Source: Nitzschia sp. pyKryTriq1 (taxonomy: Eukaryota > Bacillariophyta > Bacillariophyceae > Bacillariales > Bacillariaceae). Taken from it: DNA of 64,000 nucleotides. Of the stretch, positions 1-64,000 are shown piece by piece. The stretch lies in NCBI GenBank assembly GCA_956465555.1, contig OY101122.1:197001-261000 (forward strand), in the 5' to 3' direction. Position 1 is the first letter of the stretch. The number at the start of each line of letters is the position of its first letter. Made by a program: the position numbers and the translations under genes. Below the pieces are notes generated by a model. It was not told where the DNA came from. It saw only the letters and a list, made by a program, of their open reading frames with translations, and did no database searches.

Positions 1-533
1 AAGACGGCAAGCGATATGCTGCTGATATTCTGCTGGTAGGAGTCCTACGTATCTACTGGTACTATTAAAGAGCAGTCTTGACTCTGGCTGGAGGAGTTTC
101 CCTCCAATAATGATGATGGAGCCAACTCGCTGGCTACTGGCTAGTAGTAGTAGTAGTAGTAGTAGTAGTAGCAAGAATGCACAAGTCTACTAGCTAGTAC
201 TAGAGCAGGAGGCAGGAATAGAATAATTTTGTAAGAAGAAACGTCGTCGTGTTCTTGTCGCTTCTCAAGCAAGCTTTGTTGTTTCTTGACGTTCTTCTTC
301 TTCTCGTACTCCTGCTGGTGCTTTCGCCTGTAGTAGGGTAGTACTACGACTATAGTCTAAAAGGGACGCAAAATGACAATGTGGGAACCACCGCCGATGA
401 TCAACGACAACAAGATTGGAAAAATAACAACATGTGCTATACTAAATACATACTCGCTCTGTAGCGTGCGGTGTAGAATTATGAGCTGAAATTGACTTGT
501 GTTACTATGATTCCGATGCTGTTATAGTACTAG
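1..533. other. Intergenic, TAG microsatellite
   Basis: No gene is visible. A (TAG)n run lies at about 142-171. The rest is AT-rich spacer downstream of the TPR-like gene on the minus strand. Confidence 0.6.
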
Positions 534-1259
534 TTATGCGGCCGGAGCGATTTGGTTTGGCGCCCTTCTTAAGAAAATTGTGTTTAGAAGAAGGAGCCCT
601 TGCTGCATTTGTACTGGCGCGTTTGCCTCCGCAGTATTCTCTGCCGCCGAAAAAAGGCTTGCACTCATGATGTCCAAATAGCGTTTAGCAGCAGTCTCAT
701 CATCTGCGCCCTTGTAGAAAGAGAGAAGGTGAGCCAGGTTGGTGCAGCACGCAAGCTGAAGAAGAGCAGCCGATTCCTGCTGAGTACGGCAGTTGAGAGC
801 ACGGCATGAAATCATCTTCATGACCGTTTGGTAGAGCTTTTCCGATTTTTCTTGTATTGGGATTCCGTGGTGAATGACTTGTAGATGATGGGCCACGGCA
901 ATATTGTAGACAACAGCGGCAGAATAAACTTGAATATCTTCGTCTGTTGCGAAATGAGCGTCATCGTGGAAGTTCACGATGAAGGCGTGATTGAAGTCGA
1001 TCATGGCCCTTGCCAAATCGGTTACATCTGCGATTTCGAACGTATTGATCCCAGCCGAGGTATAGCGCGATAGCATTCCTTGCGGCTGATCTTCTTCTGG
1101 CGCGTTGTTGTTCTCGCCCACCATCACCGCAACCACATGCATCTTGATGAGTTGTAATGATCGGGTCATGACCTTGATGGCTTCCTCATACTTGCGGTCT
1201 TCTGCGAGGAGCTTTACACCAAGTGTATTCTGAGCTGCGGCTTGTTGCATTAGGCTCAT
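534..1259 (-). CDS. TPR-like helical protein, paralog 1
   Basis: A 241-residue protein that opens with MSLMQQAAAQNTLGVKLL. It shares its plan with the gene at 2836-3480: a first helical pair ending in 'EAIKVMTRSLQLIK', a variable middle, the motif 'DIQVYSAAVVYNIAVAHH', a second pair with 'KLYQTVMKM', and a C-terminus ending 'FLRRAPNQIAPAA'. The alternating small and aromatic residues (A-x-x-YN-x-A-x-AHH) look like degenerate tetratricopeptide repeats, so a protein-binding scaffold is likely. No catalytic motif and no targeting signal are seen. The ATG at 1257-1259 is chosen because it aligns with the start of the paralog. The role is unknown. It is a diverged duplicate of its neighbour on the same strand. 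Confidence 0.75.
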   Translation of the reverse strand: MSLMQQAAAQNTLGVKLLAEDRKYEEAIKVMTRSLQLIKMHVVAVMVGENNNAPEEDQPQGMLSRYTSAGINTFEIADVTDLARAMIDFNHAFIVNFHDDAHFATDEDIQVYSAAVVYNIAVAHHLQVIHHGIPIQEKSEKLYQTVMKMISCRALNCRTQQESAALLQLACCTNLAHLLSFYKGADDETAAKRYLDIMSASLFSAAENTAEANAPVQMQQGLLLLNTIFLRRAPNQIAPAA

Positions 1260-1959
1260 GATGTCGATAGTAAAGCTTTGCGGCTTGGCGTTGTTTCGAA
1301 TTGTGTGCCTCTAGTGTCTGAAAATGATACAATTATGTGGGCTTGGTGCTTTTTTTATACTTCTTTTTGCGGATCGAGCGATCGGCGATCGGCATAAGGC
1401 CTTGTTCGCGTGCTTTTCGTGCATCGATCACCTGTAAAAGTACCGGTACTTGTGCATTACCCGCCCAAATCCCACGTCAGCGCCGACAAACTATCTTCCC
1501 AAGATACATAAAAACACTCTTACAGCAATGTAGTACCAAAGAACAAGTGGCGTGTCAGTGAGACGATCCTGTTCGGTAGAATTGCCCCACGAACTACGAC
1601 GAATCTTCGCTACCATCTTGAGGGACGAGGTCGTTGTTTCTGGCGAGGTCGCAAAATGCTGCGAATTCCCTCAAAGTGATGTCTGGATTCCAGATTCCTA
1701 AACTATGAAAAGCTCGTATTCAGGACCTCTTGTTCTTGCGACCGACGCTCGATCGCAAGAACAAGTACAACAACAACAGCATTGTAACACAAATAGAAGT
1801 CTATTGATTTCTCTATATATCTATCTACAGTAGTGTTGCTGATTGTCGCATTGACAATCATGAAACTTCTCTCTCTACTAGCTAGCAGTAGTCTACTACC
1901 GTAGTAAAGTAGCGTCGGTCCTTCCCCCGGTCGACCGAACCAAGGATTTCAGTCGAATC

Positions 1960-2023
1960 GATCGAACCAAGCATTGAATCCTAGTGATCGAACCTAGCAT
2001 TGATTCCTAGTGATCGAACCAAA
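1960..2023. repeat. 26-bp tandem repeat
   Basis: Two 26-bp units (1960-1985 and 1986-2011), each starting GATCGAACC and ending CCTAGT, differ at two positions. A third partial unit follows from 2012, and a degenerate copy of the GAACCAAG core lies just upstream. Confidence 0.85.
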
Positions 2024-2099
2024 TGGGGTGTTTTGGGGGCGGTGCATTTAGGTGTTAACCCTTTTGAGGGTCTAGGGTATGGTTTATCCCCTTGATGGG

Positions 2100-2170
2100 T
2101 ACCAACTAACCCCTCTATCGAACCAACTAACCCCTCTATCGAACCAAGGAGTAACCCCCTCTATCGAACC
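2100..2170. repeat. 21-24-bp tandem repeat sharing the ATCGAACC core
   Basis: Three units of the form AACCCCTCTATCGAACCA stand in tandem. They share the octamer ATCGAACC with the array at 1960-2023, so the two arrays probably come from one ancestral minisatellite. Confidence 0.85.
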
Positions 2171-2835
2171 CAGCCTTAACTGCAAGTTACGGGCGGGGGT
2201 AGCAGCCCATACCTTCAGGTACCCATCATAGAAGAGTACCAGTCGGCAGTTTGTATGAAGGAAGACAAAAGGAATAATCCAGCAAGCATTACTGTATGAA
2301 GAAGTGGTCCAGTGAGAACGGTGCCGAGTGCCGACGTGGTGTCGTACCGGTGCCAGGTACTTAGTAGCTCGTAATACGAGCGGCGGTTTGCGCCTTGCGC
2401 ATTGCGTGATCACAACATCCTCATAGCCAATCCCTGGCTCTTCTTCTTCCTGCGGGGAACGCCTTCTTTCTTGCACGTGCGTCACGCAAGCACGAAGGAA
2501 ACTACCGCGTAGTATTTATTTACTAGAAAAAACTCAGCACTATTACTTCTAGTTTCAGTCTATGTTACAGTAGTACTAGTAGCGGATGAACAAGCCCACC
2601 ATCACGGTAGCAGTTTCACAGCACCGTCGTAGTCAGGCACCAGAATCATGATTTTGGAGCAAAATTCGGTGGCTGTCTCTCTAGAGAGTAGTAATGATTG
2701 ACTAGTAGGTAGAAGTGTTGTTTGCTGTACTTTGAAAACTGTTTGGTTTGATTAGAAAGCTGGTTACAAAATCGACTAATCGAAAACAATAAGAACCCCG
2801 CCCGATGATGATGCGATGATGGTGATATCTTCTTC

Positions 2836-3480
2836 TTAGGCAGCGGCTGCAACCTTGGGTGCTCGGAACATGAGAACATTCATGAGTAGTCCTTGCACTT
2901 GTGGTTCGGCAAGTACTTCTCCGCTAGCTATTCGCAAAAAGCCGGCCAAGTGGTTCAATCCTTCCCGGGCCTCTTCGTAGTCGCCCTTGGCAAATTGGAT
3001 TTGAGCCATGTTATTGATGGTGGCTAGCTTGACTGTGACAGCCGTTCGGAATGTGATCAAGGAGTCGTCGAGGACTTTGAGTACCATGCTGTAAAGCTTG
3101 ATGGACTTTTCTCGGCAGGCTTCCACACCTTGCATTCCCTTTCGGTGGTGAGCGAGGGCAAGGTTGAAGATGACTGCGGCAGAGTATACATGGATGTCAA
3201 GGTCCGACTCGTCGCCGTTGCAGGGTACATGGATGGCCTGGTTGAAGATTTCATGGTGTTCATCACTGGATTCCATGTCAGGAATCTCGACGGTTCGAAG
3301 CTCCGGGCCCTCTCCGCTGCTGGTTTTGAGGTCAGCGAGTTCGGTGCTGGGCTTGGCAAGCTCTTGCTTCATCATCTTAATAGCCTTGGTCATGGCTTCA
3401 ATGGCAAAGTCATCGTCACCTTCGATGAGCGCAACGACGCCTCGGTTGTTGAGTTGGGCAGCTTCTTCAAAGAGAGACAT
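2836..3480 (-). CDS. TPR-like helical protein, paralog 2
   Basis: A 214-residue protein starting MSLFEEAAQLNNRGVVALI. The frame stays open 46 codons further upstream, but the ATG at 3478-3480 is preferred because it aligns with the start of the paralog at 534-1259. The N-terminal pair 'NNRGVVALIEGDDDFAIEAM' and the later 'AQIQFAKGDYEEAREGLNHL' have the spacing of TPR helices. The central 'DIHVYSAAVIFNLALAHHRKG' is conserved in the paralog. The C-terminus ends 'FRAPKVAAAA', again like paralog 1. A soluble adaptor role is inferred and no partner is known. Confidence 0.78.
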   Translation of the reverse strand: MSLFEEAAQLNNRGVVALIEGDDDFAIEAMTKAIKMMKQELAKPSTELADLKTSSGEGPELRTVEIPDMESSDEHHEIFNQAIHVPCNGDESDLDIHVYSAAVIFNLALAHHRKGMQGVEACREKSIKLYSMVLKVLDDSLITFRTAVTVKLATINNMAQIQFAKGDYEEAREGLNHLAGFLRIASGEVLAEPQVQGLLMNVLMFRAPKVAAAA

Positions 3481-5289
3481 GATGAAGAGGGTGATGAAGT
3501 TGATATTTCGAAAAGTCGATTGATAAATTATGACCTCCAATGGATGCTGGGACGCGCTGTTGTGGTCAAAGGTCGAGAAGCGAAAGAGTGCCGGTAGTAG
3601 AAAGGGCCTGTACTGCATTGCTTCTCGAATCGGGAACGAAGAATCTCTTCTTTCCTCCCCTCCTCCATCGTTCGAACGAACTCGTACTCTGACAACTGCC
3701 TTGAAGTTTGCTCAAGACGTTAAATGTTTTTCATTTCACATAAATGAAAGAAGACATTCCTGCAGAATCTGCTTCGATGAAAGAATAAGCCATTATTCTT
3801 CAAAAATGTCTCTTGAAACGACGATTCGTTCGCTTTGATAATGTGCATGGGTAATTAGGACCAAAGATCTTTGGGTTCGATTTTTCGAATCGAAGGGCCT
3901 ATCAAAATCTAATCGTCAATTTGTCTAAAAGGTGTCAAAACCCGAACTGGTGGTATCTCCGTTGCCGCTTCCATGGTGCCATGTCTGAGGGGGTTAATGA
4001 ATAGAAGAAGCGGATCGCCTTGCAAAATGACTATCCGGTCTTGTTTGCTCTCGAGGATCGACGATGATGCCAATCCAAATACTACTTGCTTGTACACTGC
4101 CGGTACGTACTACTACGGTAGTACCGACCGACACTGGACATTTCATGCATGCAGTGATTGTTGTTTGCTGTCCCTCGATGATTCTTCAGAGTTCACTACG
4201 TAGTCAAATCTACTTGACGAGCAGCCAATGCGGGATGAAGAATTGTATGCAATAAAGGTCATTGCAGTTCTTTAGTAGTTCCGACCAAACCGTCCTCTTC
4301 CCGGAACTCAGGAATTCGTTATTACCGTACCTGATTGACGTATACTACTCTACCGGCACGTACTAGTGTCGCTGACATCGTTCCGGCGCAAGAGAGATTC
4401 ATTGCTCTCGACCGTCAAGGTAGCAGCTAAATTAGACAGTGCACTTTTTCGCTGCTTTACGATATCCTAGTAGTCATAGTAGAACCTGAACCGGGTATTC
4501 CGGATGGAGTAGAACCAAGGAGTGAAATTCCGAAGAGAACCACCACTGACATCGTAAACCTCCGAAAAGATAGAGAACAGAGGATCGTATTTCTACTCTA
4601 CTCGTACTCTACTCTCTAGTAGTAGTAGTAGTAGTAGTAGTACTACGAGTATCTCTAGTAGTCATAGTAGAACCTGAACCGGGTATTCCGGATGGAGTAG
4701 AACCAAGGAGTGAAATTCCGAAGAGAACCACCACTGACATCGTAAACCTCCGAAAAGATAGAGAACAGAGGATCGTATTTCTACTCTACTCGTACTCTAC
4801 TCTCTAGTAGTAGTAGGAGGAGGAGTACTACGAGTATCTCTAGTAGTGGTACTGTACGAGGACAACTCTACTGCTGCTTCTTTACGATAGTACTACGAGA
4901 GTGGTTCTTGTTGAACAAAGACGACTACTAACATCTCTACTACTAGTCGTCGTACTGTACTCGCAGTAGCTAGTAGACTACCGGTAGTAGGGAGAGAAGC
5001 AAATAAAGAAGGACGGACTTATCCGAGCTACGAATAGACTACGAGTAGTACTCGCCCATCCGAATGAATGCGAATGAAGTTGCTGCTGTGGGCTGGGTTG
5101 ATGGGTTGATGGGTGTCGGAAGCAAGTTTAGGTGACGTCTGTTGTCGTCCGAAACCAAAGTGACTTGGCGCGGGCCAGCAAGGACCACTCATCACAGAAT
5201 AAGCCAAGATCCAAGAAAATCCAATCGGTTGACCATGACAACACATCACTTCCCATTAATACATTGCCGCATCAAAAGAGAAAAACAAC
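3481..5289. other. Intergenic spacer
   Basis: Contains the 188-bp tandem duplication and TAG runs described separately. No gene is supported. Part of it is presumably the promoter of the paralog 2 gene (3481 upward) and of the plastid TPR gene (up to 5289). Confidence 0.5.
4467..4839. repeat. Tandem duplication, ~188-bp unit
   Basis: 4467-4654 and 4655-4839 are near-identical direct copies. Each starts CTAGTAGTCATAGTAGAACC and ends TACTACGAGTATCT. They differ mainly in a triplet tract, where (TAG)n in copy 1 is partly GGA in copy 2. A third copy begins at 4840 and stops after 8 bp. Confidence 0.95.
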
Positions 5290-6003
5290 ATGCATCATCT
5301 TCGACGGCAGCCATATCAGCGGCTTGTGTTGATTTTCTCCTTGCAATGGCTCATAATCACTGCATCGTGCTGTGTGCTGTTTGCTTTTCTTCAGCCACCA
5401 GCACCAGCACATCATGAGTCGCGACGAGGACCACAACAGCAGAACAATCCTTGGACAAGTGTTGGGCAATTCGATTTTTGCCCTCGTCTCGGAAGAGTGC
5501 GTTTGCAGTCCAGTTCGCGGACTGAGCTTGAAAATGAAGAGCCCCTGAGTGTCATGTTTCAACGTGCCGTGGTTTTGCAACGTGCCGGATCCCATGACGA
5601 CGCCTTGGAGGAATATGCTATGTTTCTCAAGGCCGCCAAACAATGTCAAGTCGATCCATCCATGTACGCCGAAGTCTATGGGAACATGGGAGCTTTGTAC
5701 TTGCGCAAACAACAATGGGATGTGGCAAGAGAACATTTGCAACAAGCACTGCAGTATCGGCCCAAGTTTGGAACGGCCCATGTCAATTTGGCCGTGGTGG
5801 CCCTTCAACAAGCTTCCACCATGCCGTCGGCAACATCATCATATTCGGACGCTAACGAAGCTATTTCCTTGATTCAGTCAGCGCAAAAACACTGTAACGA
5901 TGCGTTGGAGTGCAATACGGATCCGAGAAGTGTCGCCATGGCCCAGAGACTCTTGCAGGATATCGACAAGATGCTTTCGTCGTCGTCCCCACCGCTGGAA
6001 TAA
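5290..6003 (+). CDS. Predicted plastid-targeted TPR protein
   Basis: A 237-residue protein. Residues 11-32 are hydrophobic and end 'VLFA' followed by F33, which fits the A|F cleavage site of diatom plastid signals. An R/S-rich stretch like a transit peptide follows. The mature part carries about three TPRs between residues 85 and 175: 'RAVVLQRAGSHDDALEEYAM', 'VYGNMGALYLRKQQWDVARE' and 'FGTAHVNLAVVALQQA'. A membrane-anchored photosystem assembly factor of the Ycf37/Pyg7 kind has similar size and repeats, but that identity is only a possibility. There is no intron. The ATG at 5290 is the only start that gives the full signal. Confidence 0.8.
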   Translation: MHHLRRQPYQRLVLIFSLQWLIITASCCVLFAFLQPPAPAHHESRRGPQQQNNPWTSVGQFDFCPRLGRVRLQSSSRTELENEEPLSVMFQRAVVLQRAGSHDDALEEYAMFLKAAKQCQVDPSMYAEVYGNMGALYLRKQQWDVAREHLQQALQYRPKFGTAHVNLAVVALQQASTMPSATSSYSDANEAISLIQSAQKHCNDALECNTDPRSVAMAQRLLQDIDKMLSSSSPPLE

Positions 6004-6524
6004 TGATGGGAGTGCTGAAGAAGGTATGCTGTCTGCTAATCTACCTACACTGATGCAAAAATTCGTTCATGCAAAACGATGGCAGGATAAGCTTTGATCG
6101 ATATTACACTACTCTCGGATAAAAAGTCGAGTCGGATGCACTATATAATAGAGTGCGTTCTCACCGCACAAAAGCTCTTGGCTATTAGGAGTATCAAAAA
6201 TAATGAGCAACGCAGTCGGCACGGATAATAAAACTCCAAGCCATATGGGCAGGAATGTCCGACTCAGTCACATTTTTGCGCAACAGAGGAGCGACCATGG
6301 CGTCTTTTGTTGACCAGAATACTTTTCAAAGTTGGAAGGGAAAGGCTAGCGAGATGATGATCTTGACAAGGTATACAATACGATATGTTGTTGGTAAGCT
6401 ATAGTATTTGATTTTAGTGGAAACCAATGAATGCGACTTCTAGACTAGTCTAGACCTACGGAGTTCATCGCCAGTCCATAATTTTGGGTCCGAATCAGCA
6501 AGAAGAAGATTGTCACGAACTATA
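6004..6524. other. Intergenic, between convergent genes
   Basis: This separates the 3' ends of the plastid TPR gene and the methyltransferase gene. No further gene or repeat is seen. Confidence 0.5.
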
Positions 6525-7688
6525 TTATCCCTTCCGCCGAAATTCAAACAAAAAGACTCCCTCTTTATTCTCTTGCGTCTTTTCCTCAAACAAAAATCCA
6601 AAGTCGGTGGCAGTTCTTAACACATCTTCCACTTGCACTGGCACTTCTCGTTTGGCAAAGGCCAAAACAAATACTCCACCAGTTCTTTCCGTTAATAGTA
6701 GATCGACTGTTTCCCATAGTGGAACCAAGACCGAAGGTGCATAAATAATATCTGATGCCAATAGGACATTGTAGCATCGTTCTTCTTGGCATGAGGAGCG
6801 AAGAAATCGTTGGACCGTCTCCTTTCCCCATAATAATTGACGACAGGACGTTTGTACAGAAGTTCCTCTTTCTTGGGCTCCGTTGCGTTTCAAGTTTTCT
6901 CTCAAGACGGGCAACGCTTCGGTATCACCATCGGTCAAGCAAATAATGGTAGTAGTAGCAGTAGTAGTAGTAGTAGCAACCGTAGGAGGGTCGGATGTCG
7001 ATACTAAAGGGGAAGCGGTAGCGTCTCCATCCTCGTTTCCAATATGATTGCTGTCGTTTGTTTTGTCCATTGTAGAATGATGATTTTTGGATAATAATAT
7101 TAATAATCGATCCAACAAAATTCCACAAACTCCAAGACCGGCACCCAATTCCAAAATATTTTGTCCCCTCCATTCGGAATAGTGTTGTAAAATGTAATCA
7201 TTGAGTTGATGCGAAGCTTTCCATAACGTCAATCCCGTAGATTGCCATGTTTCGTCCGAGTCGGCCTTGTAACCATCAATGGTAATGGAAATTGTGTTCG
7301 TTTTGTTGTTGCTGCTGCTGCTGCTGCTCCTGCTGCCGCTGCCGCTGCCGCTGCCGCTGCTGGACGAGCCGCCGCCATCCACTGTAAAAGTAAAGGTGAA
7401 TTCTTGAGTCGGATCAGGATCGGCAAACGGATCAAAGCTAGGCCCATCTTCCTCATCCTCATCTTGCTCGTCGCCGCCGTTACTGTTCTGCTTGGTCTTT
7501 TTGATCAGCATCACTCCATTATTAGCATCGTCCTCCCATCGAATACAAGCGTCCGTCCATGCGGTTTCTTCTTCTTCTTCTGTAGTACGTTTATTCATAT
7601 GGTCATCTGCCATGTCGTCGGAATGAAGAGTCAGTCGGTTTGAATGAATGGATAGATTGATAATATCACGTACAGTATAGGAATCCAT
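6525..7688 (-). CDS. METTL21/FAM86-type (Methyltransf_16) methyltransferase
   Basis: A 387-residue protein. The SAM-binding motif I is 'NILELGAGLGVCGILLDRL' at about residues 177-195. A post-motif acidic strand 'LTDGDTEALPVLRENLKRNG' follows, then 'YNVLLASDIIYAP' at about 305-317, the (D/N)xxY-type signature of the seven-beta-strand lysine methyltransferases. Proteins of this family methylate lysines on factors such as eEF2, Hsp70 or VCP; the substrate here cannot be told. The first ~100 residues are acidic and low-complexity, with a Ser/Gly run encoded by GC-rich triplets near 7310-7365. Two more low-complexity inserts split the Rossmann core (a His/Asn/Asp stretch and a poly-Thr run). No intron is needed. 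The later ATG of MADDHMNK is an alternative start. Confidence 0.85.
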   Translation of the reverse strand: MDSYTVRDIINLSIHSNRLTLHSDDMADDHMNKRTTEEEEETAWTDACIRWEDDANNGVMLIKKTKQNSNGGDEQDEDEEDGPSFDPFADPDPTQEFTFTFTVDGGGSSSSGSGSGSGSRSSSSSSNNKTNTISITIDGYKADSDETWQSTGLTLWKASHQLNDYILQHYSEWRGQNILELGAGLGVCGILLDRLLILLSKNHHSTMDKTNDSNHIGNEDGDATASPLVSTSDPPTVATTTTTATTTIICLTDGDTEALPVLRENLKRNGAQERGTSVQTSCRQLLWGKETVQRFLRSSCQEERCYNVLLASDIIYAPSVLVPLWETVDLLLTERTGGVFVLAFAKREVPVQVEDVLRTATDFGFLFEEKTQENKEGVFLFEFRRKG

Positions 7689-9039
7689 ATGATGCGCTCA
7701 AAGGTGATACATAGCCTGCGGTCGGTCGGGATACAATAGTAATGGATGGCAGCCCAGCGCCCAGCAACGTCTCATTCCAGCAGCACACTCGCCAGTATTT
7801 GTTTTTCTAGACCGAATCGAATAGTAGTTCGAAAGTTCGTTCCGACCGTACAATGGACGTACGGCGGCATTACTACATCATAGTCCAAATCAATCAACCA
7901 TGCTGGGTAATACTGGAAGCAAAGTCCAATACTAATATCCTTGCAGCAGGATACTTCTATTTACAAAATGGTGGAGAGAGAATGTTGGGACAAGTCGCAG
8001 AGCTTGGACTGACAAGACTAGCACCTACTATCAGACAAAAATAAATAATAAACTAAAACAAGATGATTGTTGCACAAGCAAGAAGCAAGCAAGTCTAAAA
8101 TTTACAGCACATCCATTCGACTTGCGGCGGCTCTCGCTTATTTCCGAGGAAAATAACACGGGCGGGCCAACGGTACCGTAGTACTGATATACGATTTTAG
8201 AAAGTACGAACGGTACGATGTTTGGGCTGGCCAAGACGGATGGATGGAGGCGAAGGTTGGTTGCAAACATCGTAGTTCTCATAACCCATTTAAATGAGAT
8301 ACGCGTACTGTATGAGAACTTCGTAGGAAAGTACGAAAGTACTGAATCATCATCGCGCGCCAATTGCGGCCCCGCCAGGGGGTTAACTGTACCTGGTACC
8401 GGTGCCGGTAGAAGTACATACAGGTGTTCGGAAGTACAGGTACTGGTACGGTACACGTAGGCCAAGTACTACAAGTGCTTTTTGCGTCCCGTCACTCGCT
8501 CACGCACGGATCAACTATCCCTCGTCGCTCACTGCTATTGCATGAGTCGTGGGCTCTTTTCTTCAATCAAACAAGGCGCAGTATATCATTCGATTTTATT
8601 CAGCTCTGCAGCTTTAGATACAGCTTTGCATTAAGTACCCATTGGCACGAATCGACTTAATTATTAATCAATCGGTCATTATTATTTCAATTTCCGAACG
8701 CGCCAGTCGTCCCAAATAGTACCGGTACTGGTAATGTACAAAAAAACAAAACCTCGCAACCAAGATCTGGCAACTGCTAGTAGCTGCGGTAATGCTCGTG
8801 CTATTTTTTTTGCTCCGAATGAATGCTGAACTCGCTCCTTTTGATTTCGCGATCATCATTTATTTCATCATTATTTTATTATCACGAATCTTTTTTGATT
8901 TCTTCCTTCCGTTTGCTTGGTGGTGTGTTTATACTACAGTACTACATACTATCCTATCTACTAGAGACCAGACGACGACGACGACTCCTCTACTGTAGAC
9001 TTGACTCCTCTTATAGATAGAGCATCTCAATCAACCATC
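7689..9039. other. Intergenic, promoter side of two divergent genes
   Basis: No gene supported. GTAC/ACCGGT palindromic motifs cluster near 8385-8460. The open frames seen here are short and show no protein-like composition. Confidence 0.5.
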
Positions 9040-9326
9040 ATGCCGAACAAGACTATTAGCTCTATACGAGAGAGTGGTACATACAGGTGCAATAATCAAA
9101 AGGTCTCCCGCGCGATGAATTCTTCCACATGCTTTTCAAGACGGCGTCGACCCAGAGGACAAGCAATGAGTCATAATAGCAACAGCAACAGCAACAGCAG
9201 TACTAACAATACGTCATTTGCTTCCATGATGAGGATGATCTCCATCGTCGTCACCCTTTTGACGCTTTTCCTCCTTCCATCGGCATCCGCCTCGATAACA
9301 TCAAAATCAGCATCAACATCATCCAA

Positions 9327-9376
<50 letters not shown>

Positions 9377-12300
9377 GCAATCACAATCACAATCAAAGAA
9401 TGTTAGAGATTGGAGACTTTTATTCCATCAATCAAGTATTAAAGACGACGAAATTCAAGTTGCCGGACCGGAGCGGTACCGAAGACTCGACCACACTCCG
9501 TTTGAGCAATATCGTGTGTCGCAATGTCCATGTGGGAGATGTGCAAGTGGAACACAGTACTATTACTAGTAGTACTAATGCTCTATTGGAAGTGACGATT
9601 CAAGTCATTGATTTGGATTTGATTTGTGAGGCCAACTATGAGTACAATGGATGGTTGATGAATGGAAAAGGGGACGTTCAGGTCACGAGTCAAAACAATG
9701 ATGTGACGGTCCGAGGGTCGATTCTTCGCCAACCCCAAAGCAGCACAGCATCCGCATCCGCAGCATCAATGTTATTATCTCCTCCACCCTCGACCATTAC
9801 CATGGATTCTTGTACTCCTGCTGTGCAAATATCAAATATTGAATTTGATAATGGTGGATTCTTGGGTTGGGTCTTGAATTTAATCGAAGGATTGGCACGA
9901 GGAATCATGGAAACCTTGGTGGAAGACATGCTGTGTCAAGAATTACAACAGGCCTTGGAAAATGCTCAAGGCGTACTGGAACGAATGAATGAACGACTCG
10001 ACGAGTATTCACCAACAACAGACGATAATGTGGACGTGCTGCTGGTGGTAGATCCTCTTCAAGACGAACGAGATCTGCCCAATCGACTCGATGCCTCCGT
10101 ACAAGCTTCCTCTCTGTTGGACTTGTCAAGTCCTCAAACCAAAGTGGGACAATGGGTCCAACAAACCTTGCATCAGGGTATTGACTATTTACGCGCTACG
10201 GTTCCAGATCCATTCCCCATCACTGCCGATTCACCCACCGACCTGCAAGCCAATATTTGGATGCGACAATTTCTGTTGAATGACGATCGGGGTTTGGCAA
10301 TAGTAGGAGGAGGAGCAGGAGCAGGAGCAGCAGGGGGAGACGGTACCGACAACAACAGCAACAACATTCCTCAGCCTACGACACTGTTTTACAACCATGA
10401 TGAACTATTGGAAACGACCATTCAACTCCAACGTGTCCAATTATTGGGTTTGGATACACTCAACGTATTGGATCCTCTCTCTATCATCGGCCAGTATACT
10501 ATTCAAAGCCAAGTGTCGTGGGAGTATTTGGCCTTGGAAGTGGATGCCACTCTTGATATTCGACCCTCCAGTTTGGACAATGCGGTAGTGACGGGTCAGG
10601 GCGAAGGACTGCTCCTGGAAGATCTCAGTGTCGTCATTGGGCTAGGAAGTGTCCAAGCCAGCATGGCCTTACTCGCCGCGATTCATCAAGAGGTTCTCGA
10701 GTCGCTCCAAATCGGATCACTTCTTTCTACCGCCAACCTCTTGCCATGTTTGGTTTCGACTGTCGTCGAACTTGCCTTGTCGAGCTTTTTCATCGAGGCT
10801 GGTGATATCTATACGCCATATCTTTCCGGATTGGATTCGGTAGGATTGGATCGAATTTTGGACGAGGTGCTGGAGATTGTTTTTTTGTTGTACGAAGATG
10901 TGGTACTTCAACGATCGCCGGCCTTTTTCCAACAAGATTTTCGTCAAACCTTGAATGTACAATTCCTTCAACAATACTTGAATACTGCCTCGAGAGATTG
11001 TCCACTGCCAAATGTAGCCGTCCCATCTTTGACCAACGCTCCGGCAGGCTTTGTGGACTTTCGCGATTTGCTACTGAGTCCGTTGGATGCTTCCTCACGA
11101 GGAGGATCGGGTACGGAGCCCTACGGAGATTTGTTTTCTTCCATGATTACACCCAATCTGGATGTACAACTGATGGGATCGATCGATCAATTTAATGAAC
11201 GCTTTGTACGACCCGCTACCAAAGCCCAATCGGGAGTCGAGGGAGCACTCATGTGGCCTGACTGGGTTGGATTGGACTATACTGCAGATTCTACCTCTCT
11301 CTTTGATGCTGCGCTCTTCCATGTATCGAATCTACGAATCCACAATCTCGATACAGTTGCAGAGCCTCTGAATTTGTTGGATGCTCAAGATTGGAACTCT
11401 CTCTTTCAAACTTTGACCTTCCAAAGTAATAATAATGAAGAAGACAAAGCTTTCAACGTCTCGGCCAGCTTTTTGTTCGCCGTGGGAGGCGAAGATTCGC
11501 CTTTGGCCATGACGAATCAGGTCGATTTGACTCTTACGATTCCATCCATCACCCTCTCGGCGGGTATCTTGGCGCACATGAAAGAAGAAGATCTCCTCCA
11601 GTTTCCTCTGGTCGATGCTACCAATCCCTATTGTTGGTTGACAACATTGGCTTCTTATGATGATGGTGTCCTCCTAGCGCCACTTGTCTTGGATACACTC
11701 GCTCTATCCCTCGATACCTTTTCCTTGGAGTCTGAATGCATATCCTGCACGAGTCCAGGAGCATATGTCTTGTCGGAATTGTTGAGGGATGATCTACCTC
11801 GTTTTGGCTTTCAAGCGGCCTTTGCATCTCGGATCATGGACTTGGCGCAAGACATCGCGTGGCATGTAGTGGAAGAGTTCGATCTCGAGAGTCTCATGGC
11901 TGAAGCGATCGTCCAGTGCCCGCATCAAAGCAGTGGCAACGGAGCCACAGGATCTACAGTCGGCTTGAGTCGACAGCAAGAATCCCAGCAAAGCAATAAC
12001 GGCAACCAATTTTCATCCGGGGAAGGCGTACAAGCCATGATTGCGATGGATGCCTTGTCGGAGAATTCTGTCGAGACGGTGTTGGGTCTCGGCATGGTAG
12101 CCATGCAAGCTGCCATTGCAATGGTCGCCCGCAATCACGCACTTCTGGTAAAGGAAGGAGCACTCGAAGCTCCATCCATGTCCAGCAACCGAACACAAGA
12201 AAGTTATTATCAACAAGAATCCACGAGTAATGTTTTGGATTGGACAAATCTTTCTTCTGGAAACGGAGGAGGGTGGGCCGATTTTGCCTTTGAAGAAATT

Positions 12301-15300
12301 CGAAAGTACATCTTGGCGCCGGTCAAGAGTGGACGGATCTTGCAACCAAATGAGACTGTTTCGAATAGTCCTCAAGGGGAATCAAAAACGTCCATCCCTC
12401 GACTTCTCAGCATGTTGCAAGACCATGTTCTCGATGAGAATGGTGTCTACGTGTTCGATGTCGAGCAAAACGCCAATATCATGGCCGAGGCTATGGGAGT
12501 CCAGATTGCAGCATCACAAGTGCGAGTATCGGGCTTGGACACCTTGTCAGGCATTGATTTGATGGTTCCTATCCAGCCACAGGTACTACGAAACCGGTTT
12601 CATCTGGACGACTTGACGGTAGTTATAGACGCCAGTCTCAATATTGGTGACACAAGAAAAGAAGCAATCCAATTTACTTACTCGGCCAAGAACATTTCGG
12701 CCCAGTTGGATCTATTGATTGCCCTTGACTTGGACGCTGTTCAAGCTATTCGAATCGGCTCCCTCTTTAATACGAGCGACATTCTCTCGTGCATGACCTG
12801 GGGCTTGCAAGACGTTCAAATTCATCAGCTCTCGACCTCGATTGCCGAGATTGAGGGCCCGCAACTTTCCGGCTTTCTTTCGTCAAGCTTTCAATCTTCT
12901 GTGGATTCGATCCTCACTGCCATGTCCGGGAGTTATCATGCCGATGTCTTATCCGCGATGCCAGTATTTCTGGATAGTACTTTCCGGGATTTGGTCAATG
13001 CCATGGTGCCGGACTTGATCGACTCGATTCAAAGCAATTGCCCAGCGCCTCCCGCATATCCCGAACTGGGTCTCGTCGACTTTCGAGAGCTTTTGCTCCC
13101 TGCAAATGCATCACGGGCTCTGGGAGCGAATGGTGACTCTTCCTATGGAAACTTGTTTCAAATGCTCTACGGTCTGCTCGAAGAGAATATCCTCCGGACA
13201 GGCGCCACGAATCGTCCGGTCGTCAACGACATCTTTCGACACGTTACGAACGAACAATCAAATGTCAACGGCTCTTTCATTGTGGAAGAAAATGCCTTTG
13301 ATAGTCAAACAAAGTTCAAGATTGCGGGCTTGGAGGCAATCTTTGGATTCCAGATATCCAACGTGACTCTTGAGAATATTGACAGCGTCGGGGATCCGTT
13401 GGATATACTACGACCAATGATGAATGAAGCCCATGTGCTGAAGAACGCCTTGTCGTTTGGTGTAGACTCGAGACCAGTCCGTTTGGCGGCGACGTTTGTT
13501 CTTGCACTAAGCGATGGTGGTAAGACAATGAACAGGAAGAAGGTCTTTCATGACATGGTTTGGACAAAAGACTCACACATGATATTTCTTCTTGCAACAT
13601 TTGCAGTCGAGATGAACATCCGAAACGCGATGCGAGTTGCCTTGACTCTTGAAGACGTTGCGATCATGGCTGAGATTCTGCTCAAGATTTCGGAGCGATC
13701 TTTTGCCGGTTTTCCGATTGGGGACTTGAACAACATCAATTGCTGGTTGGCAACGATTCTCTCTCATCCTTCCGAGGAAGATCCTGCCTTGCGAGGAATC
13801 GGCCTGGAAGAACATTCGTTCTCGATTGGGAACTTCTCATTCGGGATCAGCTGCGAGGATTGTACGAGCCCCGACTTTGACAGGTTGCTGATGTCGCTGT
13901 ACGACTTTGAGAATTCTACTGTCCTTGAAAGCACAATTCGACACCAGACAGACGGGCTCTTCGATGCCGACTTCGTCCCTGTTGTTCTGGATCAGGTAGT
14001 CGAAGGGGCTTCCAAACGTTGCCCTCACCACCCAAACTATGATCCCAACGCGACGCCTGTAGCCTTCCTCAGCTCGCCTGCTGACTCCTTCGACTTTTTC
14101 GAGATTACGTCGAATAACGAAAAATCAGTTTCGTTCAATATCGTAAACACGATTATTGCCATGCTGTTGTGTCTTGTTGGCTTTTTGGCAGCATTGGTTG
14201 TCAGGAGGCGAAATCGGAAATGGGTTGAGTCCCTTTCGAGGGAGGGATCACTCCTCCTTCAGCGCCAACAAGAGAAAGATCGCCAGATGCAAGAAATGTT
14301 GAACGCGTCTACTCAATCCCTTTTTACCAGCCCGAGTATTCCTCGCCGAATCCGATACGGAGTTCCCCTTGCGATTCTTGTCAACATTGTCCTCTACATG
14401 GGAGGGCATCTTTTTGGTACTCTTTCCGTTGTGAACGTTGACGTTGCATTGGCCGGAGAAGAATTCACGATTTATGAGTTCCTGGAATTCAAGTTCATCG
14501 AGTCCACCAGGAACACGTACAACAATGGCGGAGCAGAGATGGCAGTATTGCTTTGGATGTTCACTGGCGTTTGGCCCTACATCAAACTGGTTTTGTCACT
14601 GGTCCTGTGGATTGTCCCACCAACTCGACTGAGTGTATATCGGCGCGGCCAAGCTCTGCTGTGGATCGATGCCTTGGCAAAGCTAAGCGTGATCGACATT
14701 TTCACCCTGTTGTTGGGTTTTGCTATTCTCTTGGTGTTCATTGGAGGCCCCGATGAGTCGCTCAGCTCTTCTGCGGCCACACTCTACGCGTTCAAAGCGA
14801 TCATCGTTCCACGCGCAGGATTCTATTGTCTTATTATAGGCCAGCGAATGTCACGGGTCAGCTCCAAATTCTTGCTGGAATGCCATGATCGTGCGATTGA
14901 TGCAGCAACTAAACAAGGGGGCGATACTAAGTCTCTAGCTTCTACTGCGGAAGTTGCTCCTGGCTCGGCACTATCATCGGATGGCGATGGTTCGTCGTCG
15001 AGCGCTGGAAGTATGTTGCAAAGAATCGATGAAGTCGCCGCTCGAGTAGCCGAAGATGAGGATGGAAAGTCCACCGCCTCCTTCGATGATCGCTTTGACG
15101 ATGTTCTAGAAGAGCCAGATCATGACGAAGAACGCACTCACGGCGACGAGGACGAACCTTCTACCGGATCAGCAAATGAATACCGATGGGGAACCATGGG
15201 AGTTATCTTTGGCGCTATCACGATCTTTATCATCTTTGTCATTGGCTGCATCTTCGCACCGGCCATCTCACTGGACACATCATCTATTGCTGGCCTTGCA

Positions 15301-16338
15301 GTAGAGTCCGGCAAGACCTATGAAGACGTTGTTAACGAATACGGGGTTTTCCTCGTCATCAGCAGCGTACTGCTAAAGGCAAGTTTTGTACTTGATTCCA
15401 AGGCAGATTACGTTGGGCTTGGATTCCTACTTGTGGGAGCCCTTGTCTCGGCTGCCTGCGTTTTCTTCTTCCAGGCCTATCAATTTATCAAGAGGAAAAT
15501 GAAGGAGCGCCGTATCGGTCCTGTGCTCCCTTCATACGGGCACCGCGGGTGTGGCCTACCACTCTACTTGCGTCTACACAAATGGAAGCATATGGAGATT
15601 TATCTCATCTCGGTAACCATTGGAGTATGGCAGCTTGGATCGGCCTGTTCCTACGCCATTTATCAGTACTGTGACATTCTCCATCAAGCCTATTCGCTCA
15701 TGGCGTTTATTGGTTTGACAGAAGAATCCACCGCCCAGTGCTCTCGAATCCAAGCAACTGACCCAGGCAATTTAATCATCATCGGGTTATCCTTCTTGAT
15801 GTTGCTGCTTGCCTTTTTCTTCCAGGCAGCTGCTCAGTACAAGAAGAACATTGCCGAATCACTTCGTTTTGTGGATGACGACGACGTACCACGACTTTCC
15901 CTTGCCTGGAGTCGGGACAAGAGCAAAAACAGTCGATATTCCCATCTGACAGCTTCTCTCTCGATGGACCAACTATCAAGTGAGTTCCATGACCCGCCGA
16001 TCCCGTCCACGCCCTGTACCAGTGCTTCGACGACTCCACCGAGCACGCCAAGAGCTGAAAGCATTGACATGGACTCGAATTCGAATTCGAGCCCTGCGCC
16101 GGCAACCCCAGGCTCTCCCGTCTACTCGACGCCACCACGCTCCAGCTCCTTTCCATCCCAGAGAACAAGAAGTAACGTTCGATTTCATTCCGAGGACGAC
16201 GACCAAGAATGTCTTCCACCGAGCCCACCGAGAGTTCATTCCAGGGAAATAATGTCTTCGTCGGTTGCCGTGAATGAACAAGCTGTCCGCCTGGGATACC
16301 GGCCAAGCCACGAATACCATCACGAAATATTATATTAA
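9040..16338 (+). CDS. Giant membrane protein: BPI/TULIP-like lumenal region fused to PqiA/LetA-like TM modules
   Basis: A single exon encoding 2432 residues from the ATG at 9040; ATGs at 9166 or 9226 would instead place the hydrophobic segment (about 63-85) as a classical signal peptide. After a Ser/Asn run, residues ~125-315 resemble the N-terminal barrel of BPI/LBP proteins: an amphipathic beta-rich part, then C258 and C299 about 41 residues apart with 'GFLGWVLNLIEGLARGIMET' between, matching the BPI disulfide and helix. Next come two copies of a ~700-residue unit (about 470-925 and 1165-1630) sharing GLDTL, IGSL...C, VDFR(D/E)LLL, NCWL and a Cys-containing CTSP motif. A TM helix at ~1697-1720 precedes two hydrophobic modules (~1773-1930 and ~2050-2270). 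They resemble PqiA/LetA cores, for example 'WIDALAKLSVIDIFTLLLGF' and 'HMEIYLISVTIGVWQLGS'. The tail is Ser/Pro-rich. Lipid transfer is inferred. Confidence 0.8.
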
Positions 16339-16640
16339 GACCAGAGAAGAAGTACTATTTGTACTAGTAGTAGTAGACAAATATATCATGGAACAACGAG
16401 ACGTTTACATTATTTTAGATGTAGGTAGGTGGTATCCAATCCAATCCAAGCTCAATCGATCAAATTTGAGCTGCCGCGCGGCCGCCTCCAAGGCGGACGC
16501 TAGTAATATACTACTAGAGAAACAGCTAGTAGTAGGACATGAGTTTCTTGCTTGCTCTTTGGGTTGTCAAGCCTTACTCGAAAGGATGGAAATGGTGTAA
16601 TATCGATCTGGGAGGACCGAGGAACCATCATGAATGGTGT
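16339..16640. other. Short intergenic spacer
   Basis: Lies between the 3' ends of the giant gene and the convergent hypothetical gene. Nothing else is seen. Confidence 0.4.
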
Positions 16641-17264
16641 TCAAAAGCCTCGGCGCCAGCGTCGATTTGCTTCCCGCAACATTTCCGATTCGCTATCAGT
16701 GCTGCTAGAGTCTGAGGAGTAGCCCGTCGAGTAGCCAGTGGAGTAGCCAGTGGAGTAGCCGGTGGACGGAGATTCACCTTTGCAATTAGGAGCAGCGTTG
16801 GAGCATTTGGTAGTCGATCCATCGTGGAAGGAGTCCAACATTGAATCAAAGGTCGAGGAGGAAAGAGGGTGCTCAGTGGACTTTTCACCCCGACAAACAA
16901 AGATGTTCCGAAAGGTCTTTCGAACAAAACCAGACCATCCATCACCACCACCACCACCACTGCTTTTGGTAGATGACCCGAGGCCTCCCATGGCACCGCA
17001 GAGACCGCCCAGTCGGGGATGATGGTCATCGTTGACCACCTCCACGTGACTGATCTCAAAGGCGCTGGGGTCGTATCCTCTATGATTGAGTTTCTGGAAC
17101 ACCAGAGTCTCGCTTTGAGTATCCGAGGAAACCTCCTTGTGCCCGAAAACGTGTTGAGCTCTTCGTGTTGCTGAAGAGCTGGCAGTATTGTAATTCTTAT
17201 TCGCCGCTGGTTCTTTCCTCGGATCGACGACCCAGGCGTGTTCTTGGTGTGCTGAAGGACTCAT
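16641..17264 (-). CDS. Hypothetical protein with GYST repeats
   Basis: Not recognised. A 207-residue protein from MSPSAHQEHAWVVDPRK (ATG at 17262-17264; an in-frame ATG eight codons upstream is an alternative). It is polar and probably disordered, with a poly-Gly run near the middle and a four-times repeated GYST peptide near the C-terminus, encoded by a 12-bp tandem repeat at about 16720-16767. The C-terminus is basic (RRWRRGF). The block 'NHRGYDPSAFEISHVEVVND' is the most protein-like stretch. No targeting signal or TM segment is seen. It may be expressed, but nothing in its context suggests a role. Confidence 0.5.
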   Translation of the reverse strand: MSPSAHQEHAWVVDPRKEPAANKNYNTASSSATRRAQHVFGHKEVSSDTQSETLVFQKLNHRGYDPSAFEISHVEVVNDDHHPRLGGLCGAMGGLGSSTKSSGGGGGDGWSGFVRKTFRNIFVCRGEKSTEHPLSSSTFDSMLDSFHDGSTTKCSNAAPNCKGESPSTGYSTGYSTGYSTGYSSDSSSTDSESEMLREANRRWRRGF

Positions 17265-18240
17265 GATGATGGCGATGAATGAGTGCAATGCGGATGGGTG
17301 GGTGGATGGATGGATGGATGAATGGAGTGTGAGATAGGGTGTGCAGAGTGAGATGTGAGGATGGTTTGATTTGATCTGATATGATTTGATTGAGGAAGGT
17401 TGGCCCTAGAAACAATACAGGGAGAAACAACGCTAGCGACGCGGCAACACTGCAGCAGTATCTCCTCCATCCGCCAGAACTGCACTTGTAGTCTTGGACC
17501 CGCTTCGTCTTGGTGAGGATGGAGGACGAAAAAAGTGAGCGCCGCGTCGATGGTTGGGCGCGGATGCGCGGAAAGACTAACTAAGGGATTCAGTGGGTAT
17601 CCACTCTTCATGTATGTATATGTATATTTTGTTAATAGTGGGCATATATGGCATCCAAACCCACCGATCGCGAACTTTCCAGTCCCATCCGTTGCATGCT
17701 GAAAATTTCGTTGCCGCTTAGCTTGGCAAGCCCGGCACGCGAGGATTGGCACGAAGAACCGGCCCAACGAATACTTTCTGCGCCGGCCGATCACTTTTCG
17801 CTCACTCTTGCGACTTTTGCCGCCATCTCTTTGGCAGAGGTGCAATTTTTCGTTTTTCGGCTCTGCTCGGATAGTCGAAGGGGAATCATCCAAGATGAAT
17901 ACGTGTACGAGTGGACAACAGGACAAGAGAGAACCGTAAGCTCAGCCTCGGCAGGCAGTAAATCTACCTACTGGTAGTAGTCCAGGAATCGTAGTAGTAT
18001 GGTTGTATTGTAGTCTAACTAGAACTCTATTCTTAGCGCACTAGCAACTGTGTATGATAGCAGAAAAGAGTGCTGCCCAGGATTCAATGTAATGCAATGC
18101 AATGCTTGATTGAAGAAGAAATATAACCCTCCTTCTTCGCACTGTCTGTCTGTCTATAGATGCCCCTTTCTTGATAACGCTTGGCACAAGCAACAACAGT
18201 ATTAAACCCTCCCCCTCCCTAACACGAAACGGACTCCATA
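17265..18240. other. Intergenic spacer
   Basis: Holds a (TGGA)n run at about 17290-17325 just upstream of the hypothetical gene. The open frames here are low-complexity (HPSIHPPTHP) or random in composition and are not called as genes. Confidence 0.5.
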
Positions 18241-19743
18241 TCACCCATATCCACACGGCCCAGTAGTAATAGCCGGAGCTGCAGGTACATCCGAACTTGG
18301 CTGCAAAGTAAACGACATCGTGGGATCGTGTTTTTGGTATGGTTTTATAAACTTGCGCAAGCGATCCGCAAAAGAGATCTCGGACGGTGTTTGGCTGGCA
18401 CAAGGCGGAGGCTGATTCAAGGACGTCATGAAAGGTTCAAAGATGGAATTGAAAGGACCCGTATTTTCCTTCAAAGCTTCATCAAAGAGTTCGTCTTTAT
18501 CATCGTAGGGCTCCTTTTCATCCGGTGATGATGGCGTAAAGTCGATGCACTCCTCTGCTTGTTGTTGATCCGCATCGTCTAGTTTGATATGAATTTCCTT
18601 GACGGGTGCACTGTAGATGTGCTGCTTCCTTGGCTTTCTTGAGTTTGGCGTAGTAGATGCATTTGGCTTGCGCATTCGGAATAAGGGAGGAATGGGCTTT
18701 AACGAGGATAAGTAGAGAGGCTCCGTCAAGCTGCTCACATCATCGTCCACGTCTTCCAGAAAAGTAGGATTAGTGAGGGAATCCGCCAGGCTCTCTACAG
18801 TCGTCGTATTCGCTACTACCTCCTGCTTTTCCATGGGCTGCTTGGGTGTAATGAACACTGTTGTTGGATGAGGGAGAAAGGCCGAGTCGCGAGCCATTCG
18901 CCTCTTGATTTCCTCCACTTCCGACGCGCTGGATTCATGGAAGAAGATGCTCTGTACGCGAGACCAAAGATGTATCGCTTGGTTCATAGATGTCGTCACC
19001 GTTTCCCGGAAATCTTCCAGCGCAAACTGCATGCATGCTTCACGTTGCTCTTTCGGACTCTGCTTAGCGCCATTGGAACCAGTAGAACGAGGAGGAGGGA
19101 TGAACAGGCAAGCGTATTGTTCGAGATCCAATGATGATGATTCATTTGCTTCTTCTGCCTTGCGCTTCTCTTGCTCTTTGCGGCCTCGATGTGCGTTTGT
19201 CTCCGTGTTGTTGTTCTTGTTATCGGCCTTCTTCTTGGACGATGAAGGCATGTCATCCATTTGTAAACAAGGTGGAGGATTCGAAAGAGGATCCTTCGAT
19301 ACCATGCGACACTTGTCTAGTTGCAGCTCTTCCGTGAGCGTGGGGCTGTACAGGGCACCATCTTTCCCACCACCAGTAGTGGTAGCCGTGGAGCTCGCGG
19401 TGGACGCCCACGTCGAAGCCTCGGCTGTAGACGCTGTCGATGCGCTCACTTTGCTCGATCGATTCTTCAAACGTTCGAGAAAGGAAGTCTTTTTTTGTCT
19501 GAGAGAGGCGTTATCCGTCTTGCCCTTTGCGGAGGGAGGCCGGGGTCCCAGTACATCCACCTTCTCGTTGTTGCTGCCTCCTCCTTTGTTGCCTCCCAAG
19601 ATTTGCCCTCCAGCACGTTCAAAGTAAGGATTCATATCGAAAGACTCCCAAGTCGACGATATATCTTTGGTGCGGTTCCTCATTTCGAGCACCATGTTGT
19701 TTTTGTGTTGGATGGCAAGAAAACGATCCTGATTGAGTAACAC
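18241..19743 (-). CDS. Hypothetical disordered protein
   Basis: Not recognised. A 500-residue protein starting MLLNQDRFLAIQHKNNMVLE. Most of it is polar and low in complexity, with Ala/Ser/Thr runs (residues ~95-125) and Lys-rich stretches (~165-200). A more ordered middle part at about 230-285 includes 'MQFALEDFRETVTTSMNQAI' and 'LWSRVQSIFFHESSASEVEE', which would form amphipathic helices. Acidic and SP/TP sites are frequent in the C-terminal half, so it may be a phosphoprotein. There is no signal peptide or TM segment. Codon use and the length of the open frame support a real gene; the function is unknown. Confidence 0.65.
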   Translation of the reverse strand: MLLNQDRFLAIQHKNNMVLEMRNRTKDISSTWESFDMNPYFERAGGQILGGNKGGGSNNEKVDVLGPRPPSAKGKTDNASLRQKKTSFLERLKNRSSKVSASTASTAEASTWASTASSTATTTGGGKDGALYSPTLTEELQLDKCRMVSKDPLSNPPPCLQMDDMPSSSKKKADNKNNNTETNAHRGRKEQEKRKAEEANESSSLDLEQYACLFIPPPRSTGSNGAKQSPKEQREACMQFALEDFRETVTTSMNQAIHLWSRVQSIFFHESSASEVEEIKRRMARDSAFLPHPTTVFITPKQPMEKQEVVANTTTVESLADSLTNPTFLEDVDDDVSSLTEPLYLSSLKPIPPLFRMRKPNASTTPNSRKPRKQHIYSAPVKEIHIKLDDADQQQAEECIDFTPSSPDEKEPYDDKDELFDEALKENTGPFNSIFEPFMTSLNQPPPCASQTPSEISFADRLRKFIKPYQKHDPTMSFTLQPSSDVPAAPAITTGPCGYG

Positions 19744-20800
19744 AACACTCGTCTGTGTTTTTTAATGATTGTTGTGGCTGGCTGTGATGATGTTGTGAGG
19801 TCCGTGTGCATGTGTGGTTGGTGGCAAAAAATACTAAAAAGTGTTTCGGGTTTTGTTGAAAATCTGAGAGTAACACGTCCATCCATCCCCAAATTTTTAA
19901 TTGGGATCTGCGACACGAGAAATGAAGGTCCTCTCTTTAATTGAGGTTGGTAAACGTCTATTAAAAGACATGTCATATCGCCGATGAATCCTACGAAAGC
20001 GATTGACTCGTTTGAAAGATTCGGAAAACGCGCGGGAAGATAGCTGACTCGTCATCCAGTTTGTCATAATCGTTAAATAATGGAAGTGTATGCGACATAC
20101 CAGCGACTCCAAAAAATCATTTCCCGCCTTGTTCTAACCAAAATTTACTGGTCTATTTTACAACATACTGTAGTATGTCCATTAGACTACCTACCGGTCT
20201 ACTCGTATGTACTGTACGAGTAGACGTCTCATATTAGATATCGTTATCCGTTTCATTCGCCTTCTTCTTTTGGGCGCAAAAATAATGTCCAGTCCACACA
20301 TCATACAACAAGGTGGGAGCTACCGGTACTAGGTACTACTAGTAGCGAATTAGAGAAAAATGAAGCGGCTAGAAGTAGTAGTAGTAAATCAATCATGCCG
20401 TTGCCAATGGGGGCAGACCTAGTAGTAATAGGAATAAACTAGCATATATGAGTATTCATATTTCAAAAGGTGAAAGACGAAGCGAATGGATAGGCGATTC
20501 GACATCGCATCCCAGCCCCCCCCCACAAGCGCTCACAACGACATTAGTAGTAACACGATAGACAAAGTGACCCCCTCCTGGCAGCCAACCGCATTGGCCA
20601 TGACTATTAGCACTGCTGCACTACTACCTTCTTGCTATCTGCTGGTAGTCCAGCAGTGATTGATCCTCCATAGTAAGGCCAAAGAAATTACATATTCATC
20701 ATCGGACTTGTACAGTAGCACGAAGGGATCGGGAGTGACTTGGCTCGCCTGCGTCGAGTACTTGTATGATACTGATACGGTACTAGTACTATGTAGTAGT
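19744..20800. other. Intergenic spacer
   Basis: Upstream of the 500-residue protein gene. AT-rich with TAG and GTAC motifs. No gene is supported. Confidence 0.45.
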
Positions 20801-21734
20801 ACGGTATGGGTTTAAGTAGGGTAGTGATGCACCCCATTTCGGACAATAAAATCCGGATTTTATTTAGGGTATTCTTTTCTACTGATTTCGCCTTCTGAGA
20901 CTGTCTATTCTACTCACTTTTTGTACCACTGGCAAGAGGAGTTCAAGAGCTTTCCAACGGTGTGCTGATCAATGGGGTTACTCGGAAAATGGTTCATCTA
21001 CGGGCAATAATGCACGCCTGATGGAGTCCGAACACGCCGACAAAATTCGTAAATCTATTGTGCGATCAGCTTTTGGACTTATTGCTGTCGGTTATATCGC
21101 GACAACACTATGGCAAAAGGTCAAGTTGCCGAAGACAGAAAAGTGGCAGCACAGCAACTGATTTGCTGAGCACTGTGGGGGGTTTGTCAGAGGGCGTCGG
21201 TAGTAACAGTTTTTTACGTAAGGTGAGTACTGGTTCGCTACAGCTAAGTTTTTCGCACTTTGCATTTTCCGCTTCTGGAAAAGTAAACTGCATAAAATAG
21301 ACTACGTAGTCATCAATTACAGTACTCTTATTGATTCAGTAGGAGTAGTCTATAATTATAGCGTCTTTACTCTATTTGGCGATTTGAAACATCCTTCAAC
21401 TAGTCAATGAAGAGATGCTTCAAAGGTTGGGAGAGGAAGTGGATGAGCAGAATTTTCATGATCTGACAAAAAATGAGGGGCACTGCAGTAGCTGGTGCTG
21501 CTTACAGATTGAAAATTGAACACCGCCAGCCTAGCACATAGTCTATCACTATCATAGTCACACATGTTGATAGTTGATAGTTGTAAGAATCGACCGTATT
21601 AGCGCTTTCTGAGTGCCATTATCAGGAGAGGAGCTTTTCGTCCAAAAATGTTTTGAGTAGTGTCGCGCGGGCCACCGTAGAAACTCGTAGGGTTTGTACG
21701 TGCCGCGACAGTACCCTACTTAAACCCATACCGT
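20801..21734. mobile_element. Non-autonomous DNA transposon-like element with 23-bp TIRs
   Basis: The 23 bp at 20801-20823 (starting ACGGTATGGGTTTAAGTAGG) recur as an exact reverse complement at 21712-21734. They bound a 934-bp segment with no transposase; the longest internal open frame is 80 codons and is not protein-like. A 20-bp perfect palindrome sits 22 bp inside the left end. No clear target-site duplication flanks the ends. It may be a miniature or deleted DNA transposon, or a chance survivor of an older element. Confidence 0.6.
20845..20864. repeat. 20-bp perfect palindrome inside the TIR element
   Basis: The sequence AATAAAATCCGGATTTTATT equals its own reverse complement. It lies just inside the left terminal inverted repeat and could be a binding site of the mobilising protein. 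Confidence 0.8.
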
Positions 21735-22271
21735 GAAGTTCGAGTCGTCGTCAGTCGTACGAATCATCATGCACGGACGCACGCACGGACGGACGGATGA
21801 TTCGTCGATAATGACGTGTGCTGATGACGTAGTAGGTAGAATACGTTTTAAGTAAAAGAATTAGAGGTTGGATGACCCGCCCTTTCTAACGAGTACAGTA
21901 CATACGGTACTAACTGTACATACTTGTACAGTACCGGTACTGTACCGACCGCAGATGGCGGAAAATGCGTGTACCGGTAGAAATCCTATCCGCTAATTTG
22001 CGCGCAACTTTTAATTTAAAAACAACAAGAACAATGATGATGATGCGTAAGAAAAAAATGGACAAACTTTCCCACAACTGCGCTGACTGTATGTATTAGG
22101 TGAGCGAGCTACAGGTAGTACATACTGTAGTATTTACTAGCGAGGAAACAATAGCAAAAGCAAGCAAGCAAGGAAAAATATAATATCGTCATTATTGCAC
22201 CATCATCACCGAAAGCCAGCAGCGTCGTCATCATCAGCATCAGCATCAGCATATCATCGCCATAGTCATTC
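21735..22271. other. Intergenic, upstream of the CRAL-TRIO-like gene
   Basis: Contains a 20-bp perfect palindrome built of GTAC and CCGG at 21926-21945, and repeated (CATCAG)n just before the start codon. No gene. Confidence 0.5.
21926..21945. repeat. 20-bp GTAC/ACCGGT palindrome
   Basis: GTACAGTACCGGTACTGTAC is self-complementary over its full length. It is one of many such motifs in the spacers of this window. Confidence 0.85.
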
Positions 22272-23601
22272 ATGACCTCTGCCTTTATCGGCGGCGGCGG
22301 TGGCGATCATGGTCATGGTCATGATCATCATCATCATCACGAGAATCAAACAAGACTTGGTATGGTATTGCAACGCATCTTGTTTTGTCCGGCAGAAGAA
22401 CGAACGGCACGGGAATTGCATTCCATGGACAAAGATCAACGGCAACAAGTTTGGGCAGATATGACGGGTCACGCGGCCGCGATTGACTATCGGATGCATG
22501 CCGAATCGCCCGAACTGATTCAAGAGCGACTGCATTTGATGGAAGAAGAACTGAGGAGGGTCCAACATCAGCGGAATCATCATCATCATCATGATGCGGC
22601 AAGTAGTACTTCTACTAGTAGTACTACTACTACTAGTGAGACGAGTAATAGTATTGATGGACGAGAGGCCTATCATCGGGCGGTGCAACAAGATGCAGCG
22701 TGGGTACAAGAACAAAAGATTAAATTCTTGCGTGCCGAAGATTTTGATCCGGCCGGTGCCGCGGCACGGATGATTCGATTTTTCGCCTGGAAGGAACACT
22801 TGTTTGGACCGCAGGCGCTCGGAAGAGATTTGACGTTGGTGGACGATATTATGGTGAACGCGGATGATATCGAGTCGCTCCGAGCGGGAGGTGTTCAATT
22901 TTTGTCGCAACGAGATCATGCGGGGCGGGGAATCATTTTTACTCGGACCATGAATTACAAATACAAAGTGCGAGAAAATCAGGTATGTACTACTACTAGC
23001 TGCTAGCTGCTACTACTGGTCCAGAATGGGTATACAATAGAGTTCATTCTCTTTCCTTTCGGTGACACTTTCTGACATGGATATTATACCATTCCCCTTT
23101 CTTTTCTTCTTTTCCTTCTTCTTCTCCTTCTTCTTCTTCTAGCTGCGTGCTATTTTCTACATGTCCCAAGCTGCCACACAGGATGAACGATCCCAAAAGG
23201 TGGGATATTTGAGTGTTTCGTACAATGTGGGCGGGTATCCTCCGGGTGGGTATGATTTTGAATTGACACGACAGGTCAATCAACTCGTAAAGGCCTTGCC
23301 GATTCGATTTTGTGGTATCTATCTGTGCTTTAGTACGAGCGCCTGGAAACCCGTGGCCGACTTGATCAGTCATATACTATCGCCCTTGTTGCGAGTACGA
23401 CTTCGGAGTATTCAAGGATCGCATCAAGAATGTTTGTATCAACTCTATGCTCTGGGAATTCCTATTGATACGATTCCATTAAACAATCAAGGTGAAAATC
23501 GATTGGAACATCATCTAGCATTTTTGGAACGACAAAAACAACGGGAACAACAACAACAAAAGCAGCAACAACGAAAGCAACAACAGCTGCAGCTGCACTA
23601 G
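22272..23601 (+). CDS. CRAL-TRIO/SEC14-like protein, two exons
   Basis: Exon 1 is 22272-22982. A 160-bp GT-AG intron (22983-23142, donor GTATGT, long pyrimidine tract before TAG) splits it from exon 2 at 23143-23601, in phase 0. The product is 389 residues. The N-terminus has a Gly run and a His/Asp run. The block 'KFLRAEDFDPAGAAARMIRF' followed by 'WKEHLFG' resembles the CRAL-TRIO N-terminal helices. 'GGVQFLSQRDHAGRGIIF' and, after the splice, 'FYMSQAATQDERSQKVGYLS' fit the lipid-binding core as it looks in diatom members. The C-terminus is Gln-rich. A phosphoinositide or other lipid transfer role is inferred from the fold; the ligand is unknown. Without splicing, the frame would stop soon after the donor. 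Confidence 0.8.
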
Positions 23602-24006
23602 CAGCAACAGTCGCAGCACTAGCTCTAGGAGATGAAAAGCAGGAGCTTGACTAATAGTAGACTCACTGCCACCCGTAATGACTAGTAGTTGAAGGACCGC
23701 CTCTCTTGCTCTGGACTAGAGTAGTAGTAGCCAGACACGATCCTTTCTCTCGTAACATGCACTTGCTGCTGCTCCCAGTACAGTAAAGTACAGTACAGTA
23801 CAGTACAGTACCCGGTACAGTACAGTACAGTACGATAGACTGGACGCTGTTACTAATATTATATGAAGTAAATATGTACTAGTTGATTTACTGTTCCTGT
23901 TGCTCTTGCTATAGAATACAACTTGCATTCCATAATCGCATGAATGCCATACTACCTCGATCATATCATATCATATCATCTCGTGGTTTTCTTCTTTTCT
24001 TTTTGT
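23602..24006. other. Intergenic between convergent genes, GTAC array
   Basis: Contains the CAGTA/GTACTG inverted array at 23776-23833. No gene. Confidence 0.5.
23776..23833. repeat. CAGTA tandem array, partly self-complementary
   Basis: About ten copies of the pentamer CAGTA (one altered to AAGTA), interrupted by CCCGGTA. Because GTACTGTAC reads as its own complement, the array can fold on itself. Confidence 0.85.
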
Positions 24007-25566
24007 TTAAGTTCTCCACTCATCACTGGACTCTTCTCGTTCTTCTTCCCACCACGTGGTAGTCTTGTATCCCGTCCTCAAAAAGTCAAAGGCCGATCCT
24101 TCCGATTGTGGCAAGACACCTTCATCTCTTAAAGCCTGCGTCAATTGTTCCTTGAATTCTCCCAACGCCGGTCGAATATCTTGACCGACCAATCGTCGAT
24201 ACGATCCCGTACCGGTATCCAACAAGGTTTGATATTGTCCTGGATACGCTCGAAACAAGCATCCTTGATAATTGACCAAAAAGGGTGGACGAGACGTCGA
24301 ACGGGAATATTGACGCGTCCTCAAGTAATAGACCGGTTTGACCTTGCTCAAGAATCGATCTTGAAAGGCCTTGGGAGGAAAGGCGGGAGCACCCAAATCA
24401 CCGCGCAAAATATCCAATTTCAAATTGTAAAAGACGATGGGAATGCCCGGTTGGAGTTTGTGCAATTGCTCAATATCGGGAAGTTCTTGAGCACTGGCCA
24501 CAAGAATCAAATATAGATCGGTCCCATTGAGAGGTTTGACACCACCACTACCACCAGCCTTGTCGTTTCCACCTCCAAACAGATTCAAAAAGGTTTGTTC
24601 AGGCTGTGATGATGATATAGTGTTTGTTTTGTTTTGTTTTGTTATGCATGAGGAAAGAAGGAGGAGGGTTGTGAGAAATGAAGGGCGACAAAACTCTCAC
24701 TTTTTTCTTTCCTATACAGTCATTCATTCGTTCATTCATTCCTGCCATGCCATGCCATGCCATGCCATGCCATGTCATGCCACAATCTCATTCCATTTCC
24801 ATTTCCATTTCCATTCTTGTTATATATATATATATATTATAACGATAGATGGTATTATATTAGTACGTACCTTGATCAATCGATCATCCGATTCGTCAGA
24901 TCGTCTCAAACTACTGACCGTAATCCCACGTTCCATTGGTACCGTCGGTGCAATATACTCATCCTTTTTTCCAGTCAATCGTTCAATCGCAATCCTGGCT
25001 TCATCTTCATCCGGCAACATGATTGCCACATTTTGAATCTTGCTGCTGCTGCTGCTGCTGCTGCTGCTGTCCACAACACCACCAATGTCACCATTATCAT
25101 AATTATTATTATTATTGTTGTTTCCAACAGTAAAGCCTTTGGCAAATTCAATGGCAAGATTCAAATTGGCACTGGCGACATCGTAGGCACTGACATCGTC
25201 CAATTCCAACACATTGGCCGGCAAGGGTGGAAATTCGACTTCGAGCAATAACTTTCCATCATCAATGGCAAGTTTGGTACTACGAATACAATCTTGTTGG
25301 AGTTCGAAAAACGATGCCGGTGGCGCTTGCTTGTTGGCATAGGCTTGAAAGGCCTCTTTATCCGTAGTGGAAGGTGGAGGAATATTGAACAATGTTGTTG
25401 TGGTTGTTGTTGTCTTTGCGGTTGTCTTTGTTGTTGTCTTTGTACTACCCGTATTACTTCTTGTACTGCTGATGAGGATCGGAGAGGATACTATCCAAGC
25501 CTGCACATCAACAGCAGTGTCGCTGGAGGCGAGGAGAAGGAGACCGAGAGGATGTAGTAATCTCAT
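24007..25566 (-). CDS. DUF1995 plastid protein (LPA3-like), two exons
   Basis: On the minus strand exon 1 is 25566-24871 (232 codons). The intron is 24870-24604 (267 bp, donor GTACGT, acceptor CACAG), and exon 2 is 24603-24007. The product is 430 residues. A signal peptide ends 'VQA' followed by W24, a diatom plastid-type cleavage site, and then a Ser/Thr/Lys-rich transit-like part. 'AYANKQAPPASFFELQQDCI' and 'DDGKLLLEVEFPPLPANVLE' match the start of DUF1995. Exon 2 has 'PGIPIVFYNLKLDILRGDLG' and 'PVYYLRTRQYSRSTSRPPFL', typical of the family's second half. Plant members such as LPA3 help photosystem II assembly; a similar role here is inferred. Poly-Asn and poly-Ser inserts break the domain near residues 145-175. 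Confidence 0.85.
24744..24781. repeat. CATGC pentamer repeat within an intron
   Basis: Seven near-perfect copies of GCCAT lie inside the DUF1995 intron, followed by TTTCCA repeats and a (TA)n run at about 24821-24837. Confidence 0.85.
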
Positions 25567-26436
25567 GATGATGATGATGATGAAATGATGATGCTGATGC
25601 TGATGAATGACTAGACTACTGGTAGTACCAGGTAGATACTCAATCTGCTAGTCTACTTCAAGAATAATGCCAACAACGACCAAAACCAACTCAACACTCA
25701 GCATGCACTACTTATTTTTCAAGTAGCCGCCGCGACCGACGATATTACTGTATGATGATGACGAAGAATGCGAGGTGTTGTTTTTAGTTTTTTGGTGGAT
25801 GATGATGATGATGCTGATCATGTCGCGGCGGGTCGGTCGTGCTCGCTCGTCGTGCAGTGCGTGCGTATGCGTTGTTTCGTCTCGTTGTTTTGTTCCCGCC
25901 ACCTGGAAGAAAAAGAGACCCGGAAGCTAAGCGCAGTATGCATACGGTGAATACATACGCCAGCGAGCGCACACGTCATCATCATTCCTTCCTTCCTGGC
26001 TGACGATTTGACTTGTTCGACCATAACAAAATTCGCGCCCAGAAAATGGTCCGGTGGCAACTGTAGAAATGTAAAGGAACTCTTCGTATGTAGGATCTGT
26101 ACGAAGAATGACGTAGGATCATCGCACATCGATCCATGTATGATATGCCATGCAGGCAGGCAGGGATCTCTCATCGTCCCTCCCTCTCCGCTCTCCTCTC
26201 CTCTGTCTCGACAATGACAGATGATGATAGCATCAGGTACTGGTACCGGTACGAAAGAGCAATATATTTCGTATTTCCTCCTCTCGCCGCAAGCAACATA
26301 CAACACCACAACACCACACATTGACTGCGTCGTCGTCGTCGTACGAGTATCGACACTACACTTGACTACAGTACACTGCACTGCACGACACTGCACCGCA
26401 CTACGAGCACAGTACAGTACAGTACAATACAGTGCA
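25567..26436. other. Intergenic between divergent DUF1995 and PSF1 genes
   Basis: A shared 870-bp promoter region with ATG/CAT triplet runs near both start codons and CAGTA/CTGCA repeats just before the PSF1 ATG. No gene is supported. Confidence 0.5.
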
Positions 26437-27258
26437 ATGGCATCCACCACCACCTCCACCGCGGGCCGCGATCTGTTGCTCGAACTCAAACGTCATCAAT
26501 CGCAGCAACAGCAACAACGCAGCAGCAGTAGTAGTAGTACGTGTACCCTTCCTCCTCCCTACAATCTCAAACTCGTCCGACAGTGCTTGGAAGATTTGCA
26601 AATGTCCTTTCAACGTTTGAGTGAAGAAGTACAAGCCACGAATGAAAGTGGTAAGACTGGCAATGTTACTGGCAATACTGGCAATGACAACAACAATGAC
26701 GGTAACAACAACGGTAACAACAAGCCCAGCATGGCTTCCCGTCCAAGCATGCTGTGGCATCATGCTTGCATTCAACGTCACAAACGTTGCTTGTTGACCT
26801 ATCACAAACATCGACTGGCCGGTTTGGAACGGGCCGTCCAACAACAACCACCACAAAGTGTTGGTGGTAGTAGTAGTATGTTACTACTGCAACACTTGTC
26901 GACAAATCCTGCCGAATTGGAATTTTGTCGTCACTATCAAGAGTTGCGTCAACAATACGCGGCGGCCGTCTTGCCGGAAAGTATGATGATGAATGCTAGT
27001 AGTACTATGAATGGTGGTGATGATTTGCCACCCCCCGCCTCGTCCATGGCCAATTCGTTGCAGGTACGATGCCTGCAAAGCTTGGGACAGGTCGTATTGG
27101 ACAGTGGACGATCGGTCACATTTACCAAGGGAAGTATCTTGTACCTGCCCCGCTCGGATATTTTGGAATTCTTGCAGCAAGGTGGTGATAATAATGCTAA
27201 TGGAAGTACTACTACTCCTACTCTGCAAGTTTTGGAAGGAGAAGAAGTGGATTTTTAA
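26437..27258 (+). CDS. PSF1: GINS complex subunit Psf1
   Basis: A 273-residue protein from the ATG at 26437. Psf1, with Sld5, Psf2 and Psf3, forms GINS, which joins MCM2-7 and Cdc45 as the replicative helicase in the nucleus. The landmarks are 'LVRQCLEDLQMSFQRL' (first helix), 'HHACIQRHKRCLLTYHKHRL' (the conserved R-N/K-x-R-C helix), 'EFCRHYQELRQQY' (acidic-aromatic helix) and the C-terminal B domain 'QVRCLQSLGQVVLDSGRSVT' with 'ILYLPRSDILEFLQQG'. The protein is longer than the usual ~200 residues because of Asn/Gly and Gln/Ser inserts. There is no intron. A longer in-frame start at 26221 is rejected because the added residues are low-complexity and run through promoter repeats. Confidence 0.92.
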   Translation: MASTTTSTAGRDLLLELKRHQSQQQQQRSSSSSSTCTLPPPYNLKLVRQCLEDLQMSFQRLSEEVQATNESGKTGNVTGNTGNDNNNDGNNNGNNKPSMASRPSMLWHHACIQRHKRCLLTYHKHRLAGLERAVQQQPPQSVGGSSSMLLLQHLSTNPAELEFCRHYQELRQQYAAAVLPESMMMNASSTMNGGDDLPPPASSMANSLQVRCLQSLGQVVLDSGRSVTFTKGSILYLPRSDILEFLQQGGDNNANGSTTTPTLQVLEGEEVDF

Positions 27259-28234
27259 TTAAGAAATATTATACTATAGTAATATATTATATATAACAAT
27301 ACTACCGAGTACTGAATAATCATCATCGCCATCATGCATCATCACAATAAGAATAGACTATCATTGCTCGAGGCTTTCGTACACACACACACTCTCTCTC
27401 TTTCTATACAACACTACTACTAGTAGTACGCACTGTACTCGTACAGTACTCTACTGTAGTACAGACAAGAAGGAAACAGTACTTGTAGTATGTACAAGAG
27501 TTTACTCTTCTTCGTCCTACTCTCTACTCTCTACTAGCTAGTGTGGTAGAGTACAAGTACAGGCAGCAAGAAAGCCAGTCAGCTCCGACATCCTCCTACA
27601 TACATCCTCTCGGCCAGCGCTACCGGTACAGTAGACTACCGTAGTACGATATAGTACTACTGCTAGTACTAGAGTACTATACTATACTCCTGCACCCGTC
27701 GGTGATTATTGTGTACCAGTTGTTTGTAGTTCGTACCGGTAGTAGTACTACCGGTAGTAGTAGCCAACCGGTTGGAATCATGGTGATGACGACCGACTAG
27801 TACTGGAGATGCACTCATATTCTTTGCTAGAGTTAGTAGTATGATCTCAAGAGAGTAGTATAGTAGACGAGGATACTTCTTTGTTCATTCATTCATAGGA
27901 CATGCATATTAGATATGGATGGATAGATAGTATAGATAGATAGTATTCTAATAATAATGATAGTGTACAGAAACAGAAACAGAAACAAGGAGAGGGAAGA
28001 GGAGGATATCGGGCTTGCAGGCTTTGGATTCTCAGTGGTGGTGCTTTGCACGAACGTATATGCTGTATGGTAGTGTGTGTGTGTGTGCGTGTGTGTGTGT
28101 GCGAGGGAATCGATAGATAGATAGATGCAGGAAACTACTGCATTCTTTCTGGTTCTCCCCACCGCCAATACACCACCTCACACCACTATACATACCACTT
28201 GCAGCACATCCATTTGTTTTATTGCTGCTGCTGC
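27259..28234. other. Intergenic, microsatellites and GTAC motifs
   Basis: Between the 3' ends of PSF1 and the five-TM gene. It contains many TAGTAC/ACCGGT motifs (27420-27760), GATA runs and a (GT)n run at 28073-28102. No gene. Confidence 0.5.
28073..28102. repeat. (GT)n microsatellite
   Basis: Fifteen GT or GC dinucleotides, one interruption. Confidence 0.9.
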
Positions 28235-30179
28235 TTATTTTCGTCTCCTCGATGATCTCTTCTTGTTGTCTTCTTGGACGACGACTTCTTCTTCTTCGAA
28301 ATGTTCCGATTCTTCAAACGTAGATCCGTCGTATTCTTCGGCGGCCGACTCTGATGTTGGTGCATCAGCAGCGCTTCCCGTTTCATCCAGGTACAAAATC
28401 GATTGCGAGCCATCCACGTACTCGTCTTCGTCGTCGTGACTATTTCCACTGACAACCTCCTCCAAATCAAGGTCACTATCTTCCGTACTGTAATCGTCCT
28501 TTCCTTCCCAGATAAAGAAGGGGTAGTACGCACCTCGGAAGGTGATGAGAAGCATTCCAAAAAAGCTCATGACGAGAGCACAAGAAAAGATCCATGTCGC
28601 AGCGGTCATGTTGTTTTGACACATGGTGTTGTAGACGGTGCTGGTGTACAAGGGAACGATGGAATCGCAACTCAAGAGTTCGAGACTTCGTTCCGTCGCG
28701 TCGGTGAGAATTGTGGTATGAGTCGCCAATTGGTTGATCAACTGCAAGACGGGACTGTAATCCACACCACACGCTTGGGAGATGGATTCGGGCGAGACTT
28801 GGGTAATGGCCGTAGCAATGGCGGCCAAGGACGTCTTGGCTCGGACCAGATCACCAAAGTAATCTTCCAAGAAACTCCAAGGGCCCTCAATGGTACATTG
28901 GTTGGAGTAGAACTTGATGGCATCATAATACATGTCACCTTGTGTCAAGTTGTATCGACCCATAATGTTGGCAATGGTAGCCTCGGGGGTGTTTTCGGTA
29001 CCTCCATAACAAAAGTCGGCATTGGATTCCGTCGCCAAAATCGTAAAGCCACATGCGACATAGGTGAAGATGACCATGATGATAAAGACTGGCAGGGTGA
29101 ACCAGGTGGTAAAGCAGTAGTATCCTTCAACGTAGGTTTCGGTCCATCCCATGACGAGAGTGACAAGCAACAAGGCGGGGACGATAAAGTAGGGAATCAT
29201 GACACCCACTGCCGCTCCACTGGTAAATTGGACTTGTTCGACAGCCGTATTGACTTCTCGTGTGGCAATAGCAACCTGCTTCAATGCATTGGTGACGCTG
29301 GTTAGCTCGTCCGAAATAAAGTTTGCCAATTGCTCGAGAGCATCCAATGCTTCTTGTGCGAATACACGAATGTCCGCGTTTCCATCCGGAACCAAGGGGC
29401 AGATATCTCCATTCAAAAACTCCACCAACTGGTCTCGAACCGGCGTCGCTTGCCGAGACACGGTCTTGAGACTGGCTGTCACGCTGAGGAACTCGTCATG
29501 GATCTTGATGACATCTTGGTTGGTTAAATCGATAGTATCGGTCGTATCTTCCAGCTTGGTTAATCCTTTGATAACTGCCAGAATACTAAAGATCATCACC
29601 ATGAGCGCCGAAATCAAAAAGATGAAACGGCCCACTCGGGAAGCAATTCCTTCCTTTTGGTACGGATATCCCGATAGGATTCCAAGATTGGCAGGTCCCA
29701 AGCACTTGAATAGTAATAATAAGAGTCCCCAGACGGAAAAGAAACTCATGATCAAACACGCCACAAACAACAGACCGGTCGTGTAGGAAGTCACTTCCTC
29801 TGGTTCGGAAGCGAAGAGTGCCGAGAAATCATCATGATGACTAAATCGAGGCAATGAATGAAAGGTAGCGACCGTATCCGCCTGTAGTAGTATATATAAT
29901 ACCACCAACAAAATGAAGTAAAGAAAAGTAAAGTCAGTAAAAGTCAGTAAAAGCGAGGGGGAGACACAGTAAATTCCATCCAACATTCTTTGCTTGCTTC
30001 TTCTTGGAATATGAATCGAAATAATAACATCCAGGATCCACCGCCGCCAAGAAGATCAAGATCAAGAACAAGAACAAGAACTCGTCGTCCAGCCACCAGC
30101 TACCAGCAGCACGTACAGGTTTAAAAAGACTTCGATAATCTGTTTCACTCCCGACAATGTAGTTCCCAGCTTGTGCCAT
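28235..30179 (-). CDS. Five-TM membrane protein, family copy A
   Basis: On the minus strand exon 1 is 30179-30117 (21 codons, MAQAGNYIVGSETDYRSLFK...). The intron is 30116-29882 (235 bp, donor GTACGT, acceptor CTACAG) and exon 2 is 29881-28235. The product is 569 residues. There are five hydrophobic helices: about residues 55-79, 105-126, 255-275, 285-310 and a last one starting 'ATWIFSCALVMSFFGMLL'. Two long loops follow TM2 and TM4, the second Cys-rich with the motif NADFC-x-GG and N-glycosylation sites. The tail is acidic and ends in basic residues. The topology is that of Tweety/prominin proteins, but sequence kinship to them is not established. Its homolog is transcribed divergently from 30973. 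Copy A is the shorter of the two. Confidence 0.82.
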
Positions 30180-30972
30180 GATGATGATGGTGATGATGAT
30201 GATTGTGTTTTGTTGTACAGTATGAAGTATGCTATTGATACGGCTGTCTTTATCTTTGTGGGGAATCGATCGTCGATCACTAAAGAAGAAGAAGAAGAAG
30301 AAGAAACGAGATTCCTTGTGCTTGTTCTTGTTGCTGATGATGATTCGTCTTCTGCGTCGTCTTTGTCACTACGGACGCTCTTTTTCAACTAAAAGAAAGC
30401 AAACAGCAATGCACTCGCACACTGATGAGGCGATCGCCGATCTTACAACTACTAGCTGTAGTCGACTTTGGATGGATGGACAAGTACAAGAAGTCAGTAC
30501 AGTAGTAAGAACCATAAGTTTTCATTTTCAAGATGGATGTCACTTGGCGAGGAAATTCTGCGTCAATTGGCGAAGCCCGACGGCCTGTCACGTTTTTCCA
30601 TACTTCATATATGAAGATGTACATTGCTGCAGCCACATGGAAAATACTCCTCTCAAATAACGTGTTGAACAATTATACGTTAAAATGGCGTTTCAATTGT
30701 GGCACGATCGCGCCAAAATTATATTCGACTGATTGGACTGCATTTGAGGGAAAGGAAAGCCGTTAGGACGGGCGGGCGCAACGGCAGGACACGCGTGCCA
30801 CTCCTTTTGGCAATTTTGAATTATTCCGAGACCCTCGCGATAGCGCCCGCCGAGACGACGGACAGGAAGGAATGAATGATGTGTGAAGAAAATGTGAAAA
30901 GAGCAAGAGAAAAAATGGATCGTGCATGATGATCGCGATGACAATGATCCTGATCCTGATCATGTGAAGAAG
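30180..30972. other. Shared upstream region of the divergent five-TM pair
   Basis: A 793-bp region between the two start codons. It includes an AGA triplet run at about 30281-30306. No gene is supported. Confidence 0.5.
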
Positions 30973-33900
30973 ATGTCATCGAACAACAACCACAACAACA
31001 AGGACGGCTTTTATGATCCATCATCATTATCGTTGGATGAGTCCATATCAGAAATAGATACCATGATGGAACGAATAGAGACGGCGGACGACGAGCCGCA
31101 AGAACAAAGCCGATCCCTCGTCGTCAGCATCAGCCAGCATCATCTTTTCACGTCCGCTCCACGCATCATCAACGATGCCACTTTGCTCGACGGAGCCAAA
31201 GTACCGGAAAAGACTCCTACCATGCAGGAATATGAACCCGTGAGTGTCGTATCTTTTAGTTGATGTGCAGTACCACTACAAGCAGCGTAGGCATCCACAA
31301 GATCTTCCTTCTTTCTGACAGACCTCTCCTCTCCTTCTTTCGCCTTTTTCGTTCCTTGTCGTTTATCTTCTGCAGGAAAAATACGTCTCGGATATGCACG
31401 ATAGTCCTCGATTTGGCCATACGAATCGAATTGGAAAGCTAGTATCGTCGAATCCAGAGGACGCCACGGACTATGCCAGCGGAGTACGTGCATACTACAG
31501 AGAGTACAAGTACTGTATTCCTAGTTGAGTGTTTTCTTCCCTGTGTATCTCATTCACTGATCTCATGATGACGCCCTCCTTCTTTTCTTTGTTGTATAGC
31601 TCAAGCAGTTTACTCTATTCATCATCGTTCCATTCATTATTTGGGGGATCATTCTGGTACTATTCAAATACATCTATGGGATTGATCGGATCGGTTGTGC
31701 AGCCGGCGGCGAAGCGATTGACATCAAACAACTTTCCAAAGATGGTGTGTCACGGAAGAAACGAAAGAAGCGCATCATTCGTAGTTGGAGACTCCAATCG
31801 GCCTTTGTGATTACTGGGATATTGATTCCGACCATTTCCTTGATTATGATGCAATCGGGATGGAGTAATGTGCAACTTGCCTGGGAAGATGTTCAATCCA
31901 TAGTGGACGATGTCGAAACGTTGGCGTATCGAGGTTGGAATATATTGGAAGGACTACAAAAGTCCAAACAAAAGCTTTTTGCCAATGAGTTGGTACAAGA
32001 TGTGCTGGCGAAAGATCGGGCGGGAGTGGTGCCATTCTTCACCTCGTGGTGTCCGAATGCACAAGGCGACGAACGGCTCGCCTTCCTTCAAGAGGCCATG
32101 ACACTTTTAGAAGACAACACGGAAACATTAGTGTCACTCTTTGACGACTATGTACCCGAGAACGTCGATGGCTTTATTGCCCTTACTCATGCTACGGAAG
32201 CTGTCGATGACTCGATTGAATGGTTCTTCAACCATGATTGGATCTGGAAAATGTATATCATGGCGCTCAACGTCTTGAACGTCTTTTTGCTACTCTGCGT
32301 CTACATTTTCACCAAACACAACCTTATCCATCCCCCGACTCGATTCTACTTGGCCTTTTTTGTGGTTCCCCTCTTTACTATCGCCACGATTCTATTACTG
32401 ATGGTCACGGCGAGCTCCGGTATTGCCACCTTGATGAATGCCGACTTTTGTGCCGGCGGGGAAGGATCGGGATCCCCTCAAGGTACCATCCGAGATGCCA
32501 TCTTTAGTTTTCAACATGGAAGTGTCAATCCGGCTCCCAACCAGAATCTGACTGGCACTCTGGGCCTGGTCTACGAGTCCTTTGACTACTACGCCAATGT
32601 ACGTTCTCTTGAAAAGTAGCAGCATTAACCCATGCTACAGGCGCAGCTCACTCCTCGTCGCTTGTTTCTTTCTTCTTCTTCTCTCTACTAGGGCTGCTTG
32701 ACGGATCCTCCCTTGGCCTTTCTAGATGACTATGCACATCGCGTGGATCAAGCAGCCAACTATCTCGTCGAGCTGACAGATAACTTGCCTGACAGCCCCG
32801 AGACTGTGGCCATGTTGAATTTGGAATGCGGAGGAGATGTTTCCTTTCTACCCAAGACGTTGAAAGCCTTGGAAGTGGAATTGCTATTGGTTCAATCCAA
32901 TGTCCACGCCATGGTGGAAATGGCGAGTTGCTACAATATCAGTCCACTGTTGCGACGTTTGACGCATGGATCCCTCTGCAAAGAGTCGGTACATGGATTG
33001 ACATGGATTTGGGCATGTTCCTTGACGATTTGCATTTGCTGCTTTGTCATGTTGAGTACTCGGGCGGCTCTCTACAATTCCGTCAAGAGACGCAAGCGCC
33101 GTGACAAGAAACCCAAGCGAGTGGTTGAAAAGGAGTTTGAAGAATACAAACAATTCATGGGCGATTACTATGAGGATGCCGCCGAATGGAAACTACACCT
33201 CGAAGAAAAAGCAGAAGATGCCACGACCACAAAGAAGAAGACGAAGAAGAAAAAGACCAAAGCAATGCTGGATATTGACTTTGAGGACGACCCGTCGCGA
33301 ATTCTTCGACCCAATCCTACATTTGAAACCGCCAATACTACCAAACAATCTTCTATGGATGGCGATCATTATGACGATGACGACTTCGATGACGAAGATT
33401 TCAAGAACATTCTTGACATCTCACATGAAGGCGGAATTCTTTCTCTTGCTACTGACATCGACGATGAGAATGACGATCCATCAGCATCTACCAGGGGTAT
33501 TATGGAATGCAAGGAAGCTAACACACTTCTTGTGGCTACAAATGACGATGGTGACGAAAAAACTAATGATGTGGAGTCTGAATATGATTCATCCAATGAC
33601 TCGGACTACGAATCGGATTCCGACGAATCTGAAGAGGGAGGGAGCAGTGATGATGAAAGTGCCCTTCTCTCTTTCTATACCGAGACAAGATCCATTCTTT
33701 CCGAAACCAAGTCGATTCTTTCTGAAACCAAATCTATTGCTGTGTCCGTGGCAAGTCGTACTCTACAGAGAATCCGTACTCTCCGACCTCTTCTCGGAAA
33801 ACCCAAAGACGAGGAGGACGACGACGAGGACAACGATCTTCTCGACACCGGCATCTCATTGGAGGACAATAGTCTCTTCCTAGTACCTTCGCCTCCGGTT

Positions 33901-34518
33901 TCTACCAGCAGAAAAGCAGAAACTGGTGACGGCTTATGGAACTTTGTCACGCCTCCGGCAAAATATTCACGCCCAACAAGACGTGGCGAATCCCCGAGAC
34001 GATTGGGTTTCAAGACGCCGATGGCCCCTCAAAAGCCCTTTTCCTTTCTTGGTCGTGTGGGGGATGCCGAGGAACACGAGTTGGCCGCATTGACGACTCC
34101 GTCCTCGAACGACCGCGACGAGTTACCTTCTGGCGTCAACCCTCGCAGGCGACTCAAATTGTCTCCATTCCTGGCGACCACCACGTCCCCTCCTGACGAG
34201 GACGAAAAGCCCAAATACAAATCAAGAAGACGGCCGCGAATGGAAGCCTCCCGACTGAATCTAGGGGCCACCACTCCCGAGCACCCCATTACGAAACCGA
34301 TGACGACGGCTCGAGCTCGATTAGGCTCTGACGACAGCGACGATATATCACTCTACGTGGAGGAGGATGCCCCGAAACCTCCCGAAAAAGCCTACCGTCG
34401 ATTGGCACGCACCTCTTTGGAAGGGAAAACCAAGAAGGCTGGTACTAGCACAACTACAAGTACTAGCCATCAACCGCCAGCAAAGAACAGCAAGAGGCCA
34501 GCACAACCTCGACGATAG
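30973..34518 (+). CDS. Five-TM membrane protein, family copy B, four exons
   Basis: Exons are 30973-31239, 31376-31483, 31600-32598 and 32692-34518, all joined in phase 0. The introns are 136, 116 and 93 bp, with donors GTGAGT, GTACGT and GTACGT. The product is 1066 residues from the ATG at 30973 (MSSNNNHNNKDGFYDP). TM1 begins 'QFTLFIIVPFIIWGIILVLF'. TM2 follows a basic KKRKKR stretch, TM3 and TM4 lie near 'YIMALNVLNVFLLLCVYIF' and 'AFFVVPLFTIATILLLMV', and TM5 is 'WIWACSLTICICCFVMLS'. The second loop starts with NADFC-x-GG and keeps the cysteines of copy A, so the two are homologs. The ~430-residue cytoplasmic-type tail is very acidic, with repeated SETKSI peptides. The function is unknown; a surface or organelle membrane scaffold or channel is possible. 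Confidence 0.82.
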
Positions 34519-36101
34519 TCGCATCATCATTTTTCTTCGGAACGACGACAGAAGATATAAGCAGTTTCTATGACTGCTACTAGCTAGAATACTTTTGAAG
34601 AGTGCTTCATCACTCTACTACTGAAGCAGCAGCAGTAGTGAACGCAAGGTTTTCTCCAGTAGTAGAGTAGATTACAAGTAGCGAATCGTCGAACTGCGAT
34701 ATAGCATTGCTCAGTGATCTGCCGGTCCTACTTCTAGTAGAGATCAGGAAATCGCCACGCTGCCATCATTATCACGAGTCGTCAGTTGTCAACAATCAAC
34801 TCTGCCTCTTGGTTGGATTGCTTTTGTAGTCCTACTGCTGTACGAGCTACCGGTACAAGTAGTCGTAGAATAGATAGAACACCATTTACTACTCTAGCTA
34901 GTAGTAGTAGAGCTCTCTCTATTCTCTGCGAGTTGCGTACTCCTCTGTCTACTACCAGTATTAGTAGACGACTCGACTTTTCGAATACAAGTATAAGTAG
35001 TAGAGCTGGTAGTAGTTCTACTACTAGTAGTAGTTGAGTGAGTAGTAGCTTCTTCGGGTACCTGGTACCGTACAGTAGAGAGTTAGAGCATCCGAGCAAT
35101 AGTTTACCTTTTACTACCGTACTACTAATCTAGAGAGTAGGGGATCATGATGGTACCAGTAGATACCGAGAGTATCATTGTTCGTGCGGAAGACAAAAAT
35201 GCCCTTGCGAAGTGACTATTCTGCTGCTACTACTGTAGCTAATAGCTCTACCTGCTACGGACTAAAAGTCGAAATCCGCCAAACGAGAACTTTAATTAAA
35301 GAACAAAGGGCTTTATTGTAATGCACGAATTCTCTTTTTTAAATGAATCGATAATTATCCATGATTTGGTTACTTGAAGTTAGATTTATCTCAAGATGCC
35401 ATTGATGATTCCCCATCATGCACCACGTGCGGCGCTCCGCTACCGGTACCGGTGCCCAGTTTATGCGAGATAATAAACCAACGCGCCGGGCGGCTTTTTA
35501 ATCGTTGGTAGTGGTCAGACCTTGTCAGACTCTGGTCAGACGATGACAGCGTCTTAGTCACTGGATCAGTGGCTATTGTTGATTCCTTCCATGTTCGTTT
35601 TGGAGAAGTCCCTTTTTGTTTCAGAATTCTCTCAAGATTATGATTGACACGCACGCATTCCTGGATGATGGATGGATGGCGAGGAAGCTCGTCGATCGAT
35701 GATGGCTTCGATGATTCGTCCCTTGATCATGATGGATTTAGGGTGGTCGTTTGCTTTTTAACTATGAGTACCGGTACTTTGTAAAGGATTCAACATACCT
35801 AGAGTAGTACTAGTAAGCATGGCATTCAAGAAGTATAATTACTTTTTGTAAATCGAGTACCATGCCTAGATTTTTTATTCGTAGTGGCTTTGTTGAGTTG
35901 TTCAACTAGCATTCTATGATTCTATATTTGTTTCTATTTCTAAAAGTAGCGTCGCTCGATATAACATGCTTGTGGTGGATGCACCTCAACGGGATCAAGA
36001 AGAGAGATGATACCGTGCTTGCTTGATGTTGAAGCTCACCAGCACCATCATCGTCCAGCCAAGTACTACCACACCACATGGTTCCTGATACTTCGCTCAG
36101 A
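34519..36101. other. Intergenic spacer
   Basis: 1.6 kb without a supported gene. TAGTAG, GTAC and ACCGGT motifs are dense between 34840 and 35150. Confidence 0.5.
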
Positions 36102-36497
36102 TCAAAGATCGAGTTGAAAGACTCCTTCCTCCTCGTAATCTGTCATCATCATCTGAGATGATACCTGACTTGTTCTCGTCGTCGATTGGAGGCTTCCACT
36201 TGAACTTGTCCCAGTGGAAGAGGGTAGGAGGCGGCCGAAGAGTTCAGCACCATCCTCGCCGGATGTCGAGAAGGCCTCTTCATCCGAGGAAGACGCCCGC
36301 TGTTGTCGATGGTTGACAATGCGAGTGTACATTCTCCAAGTAGCCATATCGTAAAGAGAAGGGTCCGCCATGGTCTCATCACTGGTAGTGCGACGATCCC
36401 TTTGGATGGCTATCGCCCTGGATCGGGGTCGGGCACTGTGGTCATTACTACTTGAAAGGGGGGCTTCCCCACGATTACAACGTCTTCTCTGCGGCAT
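36102..36497 (-). CDS. Small ATWRMY-motif protein, copy 1
   Basis: A 131-residue protein. The N-terminus is basic (MPQRRRC). The core is 'MADPSLYDMATWRMYTRIVN' followed by HR, then Ser/Thr-rich linkers and an acidic C-terminus 'EEEGVFQLDL'. The gene at 38327-39373 has the same core, the MADPSLY block in another place, and the same type of C-terminus. No known domain is recognised. The core is predicted helical, and a conserved short helix plus a conserved tail suggest a protein-binding module. A CAACAA/GTTATT run lies just upstream of the start. It may be part of a lineage-specific family. Confidence 0.7.
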   Translation of the reverse strand: MPQRRRCNRGEAPLSSSNDHSARPRSRAIAIQRDRRTTSDETMADPSLYDMATWRMYTRIVNHRQQRASSSDEEAFSTSGEDGAELFGRLLPSSTGTSSSGSLQSTTRTSQVSSQMMMTDYEEEGVFQLDL

Positions 36498-38326
36498 CTT
36501 GTTATTGTTATTGTTATTGTTGTTGTTGCTGTTGTTCTAGTTGCTTGATTTTGAGGTGAACGGTCGGATGCTGTTGCTACTATTTTATGGACATCGATCG
36601 ATCGATCGGTTTTCAGAAGAGGTAGCGAGAATCAAGGGTGAGAAGTAAGCGATGATTCAAATGGATTCTCCTTCGAGATGCCGCGAATCGAATCATCGAT
36701 CGTGTGGCCTGCACGCGACGCAGCGAATTATCAGATGATGTACGGACTATAGAATGGGAGGAGATTCCCGCCACCACGACATCGATGATTGCAACGGCCT
36801 CCATGTTTGGGCATATTAAAAAATTGCCCAGAATCTATGTATGGGTATGTACTTGCTTGTCCTTGGCATGCATGGAATGATGTCTTGCGGCCTATTTGCG
36901 CGAATACTCCGCGGGTCGATGACATCATCCAATTTATGCGGGATAGGTACAATAAATATGGTTGGCTGCTGGTTGGCTGATGTCAGCGTGTGCAGCAAGG
37001 CATCTGGTTCGTGTCAATCATTGAGTGGCTGTGGTGCGTCGACTACGTGTATCTTTCTCAACCGCCGTCACGAATCTGGAGACGTGCTTCATTCATCATC
37101 GCCGTCATGCATGCTCCATCCACTCCGCGCCCACTTTTTGGAAGACACATGGGACGCGCCATTTGATACCGCGGTACCAGTACCAGGTACCGGCGGTACC
37201 AGGTTACTGTATGATGATGATGATTCGTTCATTCGTGGCTTCTCTTCTCAAGGAACTCGTGGAAGAATCTCTGGTAGATTCTTTCAAGCCAACCAGAATG
37301 CAATAAAACAAGAAAAGGAACAGGCAATAAAACAAGAAAAGGAAGGCAAGAGACAAAAGACGTACCGGCAACACAACATCGTACCAGTACTCGTACTGCA
37401 CTGTATAGTTACCAGTTTGTTATGTTCGATAGTACTATCGTAGAAGGAGTCGATGTTACTATCACCGGTCGGTAGTATGTACCAGGTCGGTATCTACCGT
37501 ATCTATCGGAACGAATCATCAATCATCAATCATCGATCATCTCAGAATTTCCATCTCGGAGTCGTCGTCGTCGTCGTCGTCGTCCGCCGATGCCACTCAC
37601 AAACGTACTCGTACGCATCAACAAGAGAAGAGGAATCTTTGTTCTTCGAGTGGTAGTGTCTACTGGTACTAGCTACCGGTACCAGGTAAACCACAATCCC
37701 ATCAACCATCGCCGCCCGCTCTCTGTATTCTCGTTATTCTCGTTAGTTACTACAGTACAGTACTCGGAGACTACAGTACTGTACTAAAAATACTTCGGAA
37801 TAAGTAGGAGTCAGTCGTTTTGCATAGGGTAGTCTAGATGTGCCTCCTATGTACTACCGGTTGTGTTGTACAAAACCGCCGCCACCGCCATTACTATTCG
37901 TACATCATGCTGCATCCTCGCCTCTCTGATACTAGTAGCTTCTCGTGAGTTCCTTTGTATGGTATACTACGCACTGTACAATCGCGATGATTCTTCATCG
38001 GGTATGATAATGAGATGGATACAAAATACGACGCCTGCCTCGATTGCTGCTTTCGACGTACATGCTAGGTACTAATCGCTGCTACTACTAGAGAGAAGGA
38101 CGAGTACTAAATGTAGTAGCTCTTGACGAGGAAACGTATAGCACTGTTGAAAAAATAATGTAGTCTATTGTTTATTATAAGTTTGTAAAGGAAAGAGAGA
38201 ATGTGTGGTAGCATGAAAAAGGTGGAATGTGGCCGCACGGCAAAAAAGGAGGAGGAACATCGTTGTGGAACCACAAAGATGCAGAAGGGCGGCGGCGCTA
38301 GTCTAGTAGTAGACAGCGGCACAGTT
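36498..38326. other. Intergenic spacer
   Basis: 1.8 kb without a supported gene. It holds GATC-rich runs (36596-36610), GGTACC palindromes near 37170-37205 and a CGT triplet run near 37561-37585. Confidence 0.5.
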
Positions 38327-39373
38327 TTAGAATTCCAGTTCAAAGACCTCTCCTTCGTGCAAATAGTCTGCGGGGTCTTGTAGTGGCATATTCATGGATC
38401 CGCCCAGCAGCGAGTAGAGAGAGGGATCCGCCATAACACCGCCACCACCATGACTGCCCACGCTCGAGGAGGATGTTCGAGACGAAGACAGTTGCTGGTT
38501 TCTTCGATGGTCGACGATGCGATTGTACATGCGCCATGTGGCCCAGTCATACATGCGTTCATTGGATGCGGAATCCTCCTCGGCAGCGAGGAGTTCCGAT
38601 TGGCTAGCAGAAGTAGCGTTGCCAGGGAAGTCGAGGTAGCCAGTAGCAGCGTGCTGGTGGTTGTGGCTCTTGATGGCGATCGATCGTGATGATCGTCGCC
38701 CTTGTGGGGACTTGGTAACAGTATTGGTTGCGGGTGAGCTCATGGTATTGCTGTTGTTGTTGTGAGTAGTTGTAGCAGCATGAGATGTTTGTTGTGAGAA
38801 AGCTTGATGATGTTGACGTTGTTTGTGGAGGTTTCTGGACGATGAAGAAACATCCAAGTGAGAATGAGCGGATTCTCCAAAAGGAGCGAGAATCTTAGCG
38901 GAAGAAGAAGCTTCTGGTGCCACGCGGGTGTTCTTCGTACGTGTACCAGCGCGGGGTCCGGGGAGTCGTGCATCATGAGAATTTTCTGGTATGCGGAACT
39001 TCCCTTCAAATTTGAGAGGAAATCGATGTGGGTCTGTCTGTAGTCCGCTGGCAGATTCTCGCGAATCTCTCCACCCTCGAATGATGGTTCGGACGCGGTG
39101 GTGTTCGGGAGCGACGACCATGACAGGCCGCTGCTGTTCTGAAGACCTGCTCGTTTCGGAGGTCTTCTCTCGAGCATCATCATTACTGCCGAAGCCACAT
39201 TCGCCTCTCAATGGATCACGGTGGGCTTGTGTGCTGAGAGGAGAAAGCAGAGCCGCCAGAGATAGCTGGGTGCCCGATTTTCTCAGCCTCTTTTCGGATG
39301 GCTCGTCCGCTCCGTCGTTGTGTGGCACGACAAAAGGCGATTCGACGGGCTGAATGAAAGAAAGTGTATTCAT
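38327..39373 (-). CDS. ATWRMY-motif protein, copy 2
   Basis: A 348-residue protein starting MNTLSFIQPVESPFVVPHND. Most of it is polar and disordered, with many Ser, His and Asn residues. Near the C-terminus is 'MYDWATWRMYNRIVDHRR', then 'GVMADPSLYSLL' and an acidic end 'HEGEVFELEF'. All three pieces match the small protein at 36102-36497. The first 240 residues have no partner there. A phosphorylatable regulator is imaginable but unproven. The start ATG is the first in the frame and gives a plausible context. Confidence 0.72.
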   Translation of the reverse strand: MNTLSFIQPVESPFVVPHNDGADEPSEKRLRKSGTQLSLAALLSPLSTQAHRDPLRGECGFGSNDDAREKTSETSRSSEQQRPVMVVAPEHHRVRTIIRGWRDSRESASGLQTDPHRFPLKFEGKFRIPENSHDARLPGPRAGTRTKNTRVAPEASSSAKILAPFGESAHSHLDVSSSSRNLHKQRQHHQAFSQQTSHAATTTHNNNSNTMSSPATNTVTKSPQGRRSSRSIAIKSHNHQHAATGYLDFPGNATSASQSELLAAEEDSASNERMYDWATWRMYNRIVDHRRNQQLSSSRTSSSSVGSHGGGGVMADPSLYSLLGGSMNMPLQDPADYLHEGEVFELEF

Positions 39374-40498
39374 GATAGCGAGGGTGAGGGAGAGTATTAT
39401 GAGTGAGATGTCAGATGAAAAGCGAGTAGACTAGCAGATAGCGGTCTCATCAATCGATGGAGGGGAATTGGTTGGTTTGCGCGTTGTGAGAGAGTAGTTG
39501 TGGACAGTTTGCGCCTTGATCGCCAACCAAAACTGGTGGGATCGGTCCGCTGCGGTAAACGTACTACTCGTACACGTACGTTCAGCTACAGACTCCTTTT
39601 ACGAATTCCTTGTGCGGGCCCTTTTGACTTGATGTCTGCAGAAGATTGAGTGTCGTACTTGACCTTTCAAGCCAATAAGCGTTTGGTATTCTGTGATGTC
39701 TGCAAGGAAGAAGAAACGTGTTGATAAGCCTTTGACCGTCCCATCTGCCTTTGGTGTCCATCCAACCCCTCAGAGAAAGAAGCATTTATTATCATTTTTC
39801 CATATATCAAAATTTCAATTCTCACTCGGGGGTAAACTTTTTCTTGTGTCTTTGAGGGTCCAATCAGAAACTGGAACCAAATGGGTGGTGGCGATCTGTG
39901 TTCCTCCCGCCGCCTTTATTTGAGGTTGTTTCTCTTGTAGTGGTCTCGTGCGTTGAGGTTTCTCGTGTGGCCTTGTTTTCGAAGGATACGAGTTCGGAAG
40001 AAGGCGCGGCTCTCATCGAAGACTAAATTCGCGAGGCAGTATGGGATACGTCATCCAGGAGTCAAACCTGCCTTGATAATTATGAATGGCGGCTTAGTTC
40101 GAAAAAAGAACGCGGACGAAGGCGGATGTTCTCTTCCCGGTACTGGCTGTGACGGCACAGTACGTACAGTACTTGTACCTGGTACCGGTACGAGCGAGTA
40201 GAAGACGAACGAACGCGGAAGATGAAGCCTCCCTTGCTTCGACCTTCTTGTTTTGACTTCCGTTATTGTCGCCGGCCTTTCCTCCCGTCCGGTCTGTCCT
40301 CTGATGATCGGATACGTCAATCGATTGGCCGTGTCCGTTCATTTCAAAGAGACGTAATTATTGACCGCAGTAGTCTCATCATCTTCTGAAAGGATCTTCC
40401 AATGACGATGACACACCGCAAACACCAAAGATGCACATCACTTCTTCTACGAACATAGTACGAGTACGTAAAAGCAGAGACTAATCCACGGAACAACG
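39374..40498. other. Intergenic between divergent genes
   Basis: Separates the starts of the ATWRMY copy 2 and PGAM5 genes. A short frame with stop codons near 39680-39790 reads CDVC...CLWC and is discussed under rejected items. No gene is called. Confidence 0.45.
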
Positions 40499-41720
40499 AT
40501 GATCCATTATGCTACGAGCAGTCGTTTCTTTCGACATCGCCAAGTCCAAGTCTCAGCTTTGGCGGCAGCAGCGGCAACCTTATCGGCTCAGTACTATTTT
40601 TGGTGCACTAATAGCAACGAAAGCAGCTACATTACTCAATCCGAGGCACCCAATACAAAGGACGGCGAAAAAGAGGAAATTTTGTTTGAGAATCAATGTT
40701 TGGAACGTCAACTCTATCGACCCAAAGTGCCCTATCCGGCCTGGGATTACAACTGGGACGGCAAGGAATCACCCGAGACGTCTTTGGAAGGCCATCGGAA
40801 AGGACTTCACAACACTGTGAAAGGAAAGACCCGTCATATTATTTTGGTACGACATGGACAGTACGATGAAACATATTCTGAAGATGAAAAACGCATATTA
40901 ACACCGTTGGGACGACTTCAAGCGATTCAGACGGGAAAACGTCTACGAGAACTCATGGGAGGGAGTCAATGGTTTCCCAAGGAACAATTTCGAGGATACT
41001 GTTCCGTGGTAAATAACCACGTTCGTGTGAGTGATATGGCCCGGGCCAAGGAAACGGCACACTTGATTGCTACCGAAATGGGGCTTTCCTTGGCTCCACC
41101 CGATCCGGATTTGAATGAAACTATCCCCGCGCCGATGATTCCGATTCGGCCGGATATTCCAGGAACGACAAGAGAGATTGATGAACACGGAGAACGAGTC
41201 GAGCGAGCCTTTCAAAGGTACTTTTATCGAGACGTGGCGGGAACGGCGCCGACGGCAACCGAAACTAGTACCAACGACCCGGAATCAAAGAAAGACGGAG
41301 ACCAAGGAAGACAAGAAGAAGAAGAAGACGAGGAAGAACACGAGTTTGAAATTATTGTTTGTCATGGTGAGTTTGTCTACTAGTACTTTTCAAAGTGAAC
41401 CACAATAGCATGTAGTACTGCTGTACAGGAGTGCAGTGCCTCGCATGAATCGTCGACCTTGCTTGTGGGCTCACGTAAATGTTTCTGCTCTTGAATCGAT
41501 CACCATAAAACGTCATACAGGAAATATAATTCGGTACTTTTTCTGTCGGGCCTTGCAGTTACCACCGGAAGCCTGGCTGCGCATGTCCGCATTCAATTGT
41601 AGTCTGACGTATCTCATGGTTCGACCTACTGGGCATGTATCCTGTCGAATGCTCGGCGATGTCGGACATTTGAAATATGACGAAATTAGCTTCTCGGGCA
41701 ACAATGGATTTAAATGGTAG
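40499..41720 (+). CDS. PGAM5: PGAM5-type serine/threonine phosphatase, two exons
   Basis: Exon 1 is 40499-41366 and exon 2 is 41521-41720; the 154-bp intron has donor GTGAGT and acceptor ACAG, and it splits the Gly codon after the second catalytic His. The product is 355 residues. PGAM5 is a phosphoglycerate-mutase-fold protein phosphatase of mitochondrial membranes. 'HIILVRHGQYDE' carries the phospho-accepting His (H119). 'VSDMARAKETAHLIATEMG' follows, and H289 lies in IIVCHGN, with 'VIRYxxCRALQxPPEAWLR'-like sequence after the splice. A hydrophobic Ala-rich stretch at ~18-35 would be the membrane anchor or mitochondrial signal. Compared with animal PGAM5 there is an extra acidic insert at about 250-282. 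The symbol rests on the C-terminal exon, which follows PGAM5 closely. Confidence 0.9.
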
Positions 41721-41778
41721 CAGCAATTCTAATAATCCTACAATAAATTAGAATCGCGAGAATCTTCAAGACAATAGC

Positions 41779-44700
41779 CTAGCTGTGGCCTCTAAAGTCA
41801 GCAGGTGAACCAGCATGACTAGCGAAAACACCCGGAGGAAATGATGGGCGCGTGTGTAAACGATTTGCCCCCTGGGCTGTAGAAGTCAAGCCAGTATTCT
41901 GACCTGGTGCTTGCCCGTGGAAAAGATATTGCTGTCTGCTACTAGCAGCTTGTTGCATTTGGGCTCTCGCCAAGGCACCCAGTTGATTTTGGGTAGTAGC
42001 CATTTGTTGCATCTGAGCTGCCAATGGGTTTTGGGCAGCCAGGTGAATGTCCGTAGCCGTTTGGCTCTGCGAAGCTATTCGACCCTGCTCGACGGATGAA
42101 ACGTGCACAAGCGGTCCGTAGAGAGGAAGACGCAGTTCGGGATTTCTGGAACCGGCTGCATTCGCTGAAGGCAGTCCGGAATTTCTCAAATCGCCTACAT
42201 TCACTAAGCCCGCATTCGCTAAAAGCAGTCCGGGATTTTTCAAACCGCCGGCATTCGCTAAAGGCAGCGTTGCTTGATTGCGATTGAAGTCTTGCTCAAC
42301 ACCAAACGGATTCTCTACCCCATACATCTGCTGCCAATGGCCAGTCGCTAGGGATGGCTGAGGTGCCGCTGCACCCGGAAAACCAAGAGTGGAACGAAGA
42401 TAATCCAGGGGCTTCTGAGAGATAGTGGCCGGATCCTTCGTTGTCGGTGCTTTGTTCTTAGGAGTCTTCGTCTTCACAAACACTACCGAATCATCATCAG
42501 AAGCCTCGTAAATAGAAGACCTCTTGGATGGGGCCTCTTTCGCGTCCCGTCGTCGTCCATTGTTGCAAGTAGTAGCAGATTTCATCGCTAACCCCGATCC
42601 CAACTTTACGATGGGCCGGCCAGTCACTTTCGGAGTCGACTGTCCTTTGTCCGATTTGGGCATGTCGGAAAGTCTCTCCTCCGCATCCTCGTAGATACTT
42701 GATGAAGAACCTTCATCACTTGCACTATGCTGGAACACATTTGGTAAGTACGCGTCAACGAAAACATTCGAAGCATACCTGGCCTCGAACTGATCCAGGG
42801 GCTTCTGAGAGGTAGTGGCCGGATCCTTCGTTGTCGGTGCTTTGTTCTTCGAAGGAGTCTTCGTCTTTACAAACACTACCGAGTCATCATCAGAAGCCTC
42901 ATAAATAGAAGACCTCTTGGATGGCACCTTGTTGGTGTCCGGTCGTCGTCGTCGTGCATTGTTGCAACTAGCAGACGCTAACCTCGACCCCACCTCGTTG
43001 GCGTCCGGTCGTCGTCGTCGTGAATTGTTGCAACTAGCAGACGCCGACGCTAACCTCGACCCCAGCTCTACAATGGGCCGGCTAACCGACCCCAACTCTA
43101 CAATGGGCCGGCCAGTCACTTTCGGAGTCGACTGTCCTTTGTCCGATTTGGGTATGTCGGAGAGTTCCTCCTCCGCATCCTCGTAGATACTTGATGAAGA
43201 ACCTTCATCACTTGCACTGTGCTGGAACACATTTGGTAAGTACGCGTCAACGAAAACATTCGAAGCATATCTGTCCTCGAACTCATCCGGAGCATTCATG
43301 TCGTCATCGTCATCGTTGTTGTAGACGTTCAAAGTGTCATTTACACCATCATTGACCGGCATGTCCCGAGCCTTCTCCACCGCTTGAAACAGTGCATTCA
43401 TCGGGTGTTTTCCCCCCAGATTTTCTCGTCCTTTCGAAATGGCAAATGTCGTGGGTGTAGCTGCAGGCTTGGTCAGGTCCAAAAACACTGTCCCTGGTGG
43501 CGTCGCATAGTGCCGTTTGGCCTTGATGGAGACACCAGCTTTTGCGACCGGAGACTTCGTTTCTGCATCAAGCTTCCTTTTGCTGCTAGTAGCAACAGCC
43601 TTCTTTTTTGATGCCGCGGGTGGATCCTTTGTCGTCTTCTTCAATACAGGTGTTCTCCGGAGAATCTTGGGGTTGTTGGTTCTGCTCTTGGTTTGCTTTT
43701 TTGCATTTTGTCCTTTGGCCTTGTTGGGGGACCCAGCGTTTGCGACCGGAGACTTCTTTTCTGCATCAAGCTTTCTTTTGTTGCTAGTGGCAACAGCCTT
43801 CTTTTTCGGCGCCGTGGATGGATCTGTTGTCGTCTTCTTCAATACAGGTTTGGTTGGCTTTTTGGCAGGGAAAGAAACGCGCACGGCTTCGGCCGTTGCC
43901 ACGATGTCCTGCTTTTTTTCTGCTATTGTTTCTTGGGCGGATTCTGCGAGAAGAGCTGGCTCTTGCGAGCTTCCTTGAACAAGCGAGGAAGGCCTATCAT
44001 GAATTACTCCACAACGGGCTACTCCAGAATCTTCGGATGCCTTGTCATCTATCGCCTCACCGTTCCGCCATATTTTAGACGAAGCATTGCTAGAACTGTT
44101 TGCTGCCTTGACCTGGGATGGCTGCATCGCAGTCTCTTCCATGGTGCTGTGGCTCGTTTCTTGCTGAGCATCATGTTCCTTCTTTCCAGGGGACGTTTTT
44201 TTCTTTTTCTTCTTCGGTACCCAGCAAGCGGCGGCAGAGTCCCAGTCCATTTGTCCTGGATAGGAAGAAGGGAGAGCGACAAATTCCTCTCCATTACTAA
44301 CCTGAGTCTTGGATCCTGCAGGTTGATCCCCCGCGACAGGGCCCTTTTTCGGTCTTTGCTTCGGAACCCAGCACCGTGCTAGGGGATCCCAGTCCCTGTC
44401 ACCGTATGAATACGTGAGCGCAATAAGCTCTTGATCTCCCCCCGAACGGAGCGATCGCCGCGTGGAACGGGCTGAAACTGTCGGTTCGACCTTTATTTCT
44501 GGCATGGATGTCACAGTGGTCGGGACTGGGGCAGAGTGCCCTCGTTGAGGCTTTCCATTTTTCACAATTTTCTTGGATTTGGACCTAGCAGCGGGAGGCT
44601 TCCATGCATCGAGAATTTCCGAAACAATAGCGTTCACTTCATCCATGTCCGTAATGATGTGCGTTGGTTCGCCTGTGTCTGCGCTATAAACAGTAAGCCC

Positions 44701-47295
44701 CCTGGTAGCGTCCTTGGCAGACTGAGACAGCGAAGGAGTCGTCATTAGATGATAGACTAAATCATTCCATGAGCCTTGGGGTACTTCGCAAGCGAGACTT
44801 TCAAACTGCCCACATATCCAGCGCTCTGATGCTTCGGCTGTATAAGGAAAGAATTGCTGTGGAAGTCTTCGGCGCTTGCGGCATTTGCGGCACTCAATAA
44901 ATGGTGCGAGCTGAACTATTTCGATGGGGGTGAGAAGATCAGGCGGATCCCACATAGTCGATTCTTCTGGCTCCGGCGTGCCTTCGTCGTCGTTTCGACG
45001 ACTCCGGATTTCGGGTGTTTTCCCTTCCAGCACAAGCAGCGCACTTGCTAATGTAGGCTCCATTCTCATCTTGACTTGCTGTGCGCGCCGAGAGACTTGA
45101 CGAGTCGGAGCGGATCCCGATGTTTCTACAAAACCCTTTGATCGAACATGTTTCGCCGACGTAACCCGCCGCTTCACTGATTTCTTGTTTTTCCTCACTA
45201 CCTTTTCCTCTTCGAATATTATTTCACCGTCTGAACCTTCGCCGTCCGCCCGAGCAAGGCGTGGAAGGGAATCTAGATTTGTCGCGCTGCGCTTGGGTCG
45301 TCGTCGTGCTACTTCCAGTTGTGTCGTCCACCTCCTTGACGGATTTGACGGTCCCCGACTGTTCGGTCGCGACGCGCGCCTTGGTTTGGAAAAATCGTCA
45401 TCACTATCGACCTCACTATCGACCTCACTATTGTCATCGTCATCGTGATCATCAAAGTCTTCGCCTGGTTCGGATTCCGACTCAGGAGGATCGCTTTCAC
45501 TAGAAGGCTCTGAATATTTAGACGCCTTCGCCCCTTGCTTCTTGGCTTGCCCCCGAGCGATGCTGCTATTGAACGTTGTTCTTGGCGTCTGGTCTTTTTG
45601 TGTTGCCGAATTCCTGTCCGCCCTTTCCTTATTAGCATCATCATTTCCAGATTGTTCCATCTCGGAAACAACTACTATTTTTTTGTTGATCTCCGTGACG
45701 AAACCTGTCCCCGTAGTGTGCATGTGCATGCTAGAAGCTGTTGTTGTTGGCGCCTTATTGTTGTGTGGTCTTTGGACGCTCGCTCTAGCAGCACCGTAGT
45801 TTTTGCTTTTTTTATTAGTACAAGACTCTTCATCATCATCATCATCATCATCGTGCTCGTCGATGCAAATTTCTTTTTTCGGTCGCCCCGTATGTCGCTT
45901 TGGCGTTGCAGCATCGTCATCCTCATCGCTACTACTACTGGTACTGGTACTGGTACTGGTACTAGTAGTTGCAGCAGTACTACGATCCCGTTTCTTCTTC
46001 TTCCTCTTATTCTTTGTCGGCAGCGAGATCCTCTTTACGGTAGGACATTCTTCATTGCGTGGGCACCAAGTATTCATGGTACAAACCCAGCGTCGCGGCA
46101 AATCATGGCGGTCCACTGGAAACGGTAATGGATAGGACGCTTGACATTGCCTGCAAAATACGCGGTGTACAAGGAGAGGGTCGGAATAATAATAATAAGA
46201 ACACTCATCATCATCTTCATCATCATCATCATCATCATTGTTGTGTTGTTGTTGTTTTTGTTCGTCAGGAGACGAACGGATTGCGTCTGGTTTCAGGTCA
46301 TCATCATTGTCGATATCCTGGTCATGACTACTATCAGCAGTCATTGCCGCATCACCATCATCCTCGATCTCCTGATGACGAGCAAGCCGACCTCGGGAAG
46401 TGGTGGTAGGAGTAGCAGTATCCAGTTCATATTCATCAGTCGTAGAGGCTTGCCGTCCATGTTTTGGACTACTAGTAGGACTTGTATAAATATGAAGTAG
46501 TGGCAAGGATGAGGACGGCGGCGCCTCCAAAGAGGCATTATTGCCTTGTTGTTTCGACGCTCCGCTCCTGAGAATTATTTGTGCATCCTTCGAGGATGAT
46601 TTTTTTTTGTCCCCATCCTCATAATCATCAGCGGCGGAGGGAGGAGTTGAGGTAATAATAGGAGCTGTGTCCATGTCTGGAGCAGGGACTGCTTTCGTTC
46701 GTTCCTCCGGAGTAGGAGTAGCACTACTAGGAGCAGTAGCCAAAGAGGTGCCGGCGTGGCTGCTCAACATAATATGAGTATTATTACTGTCATCCTCTTT
46801 TGGATGCCTGCTGGAGGTTCTGCTTTCTGATGATTCAGCGGCACCATCAACATCATCATCGTCGGGAGTACTACTTGTAGTGCCCGTACGTGTAGTAGTC
46901 CTCAGCGGCGGTACCAGTGCTGGTATCATTAGTTCTGTCGTCGACGCCTCTGATTTGGGAGACGAAGCGGCGGAGGAGGACGTCGTCGATGCCGATGCCG
47001 ATGCCAGCTCTGGGGACAGACTTGTGCGCCTTGATTGCTGCAAAGACACCGCCCGGCCACTCATCAAGCCGCCCAGTACACCACCGAACGACGAAGAAGC
47101 AGCAGCAGCAGTGCTTGTGGTGGTGCTGGATGATGCAGAAATTCTACGCTCAACAACGGCCTGCTGACGAGACAGTTCCGCATCAGAGAAGGAGGAGGAG
47201 TTGTCAGTACCAACAGTCGTAGGGATTGGAGGAGTCCTGTCGGCGCCGTGGGCTTCTTTCTCCCCGTCCTCCGCCGCAACAGCAGCGGAAAGCAT
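41779..47295 (-). CDS. Large nuclear-type protein with two CW zinc fingers
   Basis: A 1838-residue single-exon protein from MLSAAVAAEDGEKEAHGA (ATG at 47293-47295; 21 upstream in-frame codons are less likely). Two CW-type zinc fingers are visible: 'FCRQCQASYPLPF' with WVC and two later Cys at about 379-420, and 'IECRKCRKRRRLPQQF' with RWIC and a last Cys at about 797-835. CW fingers usually read methylated histone H3 K4, so a chromatin reader is likely. The rest is disordered, acidic and basic by turns, with nuclear-type KKKRKK clusters. Two 'DWDxxAxCWVPK' peptides, a duplicated 'PVLKKTTxDP...KRKLDAE' block and a ~130-residue duplication near 1335-1620 show repeated internal copying. 'DDDSVVFVKTKT', present twice, resembles a SUMO-interaction motif. 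The C-terminus is Gln/Ala-rich. Confidence 0.85.
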   Translation of the reverse strand: MLSAAVAAEDGEKEAHGADRTPPIPTTVGTDNSSSFSDAELSRQQAVVERRISASSSTTTSTAAAASSSFGGVLGGLMSGRAVSLQQSRRTSLSPELASASASTTSSSAASSPKSEASTTELMIPALVPPLRTTTRTGTTSSTPDDDDVDGAAESSESRTSSRHPKEDDSNNTHIMLSSHAGTSLATAPSSATPTPEERTKAVPAPDMDTAPIITSTPPSAADDYEDGDKKKSSSKDAQIILRSGASKQQGNNASLEAPPSSSLPLLHIYTSPTSSPKHGRQASTTDEYELDTATPTTTSRGRLARHQEIEDDGDAAMTADSSHDQDIDNDDDLKPDAIRSSPDEQKQQQHNNDDDDDDEDDDECSYYYYSDPLLVHRVFCRQCQASYPLPFPVDRHDLPRRWVCTMNTWCPRNEECPTVKRISLPTKNKRKKKKRDRSTAATTSTSTSTSTSSSSDEDDDAATPKRHTGRPKKEICIDEHDDDDDDDEESCTNKKSKNYGAARASVQRPHNNKAPTTTASSMHMHTTGTGFVTEINKKIVVVSEMEQSGNDDANKERADRNSATQKDQTPRTTFNSSIARGQAKKQGAKASKYSEPSSESDPPESESEPGEDFDDHDDDDNSEVDSEVDSDDDFSKPRRASRPNSRGPSNPSRRWTTQLEVARRRPKRSATNLDSLPRLARADGEGSDGEIIFEEEKVVRKNKKSVKRRVTSAKHVRSKGFVETSGSAPTRQVSRRAQQVKMRMEPTLASALLVLEGKTPEIRSRRNDDEGTPEPEESTMWDPPDLLTPIEIVQLAPFIECRKCRKRRRLPQQFFPYTAEASERWICGQFESLACEVPQGSWNDLVYHLMTTPSLSQSAKDATRGLTVYSADTGEPTHIITDMDEVNAIVSEILDAWKPPAARSKSKKIVKNGKPQRGHSAPVPTTVTSMPEIKVEPTVSARSTRRSLRSGGDQELIALTYSYGDRDWDPLARCWVPKQRPKKGPVAGDQPAGSKTQVSNGEEFVALPSSYPGQMDWDSAAACWVPKKKKKKTSPGKKEHDAQQETSHSTMEETAMQPSQVKAANSSSNASSKIWRNGEAIDDKASEDSGVARCGVIHDRPSSLVQGSSQEPALLAESAQETIAEKKQDIVATAEAVRVSFPAKKPTKPVLKKTTTDPSTAPKKKAVATSNKRKLDAEKKSPVANAGSPNKAKGQNAKKQTKSRTNNPKILRRTPVLKKTTKDPPAASKKKAVATSSKRKLDAETKSPVAKAGVSIKAKRHYATPPGTVFLDLTKPAATPTTFAISKGRENLGGKHPMNALFQAVEKARDMPVNDGVNDTLNVYNNDDDDDMNAPDEFEDRYASNVFVDAYLPNVFQHSASDEGSSSSIYEDAEEELSDIPKSDKGQSTPKVTGRPIVELGSVSRPIVELGSRLASASASCNNSRRRRPDANEVGSRLASASCNNARRRRPDTNKVPSKRSSIYEASDDDSVVFVKTKTPSKNKAPTTKDPATTSQKPLDQFEARYASNVFVDAYLPNVFQHSASDEGSSSSIYEDAEERLSDMPKSDKGQSTPKVTGRPIVKLGSGLAMKSATTCNNGRRRDAKEAPSKRSSIYEASDDDSVVFVKTKTPKNKAPTTKDPATISQKPLDYLRSTLGFPGAAAPQPSLATGHWQQMYGVENPFGVEQDFNRNQATLPLANAGGLKNPGLLLANAGLVNVGDLRNSGLPSANAAGSRNPELRLPLYGPLVHVSSVEQGRIASQSQTATDIHLAAQNPLAAQMQQMATTQNQLGALARAQMQQAASSRQQYLFHGQAPGQNTGLTSTAQGANRLHTRPSFPPGVFASHAGSPADFRGHS
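42405..43290 (-). repeat. Long direct repeats within the CW-finger gene
   Basis: The segment from 42405 to about 42795 recurs from about 42795 to 43290 with few changes; the second copy is longer by about 100 bp because two inner pieces (GTCGTCGTCGTG-ATTGTTGCAACTAGC and CTCTACAATGGGCCGG) are doubled. The encoded duplicates keep the reading frame. Confidence 0.9.
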
Positions 47296-48629
47296 CGTTG
47301 TTCTTTTTCTTTCTCCCTTCGCTCCAATAAAATAAAATAAAATAAAATAAGCTGTCAATCAATCTTGATCGAATTGATTGTATTTTTTTTTTAATTGTGT
47401 CGATGCACAATCGGCGGTTGTTGTGTTGTACGAATGCTGATGTTGAGCTTGAATGCAATGCACGTACGGTACTGCAGGTTGTGCGGCGGCCGAAGGAAAG
47501 GTCGGCGGCGGTGCGGTGATGGAATATTGAATATTGTATACGAAATTCGGGGACTGTTGTTTGCACTCGTGCCAGTACCGTACAGACAGTACTTGCACCC
47601 TACGTACGGTTTGTGAAGGCCGCCGGGAAGGCGAGGCCGTGTTCGCTGCGAGCGAGCGTCGCGATCGATGTCAATAATTCTCATTCCGAAAAAATAAATA
47701 CGAATACAAATAATAATAAACCAATCGAAATGTCGCTGCCTTCCGCTTGAGTACTGTAAACGGGTAAAAAAAACCTTACGTTACGTTCTTGTCAGCGAAC
47801 GAACGGCGGGAGGGAGCTCGTGTTTCGCACGCACGTACACTGGAGTTGTGGCCAGCGGATTGGTAGCGGATTACCCCGGGTCATAGGCATATATATAGCC
47901 ATCTGGCACAATGGCAAGAATCCGCCGTGAAACCGCAACTTCCCGCTAAGAAACCCATATGATGCCGATTCCGTAGCTAACAATCCGCTATTCGAGTCAC
48001 AATGACCCTGTTGACATTTCCATAATATCAATCAAAATCGCTCACTCGCGCGCATTCGCGTGCACTAACCGCCACCCTCCCGCCACCATCCCTTCCCGAA
48101 CCCGCCGAGGAACAGCGAACAACCCGCCAGCTCCGCCGCCACGAAACTGCTAAGAATCCTCCACGCATTCGCTACTCCCACCTATACATACCTACCGGTA
48201 CGCACTTGCCTGTACAGACACACGTCTACCGGTTCTGTCTGACGTAGCTTCGTTAGAAAAGTCCGTGCTTAGACCGCCGCTTCGCTCAAAGGTGCGCAGG
48301 ACGCATTAGAGTTTTTCTTGCATGGGGGTTCGGGTATGGTGGCGAGAAAAGAAGCGTGCGTTTTGGTAATGACCATTTCGCGTCCGCGGGTTGAGCAAAG
48401 ATACTGCTCGACGGTCCATCCATCTCTAATGGCTGGATGTCAAGATCCAAGGTGACCCTGTCAAATGTCCTTATGACTACTTGGACTCAGTACGACGGGC
48501 AGACGTCTATCCGTACACGTTACGCAAGAGTGGTTTTCATCGTTACAACTTTGTCGCCTAAAGTGCCGCACCGGCGAGGCACTGCTGCCTATGATTATTG
48601 GAATTGGAATTGGTTCTTCGGTAATAATA
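47296..48629. other. Intergenic, upstream of the CW-finger gene
   Basis: An (AAAAT)n run and a T-tract stand at about 47328-47395 close to the start codon. No gene is supported in the remaining 1.2 kb. Confidence 0.5.
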
Positions 48630-48765
48630 TCATTCTTCCTTTGGCTTGACTATCTTTTTCATAGTAATATCGAAATAAAGTGTAGCATTTGCTGGAATAT
48701 CTGGAGCACAACCTCGCTTGCCATATCCGAAATAACTTCTGGGTAAAACCATCATCAGCCCCACG
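48630..48765 (-). pseudogene. FKBP-type prolyl isomerase C-terminal remnant
   Basis: On the minus strand the frame that ends at the TGA at 48630-48632 reads 'LMMVLPRSYFGYGKRGCAPD' followed by IPANATLYFDITM. This is the last third of an FKBP domain, with its usual YG-xRG-xPxIPxNAxLxFD pattern. The upstream two thirds of the domain (the YxG, Asp and Trp-containing parts) are absent, and a stop interrupts the frame about 60 codons up. No splice site leads to a better upstream exon. It is read as a broken copy, although a much-divided gene cannot be ruled out. Confidence 0.6.
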
Positions 48766-48933
48766 AAGAAACTCAACCGCCTTCCTCTATGAAAATCTAT
48801 TGCGATGATTCCAATCGCCTACTAGCAGAGGATACCGGGTACAGTAAGCTACTGTTCATTAAATTTTCTTCCAAGATGATCCATCTATCAAGCTAGCTAT
48901 CTCGACTTTGGTTTGCCAGCACTCACAATAATA

Positions 48934-51262
48934 TTAATCTTCTAGAAACTCCGTCATGTCAGAAGCACTGACATAGATTGTCTGGAAGAAATGAAAGAAC
49001 TCTTTCTTTGTCACCCAGAAGATGCCGTCATCTGCCACTACCGGCTTCAAAAGCTTTTTGATCTGGGGGTAACGATTCCATCCAGGACCGTCATCGTCGA
49101 ACTCCCCATTCTCGATTTCTCCGCCCCCCCAAGGATTGCGTACCTTGAGCAAATCAATTCCAGTGCCGGCTACGTTTGAATGACTTTCGATCACCGAGTA
49201 GGCATGATTATCCACCAATCCGCCTGTGGAATGTTTGTCAGAAGTGCCTTTGGTACCAGCACCGACAATATAGTTTTGCTTATCCCATGCTACCAAGCGC
49301 AAAAACAATTCATCTTGCGTCAATTCCAGATTCATATCGCCTCCTCCACCCACCTTGGGCCAAGCGGCCTGCCAAGTGCCCGTCTCACCATCATGGGGAG
49401 AATTGGCATGTCTGGCCCAGCGCTTTTCGTAGGGATTGTATCTGGCGTAGCACCCATATTTTGCCGATTTTTCGTTGAGGCGTATAGTGTATTGTTCTTT
49501 GCATCCCGTCATGAGAGCCCAGGCGTGTGTGCACTGGCCTCCGACGATTTTGTCCCAACCACCACTGGTGTGCGTATTCGTATAGAGCAAAAGTTGGAAA
49601 ATGTGAGAAGAGCTCGCGATGATAGAGCCATGTTGTATTTCGCCAACAGTAGGCTACGTACCAATGAACGGCAAGTGCCTTTTCGAGATACGGCACCCAT
49701 AATTCGCCATCTTCCGATGGCTTGGACGCCAGTAGCCCTTTTCCACCCGGCGCACATGCCAATCGCTCGTCTATTTCAATATCGACTTCTTTCCACGTTG
49801 TCAGATCCCATAAGGTAACGGTATACATGTTGGGACCGTCGAGGGGCCGTTGTTCCAAGTTCTTGGTCTTGCGAAAGAGTTTCTTGATCGCTCCATCGAA
49901 TTCGGCCAAGCTGGAAATACCCGAAAGTAGCCAACAGTCACCGACTAGGCCTTGGGAAATGTCCGAAGGGTCGACGTCGCCAATGATTTTTAAGAGTGGC
50001 GTATCGCCAACTCCCATTCCACGGCCAGGTAGGATCGGTTTGTTGGTACTACTAGAATCATCATCATGAAGTTTGCGTTTTTGAAACGTCATGGCGTCTG
50101 TATACTTGTCGCGATTCGCCTTGGGCAAGACATTGTTAGGAAAGGGTGGAACCCGTTCATAGGAGTGTAGCAATATACTCATCCATCCGGATGGGCTCAC
50201 TCCTTGAGGACGATAGTTCTCGGTACCCTCACGGTGGATGAGGGTGTATTTGTGATTGGTGGCGGGCCAATTTTCCTTGACCATGCTCGTTTGATACAAC
50301 AGTGCGGTATACTTTGCAGGATTGGCTTTGAATCGCTTCATACCTTCTTGAATGGATTTACCCTTGATGACTTCTTCCTTTCCTTTGGTATCGTACGAAG
50401 CGGATCCTTGGAAATTCATTTCCTGGAGCCGCCATTTCGAATTGTCAATATTCCGATAAGCTTCGGGAACTTCTTCCTTAAGAGCTGGCGACGCCGAACC
50501 ACCACCACCACCACCAGCGGGCTTTTTGGTTTTGGATTTTGGGCTTGGGCTTCCACTGCCACTGCCACTGCCTCCTCCACCACCACCACCACCACGGCCA
50601 GAAACATGACTATTTTTGGCTGGATTTCTCGATTTCACAGGACTTTTGTTGTTGCTGCCAGCAGCGACTCTTGGTTTGGGCTGGCTACGGCGCGGACTGT
50701 TGGAGGGAGAGCTGTTGCCGCCAGGCCGTCGCTGGTTCGCGTTGGCACTAGGAGTACTAGGACTACCAGATGCTCCTGCTGCTGCTGCTCCTGCTGCTGC
50801 TCCTGGAATAATCTTCTTGTCGACATCGGCCGACTTGTGATCGATTTCATCGTAGTGTTCATCAATTTTGCCTCGTAGTTCCGCAATATCCCTCGTGGCA
50901 TCTCTCAAACACTTTTTCAACAACTGTTCCTGCGACGCCTTATTATTATTATTATTATTATTTTGATCACCGCCGCCGTCCTTCATGACTAGTGTCAAAT
51001 AATCCATCCCAAATTGTTTCTTGCGATTATTCACTTTAGTTTCCAATATGGCTATATGGGATTGGGCCTTGACTTTGAAACAACACAAGCCTGTCGCTTG
51101 ACCACAATTATTTGCCATTCGTTTCATCTTGTCACCAAACGACTCCTCCTCCTCGTTGTTGTTGTTGTTGTTTTCGGCGGTGGTGGATGCAGCATTCTGG
51201 CTGTTTCTTTGATTGCCCCGCCCGGCGGCGCGAGGAGGATTCGTTGTGCCTGATGATGACAT
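48934..51262 (-). CDS. Calpain-type cysteine protease, two exons
   Basis: On the minus strand exon 1 is 51262-49662, the intron is 49661-49565 (97 bp, donor GTACGT, acceptor CACCAG) and exon 2 is 49564-48934. The split codon restores 'AVHCGGWDK', as in calpains. The product is 743 residues from MSSSGTTN; 22 upstream in-frame codons are judged to be 5' UTR. The catalytic triad is complete: C443 in GDCWLLS, H654 in VDNHAYSV and N677 in VRNPWGGGE. 'GGQCTHAWALMTG' lies between. The first ~330 residues are Asn/Gly/Ser/Pro-rich and disordered except for a possible helical part near 45-130. No C2-like or EF-hand domain follows; the protein ends soon after the catalytic core. A calcium-dependent or regulatory proteolysis role is inferred. 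The protein is probably cytosolic. Confidence 0.92.
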
Positions 51263-52088
51263 GATGATAATGTTCGTAATAATAATATTATGTACTACTG
51301 TTGTTACTTTCCAGAAAGCTTTATGCAAACAAAACGCGATGGGAATGATGCTGATCGGAATGAATCATCATAATATCACATACATTTATCATGATAGCAC
51401 ATCATCATCATCAGCACATCATCATCGCTCGGAAGCTCGTCGCTCGCGCGACGGGTAGAAAAGATTTTATTATTAGCGAGACGACGACTCACTCACGACT
51501 CCTCATCGATCGCGCGCGCAGCATCCTCGCTCGAAAAGGAATCTTTTGAATGACGAATCATCATCATCATCATCATCAGAGGTAGGCAGGGGTGTCTTGC
51601 GGTCATCTTTCTCGATGACCGCATGATGTTTTGTCAATGTCTTTTCTACGTGATGTCTACATGCTTTTCATACTATAATATGTATGTGGTACAGTACTGG
51701 GTGTAGTATTGTGATGCTTTGTACTACCGGTTGTACCGACCGTAAGTACTGTATCATACCGGAACTGTATGCGAATGTTGGAAATACGACTGATTGGACT
51801 TCTCCTGAATAAAAAAGAACAAAACACAAAAAGAACAACAACTTAGTACAGTACGTAATAGACTATGTACGTATCTGGAGGACGACGTGTCAGAGAATAA
51901 TAATAATGTTGTAGTGTAACAAAGAAACAACATCCTACAGTATCTTCTGTATCTAATATCCTGTCTCACCAACAAGCAATTGAATTTATTGCAAAAGCGT
52001 GGAGGAAGGTCACCAAAAGTCAGAACATATACTACTAATAGTAGTAGTAGCACAACAAGCAAGCAAGCAAGCAAGCAAGCAGTGAACC
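51263..52088. other. Intergenic between divergent calpain and BTB genes
   Basis: A shared upstream region of 826 bp with CAT triplet runs and an (AAGC)n run at about 52056-52080, just before the BTB start codon. No gene. Confidence 0.5.
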
Positions 52089-53255
52089 ATGGTGGTAGAC
52101 TTTGCGAATATCGACAGCACCACCACCAACAACAACGAAGAAGAAGGAGGACCCGCTGCCAAAAAGCTTCGTTCTTGTGATAATGATCTAAAGATCATAG
52201 TCGGAACAGCATCCGCGGATGAGGCAAACAGCAATACTAGTAATAATTGTCCACGGGAGTTTTGGTACGTATCCAACGTCATGGCGTATCATAGCAATTT
52301 CTTCGACACCATGCTCTCCTCTCAAATGCAAGAGTCCATTTCTCGAGAGATCAAGCTCCCTGATGTGGACCCTGACCATTGGGAACTTCTCATGAAGTAT
52401 CTTTCCCCGAAACAAGGCAGGAAACTCACCCTGGAAGATGCTGTTACGATTGCACCACTCTACGACAAATACGAGTTTCGTCAGGGTCGAGAACTCTGTG
52501 ACGAATTTCTAGCCGATCATTTTCTGCAAGAACGAGAAAAAGTTGCCGAACAAGGGGGGCGGAGTCCAAAAGAACTCTGCTTGTTGATCGAAGCGTGTGA
52601 AACCATCGAAGCCTTTAACTTTTCCAAGCAAGCTTCGAAAGAATGTTATAAATTTTTCGACCAAATTATATCCGACAAGTCTTCCCTCTATGGACGACTA
52701 ATGTTCCAGGAAAAGCACCTGGAAAAGCTTATTCCGAGTATACAAAAGCTGGAGAAAAGACTAGGCTACATCCCACCATTGTTCGGTCCGAGAGCCGACG
52801 CGGAATACGAGAATCCCTTATTTGCTTCCCTGTTGAGGACAGAATGGGAACGAGAGAAGATTCTTTCTGAATTCTTGTTGTTGGGGGAGACTGGAATTTC
52901 GGGACTCAAGTCTGTCGAAGTGTATGACGGAGGTACTAGACACTTGAGATGCCATTTCACGACGAAATACACTCGAGACGTGGATTTTGAAGATGGCCTG
53001 CGATTTTGTTCTCGAAATCGCGGTGAACCACCTGTGTTTATTGAAAAGCTCGATCTGCCGGACTGTGATATTTTTGGTTGGACAATTTACATGCGACGGC
53101 GCCCTACTGATGATGGCACAAAGAAATTGCTTTGGTGTGTCCCTAGCTCTTTTTCGCACCCCCTCCCTCCTAAAGAAGGTTGGATATCCTGCCCTGACAA
53201 CAATCGTCTCCCGGAATCATTTCGCTTATGCATCCGGTATGGCGGCAATCCCTAG
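52089..53255 (+). CDS. BTB/POZ-domain protein
   Basis: A 388-residue single-exon protein. After a disordered start with an AKKLR motif, residues ~32-115 form a BTB domain: 'DLKIIVG', then 'WYVSNVMAYHSNFFDTMLSS' (the conserved helix that follows the first strand pair) and 'EIKLPDVDPDHWELLMKYL' (the strand and helix of the dimer interface). A helical region continues to about residue 260. The C-terminal ~130 residues are beta-rich ('GLKSVEVYDGG', 'FGWTIYMRRR') and look like a separate ligand- or substrate-binding domain. Such proteins often serve as Cullin3 adaptors; no Cullin motif can be proven here. Its 3' end faces the fucosyltransferase-like gene 217 bp away. Confidence 0.83.
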   Translation: MVVDFANIDSTTTNNNEEEGGPAAKKLRSCDNDLKIIVGTASADEANSNTSNNCPREFWYVSNVMAYHSNFFDTMLSSQMQESISREIKLPDVDPDHWELLMKYLSPKQGRKLTLEDAVTIAPLYDKYEFRQGRELCDEFLADHFLQEREKVAEQGGRSPKELCLLIEACETIEAFNFSKQASKECYKFFDQIISDKSSLYGRLMFQEKHLEKLIPSIQKLEKRLGYIPPLFGPRADAEYENPLFASLLRTEWEREKILSEFLLLGETGISGLKSVEVYDGGTRHLRCHFTTKYTRDVDFEDGLRFCSRNRGEPPVFIEKLDLPDCDIFGWTIYMRRRPTDDGTKKLLWCVPSSFSHPLPPKEGWISCPDNNRLPESFRLCIRYGGNP

Positions 53256-53472
53256 TAGAGTAGACAACGGCATGCCGCATGGATGATTCAGTGCCAAGAG
53301 GAGTCGCCAATCGGCGAATTGATGGTTATTACTTATGGCTGCCAAGTAAGATATGCACGGCCAAGTACTCTACTACTAGAGCAATTGTTGAAGAATGTCC
53401 CATCGTCCGGTTAAGACACGTAGTACTAACATTGATTGTATGTGTTTCGATGATGATGCTACTGTACCTGTA

Positions 53473-55071
53473 CTACCAGAGAGATTGGATCCCTGGCCAA
53501 TCGGATGCATTGCGAGGCCAGCAGGGCCATCGTGCTCTCCCCCTATCGTTCTCACGGCCCTTTTCCCCTAACGCCAATCTTGCAAAGAAACCCTGGTGGT
53601 TGCAGGCGGCACAAGAGTTGTACGGCGACAACGGTTGTTTCCGCTGATGGCATTCGCTGGTACACGTCGAAAAGGACGCTGCCCTTTGTGCCAATAGAAG
53701 ATCCACTGCTGCGTAGACAATAACATCCTTTTGTTTGGGAAGTCTGTTGTCGGACATGCGAAAATCATGCTGGTAAACGAGTTTCGAAAGCGCCAGCTGG
53801 GCAGTCGAGTTGGCGGCTTTGGTTCGGGCACCAGACCACTTGGTGGTGGTAGCGTCTAAAGCCAAACTCGACATGAGAACGAAGGGTGTATCCTTTGGCA
53901 AAATTGCCATTGCTTCCTTGGCTTGGACAATACTTTCGGCACAACGCTCATAGTCGATATTTTGTAGTTCGGCACGCCAATGAATCACGGCAAATTTGTC
54001 TTGATTTTGGGAAGATATATTCATGCTCGTGAGTGTTTGTTCTGCCAGGTCATGGATCCTCTTTGAGAATCGAAAGTTATTTTGGACAATCGCGGAAGTT
54101 TCATTGTGCCGAACAATCTTTCTTTGATGATGATGATGATTCGGTTCTTTTCCCGACCAAAGTCGAAGATCTTGGAAGCTTTTCTGCCACATGCTAAACA
54201 ACCGAAGTACTACCACATCAGACGAGGATGATGATGATGATGATTCTCCTTGGTCGCGAGCTTGTATGGCGTTCATCAGAGTGTCGCTGTATTTGAGTTG
54301 TTTTTTCCGAAACGATCTACCATTCGAACATTTCGGATAGCCAGACGAGGCAATGCACCAGTCAAAGATCTTGACATTGCCCCCGCCTACACTTTTTGTT
54401 TGATTGACCACGTATTCGTATTCTTCTGCCGTCGCCCATTGATTGTGGTATTGCTCGAGAAGGGATCGATCAAACAGCTCAAAAAAGGCCATGTTTCCCG
54501 TTCCTGGAGCGACGAGCCGACCTCCTCGAATATCCGGTGCGACCAAGGTAGCATTGATTTGTTTGGCAAGGATCATGACTGCGGCGACCGATGTCCTCCA
54601 TGCCGAAATGCCTTCGGCCCAATCCACGCCAACAATATACAATACTGGTGTTGTTGGTGTTGGTGGTGGTCCTTTGCTCTTGTTGTTGTTGTTAGTGCTC
54701 TTTGTATTAGTAAATACTGTCGTCATTCCTGGTACCGGTGCTGGTGCTATTATTGAATTCGTCCCTTCCAAAGCACTTGCGGTGGTGGTGGTGGTGGTTT
54801 GCTCCGCCGATGTACTTGGTACTACTCCTACTCCTACTACCGGTAGTAGGAGTGCTGTCGGATGATCAATATTATTATGATCATCATCCGCAAAAGCAAT
54901 ATTAATCGCATCATGTGGCGACATTAGCGAATTACCATGAGGCAGGACATGGAAGATCTGGATCCCCTCCAAGAGTAGTATCAGTGCAATGGCGATGACG
55001 GCTGCTGATGTTATTACATAATGATGATGACGATGACGACGTGATGATTTCTTCCTGGAAAACAACATCAT
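53473..55071 (-). CDS. Type II membrane protein, O-fucosyltransferase-like
   Basis: A 532-residue single-exon protein. A basic, His-rich N-terminus is followed by one TM segment at about 19-40, as in Golgi enzymes. A low-complexity stem follows (to ~140). The lumenal domain begins 'LYIVGVDWAEGISAWRTSVA' and contains 'TLVAPDIRGGRLV'. Later there is 'FAVIHWRAE', the H-x-R type motif of GDP-fucose-using enzymes, and a C-terminal 'DVIVYAAVDLLLAQRAASF' with conserved acidic and aromatic residues. N-glycosylation sites are present. The protein is likely to act on glycans or glycoproteins in the Golgi. The acceptor is unknown and the family call is moderate. The ATG at 55069-55071 gives the TM anchor. 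Confidence 0.72.
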   Translation of the reverse strand: MMLFSRKKSSRRHRHHHYVITSAAVIAIALILLLEGIQIFHVLPHGNSLMSPHDAINIAFADDDHNNIDHPTALLLPVVGVGVVPSTSAEQTTTTTTASALEGTNSIIAPAPVPGMTTVFTNTKSTNNNNKSKGPPPTPTTPVLYIVGVDWAEGISAWRTSVAAVMILAKQINATLVAPDIRGGRLVAPGTGNMAFFELFDRSLLEQYHNQWATAEEYEYVVNQTKSVGGGNVKIFDWCIASSGYPKCSNGRSFRKKQLKYSDTLMNAIQARDQGESSSSSSSSDVVVLRLFSMWQKSFQDLRLWSGKEPNHHHHQRKIVRHNETSAIVQNNFRFSKRIHDLAEQTLTSMNISSQNQDKFAVIHWRAELQNIDYERCAESIVQAKEAMAILPKDTPFVLMSSLALDATTTKWSGARTKAANSTAQLALSKLVYQHDFRMSDNRLPKQKDVIVYAAVDLLLAQRAASFSTCTSECHQRKQPLSPYNSCAACNHQGFFARLALGEKGRENDRGRARWPCWPRNASDWPGIQSLW

Positions 55072-56114
55072 ATTACTACATCAGGTACATTATACGACGG
55101 CGACGACTCGTAGTAGTAGTAGTAGTAGTAGTAGTACTTCGTATACTGTAGTATGGAGGCATCCACACTGCTGGTGCTGATAGTACTCTACTCCAGTAGT
55201 AATAACTGTTGAAACCAAGTAGTGGAAAGCCAGGCCATAGCATAGGTCATATATTATCAAGATGAGATCATGATAACAAAGGACAAAGTTTCAACAATAT
55301 TACATGATGATGTACTGTACCGGCACGCACATGTGCAGTAATATGGTATTAGAATCGAGTCTGACCGCCGTACAGACTGTGTTTTAGTCTTTGAAATCAA
55401 CTCACTCGTGCTTGATGTTCCGCGGGTGACACTACTAGCTCTAGAGGCAGAACTCGTGAATCGATTCTTCCACAACTACTGACACATCTACTGAAAGTGA
55501 AGATGATTCCTTGTCTAGTAGGACATAGGAGCGAGGAAGAACTATAACTACTGTAATCTTGTCAACGAAGCAAGAACCATTGGCAATTGGCAAGATAAGA
55601 TCCAAGATTGTATTCTTGTTCGACGAGCGAATGGTCATCCGAAATGATTTGTAAAAAGAATTAGCATGCAGCAGGCGTACCGGTATCGGGGTGAGGGACG
55701 TGAGCAGAGAGGAGGGGAGCCGCCCAGTTTGGGGAAAACTTTCCAAGATCGTACATAGTGTATACTGTAGGAAAGGGGGGATGAATCCAAAATAGGAGAC
55801 CTACCACTACTAGAGACATACTGTACTATATCGTAAAACAGCGAAAAAGTGCACTGTCTAATTATTTAGTTACTACCGTGACTGTCATACCATCATCATG
55901 ATCGAACTATATACTTGTATCACTGCACAAACCTGAGCACTAATAATAATTGTGTGAGCTCGTCCTCCCCACGATCATCATTATATTCCACTCTAGCGAT
56001 ACTACCCATGGATTCCGAATCGGTTAAAAGTACGTAGTAACACTAGCTATTTGTTTTCATTCATCACCAGCAATCCCAATAATAATACAAGTACTAGATG
56101 TTAACTCTCTACTA
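55072..56114. other. Intergenic spacer
   Basis: About 1.0 kb with a (TAG)n run at 55110-55135. A 101-codon frame on the minus strand at 55441-55746 has no recognised motif and is not called. Confidence 0.5.
55110..55137. repeat. (TAG)n microsatellite
   Basis: Eight perfect TAG triplets followed by TAC, just upstream of the fucosyltransferase-like gene. Confidence 0.9.
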
Positions 56115-58394
56115 CTATACTACATCGTCTCGAGCAGTAGCAAGAATTTTCTTGGCCAACAATTTCTTTTTCTGGTCTTTTCTTGTAGCGCCTCTCCACT
56201 CCCACCAAGGAACATTCACCACTTTCCATCCAAGCCGTTCCAAGAACCGACGTTTGGCTTGCGTCGGCCCATTCTCTATTCGTCCTTCCACTCCATCTGC
56301 ATCCTTCTTAACATCTCGAAGAAAGTGGCTCGGGCCATCAAACTCGATCGCGATCATCCGATCTTTACAAGCCGCATCAATCGCCAGTAAACCAGGAACA
56401 AATGGACGATCCGGAAAGGGAGATGCTTCAATTTGATGTGCGAAACCAAGCTCTTCGAGCAGAGCTGACATTTCACGCTGGGAACGAGAGTCGGCAATGT
56501 CGATGTTTTTCAAGAATCGAGCTGCTTTCAGCACCTCATCTGGAGGTGGAAGTTCCAACACTCTGGAAACAATGATATAAGTTTGGAATAGTTGATGGCT
56601 ATGTTCGCCATTCAGTTCATCTCCGTCGAGTAGAAGCGCGCGATTCCAAAGGAGGCGAAACTCGGTCTCATATTGCTGCGCAAGATCCAAGATGGCAAAG
56701 GAATGGCAAATAATTGTGATAGCTTGCACATCTGTCAATTCTAAAATGGAGGGCATACGAGAGGAGAGGACATCGAAGAAGTCTGTTGACCGCCGCCCCA
56801 GTTGTGCGAACGCCCAAGCCGTAATCGCAATAGCTTGTCCATTTCCTTGTTCAACAAGGTAGGATGCTCGTTCGTCGACAGCGGTGAATAAAGCTGGACA
56901 TTGGACACCCAAAGTGGCACAAGCCCAAGCCGTATTCGCAATAGCTTGTGGATCGCCTTGTTGGACAAGAAATGATGCTCGATCATCGATCGCAGTGAAC
57001 AAGGCTGGAGATTGGACACCCAATGTGGCACAAGCCCAAGCCGTATTTGCTATATTTTGTGGCGTTCCTTGTTGAACAAGAAATGATGCTCGTTCGTTGA
57101 TTGCAGTGAATAAAGCTGGACATTGGACACCCAATGTGGCACAAGCCCAAGCCGTATTTGCTATATTTTGTGGCGTTCCTTCTTGGACAAGAAATGATGC
57201 TCGATTGTCAATTCCAGTGAATAAATCTGGACATTGGACACCCGATGTGGCACAGGCCCAAGCCGTATTTGCTATCGCTTGAGGCGTGCCTTCCTCGACA
57301 AGAAATGATGCTCGATCATCGATCGCAGTGAACAAGGCTGGAGATTGAACACCCAAAGCCGTATTTGCTATTTCTTGAGGTTTTCCTTCTTCGACAAGGT
57401 AGGATGCTCGTTCGACGATTGCAGTGAAAAAGGCTGGACATTGGACACCCAAAGTGGCACAAGCCCAAGCCGTATTCGCAATATGTTGTCCATTTCCTTC
57501 CTCGACAATGTAGGATGCTCTATCGTCGATCGCAGTGAAAAACGCTGGACATTGGACGCCCAACGTGGCACAAGCCCAAGCTGTATTTGCTATTTCTTGG
57601 GGTTTTCCATGTCCAACCAGATAGGATGCTCCTTCGTCGACAGCAGCAAATAACGCTGGAGATTGGACACCCAGTGTGGCACATGCCCAAGCCGTATTTG
57701 CGATATTTTGGGGTTCGCCCTGTGTCACAATGACATGAACATTGTCTTCTTGCAGGATTGTTTTCACGATCGCCGAAGCTCCTTTGGATTTCCATTTCAT
57801 TTTGGCTACAGCATGCAGCACATTGGCCATCTGTCTAGCTTCCCACGACGACCGCGTTGCTGAATTTTGTATTTGTGCAGCAATATCGAGCATCAGATCT
57901 TCAAAACGTTCATCGTCCTTTCGCAATGAACGTATCCTCCCCAGTTGACTCATGGAGGTCGCGTAGTTGACATGGCTGAAATTGGCCTTCTCTTTTTTGT
58001 AAATATGGAGAATTCGTATCCAGTCAAATTTCTTTCCCGCTTCAATGAGTCGACCATTGATTTCCTTTGAAACGGCAAAACTGCTGCTGCTGCTGCTGCC
58101 GTTGCTGCCGTTGCGTGGTCTGTTGCTATTCCCGGTCCCTCTCCGTTGCGTGGGAGAAGAAGATGACGACGATCGTGGATTGTTTTTGTTCTGAGGATAG
58201 GAAAATAACAATGATACCGATGATTTTTCGTCACCACCATCAGCAGTGTTTCGCCTAATACTACGACAAAATCTGGTTGGAGGAGAGAAGCCGATGGCAA
58301 AGAATGAGGCTTTGTTTGTGGTTTGTTCCAGCACGACTTTCCCAGTGACAATCAACAGCAGTAGTAGCTGGGTGTGTAGTCTGATCCATCGCAT
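56115..58394 (-). CDS. Plastid RAP-domain protein with 37-residue repeats
   Basis: A 759-residue single-exon protein. An N-terminal hydrophobic stretch ends 'NKAS' before FFAIGF, near the A/S|F signal of diatom plastid proteins. After a disordered part comes a helical region with eight close copies of a 37-residue unit (about residues 230-520), e.g. 'IANTAWACATLGVQCPALFT' then a 17-residue partner, and two degenerate copies after it. The fourth copy lacks five residues (WACAT). The C-terminus (about 650-745) is a RAP domain with 'MIAIEFDGPSHFLRD', 'TQAKRRFLERLGWKV' and 'VPWWEW'. Proteins of this build bind and process organelle RNA; here chloroplast RNA is inferred. Confidence 0.88.
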   Translation of the reverse strand: MRWIRLHTQLLLLLIVTGKVVLEQTTNKASFFAIGFSPPTRFCRSIRRNTADGGDEKSSVSLLFSYPQNKNNPRSSSSSSPTQRRGTGNSNRPRNGSNGSSSSSSFAVSKEINGRLIEAGKKFDWIRILHIYKKEKANFSHVNYATSMSQLGRIRSLRKDDERFEDLMLDIAAQIQNSATRSSWEARQMANVLHAVAKMKWKSKGASAIVKTILQEDNVHVIVTQGEPQNIANTAWACATLGVQSPALFAAVDEGASYLVGHGKPQEIANTAWACATLGVQCPAFFTAIDDRASYIVEEGNGQHIANTAWACATLGVQCPAFFTAIVERASYLVEEGKPQEIANTALGVQSPALFTAIDDRASFLVEEGTPQAIANTAWACATSGVQCPDLFTGIDNRASFLVQEGTPQNIANTAWACATLGVQCPALFTAINERASFLVQQGTPQNIANTAWACATLGVQSPALFTAIDDRASFLVQQGDPQAIANTAWACATLGVQCPALFTAVDERASYLVEQGNGQAIAITAWAFAQLGRRSTDFFDVLSSRMPSILELTDVQAITIICHSFAILDLAQQYETEFRLLWNRALLLDGDELNGEHSHQLFQTYIIVSRVLELPPPDEVLKAARFLKNIDIADSRSQREMSALLEELGFAHQIEASPFPDRPFVPGLLAIDAACKDRMIAIEFDGPSHFLRDVKKDADGVEGRIENGPTQAKRRFLERLGWKVVNVPWWEWRGATRKDQKKKLLAKKILATARDDVV
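56790..57715 (-). repeat. 111-bp tandem repeat array in the RAP gene
   Basis: Eight copies of a 111-bp unit, one shortened by 15 bp, differ by only a few substitutions, many in the third codon position or in the residue before IANTA. This suggests recent expansion or sequence exchange among units. Confidence 0.9.
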
Positions 58395-58884
58395 CGTATA
58401 TTATGTGTTTGATATGTTGTTTAGTTGATGCTGAATTAAAATAGAGATGAATGATACATCCTAGTACTATGAAACATATATTATTAAATGGAACTATTCG
58501 TATCTCGTAAAATAAAGGCACGCATCGGATGGATAATATGCGATGCTATATGCGCTGGATGCGAGGATTTTATTCTGCACCATTCCTTTTAGCTATCGGC
58601 TCACCTACAGACGCGCGCTTCCGTCCGTCGTCTTATAATTCGGGTCACCCCCCACTTCCCCCTTCAGACAGCCGATCCCCAAAATACACCCCAAATGCAG
58701 TCTTTACGTCAGCCGATAGCTAATAAAGCAAAGAAGAGTGCGGCGGGACATCTATTTCGAATTGGCTAATCCTGCTTTATGTTTTATTTGTGTATCTTTT
58801 GTTGTGTTGTAACAAAGCAGTCGAAGGCGTTCGCATTTCGCATGTACTTTACGTTCCCAGCAGGTTTCATTACCTGAACCAACC
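58395..58884. other. Intergenic between divergent RAP and rhodopsin-like genes
   Basis: 490 bp of shared upstream sequence. No further gene is seen. Confidence 0.5.
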
Positions 58885-60555
58885 ATGGCTTCGTTGCGCC
58901 GCAGACGAAACAATGCCGACGGCACTACAGAGGACTCAGCTAATATAGGCAAGAAGGAGAAGAAGGAGGAGGATGAGGAAGAAGAACGTCAAGAAGAAAC
59001 CACCAGCAACAACCGGGCGGCTTTATTATTTTTTGAAAAGCTCACGAACACCCGGCGCGGAGAGGATGGCGATGCGTCGCTGGAGGACATTGATCGGTCC
59101 ATGCGTCGTGCCTCACTCATGACGCTCACATCCTGGATGGTCCTGGTGGCTTTTGCGTATGGGTCCGTGCCTCGGGATTCCTGGCAGAGGTTGGAAGGAG
59201 CGGAGCGGATCAGCGCACTGTGTGCCTTTGTAGCGCTTTCGCTGAGTTTTGTAGCACGGATCGGGCCTCTCGTGTTGGAGCAAGTCGCGCCGATCTTGAC
59301 AGGCGGCGCTGGCATCCACCACTCCTCATCGCGTACTAGACATTTGTTTTCGGGGATCTTGATCGGCGGAATCACAACTCAGCTGGTAGCAATCACCACG
59401 GACTTTATGATGGCTTTTGGCCGCGTCCCAGTCCTGGTGGACCCCGTGCTTCAGACTAGGGTCAGTGTCCTCCGTTGGGCCGAGTTCGCAACGTTGGCAT
59501 TTCTTATGACCTTCTTGACAGAGGCGTTTGGATTTCCCAACAAGCACCGGATGGCGCTCTCGGTCCCGATGCTACATGCCATTTGCCAGGGACTCGCGAC
59601 CTTTTGTGGACTTTTTTTCCCGTACTGTCCTGGAAAAGTGTCGTGGTACACGTTGCTAGTCATTTCGTGCTGCTTATTTTCGGTCATTTTCTACCGACTC
59701 CGTCAGAAGAAGAATCTCTTTCAGGGCATGAGCGTCGGCAGGACGCTCAACGAGGCAATCTCCTATGATCGCGCCAGGTTGTCCCTCCGCATGCTCCGGG
59801 AGTGTACTATTTGTTGGACATTGTTTCCAATCCTCTTTTTCACTTCTGGATTTATATTGCCGGCCCTTGCTCCCGCTTCCTCCCCGTTCCGGGATCCCGC
59901 GATTCCGATGATCTTTGAAGCCCTCCTGGATGTCTTGTCCAAACTGCTTCAAATGAATTCTATCTTTGCCGTTCACACAGGAGTCTGGGATGATCCAGAC
60001 GGTGTTCGCGCCCTCCAGAGACTCGAGGAAGTCAAGGATGCCCTTGGGGAAACCTGGGCATCGTCGAGCGATATAGTCATTCTTTCGGTCAGACAGCCGT
60101 TTTCGGGGACTGTGACATCCATGGTGAGCCCGTCGTCGTCGTCGTCGTCGTCGTCGTCCGGCGATGGTGACAATAACAAACCGCAACAACGACCGGACCA
60201 AACACCGCTCGTCTTCTCCTTGGGCTGGGAACATTTTAGCGGTAATACGATCCGTCCCACCGACTATTCGGTTCGACCAACTATTGTATCCGGGGGTGAC
60301 GGCGGCGGCGGCGGCTTTGCCAACAACAACAACAACAACAAGAACATGCCACATAGTTCGGCCTTGGCCGGCCTGGTGGTCCGTGCCTGGGACGCCAAAG
60401 AACTCATCGACGACCAACCAACAACAACAACATCGACGACGACGACGACGTCGACAACGCCGAGGACCCTCTTTCACGATCTGAAAACGACCCGGTGTCA
60501 AGTAGAAATACGCCGTCTGGAAGATGATTTGCTGGTTGTTGTCGTGAGATTGTAA
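58885..60555 (+). CDS. Eight-TM protein with microbial-rhodopsin landmark residues
   Basis: A 556-residue single-exon protein; the ATG at 58885 sits in a strong ACCATGG context. A charged N-terminus (to ~75) precedes eight hydrophobic helices at about 78-94, 108-130, 154-179, 193-215, 222-245, 252-271, 303-330 and 336-364. The last seven line up with a type-1 rhodopsin. Helix C has 'LRWAEFATLAFLMTFL', with R197 and E200 at the Arg82/Asp85 places of bacteriorhodopsin. Helix F has 'WTLFPILF' (W311, F314, P315, as W182-Y185-P186). Helix G has 'LLDVLSKLLQM', with D349 four residues before K353, the possible retinal Lys. The Asp96 place is Leu211, so efficient outward proton pumping is unlikely. 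The extra first helix recalls enzymerhodopsins, but the ~190-residue tail matches no enzyme. Retinal binding is inferred. Confidence 0.75.
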   Translation: MASLRRRRNNADGTTEDSANIGKKEKKEEDEEEERQEETTSNNRAALLFFEKLTNTRRGEDGDASLEDIDRSMRRASLMTLTSWMVLVAFAYGSVPRDSWQRLEGAERISALCAFVALSLSFVARIGPLVLEQVAPILTGGAGIHHSSSRTRHLFSGILIGGITTQLVAITTDFMMAFGRVPVLVDPVLQTRVSVLRWAEFATLAFLMTFLTEAFGFPNKHRMALSVPMLHAICQGLATFCGLFFPYCPGKVSWYTLLVISCCLFSVIFYRLRQKKNLFQGMSVGRTLNEAISYDRARLSLRMLRECTICWTLFPILFFTSGFILPALAPASSPFRDPAIPMIFEALLDVLSKLLQMNSIFAVHTGVWDDPDGVRALQRLEEVKDALGETWASSSDIVILSVRQPFSGTVTSMVSPSSSSSSSSSGDGDNNKPQQRPDQTPLVFSLGWEHFSGNTIRPTDYSVRPTIVSGGDGGGGGFANNNNNNKNMPHSSALAGLVVRAWDAKELIDDQPTTTTSTTTTTSTTPRTLFHDLKTTRCQVEIRRLEDDLLVVVVRL

Positions 60556-61352
60556 CTGTTGTCGTGAGATTGTAACAACAAAAGAGGCTTTTCTAAATGT
60601 TTTGTTTTGTGACTGTTATTACTACTACTAGAGTACTAGTAGTAGAGTACGAAGTACTACACCAGATGATTGCGGGAAGATTTGTAAAAGTATTGAGTGG
60701 GTATCATACTCATACTGTACGATTTGTTCAGTAGTAAAAGTACTGTACTCTGTCGGTGATTTATCATTTCGACTCCTCCGATCGTTGGTATGAATTTCAG
60801 TCCATGGAGTCGACTGTTCTCAAATTACAGTATGCTCTTATTGCGCGGTGAGCGATGGATGATTTTCAACAATCGGGATGGAGGAGTCGTCGTCGTCGTC
60901 CCGTTAGATGATTAGAGCAGGACACGAGCACGACATACTGATTTACCATTGGATGTACGTACTCGGGTTCTCGGGGCCTAAATAGGGAACATCTGCTGTC
61001 TGCTCATGCTGCTTTGGCGCGTTATTTATTTGTCCGTCCGAGATCCGAGAGCGCGCGTGAAAACGAACTGAAAGCACCTAACGGAATGAAAGCACCATAC
61101 AGTACCGGTATGTTAGTTGTTCTCGCTCGAGCTGTCACGAGAACAGCAGCGAGAACACAGCTGCCGCTATGTAGTACTGCTGTACTACCGGTAGACGAGC
61201 CTACGTGTAGCATGCAGAAAGAAGTGCGATAAACGCTCTGAGAAGAGCATTCTTGGATGATGGACATCAGTCGGCTATATGCTGCTCTAAAGCAAAGACT
61301 AAGTTGTCACCTCCAAAATCACCATAGTTCACATCTAATAGATTGTTCCAAC
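60556..61352. other. Intergenic spacer
   Basis: A 797-bp region with TAG and GTAC motifs. The frame of the next gene is open from 61257, so part of 61257-61352 may be coding. Confidence 0.5.
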
Positions 61353-62976
61353 ATGAGTACGAGAGAGTTTGCCCCATCCCAACAACAAGTTTTCCCTTCA
61401 GACGAAGCTACCAGTAGTAGTAGTAGTAGCAGCAGGGGATTTTCCTCCTCCAGCATTCAGCGTTTTTCGCTCGATGCCGCTGTGTCTCCTCTTCTCCAGC
61501 GACCCACTGCTCCGTTCGATCGCACCGAGCGGAAGCGAGCCCATACATCGGCACTTTTCTACAGTGAATGTTTCCTGCGGGGGATCCAGCCCCTGGACGC
61601 TGACACGGCTGCTCAAAATGCACAGCAGCAATACGACAAATGGTGGGTAAAAAAGACTGCTGCTCGTCATCAGGAAAGCAACCAACAGAATACCGGTACT
61701 ACTACGAAAGAAGGAGAGCCAGACTCGAAGCGCCGAAAGGTTGCAAGCTCCGACGACGACAACAACAACGACAACTCTTCCGATGGCATACCGCCCCTCT
61801 TGACAACCACTCCGCAAATAATATCACCTGATGATGTGGGCGATGATAGCATTTCGAGTCGTGAACCACCGCAGCAGCAGCAGCAGCAGCATCAGCCGGA
61901 AAATGTCGGGTTTGCCAAAACTCGATTGATCGAGGACCTGAAATCCTCGGGAGGCGATATCCATACCAGGACGTTTTTAGACTGTATGTCTATTTTGGAG
62001 TCGGATTACAAATCCAAATCATTAGATGGTCGGGGCATGAATGCCCCCTTTTCGCTGGGAGGGAACTGGTTGACACTCTCCAAACCGACATATGACGAAT
62101 GCAAAGGACGGAACAGCAAGGGAGAGTTGACGTACAGTCTCGGAAGAATGAGCTTTGGCATGTTTCGACCGACCAATCTTGTGTGTTCAGTCCAAGCGTC
62201 GTTCAACAATGTACAAACGATAGATCCGCGAAATCCTCCAAGACCTCTCCACGTCCCAAGCAAGTTGATGAAGGATATTCAAAGTGGCATTGTGAATTTG
62301 AGAACCTACGAGTAAGTCTATATTATCTACATACATGCATACAAACAAACAGCAGCTACTAGTCCTTGCTTTTGGATCCTTAAAAACGACTCACACCCCT
62401 GGTTTTTGCAGTATCGTGACAGCATTCACAATTGAGGCAGATCAGGACCGATCAGGAAACTCTCCTCCCAAAGAATCGTCGTCGTCATCATCATCGTCGT
62501 CATCAGCATCATCATCCGCACCACCAGAAGACAATACCACCAGCTGCTACATTGTACCCAAACCGATTCGAGGAATTCTGACCAATCAAGGCTACGCGAT
62601 ACCCGATCCACAGGTAGAAAACCGACTTTCGATTTGGTTCTCTGGAGGCTCTTTGGAAGTACTGGACGAAACAACGGATCTGGAAGAATGGAAGAACGTG
62701 TTTGACGCAGACTTTGCCCCTGATCGAAATCTGCGGGAGCATGCCAATATCCTTGCCGCTCGGCTTCTTCTTGGCGTGGTGTTGCCGGATGGTATGGAAG
62801 AGGATGGGACCATGAGTTTTGCTCTGAAAAAGCCCATTGGGGGACACGGTTCGGCGTATTGCGACATTGTATATATGGACGAGGATCTCCGGATAATGCG
62901 CGGCCATCACGGTGCTGTGTATGTCTGCACCCGGGTGGCGGAGCCAGAGCACATAATTGTGGTGGACGAGCAGTAG
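61353..62976 (+). CDS. PAP/fibrillin-like protein, two exons
   Basis: Exon 1 is 61353-62311. The 100-bp intron (62312-62411, donor GTAAGT, acceptor TTGCAG) splits an Asp codon, and exon 2 is 62412-62976. The product is 507 residues from MSTREFAPSQQQ; an ATG at 61257 would add 32 residues. The first ~230 residues are disordered, with Ser and Gln runs. The ordered part begins near 'GGNWLTLSKPTYDECKG' and 'YSLGRMSFGMFRPTNLVCSV'. A Ser-rich insert lies at the splice site. The end 'CDIVYMDEDLRIMRGHHGAV' matches the D-x-DLRI-x-RG signature of plastid lipid-associated (fibrillin) proteins. The fold is inferred to be a lipid-binding barrel, but no plastid signal is clear, so the cell compartment is open. 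Confidence 0.75.
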
Positions 62977-63554
62977 ACGACGGCGTAAAGAATTGTAGAA
63001 TACAAATTAGTATTCTAGATACTACTAGAGTAGATCACGGCTACAGTACTTGCTACCCCAAGTACTACCCACCACTATAAAGTTTTTTAGGCTGGAGGCT
63101 CTACTGTACTGTACTATGCCGTACAGGAAGAAACTTGCTTGCTTCCAGACTATCTACTACAACAGTTTTTAGATGAGAAATGAGTGAACTATCTACTTTG
63201 GAGAAGACGAGAGCAAACACAATCCCTCCCCCCCCTCCCTCGACGACTCGTCCTTCTCTATCTCGAGAGCCTGTAGTACCGCAAAAGTGGACTAAAACAC
63301 GGTCGGTCTAATCAATCATAGCTCGTCTATCTATCCGATCCATTCAATCAATCATGAGTCGTCAGTCCAGTCGCCGCCGCGTGTGCTCTCTGTGCTCTGG
63401 CTGGGGTTTTCCCGCCGCTATAATGGCCCTATTAGACACTAGACATACGGTATAAAATAGGATTATCGGAAAATGAAATGGTATTGCCATCGACAACCAA
63501 GTAAAAAATACATATATAAATCAGAGAGAGAATGATGCCCCCAACGTCCCTTTT
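62977..63554. other. Intergenic between convergent genes
   Basis: Contains a C-rich tract near 63225-63240. No gene. Confidence 0.5.
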
Positions 63555-64000
63555 TTAAGATGCTTCGGCTGGTTTTTGGAGGTTGAGGCTATCCACATAG
63601 CGTCCAAGGGCATCTTCAGGGGTAGGCGGCTCTCCAAAGTACTTCTTGTGAATGGCAGGGTCATTGACATAAGATCCAGTGTCAAAATAGTTGAACATAT
63701 GCATCATGTCAGCCCCTGCCTTGGTGAAAAAGCCAAAACTATAAATGAAACCAGTGCGGATAAACTTGGGGAGAGAATAAACTGTCATTTCGTTGCCGAC
63801 CTTTTCGGATACAATCTTGACCATCTCATTGTAGGAAATAGGGCGGCTCAAACCAACTTCGATAGGCCCATTGGCAGTGTCCGGCAACTCAATGGCATCT
63901 GCAAAGTAGCTAGCCAGATCCGGAGTAAAGATCATACCAATTTCAACAGTTTTATTCCACGGGCAAATGGTAAAGGAACTTCCCCGCTTTAGAGCATCCC
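63555..64000 (-). CDS. NmrA/atypical SDR NAD(P)-binding protein, C-terminal part
   Basis: The frame is open from the stop at 63555-63557 up to the window edge, so only the last ~147 residues are present and the Rossmann GxxGxxG part lies beyond. 'GMIFTPDLASYFADAIEL' followed by 'GPIEVGLSRPISYNEMVKIV' is the layout of NmrA-like dehydrogenases (substrate loop, then the 'dig.drPls' strand and helix). A hydrophobic stretch 'FIRTGFIYSFGFF' comes later. The end 'DALGRYVDSLNLQKPAEAS' is polar. The substrate is unknown; family members include redox sensors and reductases. An internal ATG at 63933-63935 is not the true start because the family similarity continues upstream of it. Confidence 0.78.
   Translation of the reverse strand, partial: DALKRGSSFTICPWNKTVEIGMIFTPDLASYFADAIELPDTANGPIEVGLSRPISYNEMVKIVSEKVGNEMTVYSLPKFIRTGFIYSFGFFTKAGADMMHMFNYFDTGSYVNDPAIHKKYFGEPPTPEDALGRYVDSLNLQKPAEAS

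Follow-up and report, generated by a model that had tools for sequence, protein, structure and literature searches.

The window analysed here, meaning the whole 64,000-nucleotide stretch of Nitzschia sp. pyKryTriq1 DNA taken from contig OY101122.1, carries on its forward strand a frame that is open from position 9001, has its first ATG at 9040 and ends with its last codon at 16335 and its stop at 16338 (Table 1). By plain arithmetic, chance alone would not be expected to leave 2432 codons open. Translation may in fact begin at a later ATG, for example that at 9226 (M63), directly upstream of the signal segment. The product, referred to below as the window protein, is a real, conserved protein, since it aligned at 29% identity with P0002, a paralog of 1699 amino acids encoded on another contig. 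The alignment comprises two BLAST stretches, one of 867 columns (E=1e-90) covering residues 124-962 of the window protein and one of 1203 columns (E=4e-139) covering residues 1122-2270. Within the frame, the 29 codons at 13520-13606 lack a counterpart both in the first copy of the duplicated lumenal unit (unit B-C) and in P0002, and sequence comparison suggests that they are probably a frame-keeping intron inside the second copy. The likely 87-nt intron, the duplicated B-C unit and the extra transmembrane segment (TM) before the PqiA core are all missing from the original prediction for this locus.

Table 1. Features of the coding frame, in positions of the window
Feature	Positions	Strand	Basis or remark
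Whole coding frame	9040..16338	+	2432 codons plus stop, counted from first ATG
Signal-peptide-like hydrophobic segment, residues 66-84, ending PSASA-S	9235..9291	+	Hydropathy peak 2.07
Ser/Asn-rich linker, encoded by CAACAG tandem repeat	9324..9380	+	
Module A, BPI/LBP/CETP N-terminal-type TULIP	9394..10074	+	Pfam match, residues 137-308
Unit B-C, first copy (B about 10387-11139, C about 11140-11928)	10387..11928	+	Alignment
Inter-copy linker, residues 964-1121	11929..12402	+	Outside both BLAST stretches to P0002
Unit B'-C', second copy, containing the probable intron	12460..13998	+	Alignment to first copy
Probable in-frame intron, 87 nt, GTAAG...TTTGCAG	13520..13606	+	Sequence comparison only
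TM0, residues 1701-1719, then VRRRNRKW	14140..14196	+	Hydropathy; VRRRNRKW cytosolic by positive-inside rule
PqiA/LetA module 1, about 4 TM, motif WPYxK...R...KxSxxD	14353..14889	+	PF04403 and LetA matches
Acidic low-complexity loop between modules, presumed cytosolic	14890..15186	+	Sequence; poorly aligned
PqiA/LetA module 2, about 4 TM	15187..15849	+	LetA match; PF04403 stretch of P0003
Ser/Pro-rich tail, presumed disordered and cytosolic	15862..16335	+	Sequence

The genome searched amounts to 40.65 Mb in 20 contigs. Silicon transporters are a marker family of diatoms and their close kin, and the host is marked as a diatom by eight loci of this family (PF03842) found in the genome, seven with E below 1e-261 and one at 2.4e-134; one control bacterium also matched, under the cut-off. 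Of the 19 further open frames in the window that reach 250 amino acids or more, nine were scanned against Pfam. Six of these nine gave a Pfam match at E<=0.01, in no case to a lipid-transport family.

The hydrophobic segment at residues 66-84 has aligned hydrophobic counterparts at the N-termini of P0002 and of a second paralog, P0003, and from hydropathy alone the window protein is expected to enter the secretory pathway. The plastid-targeting motif of diatoms is of the ASAFAP type, with a Phe after the signal cleavage. No Phe follows the predicted cleavage here, and plastid targeting was set aside on this ground. The lumenal part spans about 1,600 residues and is followed by a polytopic C-terminus; because an Arg-rich stretch follows TM0, the positive-inside rule would put the lumenal part on the non-cytosolic side. 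N-glycosylation sequons number 20 within residues 1-1,690, part of them in the Asn/Ser-rich linker. Beyond residue 1690 there are 11 hydropathy peaks, some closely adjacent, which are read as nine putative TM, consisting of TM0 and two groups of four.

Module A carries the similarity to bactericidal/permeability-increasing protein (BPI) that the original prediction had placed at the N-terminus, and a TULIP match within residues 125-315 was found by both Pfam and PDB profile searches. PF01273 (LBP_BPI_CETP) matches the whole window protein at E=0.0034 (residues 139-308), isolated module A at E=2.1e-5 (profile positions 17-167 of 168) and P0003 at E=5.2e-5, the last match being partial (profile 110-165). 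All three lie below the curated Pfam cut-off of 28.8 bits and were accepted on E-value only. No PF01273 match at E<=10 was obtained in P0002, the N-terminus of which nonetheless aligns with module A of the window protein. When a profile of the three module A copies was searched against 177,635 PDB sequences, BPI (1bp1 and 1ewf) ranked top at 1.1e-4 and 1.2e-4, LBP (4m4d) ranked third at 0.062, and an unrelated viral glycoprotein came next at 0.088.

The predicted BPI-type layout of two cysteines 41 residues apart is borne out by Cys258 (9811-9813) and Cys299 (9934-9936). The spacing is 40 in both fused paralogs and also 40 in the BPI row, as counted by eye, and each of the three fused proteins retains the pair, in register with the BPI cysteines around the amphipathic helix. 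Both of the PF01273 matches listed genome-wide at E<=1 fall in fused genes. The C-terminal TULIP family (PF02886) was found neither in the genome at E<=1, a search in which none of the controls matched either, nor, at E<=10, in the B-C slices; a TULIP-N-like module appears to be the only recognisable TULIP in the window protein. The protein shares with BPI, LBP and CETP the N-terminal TULIP region and a cysteine pair 40-41 apart around the helix, but unlike them it is membrane-bound, is far larger and has no recognised C-terminal TULIP.

Most of the lumenal part, between module A and TM0, is occupied by a unit of about 510 residues, designated B-C, that is present twice. The second copy (B'-C') aligns with the first at 25% identity over 485 columns (E=2e-28), and P0002 contains one copy only, compared with two in the window protein. 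No convincing relative of B-C was found in Pfam or PDB, and none outside the genome was detected among viral contigs, prokaryote genome contigs, Pfam and PDB. The combined B-C profile returned no PDB match at E<=10, and the C-only profile returned two, both unrelated. The B-only profile returned 17 matches at E 0.27-0.46, which are chains of viral non-structural protein 8, a few of them bearing the name replicase polyprotein; at such E-values, a relation of B to this viral protein was taken as chance. Identification of B-C as TULIP found no support from the combined, B-only or C-only profiles. Comparisons by hhalign showed no relation of A to B, whose score was reached by 3 of 60 shuffles, or of A to C (12 of 60). 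For B against C, none of 60 column shuffles scored as high as 26.0, over 35 columns only and at a probability of 5%; a single duplication may have produced B and C as distantly related halves.

The original prediction assigned the C-terminus to two polytopic modules resembling the duplicated PqiA/LetA core, and this assignment held. Bacterial PqiA/LetA cores are known to partner MCE tunnels. PF04403 matches the window protein at residues 1824-1892 (14509-14715) with E=0.0017, under the curated cut-off, and the window protein is not among the matches of the genome-wide PF04403 search at E<=0.001. The same family is over the cut-off in P0002 (6.7e-14) and P0003 (7.7e-12), in two stretches each, and the best stretch of P0003 corresponds to module 2 (its residues 1354-1425). 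Module 2 of the window protein alone gave no PqiA match in Pfam. A membrane-region profile built from the three fused proteins matched LetA/YebS (9n8w) in PDB at 6.4e-4, with the next best at 0.99. This structure was matched in two stretches, module 1 to LetA 332-394 and module 2 to LetA 140-199. Additionally, the hhalign score of module 1 against module 2 (26.3) was reached by none of 60 column shuffles, at a probability of only 8.9%. The C-terminus thus matches a duplicated PqiA/LetA core, and no other transporter family matched the modules convincingly.

In the alignment of module 1, all six PqiA loci of the genome agree in eight columns (W, P, K, W, R, K, S, D). Zinc-ribbon CxxC pairs adjoin each module of bacterial PqiA and LetA. 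A CxxC pair after TM0 is absent from all three fused proteins (the window protein, P0001, and its paralogs P0002 and P0003), so the term PqiA/LetA-like core is used here rather than canonical PqiA. The duplicated polytopic core is common to the window protein and to bacterial LetA/YebS and PqiA (9n8w; PF04403), whereas the window protein differs from these in its extra TM0, its very large lumenal N-terminus and its lack of the CxxC pair, and no MCE partner was found here by six-frame search.

Run against the same 177,635 PDB sequences at E<=10, a profile built from the three fused proteins returned four matches: BPI twice, YebS/LetA and LBP. A single-sequence phmmer search with the window protein gave three weak matches, neither BPI nor LetA among them, so the PDB signal requires the three-protein profile. 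The window protein and P0003 each match the BPI and PqiA halves separately, and P0002 combines a PqiA match with its alignment to module A. A genome search with P0002 matched six loci. The fusion occurs at three of them, encoding the window protein, P0002 (L008) and P0003 (L009). The PqiA core occurs alone at the other three, P0004 (L011), L022 and L010/L023, where the frames that were read contain no lumenal part; L022 and L010/L023 contain introns or breaks, and their PqiA-only status refers to those frames. The core motif is common to all six loci, and module A is found also in P0002 and P0003. No relatives of the fused proteins were found in the viral contigs or prokaryote genome contigs scanned. 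The MCE domain (PF02470) was not found in the genome by a six-frame search at E<=0.001, a search by which spliced genes could be missed; among its controls, four of 14 genomes matched, all four prokaryotes.

The fusion had been put forward as having no described example, which is contradicted by the literature. According to PMC5507252, a PqiA domain forms the C-terminal end of a small number of CETP/BPI proteins from protists and amoebae, and Wong and Levine (2017) propose there that PqiA is a lipid permease and that the TULIP handles the same lipid. The same paper credits the permease idea to a 2017 Cell paper and words the PqiA part as a plasma-membrane anchor. Since this class is stated there, the fusion is not new as a kind. 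In full-text searches combining PqiA with TULIP, with BPI, or with eukaryotes, permease and algae, PMC5507252 was the only paper returned. The fusion is not described in the excerpts of PMC6791001 and PMC10897342, and PqiA is not mentioned in the excerpts of PMC6791001. As excerpted, PMC10897342 reports that PqiA has sequence homology only to LetA and that, if it is a transporter, it could work passively, with an unidentified ATPase or by proton motive force.

The window protein has the layout that PMC5507252 gives for this class, with a lumenal or extracellular N-terminal BPI-type TULIP and then a polytopic C-terminal PqiA part in one chain. Compared with the class as described in that text, it comes from a diatom with three fused genes, reaches 2432 codons, carries a duplicated unit of about 510 residues between TULIP and PqiA, and has only a TULIP-N-like module recognisable. 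Because its lumenal part consists mostly of this duplicated unit, it is best described as an enlarged variant of the CETP/BPI-PqiA kind. Within the reach of these searches, what is new is a three-member family in a diatom, the duplication of the lumenal unit and the apparent absence of any MCE partner.

The domain identity, a BPI-type TULIP joined to a PqiA/LetA-like core, is proposed with high confidence on sequence grounds. We read the window protein as a membrane protein encoded in the diatom nucleus and belonging to the CETP/BPI-PqiA kind; the proposed mechanism, a lipid hand-off between carrier and permease combined in a single chain, is considered moderately probable. We infer topology, lipid binding, direction and hand-off as follows. 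The signal peptide would direct module A, together with both B-C units, either into the lumen of the ER or out of the cell. Subsequently, TM0 would return the chain to the cytosolic side, and the duplicated core of about eight TM would follow. At the outer leaflet, this core would move a lipid or expose it. The same lipid would be bound by the lumenal BPI-type domain and ferried through the lumen or the extracellular space, or inward. The signal segment, TM0 and the positive stretch would put the TULIP on the side that the MCE partners occupy in bacteria. In this mechanism, a TULIP carrier would stand in place of the MCE tunnel serving bacterial PqiA and LetA. The functional suggestion for the CETP/BPI-PqiA class in PMC5507252 resembles it. 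The original prediction of a self-contained shuttle, in which a TULIP replaces the MCE part, fits the anatomy and the empty MCE search, but the lumenal part is much larger than the one TULIP domain which that prediction implied. Counted against the mechanism was the absence of any match to a known lipid-binding fold in the B-C units, which account for the greater part of the lumenal mass. The BPI and PqiA scores of the window protein below the curated cut-offs, the empty PF01273 search in P0002, the phmmer result, the lack of a PqiA match for module 2 by itself and the missing CxxC pair weigh on the same side.

B and C could themselves be tubular lipid-binding domains that have diverged past recognition, giving a five-module lumenal tube (A-B-C-B'-C') on a PqiA-type permease. 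This version is tentative and unlikely to be correct; if true, the protein would be a single-chain, bridge-like lipid conduit with a length set by tandem duplication, and a eukaryotic counterpart of PqiAB and LetAB that uses TULIPs instead of MCE rings.

Alternatively, the PqiA core may be mainly an anchor or receptor-like platform, with the BPI-type part scavenging or sensing external (e.g. bacterial) lipids and no dedicated transporter involved. BPI and LBP themselves bind external lipid, the anchor wording in PMC5507252 agrees with this idea, and the 20 N-glycosylation sequons are also in its favour. The three PqiA loci without a lumenal part in the frames read point the same way, and because of them the core may be able to work without that part. 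The eight invariant columns, K, R and D among them, would be needless for a mere anchor, and this alternative is judged rather improbable. Even less probable is a lumenal part that acts as a structural spacer or adhesin, with the B-C array and the linkers rich in Ser and Asn extending to another membrane or to the cell wall, and with only the BPI fold preserved in module A. Such a role would suit an array that varies in length between P0002 and the window protein and has no lipid-binding relative, but the retention of the cysteine pair at BPI spacing and of the PqiA core in all three fused proteins speaks against it. Chance resemblance to BPI and PqiA, in a protein from unrelated families, was rejected as highly improbable: the window protein scores below the curated cut-offs and single-sequence phmmer found neither family, but both recur in the paralogs and top the PDB profile searches.

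The single-chain carrier and permease proposed above is the preferred reading. A eukaryotic PqiA-type core joined to a BPI-type carrier offers a route to ask whether the core moves lipids without MCE. Diatoms have genetic tools, and the cargo of the carrier and the importance of the length of the B-C array become addressable there.

In the PqiA-only genes of this diatom, namely L011 (encoding P0004), L022 and L010/L023, the N-terminus is polar and mostly acidic, and no signal peptide was seen in them on inspection by eye. The PqiA locus on contig C9 is adjoined by an open frame of Gly-Lys-Ser/Asp repeats, the product of which resembles a repetitive protein rich in Lys and Ser.

Within the window, the RAP-domain protein also gave a weak match to Peptidase_M85 (E=4e-5), which lies exactly at the curated cut-off, and no single stretch of the frame passes alone for this family; the match is probably compositional.

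Contig C1 carries five of the genome's eight silicon-transporter loci, with both strands represented and four of the loci no more than about 41 kb apart, and together they constitute a local gene cluster.

Loci and open frames, with the basis of each assignment
Feature	Location	Strand	Basis
Lysine methyltransferase match	window 6528-7688	-	open frame, Pfam
GINS subunit PSF1 match	window 26221-27255	+	open frame, Pfam
1859-aa protein with CW zinc finger	window 41782-47358	-	open frame, Pfam
Calpain-type protease match	window 49394-51328	-	open frame, Pfam
RAP-domain protein	window 56118-58394	-	Pfam, E=1.1e-14
556-aa frame	window 58885-60552	+	weak bacteriorhodopsin-like match, E=0.0087, under cut-off
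Gly-Lys-Ser/Asp repeats (GKSGKDGKSGK...)	L010 1-1251	-	open frame, sequence of locus
Silicon-transporter loci L026-L030	G000:C1:79892-317295	both	silicon-transporter search of genome
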